DNA of 44,530 nt from Candidatus Woesearchaeota archaeon (GTDB taxonomy: Archaea > Nanobdellota > Nanobdellia > Woesearchaeales > WJKL01), in contig WJJM01000069.1 of assembly GCA_014729675.1 (NCBI GenBank), positions 1 through 44,530 on the forward strand. The letters run 5' to 3'. The position numbers and the translations under genes are program-made. Below, piece by piece: positions 1 to 44,530 of this stretch (positions are counted from its first letter, which is position 1; every line of letters starts with the position of its first letter). The notes beneath the pieces are model-generated. The model was not told where the DNA came from, did not search any database, and worked only from the letters and a program-made list of their open reading frames with translations.

Positions 1-81
1 AGGCAAGGCATTAAGTTGACCAAAGGGGTGGGAAACTGTGGATTTCAACGGGAAACTGAGTTAAGTATGCAGATCAAGTGA
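1..81 (+). CDS. possible C-terminal tail of an upstream gene
   Basis: The frame starting at base 1 stays open for 26 codons and stops at TGA 79-81. It would be the end of a gene that begins before the window. The translated tail is short, basic and not recognisable. An open frame of this length can arise by chance, so this is only a possibility. Confidence 0.2.
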   Translation, partial: RQGIKLTKGVGNCGFQRETELSMQIK

Positions 82-110
82 TTGGAATACAAAAATCACA
101 GATTTTTGAG

Positions 111-128
111 TGTAGTCTTAAGACTACA
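111..128. repeat. 18-base perfect palindrome upstream of translin
   Basis: Bases 111-128 (TGTAGTCTTAAGACTACA) equal their own reverse complement. They lie just after a second small inverted repeat (AAAAATC at 91-97, GATTTTT at 101-107) and about 30 bases upstream of the TATA box for the translin gene. The position suits an operator or the terminator hairpin of the preceding gene; the sequence alone does not decide. Confidence 0.5.
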
Positions 129-156
129 TTCGGAGATACTGAATCAGATAAAAAGA

Positions 157-164
157 TTTATAAA
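157..164 (+). promoter_or_regulatory. TATA box of the translin gene
   Basis: TTTATAAA is centred about 28 bases before ATG 189. This is the spacing seen before several other starts here (2643, 7016, 27812) and fits archaeal leaderless transcription. It favours ATG 189 over the in-frame GTG at 78. Confidence 0.55.
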
Positions 165-188
165 GCAATTTTCATACTTGTTCTTAAA

Positions 189-770
189 ATGCTGGATAAG
201 AAAGATTTCAATGAGATGAAGAAAGAATTTGACGAATATGATGATGTAAGAGAGAAGGTCATAAAGAAAAGCAGAGATATACTGAAATTGTCTAAACAGA
301 TAATATATTCGGTCCATAGGGACGAGATAGATGAATGTGAGAAGCTTATCAATACTATAAGGAAAGAGAAGAAACAGGTTGAAAAGCTTATAGATGGGAA
401 TTCAAAGCTGGAAAATCAGGGAGCTTATAGGGTTGCTATCGGAGAATATGTAGAGGCTCTGCTTTATTATCATTTTATCAAGGATGGGAGAATTGTTAAA
501 CATGATGACCTTGATGTGAATACTGAACATTATCTTTTTGGGCTTATAGATCTGACCGGGGAACTTGGGCGTAAGGCTGTTCAGTTGGCTGGGAAGGACA
601 GTTTTGACGAGGTTGTCAAGATAAAAGAATCAGTTTCAGAGATATATGGAGAACTGTTGAAGTTTGATTTTCGTGATTCAGACATGAGGCGGAAGTTTGA
701 TAGTGTGAAATATGACCTTAAGAAACTGGAAGATCTTGTTTTGGATCTGAAGCTGAAGGGGAAAATATAG
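189..770 (+). CDS. translin family protein (archaeal)
   Basis: Translin-family proteins are all-helical, single-strand nucleic-acid-binding proteins that assemble into octameric barrels; eukaryotic relatives act in RNA processing with TRAX. The product is 193 residues from ATG 189, the usual archaeal length. It carries the family's C-terminal signature: a GELGRKAV stretch followed by SDMRRKFDSVKYDLKKLEDL. The first two thirds are charged helices. An in-frame GTG at 78 would add 37 residues, but the TATA box at 157-164 would then lie inside the gene, so ATG 189 is preferred. The DJ-1-like gene follows after 8 bases and may be co-transcribed. The family call is firm; the cellular role in archaea is unsettled. 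Confidence 0.85.
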   Translation: MLDKKDFNEMKKEFDEYDDVREKVIKKSRDILKLSKQIIYSVHRDEIDECEKLINTIRKEKKQVEKLIDGNSKLENQGAYRVAIGEYVEALLYYHFIKDGRIVKHDDLDVNTEHYLFGLIDLTGELGRKAVQLAGKDSFDEVVKIKESVSEIYGELLKFDFRDSDMRRKFDSVKYDLKKLEDLVLDLKLKGKI

Positions 771-778
771 GTGATAAT

Positions 779-1306
779 ATGAAAAAAGCTTTACTAATAG
801 TTGCGCAGAACGGTTATCAGCCCGTGGAGTATGTTGATACAAAAGACGAGCTGGAGAAAGCTGGAGTTTCTGTTACAGTTGCGAGTTTTGAAAAAGCAGA
901 GGCTATAGCTTCTGATGGAAGCAAGATAATGGTTGACATGGGATTTAATGATGTTGATGTTTCTGATTATAGTGCTGTTGTTCTTATCGGAGGCCCTGGA
1001 TCTGAGGTTGAGCTCAGGGGCAATGAAAAAGTTAAGGAGATAGTCCAATCTGCTGACAATGCACATAAGGTGATCGCTGCTATCTGCTATTCCCCTGTTA
1101 TATTAGCCGAAGCAAGGCTTTTGAAAGACAGAAAGGCCGCTGTGTGGAATTTAGACGGAAAGCAGAAAGAAATTCTTGCTGCTGAAGGAGCAACATATTC
1201 TGAAGAAGACGTTGTTATAGATACAAGGATAATAACTGCAAATGGTCCTGCTGCTACAAGGGATTTTGGGAAAGCTATAGTTAAGGTATTAGAAGAGCAG
1301 GGTTGA
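779..1306 (+). CDS. DJ-1/PfpI family protein
   Basis: A 175-residue single-domain protein of the DJ-1/PfpI glutamine-amidotransferase-like superfamily. The nucleophile-elbow cysteine is C103 in AAICYSP, and the acidic partner is probably E17. The VVLIGGPGS segment (about 67-75) forms the usual glycine-rich turn before the elbow. Members act as intracellular peptidases, glyoxalases or deglycases, or as stress chaperones; the sequence does not tell which. It starts 8 bases after translin, with a short purine-rich spacer and no clear terminator between them, so a two-gene operon is likely. The converging tgt gene ends about 100 bases downstream. Confidence 0.85.
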   Translation: MKKALLIVAQNGYQPVEYVDTKDELEKAGVSVTVASFEKAEAIASDGSKIMVDMGFNDVDVSDYSAVVLIGGPGSEVELRGNEKVKEIVQSADNAHKVIAAICYSPVILAEARLLKDRKAAVWNLDGKQKEILAAEGATYSEEDVVIDTRIITANGPAATRDFGKAIVKVLEEQG

Positions 1307-1407
1307 GAAAAAGATTTAGTTTATTTTTTAATTATAGTCCTTATTTTATCTTGGGTTTACCTATTACAGGCAAACTACTTTAAGAGGGCCGGCTTAAAAA
1401 ACAGATG

Positions 1408-2502
1408 TTACTTCTTGTAGTTCTTTAAGAAATCTTTTTTGAACTTCTGGAATCTGTTTTCTTTGATTGATGTTCTTATGTCTTTCATGAAGCTGTTCAT
1501 GAAGTAGATGTTATGATAAGAAAGGTATTTTAATGCGTTTGGTTCTTTTGCTTTCATCAGATGCCTTAGATAAGCCCTTGAAAAGTTCTGGCAGACATAG
1601 CAATCGCAGTTTTTATCTAAGGGTTTAAGGTCATTCTTGTACTTGCTGTTTTTTATAACCAGTTTTCCTTTTGATGTGAATAAAGTGTTATGTCTTGCAT
1701 TTTGAGTTGGAAATGTGGAGTCAAAGCAGTCTGCTCCTGCATCTATTGCATTGATTATCTGTTCAGGGCAGCCGACCCCCATCAGATATCTTGTCTTGTT
1801 TTCCGGGAAATGCTTGACTTGAGAATTTATCATCTTGTATGTCTGTTTTGAGGGTTCTCCTATAGCTAACCCTCCAAAAGCAACTCCGTCAAAATCTAAA
1901 GAAGATATGAACTTGGCTGAAGCTTCCCTTAGATCAGGATATAAGCCTCCCTGGGCTATACCAAATAACAGCTGTTTTTTGTTCTTATGATATTTTATGC
2001 ATTCTTCTGCCCATTTATGAGTCCTTTCAACTGCTTTTATAGTTGCAGCTTTTGATTCATCATGAAGAGGCATATCGTCTATTACCATGGCAACATCTGA
2101 ATCCAATGTGTTCTGGATATTCATAAGTTTTTTTGGAGTCAATAGATGTTTTTTTCCATCAAAAGGAGATCTGAAAAGAACTCCTTTGTCTGTTGACTTT
2201 ATGAAGAAAGATTCCCTTATCTTCTGGAATCCTCCTGAGTCTGTGAATATGGCTGTGTTTAGTTTTGAGAATTTATGAATGCCTTTTGCTTTTTTTATCA
2301 AGCGTATTCCTGGCTTTAATGAAAGTATGAATGCGTTTGAGATAACACATTGTATGCCTATCTTGTTCAGTTCAAAGTTATCTATATACTTGACAGCTGT
2401 TTTTGTAGCGACTGGCATGAAGAAAGGTGTTTCTATGTTTCTTGTTTTTGTCTTTAATATTCCTGTTCTTGCCTGGTTGTCTGTGTTGATCAGTTTTAGC
2501 AT
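1408..2502 (-). CDS. tgt: tRNA-guanine transglycosylase, bacterial-type
   Basis: It exchanges guanine in tRNA for a 7-deazaguanine base. The layout is that of the bacterial queuosine enzyme (364 residues), not the longer archaeal TgtA with its PUA domain that modifies position 15. Visible residues: D88 in FTDSGGFQ (base recognition), GGLAIGE at about 210-216, nucleophile D261 in DCFDSTFPTQ, and the zinc set C299, C301, C304 and H330. The alanine-isoleucine pair in GGLAIGE resembles bacterial preQ1 enzymes more than eukaryotic queuine enzymes. The gene is divergent from aspS and has its own TATA box 31 bases upstream. The family is certain; the actual substrate and tRNA position in this archaeon are inferred. 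Confidence 0.9.
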   Translation of the reverse strand: MLKLINTDNQARTGILKTKTRNIETPFFMPVATKTAVKYIDNFELNKIGIQCVISNAFILSLKPGIRLIKKAKGIHKFSKLNTAIFTDSGGFQKIRESFFIKSTDKGVLFRSPFDGKKHLLTPKKLMNIQNTLDSDVAMVIDDMPLHDESKAATIKAVERTHKWAEECIKYHKNKKQLLFGIAQGGLYPDLREASAKFISSLDFDGVAFGGLAIGEPSKQTYKMINSQVKHFPENKTRYLMGVGCPEQIINAIDAGADCFDSTFPTQNARHNTLFTSKGKLVIKNSKYKNDLKPLDKNCDCYVCQNFSRAYLRHLMKAKEPNALKYLSYHNIYFMNSFMKDIRTSIKENRFQKFKKDFLKNYKK

Positions 2503-2528
2503 TTTTTACTTTTTTAAATCAAAAATCC

Positions 2529-2537
2529 TATTTATAG
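2529..2537 (-). promoter_or_regulatory. TATA box of tgt
   Basis: On the minus strand the bases read CTATAAATA, centred about 31 bases before the tgt start codon at 2502. A small inverted repeat (AGCAC/GTGCT, about 2536-2550) lies next to it in the divergent tgt/aspS promoter region. Confidence 0.5.
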
Positions 2538-2611
2538 CACTCGCTGTGCTCATGCAATTATACATCTCTTTCTTTCAAAAATCGAAGTAAAATTTAATTA
2601 TTATAGTAAAT

Positions 2612-2621
2612 TTTATAAATA
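2612..2621 (+). promoter_or_regulatory. TATA box of aspS
   Basis: TTTATAAATA is centred 27 bases before ATG 2643, and no Shine-Dalgarno-like stretch precedes that start. This implies a leaderless aspS transcript. Confidence 0.6.
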
Positions 2622-2642
2622 TAGTGGAAATCGGTTCTTCTT

Positions 2643-4388
2643 ATGCTAAGGACACATACATGCGGGGAACTAAATAAAGGAGATATAGGCAAAGAAGTAG
2701 AGTTATGCGGATGGAACCAGTCAAGAAGAGACCATGGGGGACTTATATTTATAGATATAAGAGACAGATATGGGTTAACACAGATAGTATTTAATCCTGA
2801 AATGAAAGAAGCCTTTGCAGCTGCTGATAAATCAAGGAGAGAGGATGTTCTTAAGATAAAAGGAAATGTCGTAGCAAGAAAGGAAGGCATGGAAAATCCT
2901 AAATTGGCTACTGGAGAGATAGAGGTTGAAGTATCTTCTATAGATGTCTTGAATGATGCTGAGACTCCACCGATAGAGGTCGAAGACAGAGTAGAAGTCA
3001 GTGAAGAGATGAGGCTGAAATACAGATATCTTGACCTTAGAAGGCCTGTTATGAACAATAGGCTATTTTTGAGGCATAAGGCTGCACAGGCTGCAAGGGA
3101 ATTTTTGAATAAAGATGGTTTTATGGAAATAGAGACCCCTCTGTTGATAAGAGCTACGCCTGAGGGGGCAAGGGACTATATAGTTCCATCAAGAGTAAAT
3201 ACAGGAGATTTTTATTCTCTTCCACAAAGCCCTCAGTTGTATAAGCAGATACTAATGGTATCAGGCATGGACAAGTATTATCAGTTGGCAAGATGCCTTA
3301 GAGATGAAGATCTTAGACAGGATAGGCAGCCGGAATTCACACAAATAGATCTAGAGATGAGTTTTGTCGAGCAGGAAGATATCCTTAAATTAAGTGAAGG
3401 CCTGATAAGGCATATATGGAAGAAGGTTCTTGATATCGATATAGAAAAAAATATTCCAAGAATCACTTATAAAGAAGCTATGGATAAGTACGGTAGTGAC
3501 AAGCCAGATCTGAGATTCGGGCTTGAGCTTATAGATGTTACAGATATTGTGAAAGAATCTGATTTTGGCGTGTTCAAGCAGGCTGAAAAAGTTAAATGTA
3601 TAAATCCTGTCAAGGAATTTTCAAGAAAGGATTTTGATGCATATGTAGACTTCTGCCAGAAGAACGGTGCAAAAGGCATGGCCTGGATGAAGGTTACAGA
3701 GAAAGGCCTTGAATCGAATATCGTGAAGTTTTTCAATGAAGATATACAGAAGAAACTTCTGGAGAAAACAAAAGCAAAGAAAGGCTCAGCATTGATGTTT
3801 ATAGCTGATAAAGAGAAAAAAACGAATGAGATACTTGGAGGATTGAGAGTCAAAATAGGGCATGATCTTGAACTCATAGACCACAATGAATTTAAGTTCT
3901 GCTGGGTCACTGATTTTCCTTTGTTTGAAAGGGATGAAGATTCAGGAAAATGGGCTCCTATGCATCATATATTCTCTATGCCTAAGAAAGATCTGATGAA
4001 ATTCATGGAAACAGACCCTTCTAAAGTTACAGGTGACCTTTATGATCTTGTACTTAACGGTGTTGAGTTAGGAGGGGGAAGCATAAGGATACACAAGAAA
4101 GACATCCAGGAAAAGGTCCTGAATGTGATAGGTATGGACTATAAGCAGGCTGAAGAAAGATTTGGTTTTCTTCTTGAAAGTTTTAAGTATGGAGCTCCCC
4201 CTCATGGAGGCATAGCTTTTGGGTTTGACAGGCTTTGCGCTCTGCTGAATGGTATAAATGATATAAGGGAGGTAATGGCTTTTCCTAAGAACAAGGCAGC
4301 TGAATGTCCTATGGATGGAAGCCCTTCAGAAGTTCCTGCAGAGCAGCTGAAAGAGCTCCACCTAAAAGTTGAGAAAGCCAAAAAATAA
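2643..4388 (+). CDS. aspS: aspartyl-tRNA synthetase, bacterial-type with GAD domain
   Basis: It charges tRNA-Asp (and possibly tRNA-Asn) with aspartate. At 581 residues it matches the bacterial class, while typical archaeal AspRS has about 430-440. Domains: N-terminal OB-fold anticodon-binding domain (about 1-110), class II catalytic core with the SLPQSPQLYKQ loop and the motif 2 region CLRDEDLRQDRQPEFTQ, the GAD insertion (about 290-400), and motif 3 GGIAFGFDRL near the C-terminus. A GatCAB operon lies 2.6 kb downstream and makes a non-discriminating role plausible: Asp-tRNA-Asn made here would be converted to Asn-tRNA-Asn. That is inference. A small zinc-ribbon gene begins one base after the stop. 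Confidence 0.95.
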   Translation: MLRTHTCGELNKGDIGKEVELCGWNQSRRDHGGLIFIDIRDRYGLTQIVFNPEMKEAFAAADKSRREDVLKIKGNVVARKEGMENPKLATGEIEVEVSSIDVLNDAETPPIEVEDRVEVSEEMRLKYRYLDLRRPVMNNRLFLRHKAAQAAREFLNKDGFMEIETPLLIRATPEGARDYIVPSRVNTGDFYSLPQSPQLYKQILMVSGMDKYYQLARCLRDEDLRQDRQPEFTQIDLEMSFVEQEDILKLSEGLIRHIWKKVLDIDIEKNIPRITYKEAMDKYGSDKPDLRFGLELIDVTDIVKESDFGVFKQAEKVKCINPVKEFSRKDFDAYVDFCQKNGAKGMAWMKVTEKGLESNIVKFFNEDIQKKLLEKTKAKKGSALMFIADKEKKTNEILGGLRVKIGHDLELIDHNEFKFCWVTDFPLFERDEDSGKWAPMHHIFSMPKKDLMKFMETDPSKVTGDLYDLVLNGVELGGGSIRIHKKDIQEKVLNVIGMDYKQAEERFGFLLESFKYGAPPHGGIAFGFDRLCALLNGINDIREVMAFPKNKAAECPMDGSPSEVPAEQLKELHLKVEKAKK

Positions 4389-4389
4389 G

Positions 4390-4518
4390 ATGGAATGTGA
4401 AGAATGCCACAGTGTGATGGAAAAGAGAGGAATCATGGAAAGCGGGAATTCTGTATATGATAAATTCGTTTGCAAGAACTGCGGATGGGAAAAGACTGTC
4501 TGCAGAGGATTGAAATAA
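4390..4518 (+). CDS. small zinc-ribbon protein (42 aa)
   Basis: ATG 4390 opens a 42-codon frame ending at TAA 4516-4518. The product has two C-x2-C pairs (CEEC near residues 3-6, CKNC near 28-31) plus one further cysteine near the C-terminus, typical of a one-ribbon zinc-binding protein. It starts one base after aspS and ends 7 bases before the ITPase gene, so it is almost certainly in the same operon. Function unknown; it resembles the short zinc ribbons found beside archaeal translation genes. Confidence 0.7.
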   Translation: MECEECHSVMEKRGIMESGNSVYDKFVCKNCGWEKTVCRGLK

Positions 4519-4525
4519 TCCCCTT

Positions 4526-5086
4526 ATGAAAATAAATCTTGTAACCGGAAACAAGAATAAAGTTGGAGAATATAAAAGATTATTTTCTGAAGAAGGCATC
4601 GAAGTTGAGCATCTGGAGATAGATTATCCTGAATTGAGGCATGATTCTTTTGAAGAGATAACAAAAGAAGCTGCAGAAAGGGTATCTGATGAGACTGGAA
4701 AGGTGGTAGTTCTTGAAGACGGAGGATTTTTTGTCGAATCCTTGGATGGATTCCCCGGAGTAAGTTCTGCTTATTTTTTCAAAAGGCTTGGAAGCCAGGG
4801 GATACTGAAGCTGATGCAAGACATTGACGAAAGGAGATGTTATTATAAGGTTGCTGTAGCTTACTGCGAGCCTGGAGAAAAAGCTGAAATCTTTGTGGGA
4901 GAGGAAAAAGGCAGGGTTGCTGGATCTGAAAAAGGGGAGAATGGCTGGGGATATGACAATATATTTATCCCTGAAGGCAGTGAACAGACATATGGAGAGA
5001 TAAAGAAAGAAGAGGATATATGCCTTTTCAGGCAGATAGCTGTGAAAAAGCTTATGGAGTTTCTGACAAGGCACAGATCTGACTAA
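4526..5086 (+). CDS. XTP/dITP diphosphatase (Ham1/RdgB family)
   Basis: It hydrolyses non-canonical purine triphosphates (ITP, dITP, XTP) to monophosphates and so keeps deaminated bases out of DNA and RNA. The 186-residue product has the complete family pattern: N-terminal TGNKNKV substrate loop, LEDGGFFVESLDGFPG with catalytic acidic residues (about 68-83), and GWGYDNIFIPEG (about 139-150). Length is normal. It follows the zinc-ribbon gene after 7 bases and is probably in the aspS operon. Confidence 0.93.
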   Translation: MKINLVTGNKNKVGEYKRLFSEEGIEVEHLEIDYPELRHDSFEEITKEAAERVSDETGKVVVLEDGGFFVESLDGFPGVSSAYFFKRLGSQGILKLMQDIDERRCYYKVAVAYCEPGEKAEIFVGEEKGRVAGSEKGENGWGYDNIFIPEGSEQTYGEIKKEEDICLFRQIAVKKLMEFLTRHRSD

Positions 5087-5151
5087 TCTGATACAATAAA
5101 ACATATAAGTAAGCTGTTTCTTTGAGGTTTTAGAAAAAAGGTGTTTATGGT

Positions 5152-5892
5152 ATGGAGATAAGTGTTATAGCTTCTGGAAGCAACGGCAACTGTTGTTTGG
5201 TTGAGGAAAAAGATATTAGCCTGCTGATAGATGCAGGAAAGTCTGGAAGAGAGATAGAACAAAGGATGCAAAGGCTTGGAAAATCTGCTGAAGATATAGA
5301 CGGGATCTTGATTACGCATTCACATTCTGACCATATTTCAGGGGCAGGAGTTTTAGCGAGAAGATATGGTGTTCCTATCTATGCATCTAAAGAGATATAT
5401 TCTGAATCAAGATTTAAGTTAGGAGATGTTGAAGCAAGGGAGTTTGATGTTAAAAGAAATTTTAAAATCAAGGGTTTGGATGTAAAGCCAATAGCTACAT
5501 CCCATAATGTCTCCAGCTGCGGATATGTTATCGGGAATTTTGGACTTTTTACTGATACAGGAAAAGTTACAAAACAGGTTGAAGATACACTGCCTAAACT
5601 AAAAGGAGTCTTGCTTGAATCCAATCATGATATCGACATGGTACTCAATGGGCCTTATCCTGTTTTTCTTAAACAGTGGATCCTTTCTGATAAAGGTCAT
5701 CTGAGCAATCTCCATGCAAGCTCTCTGCTGCAGGCCAAAGGCAAAAACCTTAATTTTGCATTATTAGGGCATCTTTCAGGGAATAACAATACTCCTGAAG
5801 TTGTAAAAGAAGCTTTTGAGACACTGGTCAAAAGAAAGATGGATTTTTCTGTCTGTTCAAGAGATAATGAATCCGGAAAGTGGGAAATTTAA
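5152..5892 (+). CDS. MBL-fold metallo-hydrolase, YycJ/WalJ-like
   Basis: A 246-residue metallo-beta-lactamase-fold hydrolase with the THSHSDHI metal motif (HxHxDH, about residues 55-62), a C-terminal-half ESNHD motif and a GHLSN histidine motif. The order and spacing match bacterial YycJ/WalJ, proposed 5'-3' exonuclease-like enzymes active on DNA. The start codon ATG 5152 overlaps an upstream ATG at 5147 in another frame; the opening ISVIASGSNGNC is the conserved first strand and supports 5152. It lies downstream of the ITPase with a 65-base gap. Fold certain, substrate uncertain. Confidence 0.88.
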   Translation: MEISVIASGSNGNCCLVEEKDISLLIDAGKSGREIEQRMQRLGKSAEDIDGILITHSHSDHISGAGVLARRYGVPIYASKEIYSESRFKLGDVEAREFDVKRNFKIKGLDVKPIATSHNVSSCGYVIGNFGLFTDTGKVTKQVEDTLPKLKGVLLESNHDIDMVLNGPYPVFLKQWILSDKGHLSNLHASSLLQAKGKNLNFALLGHLSGNNNTPEVVKEAFETLVKRKMDFSVCSRDNESGKWEI

Positions 5893-5926
5893 TCAACTTT
5901 TTAAATATATCTTTATTAGCTTTTTT

Positions 5927-6292
5927 ATGGAAGTAGGAGAACTGCCTTTGGATTTTATGCATAAAGAACACAGTGAGCCAAGACAGTGGATTCTTGATTC
6001 TCTTGAAGACAGGTGCATAACAGACTATATCTTTAATAAATATATCTCTCCTGAAGACATAGCAGATGCTTTTGACGGAGCTTTTACCGGTTATCACATC
6101 TATGAGCATCTGGATAAAGGAGGAAAAAGAGAGTTTTGGTTAGTTAAAGTTCTGGGATGGTATGAAAACTTCCATAACTGCTTTGAAAGTCCATTTTATG
6201 AAGGACTTAGGGCAACTTTGGATTCATATGGTGTAGATGGATTTTATGAAAAAGCTGTTGATTTTATAATTGATAATAAAGGAAAGCTTTGA
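5927..6292 (+). CDS. conserved-looking hypothetical protein (121 aa)
   Basis: The start is placed at ATG 5927 because a TATA-like TTTTTAAATATAT lies at about 5898-5910 and the frame upstream overlaps the MBL gene. The product is acidic, with aromatic-rich stretches (YHIYEHL, WYENFHNCFE), no membrane segment and no recognised motif. It probably forms a small soluble helical domain. I do not recognise the family. Confidence 0.6.
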   Translation: MEVGELPLDFMHKEHSEPRQWILDSLEDRCITDYIFNKYISPEDIADAFDGAFTGYHIYEHLDKGGKREFWLVKVLGWYENFHNCFESPFYEGLRATLDSYGVDGFYEKAVDFIIDNKGKL

Positions 6293-6322
6293 AAAGATTT
6301 TTAAACCAATAAAAAAATATTG

Positions 6323-6709
6323 ATGTATCATTCCCCATAAACATTTTTTGATTGCATCAGTTTTAATATTTGCGGTTGGACTTTTTCTGCAGCTTAATCT
6401 TCTTGTGATTGCAAGATGGATCTTTGTAGGAGGGATGGTCTCTGTATTGATAGACATAGACATGGCTATATTTACAAATATAACTAAGAATAAAAAGATA
6501 AAAAATTCTCAAATCCTAAACTGCTTTTTAACAGATATGATGATCTTATGCACTTATTAGTAAAATCAGGTGCTGTGAAGACTGCTTTAGTATCGCATCT
6601 TATCTTATCTGTGTTATTTTTGTCAATTTTTTGTCTCTTTATTAGTTCTTATTTTATCCCTGTGGTTATCGGAGTTTTATCACATATGACTGGGGTGGAT
6701 GAGTATTAA
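6323..6709 (+). pseudogene. frameshifted membrane protein (metal-dependent-hydrolase-like)
   Basis: Three frames join into one sensible protein. ATG 6323 starts MYHS; losing one C from the CCCC run at 6333-6336 would continue it as HKHFLIASVLIFAVGL. That frame holds two membrane segments and the motif GGMVSVLIDID, then meets a stop at about 6560. The next frame from about 6495 onward (starting KDKKFSNPKLLFNRYDD) contains another membrane segment and ends SHMTGVDEY at TAA 6707. The His/Asp-rich ends resemble small archaeal YdjM-like inner-membrane hydrolase relatives. A TATA-like TTTTTAAACC precedes ATG 6323 by about 25 bases. Both breaks fall in homopolymers (a C run and an A-rich run), so sequencing or assembly error is an alternative to real decay. 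Confidence 0.55.
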
Positions 6710-6935
6710 GAAAATTCTTTTTTTAGGATAGTGTAAGGTAGTTTTTCATCTGCTCTTTTGTTATATAATCTTAATATCTCTTTTATCTGTTTTGGTTTAT
6801 AATATATCTTATCATCTTTTATCCTGAATGTGCTGATGTTAGCTTTTTCTCTTGCTTCTGTAAGTCTGCATAATGACGCAAGGTAGCTTGTTCATTGTAA
6901 AATTTTACTACATCATTTAGGGCCATATAATCCAT
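6706..6935 (-). pseudogene. frameshifted small hypothetical protein
   Basis: Read on the minus strand from ATG 6935, the first frame gives MDYMALNDVVKFYNEQ and then stops early. From about 6885 a different frame reads YLASLCRLTEAREKANIS and continues to KKEFS and a stop at 6706. The joined product would be about 75 residues, helical and basic. A TATA-like CTTTAAAAAC lies about 27 bases upstream (around 6957-6966). The stop overlaps that of the convergent frameshifted gene. A single indel explains the break; decay and sequence error cannot be told apart here. Confidence 0.45.
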
Positions 6936-6984
6936 AATCATAGATGATGATTTGCTGTTTTTAAAGGTTAGCACAAAAGAAAAA

Positions 6985-6994
6985 TTATATAAAT
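6985..6994 (+). promoter_or_regulatory. TATA box of the gatC-A-B operon
   Basis: TTATATAAAT is centred about 26 bases before the gatC start ATG 7016, predicting a leaderless operon transcript. Confidence 0.6.
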
Positions 6995-7015
6995 GAACAG
7001 ATTTTTATCGAGGAT

Positions 7016-7300
7016 ATGAATATAGATACAAGTCTTATAGAAAATGTAGCTTCTTTAGCCAGGCTTGAGCTGAAGGATCCAGAGAAGAAGAAGTTTGTCG
7101 AAGATTTTAAGGAGATACTGAAAGCTTTTTCTGAGCTGGACAATGCAGATGTAAAAGATGTTAAGATGAGTGTGCAGCCTATAGAGATGCAGGATTCTAT
7201 GAGAGAGGATCTTAAAGAAGAAAGCCTTAGCCAGAAAGAGGCTTTGAAGAATGCTAAGCATAAGAAAGATGGATATTTTAAGGGACCGAGAGCAGTATAA
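7016..7300 (+). CDS. gatC: Asp/Glu-tRNA amidotransferase subunit C
   Basis: A 94-residue GatC, the small subunit that clamps GatA and GatB in the tRNA-dependent amidotransferase. The N-terminal VASLARLELKDPEKKKF helix and the C-terminal D-x-x-R-x-D segment (QDSMREDL) followed by KDGYFKGPRAV are the family hallmarks. It opens the operon, 26 bases from a TATA box; the next gene begins 4 bases after its stop. Together with GatA and GatB it would amidate Asp-tRNA-Asn and/or Glu-tRNA-Gln. Confidence 0.92.
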   Translation: MNIDTSLIENVASLARLELKDPEKKKFVEDFKEILKAFSELDNADVKDVKMSVQPIEMQDSMREDLKEESLSQKEALKNAKHKKDGYFKGPRAV

Positions 7301-7304
7301 AACA

Positions 7305-7643
7305 ATGAATGGAAACAATAAGACTCAGAGGATACCCGGACTGCCAAATGATATAAATTATACTGGCAAATATTACGAAAGCAAGCCCAGGCCTTCTGAC
7401 AAAGGACCAGGCTCTACTGGCATGACCTCTATGTTTGAGAGCATGATGGAAGAACTTGGTGAAGACGAAGAAACGGGTGAGACAGGCAGAGGAGGTCCTG
7501 CAGAAGATAATAGCAGACTCATAAATCTTATTAAAGAAAGCAGAAGACATAATAAAGATAGCATCAAAGAGGAAAGAAACAAAAGTGCAGCCATAATAAA
7601 TTTTAAAGATTTTTACAATAGGTTAAGGGGATATTTTAGATGA
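7305..7643 (+). CDS. hypothetical protein between gatC and gatA
   Basis: A 113-residue hydrophilic protein starting at ATG 7305, 4 bases after gatC, with its stop overlapping the gatA start (ATGA at 7640-7643). The middle is acidic and glycine-rich (EELGEDEETGETGRGG) and probably disordered; the C-terminus is basic and helical (FKDFYNRLRGYFR). There is no known domain. The tight translational coupling on both sides suggests an accessory of the amidotransferase, but that rests on position only. An upstream in-frame ATG at 7251 would overlap gatC and is less likely. Confidence 0.65.
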   Translation: MNGNNKTQRIPGLPNDINYTGKYYESKPRPSDKGPGSTGMTSMFESMMEELGEDEETGETGRGGPAEDNSRLINLIKESRRHNKDSIKEERNKSAAIINFKDFYNRLRGYFR

Positions 7644-9037
7644 ACACTATCGAATTTATACAAAAGATAAGGAATGGAGAGATCGATCCTGCAGAGAATA
7701 TAGCAAGAGTTATGGAAGAGATATCTAAGCTAAACAAAGAATATAATCATTTTAATATGATTGCAGACGATGCTGAAAAGCAGGCAAAGAATATTAACCT
7801 TAAAGGCAGGCTGGCTGGATTGCCTGTTTCTGTAAAGGATTGCATCTGTGTAAAAGGAATGGAATCAAGAAGCGGAAGCAAGATACTTTCTGGATATAAG
7901 CCTGTTTTTGATGCTACTGCTGTGAGGAAAGTAAGAGAAGAAGGCGGAATAATCATAGGCAAGACATCACAGGACGAGTTTGGATTTGGCAGCTTCAGCT
8001 CAAATATGGGTGAGGGATTTGAGACTCCTCTGAATCCTGTAGATAAGAAAAGAGCATGCGGAGGAAGTTCAGGAGGTTCTGGAGGCATTACTGCTAAAAT
8101 TTCATTTCCACATATAAGTCTAGGAGAATCAACAGGAGGAAGCATAGCCAGTCCTGCTTCTTTTTGCGGAGTAACAGGATTATGCCCTACATACGGGAGA
8201 GTTTCAAGATATGGCCTGATAGATTATGGGAATAGTTTGGATAAGATTGGACCTATGGCAAAGAGTGTTTCAGGTGCAGCATTGATGCTTGAGATTATAG
8301 CAGGACATGATAAGAATGAATCTACAAGTTTGGATAAGCCTGTCGATGCCTATACAGATTATCTGCAGAAAGATATCAAAGGCATGAGGATCGGAGTCAT
8401 CAGAGAGGCATTTGGTGAAGGGATTGATGATGAAGTCAGTGAAAAAGTAAAAGATGCTATCAGCAGGCTGGAAGACATGGGAGCAAAGACAGAGGAAGTT
8501 TCTTTGCCTTTAACTATGAAATACGGAATTCCTGCTTATTATCTGATATCTACTTCAGAAGCTTCAACCAATCTTGCTAAATTTTGCGGGATGAGGTATG
8601 GAAAGACAGAGGAACTAGAAGATGGATTCAATAAATATTTTTCAAAAGTAAGAAGCAGCAATCTTGGAGAGGAAGCAAAAAGAAGGATAATGCTTGGGAC
8701 ATTTGCAAGGATGGCAGGCTATAGGGATGCTTATTATATCAAGGCACTAAAAGTCAGGAGCATGATAATCAAAGAGTATAAGAAAGTTTTCAAGAAATTT
8801 GACCTGCTTGCAAGCCCTACGATGCCGTCAATAGCTCCTAAATTTTCTGATATTGAAAAATTAAGCCCATTACAGCAGTATATGATGGATGTCCTGACTG
8901 TTGGGCCAAATATAGCTGGGCTGCCTCATCTTAGTGTGAATGCAGGAGAGTTAAAAGGAATGCCTGTGGGTATGATGATGGTCGGGGATCATCTTGAAGA
9001 GAAGAAACTTGTTCAGGCAGGAGGCAAGTTGGAATGA
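7640..9037 (+). CDS. gatA: Asp/Glu-tRNA amidotransferase subunit A
   Basis: The glutaminase subunit: an amidase-signature enzyme that releases ammonia from glutamine and channels it to GatB. The Ser-cisSer-Lys triad is visible as K66 (PVSVKD), S144 (GGSSGG) and S168 (GESTGGSIA). Around the nucleophile, the usual SDTGGSIR is changed: D to S at 164 and R to A at 170. At 465 residues it is slightly short at the C-terminus, ending soon after the PVGMMMVGD motif. It overlaps its neighbours by ATGA on both sides. Identity is certain; whether the two substitutions alter glutamine use is open. Confidence 0.93.
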   Translation: MNTIEFIQKIRNGEIDPAENIARVMEEISKLNKEYNHFNMIADDAEKQAKNINLKGRLAGLPVSVKDCICVKGMESRSGSKILSGYKPVFDATAVRKVREEGGIIIGKTSQDEFGFGSFSSNMGEGFETPLNPVDKKRACGGSSGGSGGITAKISFPHISLGESTGGSIASPASFCGVTGLCPTYGRVSRYGLIDYGNSLDKIGPMAKSVSGAALMLEIIAGHDKNESTSLDKPVDAYTDYLQKDIKGMRIGVIREAFGEGIDDEVSEKVKDAISRLEDMGAKTEEVSLPLTMKYGIPAYYLISTSEASTNLAKFCGMRYGKTEELEDGFNKYFSKVRSSNLGEEAKRRIMLGTFARMAGYRDAYYIKALKVRSMIIKEYKKVFKKFDLLASPTMPSIAPKFSDIEKLSPLQQYMMDVLTVGPNIAGLPHLSVNAGELKGMPVGMMMVGDHLEEKKLVQAGGKLE

Positions 9038-9249
9038 ATTATGAAAAATATCTTCTATTGAACGGAAAGAAGATAGTCATGTTTTTAGGAGCATTTATAC
9101 TTGCTGTATTGATACATAACTTTTTTTATGCTATCACAGGAATTGAGGAAGCTGTCTTCTTTTTGCTGGCTGTTGTTGTTATTCCGTTGTATCTCATAAT
9201 TTCGATATTATATACTATATTTCATCATGTCAAAAGGAGGAAGAGATGA
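9034..9249 (+). CDS. small two-TM membrane protein between gatA and gatB
   Basis: A 71-residue protein with two hydrophobic segments (about 15-33 and 39-62) and a basic C-terminal tail HHVKRRKR, predicting both ends inside. It overlaps gatA and gatB by four bases each (ATGA), so it is translated in step with them. A strong Shine-Dalgarno-like AAAGGAGG lies inside its 3' end (about 9233-9240) and serves gatB. No family recognised. A membrane protein inside a gat operon is unusual. Confidence 0.72.
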   Translation: MNYEKYLLLNGKKIVMFLGAFILAVLIHNFFYAITGIEEAVFFLLAVVVIPLYLIISILYTIFHHVKRRKR

Positions 9250-10664
9250 CTGGGAAAAAATTTACATCAGATGTTGTTATAGGGCTGGAGATACATGCTG
9301 AATTAGATACTGATACAAAGCTTTTTTGCGGCTGCAGCAGAAAGGCTGAGGAAGATGAAGAGCCCAACACAAGGACATGTGAAGTTTGTTTAGGGCATCC
9401 GGGATCAAAGCCTGTTGTAAACAAGAAATCTGTTGAGTTTGCCCTGAAGCTATGCTTGGCTTTGGGCTGCAGGATAAATCTTGAACTTATATTCTCAAGA
9501 AAATCATATTTCTATCCTGATATGGCAAAGAACTATCAGATAAGCCAGTATGAGATCCCTTTGGGAGAAAAAGGAGAACTGGCTATATCAACAGGAAAGC
9601 CTATAGGGATAACAAGAGTACATATGGAAGAGGACCCTGCTGCGCTTATCCATCCTGCAGGGATGAGGGAAAGCAGCTATGTTCTTGTTGACTACAACAG
9701 AAGCGGGGACCCCTTGGTTGAGATCGTTACTGAACCTGATCTTGCAAGTGCTGAAGAAGCAAGAGACTTTATGAAACAGCTGATCTCTGTTCTTGAATAT
9801 CTTGAGATATTTGATATTGATACAGGGATAATCAAGGCTGATGCAAATATATCTATCAAAGATACAAGATATACAAGGGTAGAGATCAAGAATATCACAG
9901 GGTTCAAAGAGATCGAGAGGGCATTGAAGTATGAGATCGCAAGACAGAAGGAGTTCAAAGACGAGATAGTGCAGGAAACAAGAGCATGGGATTCAGAGAA
10001 AGCGATGACATTTTCTTTAAGGAAGAAAGAGGTTGAAGAAGAATATGGATATATCATAGATCCTGATCTGACTATCACAGAAATTACTAAAGACTGGATA
10101 GAGAGCCTTAAGAAAGATATGCCTGAGCTGGCCCAGCAAAAAACAGAGAAATTTTCTAAAGAATACAAGCTGGATGTTCAGGATGCGCAGATACTTGCTG
10201 CTGACAGGCTCCTGGCTGAGCTGTTTGAGAAGGTAGCTGAAGAAGTTGATCCTGTTCTGGCAGCAAGATGGTTAAGGCGGGAACTGATGAGGGTGCTGCA
10301 TTATAACAATCAAGAAGTCAGGGATCTGGTTGCAGATGAGAAGCACATTATAGAATTGCTGAAGATGGTAGAAGAGAATGAGATCACCGATGCCACTGCA
10401 AAAGAGATCTTAGAGAAGCTTGTAGAAAATCCTTTTTCTCCAAAGCAGTATGTTGCAAAGACAGGAGCCAGGAAGATAGCGGATACAAAACAGCTAGAGA
10501 GGTTCTGCGAAGAGGCTATCTCTGAAAATCCAAAGGCTGTCGAGGATTTTAAGGCCGGGGAAGAAAAGGCGATACAGTTTATAGTTGGACAGGTTATGAG
10601 GAAAAGCAAAGGCCAGGCTGATCCAAAAAAAGTAAATGAGATAATAAAAGAAAAGATCAGATGA
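9246..10664 (+). CDS. gatB: Asp/Glu-tRNA amidotransferase subunit B
   Basis: The kinase/transamidase subunit that activates Asp- or Glu-tRNA and receives ammonia from GatA. The 472-residue product begins with DVVIGLEIHAEL, has the zinc-binding cysteines (FCGC and CEVC, about residues 27-59), GHPGSKPVVN, and the catalytic DYNRSGDPLVEIVTEPDL region (about 153-170). The C-terminal helical plus YqeY-like tail (about 330-472) binds tRNA. It starts in an ATGA overlap behind the membrane protein, with GGAGG 8 bases upstream. The class is GatB, not the archaeal GatE. Confidence 0.95.
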   Translation: MTGKKFTSDVVIGLEIHAELDTDTKLFCGCSRKAEEDEEPNTRTCEVCLGHPGSKPVVNKKSVEFALKLCLALGCRINLELIFSRKSYFYPDMAKNYQISQYEIPLGEKGELAISTGKPIGITRVHMEEDPAALIHPAGMRESSYVLVDYNRSGDPLVEIVTEPDLASAEEARDFMKQLISVLEYLEIFDIDTGIIKADANISIKDTRYTRVEIKNITGFKEIERALKYEIARQKEFKDEIVQETRAWDSEKAMTFSLRKKEVEEEYGYIIDPDLTITEITKDWIESLKKDMPELAQQKTEKFSKEYKLDVQDAQILAADRLLAELFEKVAEEVDPVLAARWLRRELMRVLHYNNQEVRDLVADEKHIIELLKMVEENEITDATAKEILEKLVENPFSPKQYVAKTGARKIADTKQLERFCEEAISENPKAVEDFKAGEEKAIQFIVGQVMRKSKGQADPKKVNEIIKEKIR

Positions 10665-11081
10665 TCAGGCTGTTTTTTTAAGTTGAGATTGATTGATATT
10701 TTCTAATTCCAAAGCTCTTTTTTCAAGGACCAATATATACTTATTCAATGGTTCTATAGATGAGGTTTCGTCAAGATCCTGGATAAGCTTGTTTTTTATA
10801 TAATAAGAGATATCTATCATATGAGATGGAATGTTCTTTTCTTCAACCATTACTCCCTGGATGCGCATTATCTTCTTGTATAATCTTAGATATAACTGCA
10901 GCTTTGCGATAAGAAATTTAAGTTCCTTGTCAAGGCTTTTTTTTATCTTTATCAGCTTATTTATTTCAGGGCGCTCAAGACTTTCCATGGTGGAAGATAT
11001 CTTCCTAAGAAATTCTTTGTTTTCAGTTAATATCCTTTTAATTTCTTCTACATTTAACACTATCTCTTCTTTTAAGGTCAT
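10665..11081 (-). CDS. coiled-coil hypothetical protein (138 aa)
   Basis: An entirely helical, charged protein with heptad-like leucine and isoleucine spacing (INKLIKIKKSLDKELKFLIAK) and no membrane segment or known motif. Its stop abuts the converging gatB stop with no gap. It resembles in style the helical protein at 11392-11844; both may belong to a DPANN-specific helical-bundle family. Function unknown. Confidence 0.65.
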   Translation of the reverse strand: MTLKEEIVLNVEEIKRILTENKEFLRKISSTMESLERPEINKLIKIKKSLDKELKFLIAKLQLYLRLYKKIMRIQGVMVEEKNIPSHMIDISYYIKNKLIQDLDETSSIEPLNKYILVLEKRALELENINQSQLKKTA

Positions 11082-11116
11082 AGGTATATCAAGCCAGAAT
11101 AACTATTTAAATCTTT

Positions 11117-11395
11117 TCAATATCTTATAGAAAAAGTTGTGAATTCTCCTGTAGCTTCCTGAGTCTCTGAATCAACATCTGAAACCTCTGCTGAAGAAGG
11201 GCCTTTGAGGCACCAGGATTTAAATTCATCTAGTCTTGATTTTTCTCCTTCTGCTACTGTCTCTACTGTACCGTCTGGATCATTTCTTACCCAGCCTGTA
11301 AGGCCAAGAGAGATAGCTTTCTTTTTGGCATTTGCCCTGAAGAAAACTCCCTGAACATTTCCTTTGATAATCAGATGGATCCTTTTTTTCATCAT
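11117..11395 (-). CDS. acylphosphatase
   Basis: A 92-residue acylphosphatase that hydrolyses carboxyl-phosphate bonds in small metabolites. The catalytic arginine is in GNVQGVFFRANA (about residues 12-23) and the catalytic asparagine in TGWVRNDPDGTVE (about 33-45). Full length and complete. It is translated from an ATGA overlap with the upstream helical gene (11392-11395), so the two form an operon. Confidence 0.93.
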   Translation of the reverse strand: MMKKRIHLIIKGNVQGVFFRANAKKKAISLGLTGWVRNDPDGTVETVAEGEKSRLDEFKSWCLKGPSSAEVSDVDSETQEATGEFTTFSIRY

Positions 11396-11844
11396 GCAGC
11401 TTTATTATTTTTTTCTTTTTTTGAGGTTTTGATCCTGTTCAGGACAACAGTCAGCGCATCTGCAAGATTTTTTAAGCTGTCTAATAGATTTAATCTTATC
11501 GTGGAAATATCTCCATATTTCATTCTTGCTTTTCCAGGATCAGAGATTACACTATCTGATATCGCAAACATATTTATGGTATGGACTGAAGCTTCCCTTA
11601 GAAGGTGTATATTTCTCCATTTGATTGAGCGGTAAAATGCTTTTTTAAGCCCGCTACAAAAATTCTTTATATGGCCTATTTCTGCAGGAGTTTTTTCCAG
11701 AAGGTCTTTTAGATTATCGATATATCTTATCAATATGCTGATATCTATTGCCCTTATCTTTTTTTCTTCTATATGTTTATTTATCTCTATGATTGTAGAT
11801 CTTATGTGCCTTATCTCCAGTCCTTTTTTCAAAGTCTCAAACAT
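11392..11844 (-). CDS. helical hypothetical protein, operon with acylphosphatase
   Basis: A 150-residue, mainly helical protein with alternating charged and hydrophobic residues and a basic C-terminus (TSKKEKNNKAA). No known motif, no membrane segment. It overlaps the acylphosphatase start by four bases. The TATA-like stretch in the AT-rich region just upstream (about 11866-11884) is its likely promoter. The arrangement suggests a shared job, but nothing in the sequence names it. Confidence 0.65.
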   Translation of the reverse strand: MFETLKKGLEIRHIRSTIIEINKHIEEKKIRAIDISILIRYIDNLKDLLEKTPAEIGHIKNFCSGLKKAFYRSIKWRNIHLLREASVHTINMFAISDSVISDPGKARMKYGDISTIRLNLLDSLKNLADALTVVLNRIKTSKKEKNNKAA

Positions 11845-11902
11845 AATTGCCTCTTTTTAGTTAATCTATAATTTAAGTATATAAATATCTTTCTTTTTAG
11901 AA

Positions 11903-13138
11903 TCAGAATTCAATTATCCTGTCAAGTTCCTGCTTTATTCTGGTCTCGTAGGATTTGTTTGTCTCGCCTTCCTGTTTTTCAAAGGAAAGGGCGTGCATTA
12001 GCTGTTTTGTCTTTGCCTCTTCTGTTTCAGGACCCCAGTCAGAAACTTTTATCTCCTGAAGATGTTCTTTTATTAGCTTGTTTTCTGTATCTTCTGAAGA
12101 AGCAGTGCTTATGTTAATCTCTTCAAACTCTTTTGTCTTTAACCCTGCTGTGTTCTTCATCACAAAATAAGCTGATTTATTGTATAGGATATCAAATATC
12201 TCTTTAAAGTCTATATCTGATGGCTTTCCTGATTCAAGGATGCCTTCCAGACGGATGGTAACTACTGTATTGTTGAATTCTATGTTTTCTATGCTTTGTT
12301 TTATCTCTGCTTCTATCTCGGTAGGTGTCTTTTTATCCCCATCTATCTTTATCTTGTGGATATTGAATATCTGGATAGGGTGATGGGTTATTGATGTCCT
12401 GTATCCTTCATCAGTCTGCTCTACTTCTGCAATATAAAAACCACCTCTTTCAAGGTCTTCAATTTCCTTAAAGTTATTTGGGAACAATGGGCCAGGATAA
12501 GCTATCAGTCCGAAATTTTCCTCTTCTCTACTGAAGACAAAATGAGGATGACCGCCCGCATAATAGTTGAATTTTTTGGGAAGCAAAGAAAGAGGATGGG
12601 AATCCATCTTTTCCATAGAAGAGGGTTTGAATTCTGTCAGGGCAGAGTGGAAAAGAAATATCTTGTAGCCTGGCTCTTTTTCCAGCTCTTCTCTTGAAAG
12701 GGCTTCATAATATTCTTTTTCAAGGCTGCCTTTTTTTCCTACCATGCCTGTAAGTTTTGTTCCTGTCTTCTTGTCTATAGTAAACTTAAGCTTTAGATTA
12801 TTTTCATCCTGCTCTGCTTTTGCAACATTTATGACAAGGCCAGCTTTTGCAAGAACATCTATCATTGTTTTTCCTGATGCTGAAAAATCATGGGAGCCAG
12901 GGATTATATATACAGGGATGTTATTGTCCTTAAGATGCCTTAGCTTTTGTACAGCTGATTTAAGTCTATCAACTGGCGGAAGGGCTGTATTAAAAAGGTC
13001 TCCTGCAATGATCATAAAATTTACATTTTCAGATATGCTCTTGTCTACTGCCTTTTCAAATGCCTTTACAGAAGCATCAGTAAGTTTTGGATCTCTCCAG
13101 CCACCTATATGGCAATCAGCTATGTGTGCAAATTTCAT
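11903..13138 (-). CDS. Mre11/SbcD-like DNA repair nuclease
   Basis: A calcineurin-type phosphoesterase of the Mre11 family: metal-dependent nuclease for processing DNA double-strand ends, normally with Rad50 and, in archaea, with HerA-NurA. Motifs: D8 and H10 in IADCHIGG, D47 in AGDLFN, HDF at 83-85, a histidine in FHSALTEF, and GGHPHF. Motif III reads PGSHD instead of the usual GNHD, so the metal-binding asparagine is serine (S82). The C-terminal 150 residues form a capping/Rad50-binding-like region. HerA lies 2.6 kb away on the same strand; no Rad50 or NurA is in the window. Confidence 0.85.
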   Translation of the reverse strand: MKFAHIADCHIGGWRDPKLTDASVKAFEKAVDKSISENVNFMIIAGDLFNTALPPVDRLKSAVQKLRHLKDNNIPVYIIPGSHDFSASGKTMIDVLAKAGLVINVAKAEQDENNLKLKFTIDKKTGTKLTGMVGKKGSLEKEYYEALSREELEKEPGYKIFLFHSALTEFKPSSMEKMDSHPLSLLPKKFNYYAGGHPHFVFSREEENFGLIAYPGPLFPNNFKEIEDLERGGFYIAEVEQTDEGYRTSITHHPIQIFNIHKIKIDGDKKTPTEIEAEIKQSIENIEFNNTVVTIRLEGILESGKPSDIDFKEIFDILYNKSAYFVMKNTAGLKTKEFEEINISTASSEDTENKLIKEHLQEIKVSDWGPETEEAKTKQLMHALSFEKQEGETNKSYETRIKQELDRIIEF

Positions 13139-13184
13139 GGGTTCAAAGAAGATGCATTAGTTTTTAAATCTATTTGCTTTTGCT

Positions 13185-13535
13185 TTATATATAGAATTTA
13201 TCTTTGTTTGTAATCGTTATGCCCTCGGATTCATATTTCTCTATCTTTTCCTGTATGGTATGAATAGCTTTTTTTGCATCTTTTTCAGATATATCCAAAG
13301 TTGTTCCAGTCAATTCAGCCAACTTTTTAAGATATTGCGGATTAGAAATTTCTGGGTTTGAGCCAACCATTATAGGGCCATAACAATATTTTCCCTCATA
13401 ATCCTCCAGCAAAGGGGAATTGATATGAACCTCCAGCATTCCATGCTCTTTTTTTGCAAATACTGATAATTCTGTCTTTTCTATCTTTTTGCCTGTTGAA
13501 TTCTCTATTTTTCTGATTTCGTCTACAAGCCCCAT
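13185..13535 (-). CDS. hypothetical protein (116 aa)
   Basis: A soluble alpha/beta-looking protein: an N-terminal charged helix, strands around LSVFAKKEHGMLEVHIN, a YGPIMVGSNPEISNP loop, then two helices. Not recognised. It sits between mre11 and a GGDEF gene on the same strand, with its own spacer of about 46 bases to mre11. Could be single-gene or the first gene of an mre11 transcript. Confidence 0.6.
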   Translation of the reverse strand: MGLVDEIRKIENSTGKKIEKTELSVFAKKEHGMLEVHINSPLLEDYEGKYCYGPIMVGSNPEISNPQYLKKLAELTGTTLDISEKDAKKAIHTIQEKIEKYESEGITITNKDKFYI

Positions 13536-13593
13536 CTCATATGGAGAGAAATGATGCTGCTTTTTAAAGCTTATGTTTTTAATTACTTATAAG

Positions 13594-15012
13594 TCACGAA
13601 ATTACTTTATTTTTTCCATCTAATTTTGCTTTATAAAGGTTTTTATCTGCTTCTTTTATAAGTTCCTCTTTGGAGGATTCTCCGTCATAACTGGCTACAC
13701 CCAAACTTATAGTAACCTGTCTTTTATCAGGCAGATCAAAATTAAAATTTTGGACTGTCTTTCTTAATTCTTCTGCAATATCTACAGCTCCATCAAGGCC
13801 TGTCCTAGGCATTATTATCACAAATTCTTCGCCCCCATACCTGCAGGCTATATCACTGCCTCTTATTATAGATCTTATCAGTCCTGCTATGTTTGAAAGA
13901 ACATTGTCTCCTGTCGGATGGCCAAAGGTATCGTTTATAGATTTAAAATTATCTATGTCTATCATCATAATAGAGAACCTGTTTGCCTTGCCATGGGAAG
14001 CAAGTATGAGATTATCCAGCTGCGCATCCATCAGGCCTCTTGTAAATAGGCCAGTCAGGGGATCTTTTATAGACCTCTTTCTTATCTTTCCTACTATCTC
14101 CCTAGCTAAAGATTCATATCTATCCAGATGAGGGATTGCACTTTCTTCTATCATAAGCCTATCTGATTTCAAGGCAGTTACATATTCAAGAATCTCAAAA
14201 GTATCACTCATGGTGTATATATCCTTTTTAATATCATTTAATTTGATAATATTCCTGCCTTTTTTTTGTTTAAGCCTTTGGAATGTCTTTAATCCGCTTA
14301 TCTCTTCTCCGATCAGACCCATCAAAGGCTTATAGATATCGTTTTTTTCTGTCCTTAGATGTTTCTTTATGTTTGTAACCAAGATCCTTAGCCTATTTTC
14401 TATATCTTCAAGTTTCTCTGTTTTTTCATTTGTTGAAATATCGCTCTGATAGACTTTTATTATGTTGTCAAGAAGTTCATATTCATAAGATATAAGATTG
14501 TATAAAGAATTCTTGAACTCGTGCAGTTTTTCTATCAATGCAAATATATTTTCATTTATGCTCATCCCGCCTTCCCGGATCTCTTTTTTAAGATTTCTTA
14601 ATTTTCTGTTTATCTTTTTTTCAGCTATTGTTTTTTCTCCTTTAACTATCTGGCTGTTCTCCAGCAGCTGGTTATGGGCATTTATCAGGAAGTTCTTTAT
14701 GTTTATAAGATCCTGTCTTTTTCTCCTTTCATGCATTATGATCTTTTCTTCTTCAGGCGTATCTTCCTTAAAGATATTATATCGCTCAAGAATCTCGCTT
14801 TTCAATGCTTTTATGTTTCCATTTATCTCTTCAAAGGCACTGTCTGCTTTTTTATCCCCTGATTCAAGTATCTTCCTTAATCTTTTAATCCGCCTGACAA
14901 TCTTATAGACATAACGCTCATGTCTGTACAGGTCATCTATCCTGTCCTGAAAGCTTTTTAACAGCTCTTTTTCAGATTCTGTGAGACTTTCTAATTCTTC
15001 TTTTTTAGGCAT
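13594..15012 (-). CDS. coiled-coil protein with C-terminal GGDEF domain
   Basis: A putative diguanylate cyclase. Residues 1-300 are long charged helices, probably a coiled-coil or signal-transmission region, with no membrane segment. The GGDEF domain (about 312-472) is intact: DPLTGLFTRG, metal aspartates in MMIDIDNFKSIND, the active-site GGEEF at 393-397, and the terminal YKAKLDGKNKV. An RxxD inhibitory site (RGSD, 384-387) lies five residues before GGEEF, as in product-inhibited bacterial enzymes. This is one of four GGDEF proteins in 13 kb. The domain call is firm; c-di-GMP synthesis in this organism is inferred. Confidence 0.88.
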   Translation of the reverse strand: MPKKEELESLTESEKELLKSFQDRIDDLYRHERYVYKIVRRIKRLRKILESGDKKADSAFEEINGNIKALKSEILERYNIFKEDTPEEEKIIMHERRKRQDLINIKNFLINAHNQLLENSQIVKGEKTIAEKKINRKLRNLKKEIREGGMSINENIFALIEKLHEFKNSLYNLISYEYELLDNIIKVYQSDISTNEKTEKLEDIENRLRILVTNIKKHLRTEKNDIYKPLMGLIGEEISGLKTFQRLKQKKGRNIIKLNDIKKDIYTMSDTFEILEYVTALKSDRLMIEESAIPHLDRYESLAREIVGKIRKRSIKDPLTGLFTRGLMDAQLDNLILASHGKANRFSIMMIDIDNFKSINDTFGHPTGDNVLSNIAGLIRSIIRGSDIACRYGGEEFVIIMPRTGLDGAVDIAEELRKTVQNFNFDLPDKRQVTISLGVASYDGESSKEELIKEADKNLYKAKLDGKNKVIS

Positions 15013-15047
15013 ATTTTATCACTATATCTTGATTGATTTATATCTTT

Positions 15048-15635
15048 TTATCTTTCTCTTATAGAGATCGGGATGAAAAATTGTATCAGCTTGAATATCA
15101 CGAATAAAATGGCAAATAATGCCACAGATGCAGCAAGTGTTCCCCAGTCAAAAGGTATGTTAGTATATACAAGTACAATGGTCACGTAAGCTATAACTTT
15201 TATAGGGATAGATGAGGAGAGCATGAAAGCTATGCTTTTTGGAAGGAAATGGAAAAAGTCTGCTATTAATAGCCATAAGGAACCAAGTGCTAAAAAAAGT
15301 ATGAGAATAGTCTTAGTAGTATGGGTTAGAAGTATATTTAGGATATTTGGGTCTATAGTATGTTCCCAAAGGTGCCTGAAGAGATCCATGGCAACAAAGA
15401 TAAGGATCATGCTATTGCCGACTGCAGTGTTCCAGCCAAGCTCCTCTTCCTTGTATCTTCCGAAATATAATTCCATCAGGACAAGGGTTGCTGCTAATGG
15501 TATGACTATCCATAGAAGTTCGCTGTGATCTACTGGTGCTCTTATAAGTTCTACAAGCCTTGAGAGCGTGAGGTCAGCTATCTTTGCTGCAGGAGTAGCC
15601 TGCATTGTTGTATTTGTTAGGTTTACTGCCACCAT
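15048..15635 (-). CDS. multi-pass membrane protein
   Basis: A 195-residue protein with about five hydrophobic segments (roughly 42-60, 70-86, 105-126, 134-157 and 165-190) and a polar N-terminus of about 35 residues. It has no transporter or enzyme motif that I recognise. It lies just downstream of herA and 35 bases before the GGDEF gene on the same strand. Function unknown. Confidence 0.65.
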   Translation of the reverse strand: MVAVNLTNTTMQATPAAKIADLTLSRLVELIRAPVDHSELLWIVIPLAATLVLMELYFGRYKEEELGWNTAVGNSMILIFVAMDLFRHLWEHTIDPNILNILLTHTTKTILILFLALGSLWLLIADFFHFLPKSIAFMLSSSIPIKVIAYVTIVLVYTNIPFDWGTLAASVALFAILFVIFKLIQFFIPISIRER

Positions 15636-15695
15636 CTTTTTAACATTAAGCTCTTTTTATGTTGTTTTCTTTTAGAAGCTTATAAAATTTATGGT

Positions 15696-17204
15696 TCAGC
15701 TTAAGTCCATACCTGAGAAATCTTTTTTAGAGGTATCTTGTTCTTTGATGTCTTTTTTTATGAATTCATCAAAAAATGGGATGGATACTGGAACAGCAAA
15801 CTTAGCAAAGTTTGAGGAGATTATGGCTTCTCCTTTGTCAAGAGAAGCTATATTTCTGTCGTCATCTGAAAGATCCTGGGCTGCAGATTCTATTATAGCC
15901 TGTCTTTCAGGTTTCATCTCAACTCCAAGGATTATCTTTGTGTTCATGTTGGCCAGGACCTCTCTTGGTATCAAAGATGGAAGCTGTGTTATAGCTATCA
16001 GGCCTACTTTGAATTTCCTTCCTTCTCTTGCTATAGAAGCAAATACATTGCTGCCTTTTTCAAGTACTTCTTTTCCAAGGACTCTTGGGGCTTCTTCTAA
16101 GACTATGGAGATGACAGGTTTTGAATCATTATTTTTCATCTGTTTGTATTGGTTAAATATAGAATGAGCTATAAGGCTGCCAATTAGGAGCTCTACTGTG
16201 CCTGAGAAAGAGGATGTGTCTGTTATAACAGTATTTCCCTGCCGAAGATCAGAGCAGATATCTGAAACTGTGGATTCTCCTGCCTGAAACGAGAAAATGC
16301 TTTTGCAGCTTATCTGATTGTTTGCGAATTCAAGACCTAGAAGATGAAGCAGCCTTCTTCTTACTACAGCTATAGTGTCTTCCCTGAAAGAGACATTTCC
16401 CTGAAGAGGTTTTTCAAGCAGTATAGACTCTATCCATTTTTCTCCAAATTGTTTATAATATATTCCAAGGGCCTGCATCTGAGGGTCTGAAAAATTTACA
16501 ACCCCTTCGAAATGATACGGCTTTATAGATTTAAGGTTTATCTTCAGGCTTCTTGCTCCTGGCTCATCTTTTGAAGTATAATAGACAAGATTCTCGCTTT
16601 CTTTTTTCTTCAGTTTTTCATGATATTCATCATGGGGATCCAGTACTAGGATGCCGCAGTAGTCTTTATCTAAAGAATCCCAAAGAAGGTTGGACATCAA
16701 CACTGATTTTCCTCTTCCGGTTGTTCCGGGGATGAGGATATGGTGAGAAAGTACTTTTTCTCCGGGAAGAGATATAGGAACATCCATCGTCTTTGAGCCA
16801 GATCTTAAGTTACCTACAAAAAAATTGTTGGAGGATGATCTTAGAAATTTTAGATCCTCTTCTTTTATCTCTCTTACTGTTGAAAAGAACTTGGGCAGTT
16901 TCTTGCATATCTTTGTCTTATCGGGAGAAAGGTCTATCATGGGCTTGAGAAAAGCAAGCGTATAGTTTCTTAGATGAGGGTCCATCATCTCGAGATCATT
17001 TTCCTCTTCCAGCTTCAGTCCTGATACAAGCTGAAGATTCTTATCAGAAAGCTGGGAACCATATTGAAGATCAAAAACCTGCGTTAGGATTTTTGAACTG
17101 TCATTTTCTGCAATAAGAAGCTCACCAAGCTCAATATCTTTGCTGGATTTCTGTCTTACGATTATGCGCCCATATTCTCCAGAAATAACCTTTCCTTTTT
17201 CCAT
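15696..17204 (-). CDS. HerA/VirB4-like ATPase
   Basis: A RecA-like FtsK/HerA-superfamily DNA translocase. HerA works with NurA and Mre11-Rad50 in archaeal end resection. The 502-residue protein has a Walker A GTTGRGKS at 160-167, the HerA-type LDPHDEYH (188-195), a Walker B region [10 protein letters not shown] (364-373), and a C-terminal [10 protein letters not shown] sensor/arginine-finger region. The N-terminal 100 residues look like the small beta-barrel HAS domain. The C-terminus ends in a charged tail. Neighbouring Mre11 on the same strand fits a shared role. A VirB4-like translocase with another substrate cannot be excluded. Confidence 0.85.
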
Positions 17205-17273
17205 AGAGACAAAGATTCTTTTTTGTTTTATAAATATTTATATGGTCGATTATAAACAATGAAAATTATCTGA

Positions 17274-17825
17274 TCACTTATAGACTGATACACTATCTCC
17301 TCCCTGTTTTGCCTGTTTTACAGCCTTGTCAGCATAGGATACCAATGAGTCCATCTTATCAGTAGCTTCTTTATAGTGAGAGACCCCTATACTCACAGTA
17401 ACACCGCATTTCTTCTTTATATTTTTTCTTAATCTTTCAGCTACTATCTTACCGTCTTCTGTTTTCCCGTTTGGAAAAAGAAAGACTGCGAATTCATCCC
17501 CTCCGTACCTATAAAGAAAAAGCTGATCATAATCTCTTAACCCTTCTTTTAATGTACTGCTTACTTTTTTTAGTATTTCATCACCTTTAGCATAACTTAT
17601 ATTGTCATTATATCTCTTAAACTTATCAATATCTATCAAAAGAAAACTTGAGCCATTGTTTGTTCTTTCAGTCATCCTAGTTATCAGGATTATATCGTTG
17701 TCAAATTTTCTTCTGTTATATGCTTTTGTCAGTGCATCTTCATGGATAAGATTTTTGATATATTCTCTATCTTCATCTGAACTGATATTATCTAGAATTC
17801 TTTCTAATCTTGAATCTGAACTCAT
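17274..17825 (-). CDS. stand-alone GGDEF domain protein
   Basis: A 183-residue protein that is almost only a GGDEF domain. Signature segments: DALTKAYNRRKFD, metal aspartates in LLIDIDKFKRYND (about 62-74), GGDEF at 108-112, and a conserved VTVSIGVS strand. The nearest RxxD (RDYD) is seven residues before GGDEF, not five, so a product-inhibition site is doubtful. The short N-terminus has no sensor domain. It starts one base after the aIF5A-like gene ends, implying co-transcription with it. Confidence 0.87.
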   Translation of the reverse strand: MSSDSRLERILDNISSDEDREYIKNLIHEDALTKAYNRRKFDNDIILITRMTERTNNGSSFLLIDIDKFKRYNDNISYAKGDEILKKVSSTLKEGLRDYDQLFLYRYGGDEFAVFLFPNGKTEDGKIVAERLRKNIKKKCGVTVSIGVSHYKEATDKMDSLVSYADKAVKQAKQGGDSVSVYK

Positions 17826-17826
17826 A

Positions 17827-18198
17827 TCATTTCCTCAACTCAAGAACTTTTGTCGAATCATTGAACTTTATGTAAGTCACTTCATCATTTTCATCTGCCT
17901 GCTCCAGAAGAGTGTTGTCTATCTCTGCTTCAAATGTATCAAATGTTGCAGAATCCATTATCTCCAGCCTTTCCTTCTTTTTTGAGATTATGGTTGCACA
18001 TCTTCTTGTCAGGTCTGCTTCTCTTAATTCTTTGTTAAGGCTGACATCTATCTCAAATTCTTTTCCTGAAAAAAGGCTGCTAAGAATAATCTTGGCATTT
18101 GCATCAGATGAAGCTGTGATATCTATGTTTTTGACTATGCATGGCTCGTTTTCATATAGAATATAATTTCCTTTTTTTAAGTTCTTTGTATTTATCAT
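17827..18198 (-). CDS. aIF5A-like protein lacking the hypusine lysine
   Basis: The 123-residue product follows the fold order of translation factor aIF5A: N-terminal SH3-like domain starting LKKGNYILYENEPCIVKNI, then an OB-fold domain with RRCATIISKKKERLEIMDSATFDTFE. In canonical aIF5A the two strands before the domain break flank a loop of the form SSPGKHGSAK whose lysine is converted to hypusine. Here the same place reads SSDANAK: the loop is about three residues shorter and the modified lysine is gone. It may be a paralogue freed from hypusination, or the only copy with an altered mode. It heads a pair with the GGDEF gene. Confidence 0.75.
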   Translation of the reverse strand: MINTKNLKKGNYILYENEPCIVKNIDITASSDANAKIILSSLFSGKEFEIDVSLNKELREADLTRRCATIISKKKERLEIMDSATFDTFEAEIDNTLLEQADENDEVTYIKFNDSTKVLELRK

Positions 18199-18219
18199 TG
18201 GGCTAATTAAAATAAAATT

Positions 18220-18240
18220 CCTCAGAAGTAAATTCTGAGG
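18220..18240 (-). terminator. 8-bp hairpin between the DUF5679 and aIF5A-like genes
   Basis: CCTCAGAA (18220-18227) and TTCTGAGG (18233-18240) form a perfect stem with a 5-base loop. On the minus strand it lies 22 bases after the DUF5679 stop and is followed by a T-rich run before the aIF5A-like start. The layout fits a terminator for the upstream gene; a 5' leader hairpin is the alternative. Confidence 0.45.
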
Positions 18241-18262
18241 CTAAAAATTGAGTTGAACAGGA

Positions 18263-18460
18263 TCAAAATCCTTTTTTTGCTTCTCCTGATTCTATTGCCT
18301 TCTTGGCATTGTCTTCAGACATCATTGCACACATCTTTGTCTTGCCGCATTTAGAGCATAAACCTTTTGCGATGTATCCTCCTCTTGAAGTCTTTTCAAT
18401 AACCGGGTCTTTCATCTCGACCCCTTTTTCCTTACAGGTCACACAATAAGCTTTTACCAT
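18263..18460 (-). CDS. DUF5679-type small zinc-binding protein
   Basis: A 65-residue protein with two cysteine pairs, YCVTCK near the N-terminus and LCSKCGKTKMC in the middle, and the MKDPVIEKTSRGGYIAKG segment typical of DUF5679-like zinc ribbons found in archaea and viruses. The C-terminal 20 residues are helical. The start ATG has an AGGTGG ribosome-binding site 8 bases upstream and a TATA-like stretch near 18500. Function unknown. Confidence 0.8.
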   Translation of the reverse strand: MVKAYCVTCKEKGVEMKDPVIEKTSRGGYIAKGLCSKCGKTKMCAMMSEDNAKKAIESGEAKKGF

Positions 18461-18544
18461 TTTTTTCCACCTCGTTAGAAAATTAACTGTTTAATAGAGT
18501 ATATATGGCTTTTAGTATATAAATTTATTGTTTAATCAGAGAGA

Positions 18545-19114
18545 TCATATAAATCCCTGGATAAGCATAAATACTACTGCTATCGAGACCATAGAGAAAT
18601 ATACCATCTTATTCCATGCAAGGACCTTTGTTCCGTCAAAATTTCCGAAAGGTATGAGGTTGAACAATGCAAGCCAGCTGTTTATCATAAATCCATACAT
18701 AGCAATGCCTGCCATTGGTGTTGCCAGTGCAAGCAAGAGAAAGATAAATGCTATAGAAAGGTTTGCTGTTATGCCTGCTGCTGAGATCCTTCCATTCCTT
18801 ATATTATCGATATATCCCTGTATCATGACTCCTCCGGGAGCAGCGATTATAAATCCAAAGAAAGACATCAAGACTGCAAGGATAAGCATGTTATCATAGC
18901 TTCTGAACTCTGCGATGCAGCCATATTTCTGTGCAAGGAACTTATGTGCAAGTTCGTGGAACAGGAAACCCATACCCACAGTAGATGCAGAGATGATGAA
19001 TGTGTATATAAATTCAAACTGGCCTCTCAAGACTATCGCAAAAGCAAGGGATATTGCAAACCATGCTTTTAACAGGTCTGTTTTTTCTTTTTTTGAGAAT
19101 CTAAATCTGTTCAT
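18545..19114 (-). CDS. M50 (site-2 protease-like) membrane metalloprotease
   Basis: A 189-residue polytopic protein of the M50 family, which cleaves proteins within membranes. The zinc motif HELAH is at 53-57 inside a membrane helix, and the second motif NLIPFGNFDG (152-161) provides the zinc-binding aspartate. About five membrane segments, no PDZ domain, so it belongs to the compact archaeal class. Its start lies 14 bases inside the preceding zinc-finger gene, indicating translational coupling. Confidence 0.88.
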   Translation of the reverse strand: MNRFRFSKKEKTDLLKAWFAISLAFAIVLRGQFEFIYTFIISASTVGMGFLFHELAHKFLAQKYGCIAEFRSYDNMLILAVLMSFFGFIIAAPGGVMIQGYIDNIRNGRISAAGITANLSIAFIFLLLALATPMAGIAMYGFMINSWLALFNLIPFGNFDGTKVLAWNKMVYFSMVSIAVVFMLIQGFI

Positions 19115-19316
19115 CTTTTATACCTTCTTTTTCATCTTCCTGCTTCTCGATTTTTTCTTCTATCTTCTTTTTCAGCTCTTTTGCCTGTTCTTCTACTTTC
19201 TTGAGATAAGAAATATCCTTGAAATGCTCTTTAGCACATTCTTTGCAGTAGTATGTATTTGTATCTTTGATAAAAAATTCAGCTTTTTCTCCGCATATTA
19301 TGCATTTCTTCTGCAT
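19101..19316 (-). CDS. small zinc-finger/coiled-coil protein upstream of M50 protease
   Basis: A 71-residue protein: two C-x2-C pairs (CIIC near 5-8, CKEC near 23-26) form a zinc finger in the first 30 residues; the rest is a highly charged coiled coil (EEQAKELKKKIEEKIEKQ). It overlaps the M50 gene by 14 bases. It could be a partner or substrate of the protease; only position supports this. Confidence 0.7.
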   Translation of the reverse strand: MQKKCIICGEKAEFFIKDTNTYYCKECAKEHFKDISYLKKVEEQAKELKKKIEEKIEKQEDEKEGIKDEQI

Positions 19317-19429
19317 CTTGGATATATTTATATTTTAAAACATGTTCTGCTTTTAAATTTAACTGAAAAAAGCATTATCTCATTGTTTTTTTCGATAGCT
19401 TTTTATTTAACCTGTTATTATGAGCATTT

Positions 19430-20602
19430 ATGAGTAACAAACTTACATGGATATTAGGGAGGATAAAGCCTTTAGGCAAGGAAGATAAGGAAAAATTCAG
19501 CAGATTGTCTGAATATCTTAGGGACAAGGACAGGCTGAAGCTTATCAAATCACTTCTAAGACAGAAAAAGATAAGCATATTCTTAAAAAATCTTGACTCA
19601 AACATAACAGAAGAGGTTTCCTTTCCTCAGATAAAAGCAGAAGCAGATAATATAAGGGTTGAAAAAGTAAATAAATCCCTGAAGGAAAAGGCTGTAGAGT
19701 CATTATATGATAGATTTTCTGAAAAATCATTTGAAACCATAACTCAGATGATAGCTCCAAATATATCAGGGCTTGATAATATAAAGAAAGCGGCAGCAAT
19801 ACAGCTTTTTAGCAAACAGCCTATACATATACTTTTGATAGGTGATCCGGGGACAGGAAAGACAGAGATATTGAGGAGCGCTTTCAACCTTAGCCCTGTA
19901 AGCTCCTTTGGATTGGGATCTGGAACATCAGGGGCAGGTCTTGTTGTTTCTGTAAAAGGCAATTCCATAGTGAAGGGGCTTTTGCCTTTAGCTGATGAAG
20001 GGATATGCGCTATAGATGAGTTAAACCTGATGAAAGAAGAGAACAGGGCTGGATTGTACAATGCCATGGAAAAAGGGTTTGTGACATATGATAAAGGAGG
20101 AAAACATTACCAGTTTGATGCAAGAGTAAAGGTACTGGCTACAGCAAATCCAAAAGGGGATTCTGTTATTGAGGGAAGTGCTGAAGAGATAAAAAAACAG
20201 ATGCCTTTTGACAGCGCATTATTGACAAGGTTCCATCTTGTATTTCTGGTCAGGAAACCTGAAGGAAAAAATTTCAAGAAAGTTACAGAATCAATCGTAA
20301 GTGGAGAGAAAAAAGAGCTTAATCAGGAGGATATAGGTTTTGTTAAAGATTATATCAATCATGTGAATGAACATCTGGGAGAAGTAGAATTCCCAAAAGG
20401 GCTCCAACAGGACGTGGTCAATTTCATAGAGACTCTCAAGAAGGACGAGAATGACTATCTTGTTGATGTGGGCCCAAGGCTTGTAATCGGTTTCATGAGA
20501 TTATGCAAAGGGCTTGCAGTGATGGAAAAAAGGGGACAGGTAGAAGAAAAGGACCTTGAAAGGATAAAATCCATCATAAAAGAAAGCTTAAGCCTGAAAT
20601 AA
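19430..20602 (+). CDS. MCM-like AAA+ ATPase without N-terminal DNA-binding domains
   Basis: A 390-residue protein whose core aligns with the MCM helicase AAA+ module: IAPNISGLDNIKKAAAIQLF, Walker A GDPGTGKT (138-145), GSGTSGAGLVVSV, Walker B ICAIDELNLM (192-201), sensor LATAN (236-240) and an arginine finger in ALLTRFHLVF (R267). Normal MCM is about 650-700 residues and has an OB fold with a zinc-binding insertion; here the first 105 residues are only charged helix. The Walker B ends ELNLM instead of EFDKM. It is either a specialised paralogue or a MoxR/Mg-chelatase-like relative. A TATA-like TTTTATTTAA lies about 25 bases before the start. Confidence 0.8.
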   Translation: MSNKLTWILGRIKPLGKEDKEKFSRLSEYLRDKDRLKLIKSLLRQKKISIFLKNLDSNITEEVSFPQIKAEADNIRVEKVNKSLKEKAVESLYDRFSEKSFETITQMIAPNISGLDNIKKAAAIQLFSKQPIHILLIGDPGTGKTEILRSAFNLSPVSSFGLGSGTSGAGLVVSVKGNSIVKGLLPLADEGICAIDELNLMKEENRAGLYNAMEKGFVTYDKGGKHYQFDARVKVLATANPKGDSVIEGSAEEIKKQMPFDSALLTRFHLVFLVRKPEGKNFKKVTESIVSGEKKELNQEDIGFVKDYINHVNEHLGEVEFPKGLQQDVVNFIETLKKDENDYLVDVGPRLVIGFMRLCKGLAVMEKRGQVEEKDLERIKSIIKESLSLK

Positions 20603-20658
20603 TAGTAAAATTTATATAGGGAGCAGACACTTTAAAATAAAAACGAGGGATGATTTAG

Positions 20659-21294
20659 ATGCTAGATTTTATGAAAAATTTCTTTGGCAAGGTTTTTGGT
20701 AATCTTTTCAACAAGAAAAAGCATGTAAAACTTGGTTTGTACGGGCCGCCAAATGCAGGCAAGTCAACCTTAGCCAATACAATCTGTAAAGATTGGCTTG
20801 GGGAAGAGATGAGTTCTGTTTCTAATGTTGCACACGAGACAAGAGAGATAAATGTAAAGGAACAGGTCAGTATAAAATCAGATGATGGAAAAGAGCTAAG
20901 TTTTAATCTTGTTGATACGCCGGGAATAGCGACAAAGATAGATTATGAAGATTTTCTAAAACAAGGAGTCAAAGAGAAGAAAGCCAAGAAAAGAGCAAAA
21001 GAGGCAACTAAGGGAGTTGTTGAAGCGATCAAATGGCTTGATGATATGGACAGCGTTGTTATTGTCTTGGACGCCACTAAAGACCCATATTCCCAGGTAA
21101 ATATAACCATAGTAGGAAATCTTGCTGCAAGGGACATCCCGGTCCTTATCGTAGGAAATAAGACAGATCTTAAGAAAGCAGACCTTAAGAAGATACAGGC
21201 TGCTTTCCCCCAGTATGATGTTGTAGGGATGTCTGCAAAATACGGAAAAAATTCAAAAGATTTTTACAAAGCACTTTTCAAGGTGGTAAAATAA
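20659..21294 (+). CDS. Era-like GTPase of the archaeal OapA/ArvA type
   Basis: A 211-residue Era-like G protein. G1 is GPPNAGKS (29-36), the G2 threonine lies in HETRE, G3 is DTPG (86-89), G4 NKTD (167-170) and G5 a GMSAK segment. A short amphipathic N-terminus precedes the G domain. It is the first gene of a conserved archaeal trio with DUF2073 (2 bases downstream) and a zinc-ribbon protein. A TATA box at about 20611-20618 and a GAGGGATG ribosome-binding site precede the start. The role of the trio in RNA or origin biology is not settled. Confidence 0.88.
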   Translation: MLDFMKNFFGKVFGNLFNKKKHVKLGLYGPPNAGKSTLANTICKDWLGEEMSSVSNVAHETREINVKEQVSIKSDDGKELSFNLVDTPGIATKIDYEDFLKQGVKEKKAKKRAKEATKGVVEAIKWLDDMDSVVIVLDATKDPYSQVNITIVGNLAARDIPVLIVGNKTDLKKADLKKIQAAFPQYDVVGMSAKYGKNSKDFYKALFKVVK

Positions 21295-21295
21295 G

Positions 21296-21697
21296 ATGGT
21301 CACACTGCAATTTATGCCTTACAGTGAGATAGATGGACTCACTTCAGTCGGAAGGATAAGAAAGATATTAAACATAGCAAAAGAGAACAAGATCGTCATG
21401 CTGCAGGGAAGGCTGAAGAAAGAAGAGGAAACTGAGCTTATAAGGGCAACTATGGAAGAGATAAATAAGGATTTCAAAGGGATAGAGCTTGCTGTAATCG
21501 ATCCTAACAGCGACAAAAAAGAAGGCTTTAGTTTTAAGGGAACTATGGCTAATCTACTTCTTGGAGACAGGCAAGGCATGACAATCGTAGGGCCAGCATC
21601 TATAGTAAAAGAGATAAAAAAGGACCCAGATAAGATAGAGCTCCTTACAAGCGAAGCAAAGAAAAGCAGGAAGAAAAGAAAGAAGAAAATCAAATAA
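21296..21697 (+). CDS. DUF2073 protein (OapB/ArvB type)
   Basis: A 133-residue alpha/beta protein starting 2 bases after the GTPase stop. It opens with LQFMPYSEIDGLTSVGRI, contains GMTIVGPASIV, and ends in a strongly basic tail (SRKKRKKKIK), suggesting nucleic-acid contact. Sequence style and gene order match archaeal DUF2073, always next to an Era-like GTPase. Biochemical role not established. Confidence 0.85.
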   Translation: MVTLQFMPYSEIDGLTSVGRIRKILNIAKENKIVMLQGRLKKEEETELIRATMEEINKDFKGIELAVIDPNSDKKEGFSFKGTMANLLLGDRQGMTIVGPASIVKEIKKDPDKIELLTSEAKKSRKKRKKKIK

Positions 21698-21733
21698 CTA
21701 CCCTGTTAGTTTTTAGTTAAAAAGAGGTTTAAT

Positions 21734-22117
21734 ATGCCCCACCAATGTGTAAGATGCGGAACGATCTATGATGACGGAAGCAAAGAGATTCTTAGCGGAT
21801 GCAGTTGCGGAGCTAAACTTTTCTTTTTTATCAAAAAAGAGAGACTTAAAGAAGCAAAGGAAGAGACTGCCAAGCTTTCCAAGAGGGAGAAAGAAGAGAT
21901 TGAGAAAGATGTTTTCGATCTTGTAGGATCAGAGATAGATGAAGATAAGCCGGTTGTTCTTGATTTTGAAAGCATAAAAGTTCTTAAGCCAGGGAAATAT
22001 GAACTGGATCTTGTAAGTTTGTTCAAGGAAGAACCATTGGTGTATAAGCTTGAAGACGGCAAGTATATGGTGGATATCCTTGCTACATTCAAGAGCATAA
22101 TGGAAAAAAAGAAATAA
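21734..22117 (+). CDS. zinc-ribbon protein of the OapC/ArvC type
   Basis: A 127-residue protein with an N-terminal zinc ribbon: HQCVRCG and SGCSCGAK supply the four cysteines (residues 5-27). A charged helix follows, then a beta-rich C-terminal domain (VLDFESIKVLKPGKYELDL). It completes the GTPase-DUF2073-zinc ribbon trio; a spacer of 36 bases contains AAAGAGGTTT as ribosome-binding site. Confidence 0.83.
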   Translation: MPHQCVRCGTIYDDGSKEILSGCSCGAKLFFFIKKERLKEAKEETAKLSKREKEEIEKDVFDLVGSEIDEDKPVVLDFESIKVLKPGKYELDLVSLFKEEPLVYKLEDGKYMVDILATFKSIMEKKK

Positions 22118-22357
22118 TCATATCCAGTAGATATTATACGGTTTTTTGCAGGGATTTACAGAATGATCATAAATGTCTCTTGATTGATCTATATTTTCAA
22201 ATTGATTATTTCCTTTATATCTTATGTTTTTTGGAATTATATCTGCAAATATATCTGCAAAGTTCAGTTGAGGATCCACCCTTTGCTTTACTTTTCTTTT
22301 TGATCTATTAGGTGTATCTACAATATTCTCAGCATTTCTAATCTTTTTTATTCTCAT
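22118..22357 (-). CDS. small basic hypothetical protein
   Basis: A 79-residue frame whose start lies 20 bases inside the end of the upstream cysteine-rich gene and whose stop abuts that of the converging zinc-ribbon gene. The N-terminal half is basic (PNRSKRKVKQRVD). No motif recognised. The overlap suggests a real second gene of a two-gene unit, but the composition is not strongly gene-like. Confidence 0.4.
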   Translation of the reverse strand: MRIKKIRNAENIVDTPNRSKRKVKQRVDPQLNFADIFADIIPKNIRYKGNNQFENIDQSRDIYDHSVNPCKKPYNIYWI

Positions 22358-22574
22358 TTTTTAATATTTTAGCTATTATATCTTCTTTTGGGTGTTTTTC
22401 ATTCAGTGCTTTCCATGTATAATAGTACTCTTTCAATACACCTTTGATCTCATGTTTGCAATGATCAAGGTTCCCGTTGCAGATCATTTTTTCTGATTCT
22501 GCTGTCCCCTTATAGATACAATGCTTTTCTCTATAATGTGGGCAGACATATGGAATATGCTCTTTTGTGTCCAT
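22338..22574 (-). CDS. cysteine-rich hypothetical protein (78 aa)
   Basis: A 78-residue protein with cysteines spaced as in a metal or iron-sulphur site: CPHYREKHC near residues 11-19, then CNGNLDHC near 32-39. The C-terminus is a plain helix. It lies directly downstream of the AbrB-PhoU gene on the same strand (38-base gap). Function unknown; the first part resembles archaeal CPxY...C small proteins in style. Confidence 0.6.
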   Translation of the reverse strand: MDTKEHIPYVCPHYREKHCIYKGTAESEKMICNGNLDHCKHEIKGVLKEYYYTWKALNEKHPKEDIIAKILKNENKKD

Positions 22575-22612
22575 GACATCAGAATGAATTTAGCTTTTAT
22601 AAAGCTGAGGTT

Positions 22613-23494
22613 TTACTCTGTCTGGGAATCCAAGATGACTTTTGCTATGTTTCTTGAGCTGTTAATAAGTTCTTTTATGAGATACCTTTGCTCTCCTTTT
22701 ATCTTATCGCATCTTTCAAGAAGCTCGAGCCTTTTTTCTATAAGCCTGTTTGCGAGATCTTTATCTTTTGTGAAGTATGATTTGATGCATTCCCTATAAT
22801 ACTCTTCTGACCCCTCATATACTCCTTTTATCTCTTTTGAGAATATCCTGCTTAAGTTTTTTGCAGCATCTGCTGCAGATTCTAAATTTTTTGCAAGCCA
22901 CCAGGTTGTATGGGCTTTTATGGGGCTTATAGAAGAGGCTGGATCTGAAAGATGTTTTCTTATAAGCCTTGACATTAAAAAGAACAGCTTGTCAACCTCA
23001 AAATCACGAAAATATAATGTCTGATATTGTTCTTTACCTTTTTTTGCATCTTCTATCATGGATCTTGTGAGCATATCCATTCTTCTTGCTGTCTTCTCTA
23101 ATGAGAACTCTTTTATGTTCAGGAAGTCTTTTGCGATAAGCCTTTTTTCAGTCTGTTCTATAACTTCCAAAGCAAGAAAATTCTGGAGGACGTTTCTTAT
23201 ATCTTCCAGCTTTTCATTAAGAGTATTGCCTGTAAATACAAAATCTGTATGATTATTTATGTATGCCGAGATGGTATCCCTTCTTATAGAATTTACTTCC
23301 CTGTCGATGTTTATTATCTTTTCCTTCTGCTTTACAGTGGCATCTTTATTTTTTGTAGATATTTTTAAGTCATTGTCCTGCTCATCTATATATAGAAGGT
23401 CCCCTTTTTTTAGCTTGTTCTTGCTTATCCAGTCCTTAGGCAAGGAAATAGTATGGGATGCTGTGCCTGATTTTACAAGTTTTCTGATGTGCAT
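22613..23494 (-). CDS. AbrB-type DNA-binding plus PhoU-domain regulator
   Basis: A 293-residue archaeal phosphate-uptake-type regulator. Residues 1-50 form an AbrB/SpoVT swapped-hairpin DNA-binding domain (VKSGTASHTISLPKDWISK, then LKKGDLLYI). Residues about 75-290 are PhoU-like helical repeats. In archaea this fusion is thought to control phosphate transport genes. No pst genes are in the window. The upstream region holds two inverted repeats (23579-23593 and 23628-23649) that could be its own operators. Confidence 0.85.
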   Translation of the reverse strand: MHIRKLVKSGTASHTISLPKDWISKNKLKKGDLLYIDEQDNDLKISTKNKDATVKQKEKIINIDREVNSIRRDTISAYINNHTDFVFTGNTLNEKLEDIRNVLQNFLALEVIEQTEKRLIAKDFLNIKEFSLEKTARRMDMLTRSMIEDAKKGKEQYQTLYFRDFEVDKLFFLMSRLIRKHLSDPASSISPIKAHTTWWLAKNLESAADAAKNLSRIFSKEIKGVYEGSEEYYRECIKSYFTKDKDLANRLIEKRLELLERCDKIKGEQRYLIKELINSSRNIAKVILDSQTE

Positions 23495-23578
23495 TTTAAT
23501 TGGTATCTTTAATTTTACTATTTTTATTTAAAAACTATATATCCTGATATTTGAATGCTTTACATTCTCATGCAATAG

Positions 23579-23593
23579 TCAATTGGCAATTGA
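23579..23593. repeat. 15-base inverted repeat upstream of AbrB-PhoU
   Basis: TCAATTG-G-CAATTGA has perfect 7-base arms. It lies between the divergent AbrB-PhoU and GGDEF transcription units, about 85 bases from the regulator start. A candidate operator. Confidence 0.4.
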
Positions 23594-23627
23594 GTAAACT
23601 TCTGTCTTATTTTGTGAAAAGTATATA

Positions 23628-23649
23628 CATAACGTGTTTTATGTATTGT
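23628..23649. repeat. second inverted repeat in the divergent region
   Basis: ATACATAA and TTATGTAT flank a short spacer. It sits just before a TATA box (TATATATAAAT, about 23660-23670) that points to the plus strand. Together with the 23579 repeat it suggests regulated divergent promoters. Confidence 0.4.
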
Positions 23650-23690
23650 AAGTACGTAAAGTATATATAAATTTTTCTATATTATAGTAT

Positions 23691-23765
23691 ATGAAAGTTA
23701 AGCATCATTTTAGCAAAAACATCAAGAGACCAAGATTAATAAGTCCTGTCAAAGTAGGGCGTTAG
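23691..23765 (+). CDS. possible 24-residue leader peptide
   Basis: ATG 23691 begins a 24-codon basic frame ending at TAG 23763. A TATA box (about 23660-23670) is centred about 26 bases upstream, exactly where a leaderless start would be expected. It precedes the degenerate GGDEF gene by 92 bases. It may be a leader peptide, or only the 5' leader of that gene; GGCGTT (23758-23763) and AACGCC near 23798 could also pair in the RNA. Confidence 0.3.
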   Translation: MKVKHHFSKNIKRPRLISPVKVGR

Positions 23766-23857
23766 GCAGGCAAAAAGGTGTAAGATGAGGACAGAAGGCG
23801 AACGCCAACCACAAAACCACAACTAAGCCAAGTCTGATTACAAAAACCTTAAACAAG

Positions 23858-24547
23858 ATGGTCAAAATGAAAGAAAACAAAGGGCTTGAGGAGAGAGTAG
23901 ATAATCTGGAGCAATATAAGGCATTAGGCTCTGAACTTAAACAAGACCTTGATAGGCTAAAATTGGAAGACCCTGAAGAATACATACGCATAAAACAAGG
24001 GGATACAAATATAGTTGATGAACAGACAAACCTGTTCAGCAAAAACTATTTTGAAAACGAGCTTTTGGAATACATTGCTGGAAGAGCAAGAGAAGAAAAT
24101 AAGACATTTTCATATATAAAATTTGATATCGATGAATTCCATGAGTTCAATGATAAGTTTGGACATAAGGCAGGGGACAAAGGCATACAATATGTTGTAC
24201 AGACTCTTACCAAGAACATAAGAACCAAAGATATTATGAAAGGAGAGAATCCAAGGGCGAAAGACCTGAGGGGCGCAAGAGTTGGATATGGAGAAGAATT
24301 TGCAGCCATATTTTATGATGTGGATGAATCCCAGGCAAGAATGATCGCTGAGAGGATAAGGGAGTCCATAGCTCATAATCACTTTAAATTTGAAGGACAA
24401 AAATACAGTCTTACAGCAAGTTTTGGTGTTGCTGAGTTCAACCCTGGAGAAGATACATATCAATTGTTAAAGAGAGCAGATGAGGCATTATATGCTGCAA
24501 AAAGAAACGGGAAAAATAAGGTTGAAACATATCCTATAGCAGCTTAA
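23858..24547 (+). CDS. GGDEF-family protein with degenerate active site
   Basis: A 229-residue protein: N-terminal 50 residues of charged helix, then a GGDEF-like domain. The metal-site strand reads IKFDIDEFHEFNDKFGHKAGD, which is intact, and the terminal ALYAAKRNGKNKV is typical. The signature loop is altered to YGEEF (144-148), with a 10-12-residue insertion in front (MKGENPRAKDLRGARVG). Loss of the first glycine predicts weak or no cyclase activity, or altered nucleotide use. The start could also be ATG 23867 (third codon on). It may be a c-di-GMP or GTP sensor, not a synthase. Confidence 0.8.
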   Translation: MVKMKENKGLEERVDNLEQYKALGSELKQDLDRLKLEDPEEYIRIKQGDTNIVDEQTNLFSKNYFENELLEYIAGRAREENKTFSYIKFDIDEFHEFNDKFGHKAGDKGIQYVVQTLTKNIRTKDIMKGENPRAKDLRGARVGYGEEFAAIFYDVDESQARMIAERIRESIAHNHFKFEGQKYSLTASFGVAEFNPGEDTYQLLKRADEALYAAKRNGKNKVETYPIAA

Positions 24548-24846
24548 TATATCATATTCATAAAAAAGGCGGTTCAAATATCCAGGAGGCATATAAAAAA
24601 TGTGACAAAAAAAAGCAAAACATCACAGAAATCACACTAGGAGTTTTCCTAGCCCAAGAGGCAGGCATGTGACAGTGAAGCAGAAATAGTGACGCTATAA
24701 GGCCTTGTCTCTTATTTATATTCATACCCTCTAAAAATACCCTCGATTTCCGTGGCAGGCGCACCCCACCCCTCTAATTCTAAGCGCCTGTACGATTTTT
24801 TTTAGTGTGGAATATAGAAAAAGATTTAAAGAAAAGAGACGTGTCT
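24548..24846. other. 299-base gene-free stretch with hairpins
   Basis: No convincing gene. It contains a hairpin (CTAGGA/TCCTAG, 24637-24652), a minus-strand TATA-like GAATATAAATAAG (about 24709-24722), a C-rich run (24765-24773) and a terminator-like stem at 24756-24790. The base composition is more GC-rich and mixed than in other spacers here, as in RNA genes of AT-rich archaea. An unrecognised small RNA is possible on either strand. Confidence 0.35.
24756..24803 (+). terminator. stem plus T-run before the PocR/GAF-GGDEF gene
   Basis: CAGGCGC (24756-24762) pairs with GCGCCTG (24784-24790), followed by T8 at 24796-24803. This fits an intrinsic terminator for transcripts from the degenerate GGDEF gene and separates it from the next one, whose TATA-like ATTTAAAG lies at about 24823-24830. 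Confidence 0.4.
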
Positions 24847-26334
24847 ATGATTATGGAAAATTCTATTGATTTGAGCACTTGGAAAAAGCTTCAGGACAGG
24901 GCAGCTGCAAGGATAGGCAAGCCTTTAATTATGATAGGTAAAAGCGGAGAAGAGATACATGTTTCTGGAAAGTTTCCATTTTTTCTTGAACTTGTTAGGC
25001 AGAAAAATATTGATATGTTTAAAGGTATAAGGCTAAATAATCTTAGAGATAATGAGAGTATTGTTAGATATGGCTTTTATGGGCTTGAAAATATCATGAT
25101 CCCTTTGATTGCAGATGGCAAAAAGATAGGGGCTGTTATCTGTGAAGGAATAAGGCAGGTGGATGATGAGAACTTTGATATGTTGGCCAGGAGGACAGGG
25201 CTTGAGGAGGAAGAGCTTAAAGATTCATTTAACAGCATAGAAAAAAGCAGTCCTGAAAAATATGAACCTTATCTTGAGATGCTTGTAGATATAGGTCTTG
25301 ATTACTCTTATAATAATCGTCTTAATAAGATTGAAGTTTCCAAGCTGAATGTACTTTATAAGATAATAGAGATGGCGAATTCTACACTTGAACTAAACAA
25401 AGTTCTTGATTATGTGATGAATTTTATGGTGAAGAGCCTTGATGCAGGAAATTGTTCTGTTGTTATTTTTGGGGAAGAAGAAAAAAGATACAAATTTAAA
25501 GATGAGCCTATAGATAAAGATATAGAAAAGAATGTTATAGACAAGGCTGTTGAAAAAGAAAAGACCATAGTTCTGGACGATATCAAAAAAAGGATAAGAA
25601 AAGATTCAAGCAACAGGTATAATTCTATGATAACTATCCCTCTGAAGATGAGAGAAGATATTACAGGGGCTATAAATATATATGGTGATAATGCAGCTTA
25701 CATAAGCAGAGATGATCTTCAGTTTCTCTCTATGATAGCAGAACATGTAAGTGTAGCAGTCGCAAACGCAAGGCATTATGAGGAGATGAAAGAATTGGCT
25801 GTTATTGATAAGCTTACAGGGATGTATACAAGAAGGCACTTTATGGAGCTTCTTGAAAGGGAAGTAAAAAGAAGCGAGAGTTTTGAAAAACCAATATCTC
25901 TTGTTCTTATAGATATAGATGATTTTGGGCATTACAATAATTTGAATGGGCATCCTGCAGGGGACAGGCTATTGAAAGATATCAGCTCTGTTATCAGTGA
26001 TAATCTGAGAAGTGTGGATGTTTTGGGAAGATATGGTGGAGAAGAATTTATAATAATGCTTCCAGAAGCAAAGTCAATACCTGCAAATGAAGTGGCTGAA
26101 AGGCTGAGAAAGAAGATAGAAGAATATCCTTTTGACAACAGGGAAAAACAGCCAAACAAAAAGGTGACTGTTAGCATAGGCTTAGTTACCTGCATGGAGA
26201 AGAAGCTCAAAACTTCGGACATGATAAAAGAAGCTGATGAATCATTATATAAAGCAAAGAGAAATGGAAAAAACAAACTGGTCAGCACTGTCGTTATCGC
26301 TGATAATCTTAAGGCTGATGTTTTCAGCAGATAG
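24847..26334 (+). CDS. PocR-like/GAF sensor with C-terminal GGDEF domain
   Basis: A putative sensory diguanylate cyclase of 495 residues from ATG 24847. N-terminal PocR-like ligand domain (about 5-150), GAF domain (about 165-315, with GAINIYG), and GGDEF domain (about 320-480): DKLTGMYTRRHF, metal aspartates in LVLIDIDDFGHYNNL, GGEEF at 397-401, and an RxxD inhibitory site (RSVD) five residues before it. Soluble. GTG 24805 would add 14 residues but would place the TATA-like ATTTAAAG inside the gene, so 24847 is favoured. It is the most complete of the four GGDEF proteins. Confidence 0.88.
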   Translation: MIMENSIDLSTWKKLQDRAAARIGKPLIMIGKSGEEIHVSGKFPFFLELVRQKNIDMFKGIRLNNLRDNESIVRYGFYGLENIMIPLIADGKKIGAVICEGIRQVDDENFDMLARRTGLEEEELKDSFNSIEKSSPEKYEPYLEMLVDIGLDYSYNNRLNKIEVSKLNVLYKIIEMANSTLELNKVLDYVMNFMVKSLDAGNCSVVIFGEEEKRYKFKDEPIDKDIEKNVIDKAVEKEKTIVLDDIKKRIRKDSSNRYNSMITIPLKMREDITGAINIYGDNAAYISRDDLQFLSMIAEHVSVAVANARHYEEMKELAVIDKLTGMYTRRHFMELLEREVKRSESFEKPISLVLIDIDDFGHYNNLNGHPAGDRLLKDISSVISDNLRSVDVLGRYGGEEFIIMLPEAKSIPANEVAERLRKKIEEYPFDNREKQPNKKVTVSIGLVTCMEKKLKTSDMIKEADESLYKAKRNGKNKLVSTVVIADNLKADVFSR

Positions 26335-26336
26335 TG

Positions 26337-26561
26337 TCATTTAACCTCCTTCAGATATTTCTCTCTTGCTTCGACTGCTTTGTAGATGGTCTCAAGCAGG
26401 TGTTTTGCATCTTTTTCTTCAAGGTTGAATTTTTCTGCAAATTCTTTTAATGAGAAATGTTCTTTTTCTTTTGATGTCACATACTCTGCAATCTCTTCTG
26501 CTTTGTCTTCGAGATTGTATTTTTTGATTATTTGTTTGAATTTTTCCATCTTAATTTTCAT
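26337..26561 (-). CDS. small helical protein coupled to YchF-like GTPase
   Basis: A 74-residue charged helical protein (KIKMEKFKQIIKKYNLEDKA...) whose start overlaps the GTPase stop by four bases. The 'SLKEFAEKFNLEEKDAKHLLETI' region, quoted here as SLKEFAEKF then EEKDAKHLL, resembles a winged-helix or HTH-like recognition pair. Function unknown; the coupling suggests a partner of the GTPase. Confidence 0.6.
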   Translation of the reverse strand: MKIKMEKFKQIIKKYNLEDKAEEIAEYVTSKEKEHFSLKEFAEKFNLEEKDAKHLLETIYKAVEAREKYLKEVK

Positions 26562-27757
26562 TTACTTGTTACAATCTCAATAACATCTCCATTCTTTAGT
26601 TTGTACTCTTTACCCACAGCCATCTTTGTCTTTACATCTATGGCTTTTATGAAGTTATCTCCTATGTCCGAATGAATATCATAGGCAAAATCAAGTGCAG
26701 TCGAGTCAGGGGGAAGGAGGAAGCAGTCAGGAAGAACATTGCCATCTTTATCTTCCAGCTTATTTACTCCTCCAGGGAATACTGCGATGTATTTGAGGAA
26801 CCGGAATACTGCATCATCCAATACCTGCTGCACTCCTGTGGAATCATATCTTTCAAGGATGTTGGTTTTTACAAATTCAAGAGCTTTTTTTTGCTGTTCT
26901 GAAAGCTCTGACTTGTCTTTTATCTTATATTCAGATTCTCCAGGAATATACTCTATGAGTTCATGCTTTGCAGCCTCTTTCAATGCGAGCTCTGATTCAG
27001 CTGAGCAGGGAACTATAAGATATTCAGGAAATTCTTTTCTCAATCTTTCAAGATTTTTTTCAGCTCCAGGAATGTCTATCTTATTTGCAGCTATTACTAT
27101 CGGTTTGGTGGCCTTTCTTAGTTCAACAGCAAGATCCCTGAGATTTTCTTCAGACCATTTTGTAGGTTTTTCCTTGTCCAAGTTAAGAAGATCGATGACA
27201 TCTTCTATAGTATCTACATCAACACCAAGTCCTGTCAACTGTTTCTCTAATGCATCTACTGCATTCCTTTTTTCCTGTTCTATCTGTTTTGAGAACCTTT
27301 CCCAGCCTTTTTTTATTATACCCAAATACCACATGTATATCTCAGTCTCAAGAAATCTTATGTCATTAGCTGGATCATAGGACAATGCATCTACAGGCTC
27401 TCCTTTTTCATTTACTGAGCCAGAGATATCTATTACATGAATCAATACATCTGCCTGTCTCAATTCATCCAGGAACTCGTTTCCCCTTCCAAGTCCTTTA
27501 TGTGCTCCTGGAACCAGGCCTGCAACATCGATCATATCTACAGGAACAAATCTTTTTCCATCTATGCAGTATCCAAATCTTGGATTGCATCTTACATTAA
27601 ATTCTTTCTCAGCGCATTCTACTCTAACATAACCTATTCCATGATTTGGTTTTATTGTTGTGAAAGGATAATTAGCTATATCTGCTTCTGCTAATGTTGC
27701 AGCCTTGAAAAATGTCGATTTTCCGCATGAAGGTTTACCTACTATCCCTACTAACAT
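26558..27757 (-). CDS. YchF/OBG-type GTPase with TGS domain (archaeal)
   Basis: A 399-residue P-loop GTPase of the OBG family, ribosome-associated. G1 is GKPSCGKS (7-14), the TTIKPN switch 1 at about 38-43, G3 DVAGLVPGAHKG, G4 NKID, and a C-terminal TGS domain ending GKEYKLKNGDVIEI. It has the archaeal insertion between G3 and G4 (coiled coil) and is the archaeal/eukaryotic-like type, not bacterial YchF. Its TATA region would be in the divergent spacer with the PHP gene. Confidence 0.88.
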   Translation of the reverse strand: MLVGIVGKPSCGKSTFFKAATLAEADIANYPFTTIKPNHGIGYVRVECAEKEFNVRCNPRFGYCIDGKRFVPVDMIDVAGLVPGAHKGLGRGNEFLDELRQADVLIHVIDISGSVNEKGEPVDALSYDPANDIRFLETEIYMWYLGIIKKGWERFSKQIEQEKRNAVDALEKQLTGLGVDVDTIEDVIDLLNLDKEKPTKWSEENLRDLAVELRKATKPIVIAANKIDIPGAEKNLERLRKEFPEYLIVPCSAESELALKEAAKHELIEYIPGESEYKIKDKSELSEQQKKALEFVKTNILERYDSTGVQQVLDDAVFRFLKYIAVFPGGVNKLEDKDGNVLPDCFLLPPDSTALDFAYDIHSDIGDNFIKAIDVKTKMAVGKEYKLKNGDVIEIVTSK

Positions 27758-27781
27758 ATTGTGCCTCTTAAAATAGAATAC

Positions 27782-27790
27782 CTTTAAATA
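27782..27790 (+). promoter_or_regulatory. TATA box of the PHP gene
   Basis: CTTTAAATA is centred about 26 bases before ATG 27812. It selects this start over the upstream in-frame TTG-type start at 27794. Confidence 0.5.
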
Positions 27791-27811
27791 GTTTTGCGTT
27801 TAGCAGTTTTT

Positions 27812-28507
27812 ATGCTAAAAGCAGATTTCCATGCACACACAAAGGAAGACAAAGATGAAGGAAACAATATATGCTATAGTGCCAAAGAACTTATAGAGCA
27901 TTATGCTAAACTAGGTTACGATGTTGTTGTTATAACAAATCATGATAATGTTTTTTATAATAAAAAGATTGCAGATTTTGCAAAGAAAAAAGGAATACTT
28001 CTCATTCCAGGAGTAGAGGCAACCATAGAAAAGAGGCATGTTCTTGTATTGAATACAAGGAAAGTTCCTAAAAGCTTCAAGGAGCTTGAGAAGATAAAGG
28101 GCAAAAGTAACGTTGTGATAGTGCCTCATGCATTTTATCCAAGATATAAATGCTTTAGCGTAAAAAAGATCCTCAAACATAAAGATTTATTTGATGGTTT
28201 TGAATATTCTCATTTTTACTGCGGAAAGTATTCTAATATTCTTAATAACAAGATGATTGGGCTTGTAAAGAAACTAAAGAAACCAGTTATAGGAACTTCT
28301 GATGCTCATATACTTGACCAGATAGGCCATACATATACTTTGATAGATTCTGAAAAAGATACTGAGTCTGTGATCTCTGCAATAAAGAAAAATAAATTGA
28401 AGTTGATCTCAAGACCAATCCCATATTCTGTTTTGCTCAAAGTTCTAGCAAGGATGCTATATGTGAAATTTCTAAAGCTAAAACAAAAGGTTTATAAATC
28501 AAAATAG
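27812..28507 (+). CDS. PHP-domain phosphoesterase
   Basis: A 231-residue PHP (polymerase and histidinol phosphatase) domain protein. Metal motifs: DFHAHT near the start, ITNHDN at about 45-50, PGVEA at about 68-72, PHAFYP near 108 and TSDAH near 164. The family hydrolyses phosphate esters, for example histidinol phosphate or nucleotides; substrate not evident. The C-terminal 40 residues are basic (KVLARMLYVKFLKLKQK), suggesting membrane or RNA contact. The next gene starts 13 bases after the stop. Confidence 0.85.
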   Translation: MLKADFHAHTKEDKDEGNNICYSAKELIEHYAKLGYDVVVITNHDNVFYNKKIADFAKKKGILLIPGVEATIEKRHVLVLNTRKVPKSFKELEKIKGKSNVVIVPHAFYPRYKCFSVKKILKHKDLFDGFEYSHFYCGKYSNILNNKMIGLVKKLKKPVIGTSDAHILDQIGHTYTLIDSEKDTESVISAIKKNKLKLISRPIPYSVLLKVLARMLYVKFLKLKQKVYKSK

Positions 28508-28520
28508 CCATATTTTAATA

Positions 28521-29144
28521 ATGCCTGTAAGGAACATAAAGAATGCTGTGCAAGCAGCGCAGTTCAGGATAAAATTCAAGGATATATTTAATCTTAAAGA
28601 GTTCTATAGAGCAATGCATGACTGGCTTGAAGAATATGAATGGAGCAGTGTGGGTTATGACGAGAAAGAAGAGGGCAAAGACCATTATGAAACCTTGTAT
28701 GTACAAAGGGATGGTCCAGCAGGCGCAGAGCATTGGTGGTGGTGGAGACTTCAAAAAAAGCCTCCAACCGGGAACAGTTATTTTAAATACCATCTTGACC
28801 TTGATTTCCATACTCTAGCTATACAGGATACAGAGGTTATGAGGGATGGAAAGAAGATGAAAGCAAATAAGGGAGAGGTAGATGTAAACGTCTTTGCTTA
28901 TCTTGAGTTTGATGCTGAAGGAAAATGGAGCAGCCATCCTTTTTTGAGGCTTTTAAATAAGGTATTTCCCAATAGGGTATATAGGAAAGAGATATTTGAG
29001 GTAAGAAAACTGGAACTTTACAGGGAAGCTTATATTCTCCAGGATTATATAAAGAAATGGTTTAAGCTGAGAACATTCCTCCCATATGAAGAAGTAGGAC
29101 CATTCTATCCATCCCATGCTTATCCAAAATGGAAGAGTTCTTAG
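28521..29144 (+). CDS. conserved-looking hypothetical protein (207 aa)
   Basis: A soluble protein with N-terminal MPVRNIKNAVQAAQFRIKF and the striking AEHWWWWRLQKKPP segment (four tryptophans in a row). A beta-rich middle (YFKYHLDLDFHTLAIQDTEV) and a C-terminal EVGPFYPSHAYPKW. I recognise the style of a DPANN/archaeal conserved unknown but not a family. It closes the cellular block before the tRNA-like locus. Confidence 0.65.
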   Translation: MPVRNIKNAVQAAQFRIKFKDIFNLKEFYRAMHDWLEEYEWSSVGYDEKEEGKDHYETLYVQRDGPAGAEHWWWWRLQKKPPTGNSYFKYHLDLDFHTLAIQDTEVMRDGKKMKANKGEVDVNVFAYLEFDAEGKWSSHPFLRLLNKVFPNRVYRKEIFEVRKLELYREAYILQDYIKKWFKLRTFLPYEEVGPFYPSHAYPKWKSS

Positions 29145-29190
29145 GTAAAAAATACAAAATTTTATAAATAATCTATCAAATCAAAATAAA

Positions 29191-29205
29191 AACGCCTCCG
29201 TAGCA
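29191..29205 (+). repeat. duplicated tRNA 5' end under a TATA box
   Basis: Bases 29191-29205 (AACGCCTCCGTAGCA) are identical to 29288-29302. The first copy lies about 26 bases after a TATA box (TTTTATAAATA, about 29159-29169), so transcription should start near 29191-29193. It is followed by 80 bases able to fold into hairpins (AGCTGA/TCAGTT and TAAATT/AATTTA), with no matching tRNA 3' half. It looks like a remnant of recombination at the tRNA gene. Confidence 0.5.
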
Positions 29206-29289
29206 GAGGTAGCAGCTGAAAAGTCAGTTGGCATCTTTAGGCGACGTAAATTGCTGTGAAATTTAGTCCCCTGTGAAACAATAAATAAC

Positions 29290-29383
29290 GCCTCCGTAGC
29301 ATAGTAGCTATTGCGGCGGCCTTGTAGATTCAATATTGGATCCAGAAAGCCGCAGGTCATGGGTGCAACTCCCATCGGAGGCT
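29290..29383 (+). tRNA. degenerate tRNA-Thr(UGU)-like gene with short intron
   Basis: The acceptor stem GCCTCCG (29290-29296) pairs perfectly with CGGAGGC (29376-29382). An anticodon stem GCGGC/GCCGC encloses a 28-base loop: with a 7-base loop CUUGUA-A this leaves a 21-base intron (about 29327-29347) that folds on itself, and the anticodon would be UGU (Thr). T stem ATGGG/CCCAT is perfect, but the T loop reads TGCAACT, so U55 is G. The D arm has a 3-base loop and no GG. Loss of both tertiary partners suggests a decaying or integration-damaged gene. The mobile element begins right after it. Confidence 0.6.
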
Positions 29384-29527
29384 TACCTACTAACTGTCCA
29401 AAAAAAGGGAACAACATATATTCCCCTAAAAAGAGCCACTACCCAACAATAACAAACATCCCAACACACCTAACACGGAAGCACACCACTTTCATACTCC
29501 TCCCTATTATACATCTAAGTCATACCC

Positions 29528-29552
29528 CCTGTGCTCCTGTGCTTCCTGTGCT
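29528..29552 (+). repeat. three copies of CCTGTGCT
   Basis: CCTGTGCT is at 29528-29535, 29536-29543 and 29545-29552, spaced 8 and 9 bases. It lies in the low-G part of the origin-like region. Confidence 0.6.
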
Positions 29553-29670
29553 AAAAAAAACATTACTAAACAATAGTAAAAAACAACTCTCTAAAAACAT
29601 TCTTTAGATCCAAACCAAAACACTCTCCTCTTTGACAAATCTCAAAACACTCTTAAAACCCTCAAAACCC

Positions 29671-29720
29671 TTAATAATTCCTAACAATCCTTAACAATCC
29701 TTAACAATCCTTAATTCTAA
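29671..29720 (+). repeat. 10-base iteron-like tandem repeats (TTAACAATCC)
   Basis: Units at 29681-29690 (one mismatch), 29691-29700 and 29701-29710, flanked by degenerate half copies at 29671 and 29711. The 10-base period places each copy on the same face of the DNA helix, as in initiator-binding iterons. Confidence 0.65.
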
Positions 29721-29842
29721 TGACACCTTTTGAAAAAATGAACAAAGTGAATGAACCAAAACATGTCGTTACGAACTCCACCCCACACCCACATACACCC
29801 CCATACAACACCACATTTTACCCCCATCTTACCCTACAATAC

Positions 29843-29880
29843 GTCAATACACACTTTTTTTTAAAAAAGGGTGTATTGAC
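29843..29880. repeat. 38-base inverted repeat at the composition switch
   Basis: Arms 29843-29860 and 29863-29880 are 18 bases each and pair with one mismatch (at position 11 of the arm), separated by TT. The arms start with GTCAATACAC. In either strand it would give a hairpin with an A/T-rich tip; a bidirectional terminator, cruciform origin element or recombination site would all look like this. Confidence 0.7.
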
Positions 29881-29897
29881 AAATTTTAGCGAATAGA

Positions 29898-30020
29898 ATG
29901 AGAGTAGATGTTGAAAAAAAGTGGAGTGATTGGAGAAGATGGAGGTCTAATGTTGTAGGAGATGTGTTTAAGATTCGTTCAATAGGAGAATTTAGCACAG
30001 CAACAACAGAAGCACAGTAG
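29898..30020 (+). CDS. possible 40-residue protein on the plus strand
   Basis: ATG 29898 opens 40 codons to TAG 30018-30020, with a tryptophan/arginine-rich start (WSDWRRWRSN) and a polar C-terminus. It is opposite in direction to every protein gene recognised in the element and lies just after the inverted repeat, in the purine-rich stretch. No TATA box or ribosome-binding site is clear. Possibly a small regulator, possibly chance. Confidence 0.3.
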   Translation: MRVDVEKKWSDWRRWRSNVVGDVFKIRSIGEFSTATTEAQ

Positions 30021-30107
30021 GTATAACTCAGATGTATAATAGGAAAGAGTATAGAACACGTGTGTTTGGTGTGCTGCTGTGTTGAGAAGTTATTTACTTC
30101 GTAGGAG

Positions 30108-33100
30108 TTATAATCTATTATAGATTACATCCCAGACTAGTTGAGAATTTCCTTTATTTTGGTTATTGGTGCTGATGACTTTCCTTCTTCTTTTTTCAGA
30201 AGGCATATCTTTTTGATATCTTTTCTTTTCTTTGTATACACTTCCTTTTTTATAGAACTTGTGTAAGTTTTTTGCTTTCCTTCCTTTCAATAATGTACCG
30301 TCTGTAAGTACTTTCTTTATCCTGAAGTCTGTTAGAGGTGATCTGTCTGTTTCTATCAATGCTTCGTTTATTGCATCCAGTACAGTTTGGTAATCTTTAC
30401 CAAATATCTCTTTTCCAGACTTTGTTTTCCATATCGGTTTGTAAGCTATTACTTTCTTCCCTGTTTTCGGTATGACCATGTTCTTTGGAATTGTTCCACT
30501 TGAACCGACTGGAACATCAGGAGTTCCTGGTGTAGTTGTAGTCATCGGTGGTGTCTTAGGTGTATACGGTGTGTAAGGTGTATTAGGCACATAAGGCGTA
30601 TTTGGAGTGTATGGAGTAAGTTGTGGATAACCATCATATGTAGGTGGGTATTCCTGAATAGGATAGTTCTCTGTGTATGGGCTATCAGTTATCGGATAGG
30701 TTGAATAACTTCCCTTTGGTTTATAATTGTTGTATAATCCTGATCCATATAATCCTAGCAAACTCTTTTTTATGTAAGGTTTATATTTCTCCTGGTATCT
30801 TAGTTTCCTTTGATATCCAGGTGATTCTATGATCCTTTTTATCTTTGCAGTATTTTGTTTACTGTATTCCTTTAGAGCAGATTCATATGCTTTTCCAGCT
30901 ATTTCCTTTGCTTGTTTAGGTGTTATTTTATTTGAGTCTATTTTATTTAATTCTTTGTTTAGAACTTCTAGTGACTCTTTTGTGGGAGCTTTTTCTTCCC
31001 TCCTTAACATCTCTTTCTTGAACTTGTTTTTAAGTTCAGTTTTAGTTGGGGAATAGCTTTCTTTGAATAAGGACATTTCTTGTCCTTTTCTTACAGTATA
31101 CATGTTTTTATCTATTTTCTTAAATGGATTAAATCTTTCGTTTAATAGCTTTAATTTTAAAGGTATTTCTCCTACTGTATCAAAATATGGATCATATAAT
31201 CTTCCTTCTTGCATAAGTTTAAGAGTGTTTGCTTCTTTTGCTTTATCAAAGGCTTTCTTATTCTTTTTTATCATTTCTGCAGGTAGAGATGGGTTTTCAA
31301 ATGGTAAGTTCTCTTTATATGGAACTTTTTCCCAGTTTCCCATCTTGTTTAGTTTCTGTATTTTTACAGGTTTGCTGTGTTTTCTCAGTAAGCTGTTTAA
31401 TCCTGCAAATTGTGCTGAAGACCTTTGGGCATGTTTATCCTGAAGATATGGTAGCCCTGATAGTTCAGAACCGATTATCTTCTTCCTCATCTGTGTTTCA
31501 AATGTAGGCATCTCTCTTCTTGCCCTATTTGAATATATGTACTTTTCTCCACCGATAAACTTATCTTTTTTCAGTATTTCAGCTATCTTCTTTTTATTCA
31601 TCATTATGTTATTCTCGTCTAGAGAAGGTACATTTAGTTCTCTTTTGATGATATTCCCTTTATGATCTGTTGTTTTTGATAGTTCAGGAACAATTCCTTT
31701 TTCTATCAGATTTTCTGCTGAAGTCAACATCTTGATCTGGTCATTATCTAGATATCTGTATTTCCCTTTATTTTGTTTGTAGAACCCTTGATCTATAAAC
31801 TTAGAGATTCTTTTTAATCTCTTTAGTTTTTTTGGAGACTCTTTTGTAGCTCCTTCTATGGAGTCTTTCCACATGTTTTTTAAGGATTGTATTGGAAATA
31901 CTTGATTTCCCATTTTTATCAAGGGCTGTCTCTCTATCATGGACTTGATCTTTTCTTTTGCAGTTATTCCTCTAAACTTCTTTTTCTGAGCTACATCAGC
32001 CATCCATTCATCTCCTTGTCTCATGGCTCTTATCAGCCTAAATGAATGGTCTTCTGTTGTAGGTACATCAAATGCTATGTTTTCAGGAGTAATTTTACCT
32101 GTTTCATCTATTAGATGTCCTTCGAAAAACAGTCCTCTTCCTTTTTTTACGTTTGTTGTTTCTTTTCCTATCATTGATGGATCAAGAACATCAGCAGATA
32201 AGCTCATAGGCGGTTCTCCTTCTATTGGTATATATCCTGTTTTTAGGCTTATATCATCTATCTTTGCTTTTTGAGGCTTTCCAGTTAATTTATCTAGAGT
32301 TTCTTTAAATCTTAGTGCTTGTTTTTTGTTTAATTTTCTTACTTGTCCTGTTTCAACGTCTATGTCTTTTGTGGGCATATCTTCTTCTTTACCGTATTTT
32401 TCTTTCCATTCTCTTGATCTTTTTATAGAATCAGGTTCTTTGAATGGGAGGTCTTTTGAGTAAGAGACATCTTCAAATCCTTTAGGAACTCTTTTGAAAT
32501 CATCCACTTTGTATTTTCTTATTGTTGGGTAATTTAGTTTTATCTCTTTTACCCTTTTTTGTGGTTCAAGATTTCTCATCTTTTTTGTTAGTGCATCAAA
32601 CTCGTTTTCTGACATCTTGAATATATTTGAATCACCATAAGCTTTGTCCATAGCTTCTTTAAAAGGAATATCTTCTCCCATTAGTTTGATGATTAGTTCA
32701 TCTGAGTCAAGTTTGTATCTGTTTTTCTTCCCTTTTTCGAATCTTGCTTGACCTTTCGATTTCTTTATTTGGTCTTGGTTTTTTATGTATCTTTGAAGCA
32801 TAGCTTCTTCCATTATGCTTCCTTTTCCTATTGAGAGAGGGAATGATTCAGATAATGATTTACTTAGTGCTATTTGTTCAGGAGTTATTCCTTTTATATT
32901 TTCAAAATCTATAGGACTTCTTCTTAGATTATCTTTTATTTGTTTTGCTCTTTGCATGATCTTTGATCTAAATTCATTTAATGTCTTTGCAGAACGTATG
33001 TCTATAAACTCCTGATTCTTTTTGTTTATTTTATTGTAATAGTCTCTGTGTGCCTGAGGGATTATACCTTCTTGTTTGTTTTTCCCTATACTTTCTATGT

Positions 33101-35504
33101 AGGGTAAATGTTTTATTCCTTCTGGCATCTCTATGTTTTCTGGGACTTTTAGATCTTTTGCTGAATATGAACCTTTCTGATCCTTAGATACCATATCCAG
33201 ATCTCCTATCTTTGATGGTTCTATTTCAGATACTTTATCTATCTCATTTATGAATCTTTTGAAGTTAGGTATTGACCCAAAATCATAAGCTGAACCTGCT
33301 GGGATAAAGTTATCATCTTTTAATATATTCATCTGTGTATTTCTTGTTTTTCCTTCAGGTAGATTCCTTATAACTCTTCCTGTTATCATGATTGGTTGAT
33401 TTAGTTTCCCTGTTTTGTCTGATGCTTCGCTTAGAGCTGTATCAAGGATGTCTCCTGCATCTAATCCAGTTATTATCCTTCTTGTTTGAGCAGGAGTTAG
33501 GTCTTCGCTTAATCTTCCACCGTCTGTAAATACATCTTTTAAGGTTCTCCATAGTCTTACTGATGTTTCAGGATCAGTTCCGTACTCTTTTACTAATAGT
33601 TCTTTCTGTCCACTTCCAGTAGAACTGCCTTTCTTTTTGGTATATTGATATAACTTAGGTACACCATATCCTAAAAGAGCTAGACTTGCTAGAGCAGTTG
33701 TTCTTGATCTTGCTGTTGCATCTTTTCCAATTAAAGCATCATACATCCCTGTTATAGAATCAGTTATTGGATTTCTTCTGAATCCTGTATAAATTAATTC
33801 AGGTGTTTCCATTCCTGCTTCCCTTATTGCGTTTTTAGGAGTGTCATATAATCCTAATAGAATATCTTTATTGAGGTTATATAGATCAGAATCTTTTATC
33901 ACTTCTGGTACAGTATTGTCTATTTTACTTCCTGTTAATGCTAACAAGTTAGAATCATAGACCCTATCAAACCTTTCTCTCCATTTATTTAGGCTTCTGT
34001 CTGTTTCTTTGAATTCTTTATACTGTTGAGCTGGAGTTAGATCTGTTGATTCAGAAGTTTTATCTGCAAACTTTTTGTGTAGCCATTCATCAGAACTTCC
34101 TCTCATTTCCTCTACTTCAGCTAATTTCTCTTTGTTGTTTTTAAAGTAATTATCAAATCCTAAAAGGTCTGCTCCTTTTCTGAATAGATAAGAATCTTTG
34201 TATTTGTTTCTTAATCCTGATTCTGCTTCTTTTTCCCAGAATGGTTTATCTTTGTTAATCGTGATAGTCGGACTCTCTGGGATATTATAATTCCTATAAG
34301 AATCCATGTTATAGGGTTCACTATTGTTACGATTAACATCCATAATACTTCTTCCATTGTATGGGGTATCTCTAATATCATCTTTATCCCTCCTGTTATT
34401 TAGTGTATAATCCCATAATAGTTCGTTTTCTTTAGCAAAGAATGGATTATTATTTAATCTTTTCGATTCTTTCAACGCTTTCTTATCATAGAAGTTTTCG
34501 AGTCTCCTTTTCATGGACTCGTATTTTGCTATTTGTTTATTGTAATTTGAAATTGCAGAGGTTGTTGCATTATGTCCTTTCTGCTTCGTGATGTCTATTT
34601 TTACAGGATCTCCTGATTCTGTTTTCCAGTCTTTTAGTCCTTCTTTAGAGTTGTATATCTTTCCTGTTGTTCTTCCTGACCTATCTATGTAAACAACATT
34701 ATAGTCTTTTCCTCCCTGTGTAGGAGTCCAGTTTGGATTAGAAGAGTAGTATACAGATGTTCCATCATTTGTCTTCTTTATAGGACTTACTTTTTTTTCA
34801 TACCTATTTTTGTCGTATTCTTTCCTCTCTTTCTCTCCTGTGAGGTAGTTTTCATATCTTTTTGATTCTAAGTCTCCGTCATCATAGCCATATCTCCACC
34901 TTTCTGTTTTCATCCCACTTTTCCATTTCTCTTTATCTGTTAGTTCTACAGTTTCATCTCCTGAATCTTCTCTGAAAGTCATGCTTTTATATCTTTTATA
35001 GGTTCTTTCTGGTGTTCCATCTTTATCATAAGAAATAATATTGGACTCTTTTATAAATGGTCTGTAACGTCTATGATCAGAATTATCATCTGCATCTTCA
35101 GTATATATTTCTCTTTTTATGTATGCTATTGGTCTCTCTTGATTATCAAACTTCACTTCAAGAGGGATATAATTATCTTCATTTCTTCTTCCTCTATCTT
35201 TCCAGCTTGTGTATTTATTTGATTTGTAGATCCTTTTTATAGTTCCGTCTTCTCTTTTCTCTATCTTTATATCAGGATCTTTCTTTAGTTCTTCTATCTC
35301 TTTTTGTGAAACTCCTGTTATCTTTTTCTCTTGTGAAGAGATTCTTCCTCTTGTCTCTTCCTGTTTTTTAGCAAGGACTGCTTTTTGCTCTTCTGCTTGT
35401 TTTTTCTTTGCTCTAAGTTGTAGTAGTTTGTGTTTTGCTTTCCTCTTGTTTGCAGAATACTTTAAGTTCTTTGCAGTTAGTTTGATCTGTTGTGAGATAT
35501 TCAC
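30108..35504 (-). CDS. giant 1798-residue element protein of unknown function
   Basis: Basic, hydrophilic and very large. Residues 1-70 form a coiled coil; about 75-290 contain five YD/RHS-like short beta repeats with the pattern D-x-x-G...x-I-Y (for example REDGTIKRIY and DRSGRTTGKIY); one hydrophobic segment at 602-620 (TALASLALLGYG); the middle is charged helix; about 1600-1660 is a proline/threonine/tyrosine repeat (TPYTPNTPYVPNTPYTPYTP); the C-terminus is basic. No enzyme motif was seen. It is the last gene of the minus-strand array. Possible roles: virion interior or ejected protein, or a polyvalent protein. No family recognised. Confidence 0.7.
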   Translation of the reverse strand: MNISQQIKLTAKNLKYSANKRKAKHKLLQLRAKKKQAEEQKAVLAKKQEETRGRISSQEKKITGVSQKEIEELKKDPDIKIEKREDGTIKRIYKSNKYTSWKDRGRRNEDNYIPLEVKFDNQERPIAYIKREIYTEDADDNSDHRRYRPFIKESNIISYDKDGTPERTYKRYKSMTFREDSGDETVELTDKEKWKSGMKTERWRYGYDDGDLESKRYENYLTGEKERKEYDKNRYEKKVSPIKKTNDGTSVYYSSNPNWTPTQGGKDYNVVYIDRSGRTTGKIYNSKEGLKDWKTESGDPVKIDITKQKGHNATTSAISNYNKQIAKYESMKRRLENFYDKKALKESKRLNNNPFFAKENELLWDYTLNNRRDKDDIRDTPYNGRSIMDVNRNNSEPYNMDSYRNYNIPESPTITINKDKPFWEKEAESGLRNKYKDSYLFRKGADLLGFDNYFKNNKEKLAEVEEMRGSSDEWLHKKFADKTSESTDLTPAQQYKEFKETDRSLNKWRERFDRVYDSNLLALTGSKIDNTVPEVIKDSDLYNLNKDILLGLYDTPKNAIREAGMETPELIYTGFRRNPITDSITGMYDALIGKDATARSRTTALASLALLGYGVPKLYQYTKKKGSSTGSGQKELLVKEYGTDPETSVRLWRTLKDVFTDGGRLSEDLTPAQTRRIITGLDAGDILDTALSEASDKTGKLNQPIMITGRVIRNLPEGKTRNTQMNILKDDNFIPAGSAYDFGSIPNFKRFINEIDKVSEIEPSKIGDLDMVSKDQKGSYSAKDLKVPENIEMPEGIKHLPYIESIGKNKQEGIIPQAHRDYYNKINKKNQEFIDIRSAKTLNEFRSKIMQRAKQIKDNLRRSPIDFENIKGITPEQIALSKSLSESFPLSIGKGSIMEEAMLQRYIKNQDQIKKSKGQARFEKGKKNRYKLDSDELIIKLMGEDIPFKEAMDKAYGDSNIFKMSENEFDALTKKMRNLEPQKRVKEIKLNYPTIRKYKVDDFKRVPKGFEDVSYSKDLPFKEPDSIKRSREWKEKYGKEEDMPTKDIDVETGQVRKLNKKQALRFKETLDKLTGKPQKAKIDDISLKTGYIPIEGEPPMSLSADVLDPSMIGKETTNVKKGRGLFFEGHLIDETGKITPENIAFDVPTTEDHSFRLIRAMRQGDEWMADVAQKKKFRGITAKEKIKSMIERQPLIKMGNQVFPIQSLKNMWKDSIEGATKESPKKLKRLKRISKFIDQGFYKQNKGKYRYLDNDQIKMLTSAENLIEKGIVPELSKTTDHKGNIIKRELNVPSLDENNIMMNKKKIAEILKKDKFIGGEKYIYSNRARREMPTFETQMRKKIIGSELSGLPYLQDKHAQRSSAQFAGLNSLLRKHSKPVKIQKLNKMGNWEKVPYKENLPFENPSLPAEMIKKNKKAFDKAKEANTLKLMQEGRLYDPYFDTVGEIPLKLKLLNERFNPFKKIDKNMYTVRKGQEMSLFKESYSPTKTELKNKFKKEMLRREEKAPTKESLEVLNKELNKIDSNKITPKQAKEIAGKAYESALKEYSKQNTAKIKRIIESPGYQRKLRYQEKYKPYIKKSLLGLYGSGLYNNYKPKGSYSTYPITDSPYTENYPIQEYPPTYDGYPQLTPYTPNTPYVPNTPYTPYTPKTPPMTTTTPGTPDVPVGSSGTIPKNMVIPKTGKKVIAYKPIWKTKSGKEIFGKDYQTVLDAINEALIETDRSPLTDFRIKKVLTDGTLLKGRKAKNLHKFYKKGSVYKEKKRYQKDMPSEKRRRKVISTNNQNKGNSQLVWDVIYNRL
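30541..30620 (-). repeat. tandem repeat coding the Pro-Thr-Tyr stretch of the giant protein
   Basis: Degenerate units of about 18 bases with GGTGT(A/G)T(A/T) cores repeat within the coding sequence and encode alternating TPYTPN/TPYTPK blocks. Such repeats change copy number easily and give a flexible extended linker. Confidence 0.55.
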
Positions 35505-35633
35505 TTGTTCTCACCTCTAATAAGATTAGAATTCAGTTTCTTTTCTTCTATTATTCTGTTCATTTTGTTTCTTTTGAAAATAAAATAAGAAAAAATATCA
35601 GGAGATAGATCTTCTATTCCTGAGTGTGTTGTT

Positions 35634-35981
35634 TTACCAAGTTACGAACTCAGTAACTATCTGTGCTATTGCGATTATACCAACAACAGCAAGTACACCT
35701 GAACCAGAAACCGCAGTTATCTGATTGTTATATGTATTTGCTATGTCAGATACTCCTGACCAAGTTGTGGCGTTGCACATCCCAGATGTGATTGGTGTGT
35801 TACTTGATGTTATTGTCCATCCGATTAAACTTAATCCCGTATAAAACGGAGATGATGTACAATTCATCACAGTACCGAATGTACTGAGGATAGTTCCACC
35901 TACGTAAAGTGCTAAGATAGTGTAAACTAGCTTTTTAACAACACGATTTATGTTAAATCTTTTGTTGAATCTTACCGCCAT
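35634..35981 (-). CDS. capsid-like two-TM protein, long paralogue (115 aa)
   Basis: Residues 1-15 are basic (AVRFNKRFNINRVVKK), then hydrophobic segment 1 (about 17-35, LVYTILALYVGGTILSTFG), a Gly/Ser/Thr-rich extracellular loop, and hydrophobic segment 2 (about 93-112, GVLAVVGIIAIAQIVTEFV). This matches the two-helix hairpin layout of spindle-shaped virus major capsid proteins (fusellovirus VP1/VP3 type). It differs from the next gene mainly by about 26 extra residues with two cysteines in the loop (NTPITSGMCNATTWSGVSDI). Shine-Dalgarno GGTGAGGT lies just before the start. The capsid role is inferred from layout. Confidence 0.65.
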   Translation of the reverse strand: MAVRFNKRFNINRVVKKLVYTILALYVGGTILSTFGTVMNCTSSPFYTGLSLIGWTITSSNTPITSGMCNATTWSGVSDIANTYNNQITAVSGSGVLAVVGIIAIAQIVTEFVTW

Positions 35982-35992
35982 TTTACATTACC

Positions 35993-36262
35993 TCACCAAG
36001 TCACGAATTCGGTCACTATCTGTGCTATTGCGATTATACCAACAACAGCAAGTACACCTGAACCAGACGTAGCAGTGATTTGATTACCAGTAACAGTCCA
36101 TCCTATCAAGCTCAAGCCTGTATAGAAAGGGGACGAAGTTCCGTTCATCACATTACCGAATGTGTTCAAGATAGTTCCACCTACGTACAATGCCAAGATT
36201 GTGTAGACAAGTTTCTTAACAACACGGTTTATGTTAAACCCTTTGTTAAATTTTATAGCCAT
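35993..36262 (-). CDS. capsid-like two-TM protein, short paralogue (89 aa)
   Basis: The first gene after the capsid promoter. Nearly identical to the 115-residue paralogue in residues 1-57 and in the C-terminal 30, but without the cysteine-containing loop insert. A strong GAGGAGGTC ribosome-binding site is 7 bases upstream of ATG 36262, and a leader with two competing hairpins precedes it. High expression is implied, as expected for a major capsid protein. Family by layout: small proteins with two hydrophobic helices in spindle-shaped archaeal viruses. Confidence 0.65.
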   Translation of the reverse strand: MAIKFNKGFNINRVVKKLVYTILALYVGGTILNTFGNVMNGTSSPFYTGLSLIGWTVTGNQITATSGSGVLAVVGIIAIAQIVTEFVTW

Positions 36263-36290
36263 ATTTCTGACCTCCTCTTTTTTTATGGGG

Positions 36291-36330
36291 GTCTGTTAGA
36301 ATAAGCTGAACAGACCGAATCACCGGTCTG
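36291..36330 (-). promoter_or_regulatory. mutually exclusive hairpins in the capsid leader
   Basis: Stem 1: GTCTGTT (36291-36297) with AACAGAC (36309-36315). Stem 2: CAGACC (36311-36316) with GGTCTG (36325-36330). They share 36311-36315, so only one can form. They lie in the predicted 5' leader between the promoter (36357-36381) and the capsid start codon. They could stabilise the mRNA or switch its translation. Confidence 0.5.
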
Positions 36331-36356
36331 CCCGATATAAAGAGTAAAACTAAACT

Positions 36357-36381
36357 CCTTTATAAGTCTGCCTGATATGGA
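36357..36381 (-). promoter_or_regulatory. element promoter block upstream of the capsid genes
   Basis: Plus-strand text CCTTTATAAGTCTGCCTGATATGG; read on the minus strand it is CATATCAGGCAGAC followed by TTATAAAGG, that is a conserved upstream block plus a TATA box. The same block, with three changes over 22 bases, is at 41281-41302. A partial copy (TCTGCCCGATATAAAG) is at about 36327-36342. Confidence 0.55.
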
Positions 36382-36383
36382 CG

Positions 36384-36608
36384 CTATTTATTTGATAAAA
36401 GCCCTTCAAGGGTCATTCCTAGTCCTAAAAATATGATTATTATTCCTACCCATACTGCATCTGTTTCTACGTAAGCCATACCTAATCCAAGTAAAAAGTA
36501 TAATAGTCCTGCAAATAACTTGCCTATTTTCCCTGATTTGTATGTAGCTAGGAATATTATGATTCCTGCAACACCGATTAATATGTTAACGTCTGTTCCT
36601 CCAGCCAT
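36384..36608 (-). CDS. small membrane protein (74 aa)
   Basis: Two to three hydrophobic segments (about 7-24, 31-45 and 50-68) with a short lysine/glycine loop (YKSGKIGK) between them. Its start codon is 1 base downstream of the stop of the 244-residue protein gene. Likely a virion or virus-encoded membrane protein. Not recognised. Confidence 0.6.
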   Translation of the reverse strand: MAGGTDVNILIGVAGIIIFLATYKSGKIGKLFAGLLYFLLGLGMAYVETDAVWVGIIIIFLGLGMTLEGLLSNK

Positions 36609-36609
36609 T

Positions 36610-37344
36610 TTACCAAAAATCCCTCTTTTTTACTTTTGTTTTGTTTTTTTCGTCTTCCAGCAACTTGTTTCTTATTCTTCTCTTTCTAACAGGAGTTATA
36701 GGTATTCCTCTCTTTCTCATTTTCTCTAATGTGTTCAAAAACTTCTCCTCAAAGCCGAATCCACTTATTATTTTCTGTTTTCTCTTCTTTTCTCCTATAT
36801 ATGGGCTTATTTCTTCCATTTTCTTGTTCTTCTCCCCTTTTGCTATCTTCATCTTGTCATCTATTGAAGACTTGTTTTTATTTGTTGAGAACCATTCCAT
36901 CAGTTCTCCTTTTCCTAGTCCGTGTTTTTTCTGGAATAATTTAGCTTTCTTGTGTTTAGATATAGCTTGTCTTTCCATATCCATTCTTTTCAGCTCTTTT
37001 TTGTTTATCGAGAACCCTTTATTCCTATTGTATTTTACAGGTCTTACTATCTCTCCTGTTTTAGAGGATAATCCTGTTATGAAGTTCTGTAAGCTTCTTA
37101 TGCTTGAAGCTTCTATTACAAATGCGAATATTGAAATTAGGTATATTGAAAAGTTGATGTGTATTCCGCTTATTAGCCATCCTAAACATAAAGGGAAAGC
37201 TAATATTTTCCAGTCATCTGTCCTTCTTGTGATAGTAGCCATACTTAAAAATATGAACATTAGTTGCACTATGTAACCGCTTCCGAAGAAGAAGGTATTG
37301 TTGAATACGTTGTCCAATAATGTAATTGCCAGTTCTATTCCCAT
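36610..37344 (-). CDS. membrane protein with long basic cytoplasmic tail (244 aa)
   Basis: The first 90 residues hold about four hydrophobic segments; the remaining 150 are strongly basic and helical (KKKHGLGKGELMEWF, VRKRRIRNKLLEDEK). Such a tail could contact nucleic acid inside a virion. It follows the 133-residue membrane protein gene by one base. No family recognised. Confidence 0.6.
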   Translation of the reverse strand: MGIELAITLLDNVFNNTFFFGSGYIVQLMFIFLSMATITRRTDDWKILAFPLCLGWLISGIHINFSIYLISIFAFVIEASSIRSLQNFITGLSSKTGEIVRPVKYNRNKGFSINKKELKRMDMERQAISKHKKAKLFQKKHGLGKGELMEWFSTNKNKSSIDDKMKIAKGEKNKKMEEISPYIGEKKRKQKIISGFGFEEKFLNTLEKMRKRGIPITPVRKRRIRNKLLEDEKNKTKVKKRDFW

Positions 37345-37345
37345 T

Positions 37346-37747
37346 TTATGTACCTTTCCTGTTCTTTAATACCAATACCAATTCAAGACCTAATAGTAAA
37401 GCGAACATGCTTCTTATTAGGTTCATTATAGAGGTTATTATCTTTTCAAATGTTCCATCTTCATTCCTTGAAGGTATTTTCCTCATTCCGTCTACAAACA
37501 GAGACCATAAGGTCATCTGTCCTCCTTTCTCATCTCCGAATGAATCTGCGTTTAGTTGGTCTTCGCTGTCAGATGGAGTATCTCCAAAGTCATCTCTAAA
37601 GAACTTTGAATGTGCTCCCATCTGGTCTAGTTCATTTGAAACATCCTGATGGGAATATGCTGTATTGTTGTACATAGCTGTTCCTGAAAATAATAAGATG
37701 TTGATCATTACAGTTATTATCAGTATTCTTTGTGTTGTTAATCCCAT
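37346..37747 (-). CDS. membrane protein with N-terminal signal and C-terminal helix (133 aa)
   Basis: Hydrophobic residues 8-24 (ILIITVMINILLFSGTAM) could be a signal or anchor; an acidic exposed domain (about 30-100, DDFGDTPSDSEDQLNADSFGD) follows; a second hydrophobic segment lies at about 108-127. Tightly packed between its neighbours. Probably a membrane-embedded surface protein of the element. Confidence 0.6.
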   Translation of the reverse strand: MGLTTQRILIITVMINILLFSGTAMYNNTAYSHQDVSNELDQMGAHSKFFRDDFGDTPSDSEDQLNADSFGDEKGGQMTLWSLFVDGMRKIPSRNEDGTFEKIITSIMNLIRSMFALLLGLELVLVLKNRKGT

Positions 37748-37748
37748 C

Positions 37749-40448
37749 TTATTCCGAGTACACCTTTTTTATGTAGTTTAATGCATAGTATGATCCGACT
37801 ACCATTGTTAGCCAATATCCGCTTCCTACGATTATAGGCATCATTCCAGCTCCTACGAAGAATACGGTTGTCCCTACTCCTCCTGATCTTGTTCCTGTTT
37901 CTTCTTCCTGTGCTCCGAACAAGATGCCTGTTATTCCTGCTAAGAGGATTATCACTACCCATCCTATGAACCATTTTGTTTTTTCATCTATAAAATCAGG
38001 TTCAGATGTTATTGTTTTGTTTATAAATTGATATTCTATAGTAAAGTTTCTGTATGTTTCACCGTCTAGTATAAGTTCAAAGGTAATATCTTCTGTACCT
38101 GTCTGTGAAAAGTCTCTTTCTGGTATCAGTTCAAAGTAACCTATATCTTCTGAATCTAAAGATATAGTCTGGTTTCCTAATCCTATCCCTTTTCTATAAG
38201 ATGTAGTATATGATACTGAACTTCTTCCGAGTGCGAGTATTCCTCCATATATTGTATTTGTTCTATCATCAAATCTTCTGGGTACTTGAAGATATATTCC
38301 TCTATCTGTTGAGATCAGGGATCTTTCTAATGTTATTATATAAGGGAATATGTCTGAGGTGTTTGTTAAGTCAGCATTTTTTGTTAAGTTTCTTTCATAG
38401 ATGTAGCCGTCTTTTATTACTTCTAATAATATATCTGTTTTTGAGTCCATGTAGAATCTTAACATTCCCTGTGCATCTGTTAGTCTTTGACCTGCAAATA
38501 AGTATTCTTTTGTACTAAATATCTTTGGTTCTGAAAAGCTTAATCTTACTAGTGCATTTTCTAATGGTCTGTTACTTGTGTCCATTACTTTAATCCACAA
38601 CTCTTTTGAAGGATTATCTATTATTGAGAGTGTCTTATTTATTTGGGTAGTCCAGTCATTTAGATATTCAAAGTATTGATAATAAAACTGATTTGACATA
38701 TTACATGTTCCATTTCCTATATATACGCTTATCTTCTCTTGAGTAAGATTCTTCTGATTTGAAGCAAATGTAGAATTACAAAATGAATAAGTACTTTCAC
38801 TTCCGTCTGAAATATATCCACTTCTATTTACTGGACTTCCATCTGAATCATAAAAAGTTAATATAAGTTCTTTAGGATCTAATTCAAGACTTATTGTTTC
38901 ATTCATTTCTGAAATATTTAAATTAAATGTTTCATCTAAATTTAAATTAGAAAGATCTTTTACAACTGTGTTTATAAGGATGCTTTCTCCTCCGTTATCT
39001 ATGATATCACTTAATTGGATTGTGATAGGGACACTTGAATATGAACTATTTATTGTGGTCATATTTACTTTTATGTTATCTAGAGTTGAACCGGTATAAT
39101 CTGTTACAGATATTGTTATTATATGATCTATAGTATCATCAGCTATATATGCACTTGAACTATTTACTCCTGAGTGAGTTGTATTTACCCTACAATAAAA
39201 TTCCAAAGCATCCATATAGTCAGTATTATTTATTTCATATTGATTTGAACTTTGTTCTGTCATTCTTGAATCGTTTAAGTTATAAATATAGTAACTTATA
39301 GATTCAGCATAAGGTGTTGGATTTGTATAAGTACAGTTTAATGTTATATTATTTCCAACCATAGCAGATGAATAAGTTCCTCCAAAATAAGATATATCTA
39401 TCGGTTCGTGTATATGTATTGTCTTTTCTGTTGTTGAACTATTATCTCCTTTATCATTCGTACAATTTATAGTGTATACCCATTCTCCATTAGCTAAAAT
39501 ATTTCCAAAAGAAACAGCTTGTTCTAATCCTGAAGAGAGTCCGTTTTGTGTTCCTTCAACAGATCCATTTATATATAAAGTACAAGAAGTTGTATTTGAT
39601 GAGTTGTATGTTGTATTAAATGTAATAGTAGTAGTGTTTATTATATCCCCATCATTAGGATAAGAATTATCTGATACATTTAATGTAATGCCTGAACTAG
39701 ATCCACAAGGATTATAACCACTTCCTGAATTATAGAGATTCGAAATTTCTAGAGAAGTTAAACTCCGATTATATATTGCAAACTCATCCATTTTAAAATC
39801 ACCTAATTGATCGTTTCTTGCACCTATTTGATATGTAGTATCTGTTGTTATTAAACTAGCCCATCCTCCAGTTTTCCCAGCTTCTGTTGTTTGTTTTGTT
39901 CCATTTAAATATATATCATAAGTTCCACTTGTTCCAGCACTTGCATTATAATTAAATACTAAATGATACCATGTTCCTACACTCATAGTTACATCTGCTC
40001 CAGTCATATCATTACCACTTGATTGTATAAATATAGGACTATCAGTTCCACCATCCCACCCTTTAGAGCATTGTCCTATGAATATATCATAATCTCCTGA
40101 TTGTCCAAAAATTTGTTCCCAATTTGTACATCCAACTGATACTGCTTGGTCTGGATTGTACCAAAAAGAAAAAGCGTATAAATCTTCTGTTAATGGTTCG
40201 CTTATCTGGTCATTAGTTCCATCAAAATCTACTCCATCTGCTATAATACCATTACCTATTTGTGTTGGTTCATTATTTGCTGATTTTGTTCCATTATGTA
40301 ATGGAGTTCCACTTAAATCTTCTATATCTACTCCATTAACAGTATCATTATCAAAAGAATAATAAACTACAGCATCATCCAAAGTAGCAAAAACAAAATT
40401 ACATAATAGAATTATTCCAATTATCCATATCCATGTTTTGTTTACCAT
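37749..40448 (-). CDS. LamG-domain surface adhesin with C-terminal membrane anchor (899 aa)
   Basis: Signal peptide at 1-21 (cleaved near FVFA). LamG/concanavalin-like domain at about 25-240 (VVYYSFDND, GVDFDGTNDQI, WYHLVFNYN, MDEFAIYNRSL), then several Ig-like beta domains (about 250-470), a carboxypeptidase-regulatory-like domain (about 615-690, KVMDTSNRPLENALVRL), and two closing membrane helices (about 825-890). Many N-x-S/T sequons suggest glycosylation. It resembles large tail/adhesin proteins of spindle-shaped viruses, some of which carry concanavalin-like domains. Likely recognises host surface glycans; that role is inferred. Confidence 0.75.
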   Translation of the reverse strand: MVNKTWIWIIGIILLCNFVFATLDDAVVYYSFDNDTVNGVDIEDLSGTPLHNGTKSANNEPTQIGNGIIADGVDFDGTNDQISEPLTEDLYAFSFWYNPDQAVSVGCTNWEQIFGQSGDYDIFIGQCSKGWDGGTDSPIFIQSSGNDMTGADVTMSVGTWYHLVFNYNASAGTSGTYDIYLNGTKQTTEAGKTGGWASLITTDTTYQIGARNDQLGDFKMDEFAIYNRSLTSLEISNLYNSGSGYNPCGSSSGITLNVSDNSYPNDGDIINTTTITFNTTYNSSNTTSCTLYINGSVEGTQNGLSSGLEQAVSFGNILANGEWVYTINCTNDKGDNSSTTEKTIHIHEPIDISYFGGTYSSAMVGNNITLNCTYTNPTPYAESISYYIYNLNDSRMTEQSSNQYEINNTDYMDALEFYCRVNTTHSGVNSSSAYIADDTIDHIITISVTDYTGSTLDNIKVNMTTINSSYSSVPITIQLSDIIDNGGESILINTVVKDLSNLNLDETFNLNISEMNETISLELDPKELILTFYDSDGSPVNRSGYISDGSESTYSFCNSTFASNQKNLTQEKISVYIGNGTCNMSNQFYYQYFEYLNDWTTQINKTLSIIDNPSKELWIKVMDTSNRPLENALVRLSFSEPKIFSTKEYLFAGQRLTDAQGMLRFYMDSKTDILLEVIKDGYIYERNLTKNADLTNTSDIFPYIITLERSLISTDRGIYLQVPRRFDDRTNTIYGGILALGRSSVSYTTSYRKGIGLGNQTISLDSEDIGYFELIPERDFSQTGTEDITFELILDGETYRNFTIEYQFINKTITSEPDFIDEKTKWFIGWVVIILLAGITGILFGAQEEETGTRSGGVGTTVFFVGAGMMPIIVGSGYWLTMVVGSYYALNYIKKVYSE

Positions 40449-40657
40449 ATTCTTAATTTTTTGTTGAAATACAGCAAGTAGCTGTATGAGGGTAGTTTGT
40501 CACTAAGTAATCCTCTGTCTTTTACAGGAAGGATGAAATATTTGCACTTCCTCTCCTTTTTGAACGTTTTTGCTATCTTATGTGTTTGTTCTCTTGAACC
40601 ATATTTATCAAATAAATAATAGTCCTTTCCACTTATCTGTATTATTTTTTCTGCCAT
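40442..40657 (-). CDS. small hypothetical protein before the adhesin gene (71 aa)
   Basis: A basic soluble protein (AEKIIQISGKDYYLFDKYGS) with no membrane segment; its stop overlaps the adhesin start by seven bases. The fold looks beta plus one helix. Unknown. Confidence 0.55.
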   Translation of the reverse strand: MAEKIIQISGKDYYLFDKYGSREQTHKIAKTFKKERKCKYFILPVKDRGLLSDKLPSYSYLLYFNKKLRIW

Positions 40658-40700
40658 CTTTATTCCTCTGAATAACTATAGATAATCTCTTATCTACGGT

Positions 40701-41225
40701 TCAATCTTTTCCTTTGAATCCAAGCATTACTTGCCTGAATGGAAGGAATACTAGGTACATGATGTAACATGCTAAAACTCCTAGCCATCCTAGTATATGT
40801 GTAGTTGAATTTGCATCTGCATTTGATACTGTACTTGTACCACCGCTTACAGTGGATATTTGAAATGTCATATCTGTAAGACCTGCTAGTAATCCGTTTA
40901 CTATCAGGAATATGATGATACATGCTATTGTTCCTAAGAACCAATACAATAGTCCTTTGAATATAGGGAATATGTTTGTTTTTACTTCTGGATTTGATGA
41001 AGATAATACAGCATAAAGAGGATATATGACTGTAGAGCAGATATACATAGCGAAGAAAGAGATCCAAACCATAGCACCAAGATAGGAGTTTGCTCCTGTT
41101 TCAGCTCTTTCTATGTTGATAACTGCATCTATCAAAGCTGAAAAGATTCTCCAACCTAAGTAGAATAGAATGTTCCCAAAGATGAACATTCCTACACCTT
41201 TACCTATTTCATCTATATTACTCAT
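40701..41225 (-). CDS. multi-pass membrane protein (174 aa)
   Basis: Start placed at ATG 41225, which has AGGTGG seven bases upstream; an in-frame TTG further on would add five residues. About four hydrophobic segments (roughly 13-33, 48-73, 90-112, 146-168) with a Thr/Ser-rich loop (ISTVSGGTSTVSNADANST) facing out. The conserved promoter block at 41281-41302 lies 56 bases upstream, so it heads the transcript that includes the adhesin and other membrane genes. Not recognised. Confidence 0.62.
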   Translation of the reverse strand: MSNIDEIGKGVGMFIFGNILFYLGWRIFSALIDAVINIERAETGANSYLGAMVWISFFAMYICSTVIYPLYAVLSSSNPEVKTNIFPIFKGLLYWFLGTIACIIIFLIVNGLLAGLTDMTFQISTVSGGTSTVSNADANSTTHILGWLGVLACYIMYLVFLPFRQVMLGFKGKD

Positions 41226-41278
41226 AAGTGCCACCTGCAAAGAAAAAGATATGTTTACAGGTAGAACTAATTAGAATT

Positions 41279-41302
41279 ACTTTATAAGGCTACCTGATAT
41301 GC
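41279..41302 (-). promoter_or_regulatory. second copy of the element promoter block
   Basis: Plus-strand text ACTTTATAAGGCTACCTGATATG. It matches the capsid promoter block at 36357-36381 in all but three of 22 bases (TTTATAAG, CT, CCTGATATG conserved) and supplies a minus-strand TATA box about 55 bases before ATG 41225. Confidence 0.55.
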
Positions 41303-41353
41303 TTAGTTTCAGAAGTAGCACAAGTGACACTTACAAGGTTTATAATGTCAGAA

Positions 41354-41491
41354 CTATCTCTTCAACTCTTTCTTTATACTTTCAACATCTTGTTCTAGAT
41401 GTCTTACTATCTTAGCTACTCTTATGATAGCAACTACGATAGTTCCTATAGACAATATATTGATTATTGTCCACATGTTGTACATAGACAT
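41354..41491 (-). CDS. 45-residue single-TM protein
   Basis: ATG 41491 has GGAGGTG eight bases upstream. The product is MSMYNMWTIINILSIGTIVV (hydrophobic segment about 8-26) followed by a charged coiled-coil tail (RHLEQDVESIKKELKR). Typical of tiny virus-encoded membrane proteins or holin-like partners. Stop at 41354-41356. Confidence 0.6.
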   Translation of the reverse strand: MSMYNMWTIINILSIGTIVVAIIRVAKIVRHLEQDVESIKKELKR

Positions 41492-41594
41492 ATTCCCACC
41501 TCCATTGGGTTGATTATGAACAAGACAGTTAACGTTAGAGTCATTTTAATAGTTGAGGACTCACTTATTAACTGCCTTGCTTGAATTTGATAGT

Positions 41595-41786
41595 TTAACT
41601 TGGATCTTCTAACAATAATCCAAAAAACATTATTCCTATAATTCCTATTAATATACCAACACCTATTTTTATATATGCGTCTTTTCCCCAAAACATACCT
41701 ATTGCAGTTACTACTCCTAAAATAGTAGAACAGATACATAAGGTTATATATTTGATAATATCTTTTTCTTGTTTTTTAGTTGTCAT
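41595..41786 (-). CDS. 63-residue two-TM protein
   Basis: Basic start (TTKKQEKDIIKY), two hydrophobic segments (about 14-32 and 38-57), short acidic end. A GGAGGCAAAGAA ribosome-binding site precedes ATG 41786. Not recognised. Confidence 0.6.
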   Translation of the reverse strand: MTTKKQEKDIIKYITLCICSTILGVVTAIGMFWGKDAYIKIGVGILIGIIGIMFFGLLLEDPS

Positions 41787-41812
41787 TTCTTTGCCTCCAT
41801 TTCTTAAGTGAT

Positions 41813-41992
41813 TTAGTTATACATTATGTCTGTAATAATGATTGTTACAAGAATTATATATATATCTCTTAGTGAAACCTTTGTTGGATTGCTCATTATA
41901 AGACTATAGAACTCTCCTTTTGTAAGTTCTTTCTTTATACAGATTTCATAAAGAAAAGTGATATCTGGTCTGTTTTTATCTTGCATTATCAT
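41813..41992 (-). CDS. 59-residue SHOCT-like/membrane protein
   Basis: The first half (FLYEICIKKELTKGEFYSLI) resembles a SHOCT-type short helical domain; the second half is a hydrophobic segment (IYIILVTIIITDIMY). Start at ATG 41992 or 41986. The stop is TAA at 41813-41815. Not in conflict with any other gene. Confidence 0.5.
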   Translation of the reverse strand: MIMQDKNRPDITFLYEICIKKELTKGEFYSLIMSNPTKVSLRDIYIILVTIIITDIMYN

Positions 41993-42030
41993 TTTTATTG
42001 TCTGAACATGTATTTTTATTCTCTTTTCTT

Positions 42031-42165
42031 TTATTCATTATAATTAATTGAAGTTGTATTAAATCCTGATCTTAAGGTTAATTTATGTCCTTTTTCTAAA
42101 CATATCATATAGTCTTTTCCATTAAGCTTCATATAAGTATCACAATTTCTACAATAATATATCAC
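42031..42165 (-). CDS. 44-residue zinc-ribbon protein, GTG start
   Basis: The start GTG 42165 overlaps the TGA of the upstream gene (GTGA), so it is read by translational coupling. CRNC (residues 5-8) with C22 and H27 could bind zinc. The C-terminus is polar. Stop at 42031-42033. Confidence 0.5.
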   Translation of the reverse strand: MIYYCRNCDTYMKLNGKDYMICLEKGHKLTLRSGFNTTSINYNE

Positions 42166-42380
42166 TTTATCCTCATCTCTTTAAAGTTCCCACATTTACA
42201 ACATACTATAAGGCTTCTCCATTGTTTGTGGTCTGTCTTTTGTTTGCAAATCTTACAATATAATAATTCTTTTTCCATTTTACAGAAAGGATAGTTTGCG
42301 CATAGCATCTTGCCTTTAGCTGCTATTTGATTTCCTTTTTTGATATGCTTTTTTGCTTTTTCTTTAGTTGTCATCTTCAT
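42162..42380 (-). CDS. zinc-finger protein (72 aa)
   Basis: Basic N-terminus (KEKAKKHIKKGNQIAAKGK), then two or three cysteine pairs (CANYPFC, CKIC, CCKCG), so one treble-clef or double zinc ribbon. Part of a run of three tiny overlapping cysteine-rich genes. Possibly a nucleic-acid-binding early protein of the element. Confidence 0.6.
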   Translation of the reverse strand: MKMTTKEKAKKHIKKGNQIAAKGKMLCANYPFCKMEKELLYCKICKQKTDHKQWRSLIVCCKCGNFKEMRIK

Positions 42381-42507
42381 CTCCTTCTAATAATTCCATA
42401 AAAGCACTATCTTCCATTATCTTTTTATGTTTTCTACAAAGTTTGATATTAGATATATGTTCTAAATCTAAACCTTTGTTATTACAATCTTCGGCATCAC
42501 ATTTCAT
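42364..42507 (-). CDS. 47-residue cysteine/histidine protein
   Basis: ATG 42507 to TAA 42364. The product MKCDAEDCNNKGLDLEHISN continues with an LCRKHKK metal-site-like pair (C and H) and an acidic tail. It overlaps the start of the next gene by 17 bases. A structured-looking leader (42540-42597) precedes it. Confidence 0.5.
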   Translation of the reverse strand: MKCDAEDCNNKGLDLEHISNIKLCRKHKKIMEDSAFMELLEGDEDDN

Positions 42508-42603
42508 CTTATCTTATTTCCTTCATTGTTATTAAACTCTTTTCCCATACGCAAGTGTAGGAAAATCTCATCCGAAAAGTCAAATCTATGAGGTGACATT
42601 CCA

Positions 42604-42813
42604 CTACCCTAAACTATATATAAGTATCACAATAAAGGAAAACAAAAATAATCCTAATATAATCAAACCCCACATTCTCTTATAAGCTTTTTCTATTTCG
42701 TAACACTCTTTTTTCATTTCTTTATAGGTTTGATTGAAAGTATATAGTGTAATAGCCCAAACTACAATATTTGTGAATATTTGTTTGAATGTGGGTATTT
42801 TGTTTTCCTTCAT
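42604..42813 (-). CDS. 69-residue two-TM protein
   Basis: Hydrophobic segments at about 12-26 (IFTNIVVWAITLYTF) and 49-68 (LIILGLFLFSFIVILIYSLG), with a charged amphipathic loop (KEMKKECYEIEKAYKR) between. Unknown. Confidence 0.55.
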   Translation of the reverse strand: MKENKIPTFKQIFTNIVVWAITLYTFNQTYKEMKKECYEIEKAYKRMWGLIILGLFLFSFIVILIYSLG

Positions 42814-42847
42814 ATTTTAAGCCCTATAACTTTGATTGAATTTAATA

Positions 42848-43120
42848 TCAGTCCTTATTAAGTGAGTGCGAAGTACCTTTAGAGTTTAAATCAGGTGCGT
42901 TCTTTATTCTTAATGTAAATGGTATTCTGAATCCTTTTGGTGACCATTTTGAATAGAATAAATAATAACAATATCCTATTTTGGTTAGTTTTCTTAATTG
43001 GTTTCTGGGTTTGTCATATCTTTTATAATTAACTTTTTTAATTTCTAGTAACCAACCAAAAAATAGATACCAAAAGCTATAAGCTACTTGCCAAATTTCG
43101 TGATACCATCTTTTTTTCAT
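42848..43120 (-). CDS. hypothetical protein, aromatic-rich (90 aa)
   Basis: Starts KKRWYHEIWQVAYSFWYLFF, one possible membrane segment at about 10-26, then a basic region. Overlaps the stop of the preceding gene (43117-43120, ATGA). Unknown. Confidence 0.5.
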   Translation of the reverse strand: MKKRWYHEIWQVAYSFWYLFFGWLLEIKKVNYKRYDKPRNQLRKLTKIGYCYYLFYSKWSPKGFRIPFTLRIKNAPDLNSKGTSHSLNKD

Positions 43121-43323
43121 TTTCCCTCTTGTTTTATGAACTTATTTTTAATATTATTAAATACTGTTTCAGCGATATTTCTTTGATTAACATAAGCTAT
43201 TCCTTTAATAAAAAACTTATTCTCAATCTCTTCAAATATCTCTTTGGCTTGCTTTTTCTTAGCTATACGTATATTTTTAGCCATTATTTCTAAATATTCC
43301 TTTTCTTGTTCTTTATTTGTCAT
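43117..43323 (-). CDS. small basic helical protein (68 aa)
   Basis: Start placed at ATG 43323 because AAAGAGGTAAAAAA precedes it; an in-frame ATG at 43353 would add ten residues and overlap the HTH gene stop. Charged helix (KEYLEIMAKNIRIAKKKQAKE) followed by a mixed helix-strand part. Unknown. Confidence 0.55.
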   Translation of the reverse strand: MTNKEQEKEYLEIMAKNIRIAKKKQAKEIFEEIENKFFIKGIAYVNQRNIAETVFNNIKNKFIKQEGK

Positions 43324-43349
43324 TTTTTTACCTCTTTTATTTAAATTAC

Positions 43350-43655
43350 TCATTTATTCATTATTTTCTGTTTATATCTTCTGTGTTTTCTCATAGCTTT
43401 TGTATGCTTTTCTCTATCATAGTATATTGCACTTCCTCCTCTTTCTGCTCTCCTTTGAAGGTCTTGTTTATATTTATCTGGATCACCTATAAACTGGATT
43501 AATCTTCTGGAAACATGAAAAGCTCTTGCTAACTTTCTTTGAGATATCTTTCCATATAACTTTTTTATCTTTACCCTCTCTTCCTCAGTTAATTTAACAC
43601 GCCTATCTTTTCCTTTAGGTAATTTTATCTTATCTGTTTCAAATTTGTATGGCAT
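43350..43655 (-). CDS. HTH DNA-binding protein of phage type (101 aa)
   Basis: A helix-turn-helix at about residues 20-56 (KLTEEERVKIKKLYG, SQRKLARAFHVSRRLIQFI), then a basic segment ending KHTKAMRKHRRYKQKIMNK. This architecture (DRRVKLTEEE..., GDPDKYKQ, YDREKHTKAMR) is a familiar small DNA-binding family in tailed phages and other mobile elements. Likely transcription control or packaging/replication helper for the element. Placed next to the structured RNA at 43742-43864. Confidence 0.75.
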   Translation of the reverse strand: MPYKFETDKIKLPKGKDRRVKLTEEERVKIKKLYGKISQRKLARAFHVSRRLIQFIGDPDKYKQDLQRRAERGGSAIYYDREKHTKAMRKHRRYKQKIMNK

Positions 43656-43741
43656 TTATCTTGCCCATTTGTTTTTTACCATATTATCACCATAATTTCT
43701 GATACATGGTTTGACTATATTTAGGGTTTCTGTTCTTAGTG

Positions 43742-43864
43742 AACCCCACATTAAAGTTTTTGGAAATTGCCAGATTGTCCCTCTTCGCTGTGCGGGACTT
43801 TTGAGTTGTCTGGCTCAACTCCTTGTAGCGAAGCATGATTTCCAAAAGTTTAATTTAAGGGGTT
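43742..43864 (+). ncRNA. unrecognised compact RNA with double pseudoknot
   Basis: A basal stem closes in three blocks: AACCCC 43742-43747 with GGGGTT 43859-43864; ATTAAA 43750-43755 with TTTAAT 43849-43854; TTTTGGAAAT 43758-43767 with ATTTCCAAAA 43838-43847. Inside are hairpin C (GTCCC 43777-43781 / GGGAC 43794-43798) and hairpin B (GAGTTG 43803-43808 / CAACTC 43816-43821). The loop of C (CTTCGCT 43783-43789) pairs with AGCGAAG 43827-43833, and the loop of B (TCTGGC 43809-43814) pairs with GCCAGA 43769-43774. A TATA box CTATATTTA (43715-43723) lies about 26 bases upstream on the plus strand, so it may be made from the strand opposite to the protein genes. The pairing is also possible on the minus strand. 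Confidence 0.6.
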
Positions 43865-43895
43865 TGCGTTAAGAAATCCCTACCTTCAGGTGGAC

Positions 43896-44159
43896 TTATT
43901 TTGGGAGTATGTTATCTTGTTCCTCTTTAAGATTACTTGTGATACTTGCTGATAATATAAAAAGATAAGTTATTATAGATATTATCACCACTTTTAACCA
44001 ATATACAAACCCTGTATAATTATCATAAGTTTTAATCATAATTATGAGTGCTATCATTAATATAAACCATTCCCAAAAATCTTTGGATTTATATTCTTTT
44101 GTCATTTTATTCCTTATTTCTCCTTCTTTTTCTTCCTTTTTATCAAATTTGTATATCAT
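43896..44159 (-). CDS. two-TM membrane protein (87 aa)
   Basis: Charged N-terminal 30 residues, then hydrophobic segments at about 31-45 (WFILMIALIIMI) and 53-73 (LKVVIISIITYLFILSAS). An alternative start ATG 44105 has AAGGA upstream and gives 69 residues. Its start is two bases after the preceding gene. Unknown. Confidence 0.55.
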   Translation of the reverse strand: MIYKFDKKEEKEGEIRNKMTKEYKSKDFWEWFILMIALIIMIKTYDNYTGFVYWLKVVIISIITYLFILSASITSNLKEEQDNILPK

Positions 44160-44161
44160 AG

Positions 44162-44521
44162 TTAAAATATCTCAAATCTAAAATCTTCCCATTTACTTGA
44201 CCATTTCTTTATTTCTATACACTTCCATCCACCTTGTAAAATCAAATAACCATTATATGGTTCATTCATCCAAATCTTTTCTCTACAAATTGGGCAAATT
44301 GTATATTTTAAGATTATATCTTCTTGAAGTTTAAACCTTTTCCAAAACGCTCTCTTTTTTGTTTTTTTAAACATAAACATCGCTTCCAAAAAAGAAGGAG
44401 ACTTTAATTGTGAATCCATTTCCCATTCAAACTCTTCCCCTTTCTTTTTATAAACCCCTTCTTCCAAATCTCTTTCTTCTACAATTATTTTTTCGCAATG
44501 TTCTACAATTATTTTTTTCAT
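44162..44521 (-). CDS. hypothetical protein with one CPxC motif (119 aa)
   Basis: A soluble protein: acidic N-terminal half, a basic middle (KKTKKRAFWKRFKL), a CPIC pair (about residues 87-90) and a tryptophan-rich C-terminus (GGWKC, KKWSSKWEDF) with a third cysteine. A partial zinc site is possible. The first gene of the window on this strand; whatever lies upstream is out of view. Confidence 0.5.
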   Translation of the reverse strand: MKKIIVEHCEKIIVEERDLEEGVYKKKGEEFEWEMDSQLKSPSFLEAMFMFKKTKKRAFWKRFKLQEDIILKYTICPICREKIWMNEPYNGYLILQGGWKCIEIKKWSSKWEDFRFEIF

Positions 44522-44530
44522 GTATATACC

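Follow-up and report, generated by a model that had tools for sequence, protein, structure and literature searches.

From position 29384 to its end, the window (the whole 44,530-nucleotide stretch analysed, which is the entire contig C59 of a source genome of 1.44 Mb in 72 contigs) is, by the strongly supported reading of its sequence, the left part of an archaeal provirus integrated at a tRNA gene, with the rest on a second contig of the same genome, C37. A sequence-only reading had proposed an undescribed virus-like element here, and its status as a provirus is borne out by the integration site, by the empty site in related genomes, and by the presence of an integrase, a family B DNA polymerase (PolB) and a helicase. 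The best reading of this element, known here from its genes alone, is that it is probably a spindle-shaped virus.

Integration site and extent of the provirus

The last host features on C59 are a 207-AA gene and a tRNA (Table 1), and the element starts at the first base 3' of the tRNA as delimited by Rfam. This is the start that the sequence-only reading had chosen; the end it gave reflects where the contig stops, and the element continues for about 22.7 kb on C37. Past position 29384 the GC content falls, and every plausible gene up to the contig end lies on the minus strand, as had been described. The tRNA was called by Rfam and not by ARAGORN. The Rfam alignment places an insert in the anticodon loop, the same intron-bearing tRNA is found in two genomes of the same family (G002 and G003), and we read the anticodon, by eye from this alignment, as UGU (Thr). 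The 12 bases with which the tRNA begins (29290-29301) recur about 96 bp upstream (29194-29205) and may be left over from a previous tRNA or integration.

On C37, a copy of the 19-bp tRNA end (attR) has the tyrosine integrase on one side and host genes beyond. For G002 and G003, the gene order OBG GTPase, PHP, 207-AA gene, tRNA, 152-AA gene and adk is unbroken; in the source genome the first four of these stop at 29383 on C59, and the 152-AA gene and adk start right after the C37 repeat. Because the tRNA directly precedes the 152-AA gene and adk in both relatives, we concluded that C59 and C37 carry the two flanks of one insertion. C37 was chosen by a peptide motif, the repeat and the integrase, the motif (DxDxDGKVN..DC) being one that adjoins a capsid-like gene pair in DeMMO1_7 (G001), a related genome of the same family; the proteins of DeMMO1_7 and C37 that carry it match over 25 residues at 60%. 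The last bases of C59 and the first bases of C37 also share nine bases (GTATATACC), which played no part in the choice, and joining the contigs across them restores the Shine-Dalgarno sequence of the last gene of C59. This overlap supports a single continuous element, with a further gap between the contigs possible. Joined in this way, the element is about 37.8 kb long with a GC content of 31.5% as against 36.5% in the host flanks, and nearly all of its genes on both contigs are on the same strand. No inverted terminal repeats of at least 15 bp were found between the element ends.

Table 1. Features of the C59 part of the provirus and of its integration site (window coordinates)
Feature	Position	Strand	Remarks
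tRNA gene	29290..29383	+	Rfam RF00005, 52.3 bits; integration target, 3' end retained at attL
attL core, 19 bp	29368..29386	+	ACTCCCATCGGAGGCTTAC; identical to attR, C37:22651-22669
A/C-rich end of provirus, apparently non-coding	29387..30107	.	10-bp tandem repeat (TCCTTAACAA)
1798-AA basic hydrophilic protein	30108..35504	-	pI 9.6, net charge +97; GTG start, AGAGGTGA upstream
115-AA capsid-like protein, long paralog	35634..35981	-	26-residue loop insert
89-AA capsid-like protein, short paralog	35993..36262	-	strong Shine-Dalgarno (AGAGGAGGTCAGAAATATG)
74-AA membrane protein	36384..36608	-	hydropathy
244-AA protein	36610..37344	-	N-terminal part hydrophobic, tail basic (hydropathy)
133-AA protein	37346..37747	-	hydrophobic segments close to both ends (hydropathy)
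899-AA LamG adhesin	37749..40448	-	PF13385 E 3e-14; signal-like N-terminal segment, C-terminal membrane segments
71-AA basic protein	40442..40657	-	
179-AA polytopic membrane protein	40701..41240	-	about 4 segments
63-AA membrane protein	41595..41786	-	two segments
59-AA small protein	41813..41992	-	
72-AA basic cysteine-rich protein	42162..42380	-	zinc-ribbon-like by eye
69-AA membrane protein	42604..42813	-	one segment
90-AA basic protein	42848..43120	-	
78-AA basic protein	43117..43353	-	
101-AA protein, possible regulator	43350..43655	-	weak HTH match PF13936 E 0.0066, below cut-off
87-AA membrane protein	43896..44159	-	
119-AA protein	44162..44521	-	Shine-Dalgarno AGAGGTATATACATG visible only with C37 start joined

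Structural-looking genes and capsid candidates

The half of the element on C59 looks like a block of structural genes, and everything that the sequence-only reading had listed there is present at the positions given. The two small capsid-like proteins are paralogs, 90% identical outside the 26-residue insert; the signal peptide and LamG domain of the 899-AA protein are matched by a hydrophobic N-terminal segment and a Pfam hit, several tiny membrane proteins are seen by hydropathy, and the giant basic protein is there. For the reported HTH protein, the gene is found and its HTH match is weak. The 1798-AA protein, possibly an internal or genome-associated virion protein, had no convincing family match in Pfam, PHROGs or further searches; the sole other genome matching it (G049) was rejected, as the match sits in an ordinary cellular region.

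For the capsid candidates, the suggested kinship with fusellovirus VP1 failed at the profile level: hhalign against the SSV1 and His1 capsids gave a probability of 6%, i.e. no detectable homology, and no match was obtained in Pfam, PHROGs or other family searches, fusellovirus VP1/VP3 included. Structure models of both proteins contain two long helices at an AlphaFold pLDDT of about 51-52, too low in confidence to decide on the VP1 hairpin, and Foldseek with such a model returned no significant match. At the hydropathy cut-off used, both segments were called only in the long paralog, and the GRAVY of the pair is 0.6-0.76 as against 1.4 for SSV1 VP1.

Among GTDB genome contigs, the capsid family has one relative, the tandem short/long pair of DeMMO1_7 (contig C199, 883-1528). 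That pair adjoins ordinary cellular-looking genes, including a PIN/RHH toxin-antitoxin-like pair, with no LamG or membrane genes, and may therefore be a remnant or belong to a different element. Searches of 353 genomes from the order and 378 from the class gave no other convincing case of the pair; weak matches in other genomes of the order were rejected, those inspected lying in cellular or spurious frames. Virome searches (IMG/VR) likewise gave nothing for the capsid family, and no relatives of the LamG, 1798-AA, PolB, helicase, DxDxD and 244-AA proteins. These results suggest a kind of virus unseen in the collections searched.

Replication and integration genes

The integrase and replication genes that the sequence-only reading had sought beyond position 44530 are found on C37. 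The integrase (PF00589, E 1.2e-8; archaeal XerA-like, E 2.7e-17) keeps the R, HxxR and Y residues, and its likely ATG lies about 60 bp from attR. The PolB is of the protein-primed type (PF03175, E 5.9e-25; phrog_1907, E 3.5e-32), and its motifs align with those of the MetSV, LCBv1 and His1 polymerases. Its nearest named relatives are those of Methanosarcina spherical virus and LCBv1, at about 24% identity, and it had no match in other genomes when 338 genomes of the order were searched. The third protein, an SF3/P4-D5-type helicase (TIGR01613, E 7.8e-42), is the only convincing Walker A protein in the element. Protein-primed replication normally requires inverted terminal repeats, so their absence fits badly with this mode; should the polymerase indeed use a protein primer, how replication starts in a provirus that lacks such repeats becomes a direct question.

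The absence of a terminase, portal or HK97 capsid noted in the window extends to the C37 half, where as in C59 profile searches found none of these and no packaging ATPase; nor were conjugation genes recognised among the element proteins scanned. C37 also carries a glutamine-amidotransferase-like protein (5193-6302; Cys2, HQRLTTSG and HNG, with a weak partial GlmS match, E 6.7e-6), overlapped by a gene (6295-7122) whose product has amidoligase-like motifs by eye only (GLEIE, HIHVG) and no informative family match. The two may form a peptide-modifying pair.

Kind of virus and host

We favour a spindle-shaped virus because of the layout of the element, which combines the two-helix pair, small membrane proteins, an anchored adhesin, a lectin domain and two arms. 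The spindle-virus gene style described by the sequence-only reading thus holds for the layout, but not for sequence or profile similarity to the SSV1 or His1 capsids. Fuselloviridae (SSV1) share tandem small two-helix paralogs with unequal loop lengths between the helices (VP1/VP3), a tyrosine integrase and a provirus form; in contrast to our element, SSV1 is only about 15 kb with no detectably homologous capsid, and the element has a PolB and an SF3 helicase, and an integrase that is not split on integration. Halspiviridae (His1) share the PF03175-type PolB and, in genes 21-27, the order of capsid, small membrane proteins and signal-peptide/anchored adhesin, but His1 is linear, 14.5 kb long and has terminal repeats, whereas the element lacks such repeats and has an integrase.

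For the remaining groups we relied on published descriptions. Thaspiviridae (NSV1) have an 81-AA two-helix capsid protein and a protein-primed PolB (PMC8491892), although NSV1 is linear, with 27-29 kb and 176-bp terminal repeats. Itzamnaviridae, spindle viruses of ANME-1, have two MCP genes and keep their structural and enzymatic genes in separate arms (PMC9894754), but the larger member codes for an RNA-primed PolB. Thermococcales spindle viruses (PAV1, TPV1) resemble the element in their anchored lectin-domain proteins, two of which, with TM helices, are in the core gene set (PMC12934983); they differ in replicating via MCM, AEP or rolling-circle proteins, and the element has one LamG protein. 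A narrower proposal, which we advance tentatively and with less assurance than the spindle shape itself, is that the element represents a new family of spindle viruses that infect DPANN archaea and integrate at tRNA genes; their capsid would be unrelated by sequence to those known, and a protein-primed-type PolB would be combined, unusually, with an SF3 helicase and an integrase that forms circles.

A spindle-shaped virus of this kind would be excised by its tyrosine recombinase as a circle, the form in which it would also insert at the tRNA, and would be replicated by its own protein-primed-type PolB and SF3 helicase. The two paralogous hydrophobic two-helix proteins would assemble at the cell membrane into a membrane-like, probably spindle-shaped particle enclosing the giant basic protein with the DNA. 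The anchored LamG protein would bind surface glycans of the next host, and virions may exit without lysis, by analogy only.

The anchored adhesin and the many small membrane proteins would also suit another membrane-bound virus, such as a pleomorphic, pleolipovirus-like vesicle in which the LamG protein would be the spike, the small polytopic proteins the matrix and the two-helix pair minor membrane components. The pair is indeed less hydrophobic than SSV1 VP1, and the PolB also aligns with that of a non-spindle virus (Methanosarcina spherical virus). We nonetheless consider such a virus unlikely: tandem two-helix paralogs of unequal loop length fit the organisation of SSV1 VP1/VP3, and we know of no pleolipovirus counterpart of the giant protein. 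Somewhat less likely again is a non-viral integrative plasmid or surface-appendage island, in which the pair would be membrane proteins or resemble pilins, without any virion being made. The lack of a recognised capsid fold and the cellular neighbours of the DeMMO1_7 pair agree with this, but it would leave a structural-looking block, PolB, SF3 helicase and integrase together in one tRNA-integrated unit whose scanned proteins included none recognised as belonging to conjugation. Very improbable is a head-tailed or tailless icosahedral provirus with overlooked capsid genes. The published Woesearchaeales proviruses that our literature search found are head-tailed (PMC11705971) and many proteins of the element are orphans, but searches gave no terminase, portal, HK97 or other such family match, the SF3 helicase alone has a convincing Walker A motif, and the giant basic protein is the only large unassigned gene.

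For the host, the sequence supports an archaeon, with an intron-bearing tRNA and a GatB/GatE-family protein, which we read as GatE, among its archaeal traits. We infer a DPANN host; its order comprises small genomes in more than 80 families. Virus-host pairing for such tiny-genome archaea is usually indirect; here the integrated genome and the empty site in sister genomes tie the putative spindle-shaped virus to its host, and the nearly full gene set yields testable capsid candidates. The host contigs also code for four GGDEF proteins and one HD_5 (HD-GYP-like) protein (window 13594-15012, 17274-17825, 23858-24547 and 24805-26334; C37 34797-36314), the GGDEF (diguanylate cyclase) matches to PF00990 ranging from E 6.5e-47 to 2.1e-29 on archaeal contigs. 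To our knowledge, c-di-GMP signalling has seldom been reported from archaea.
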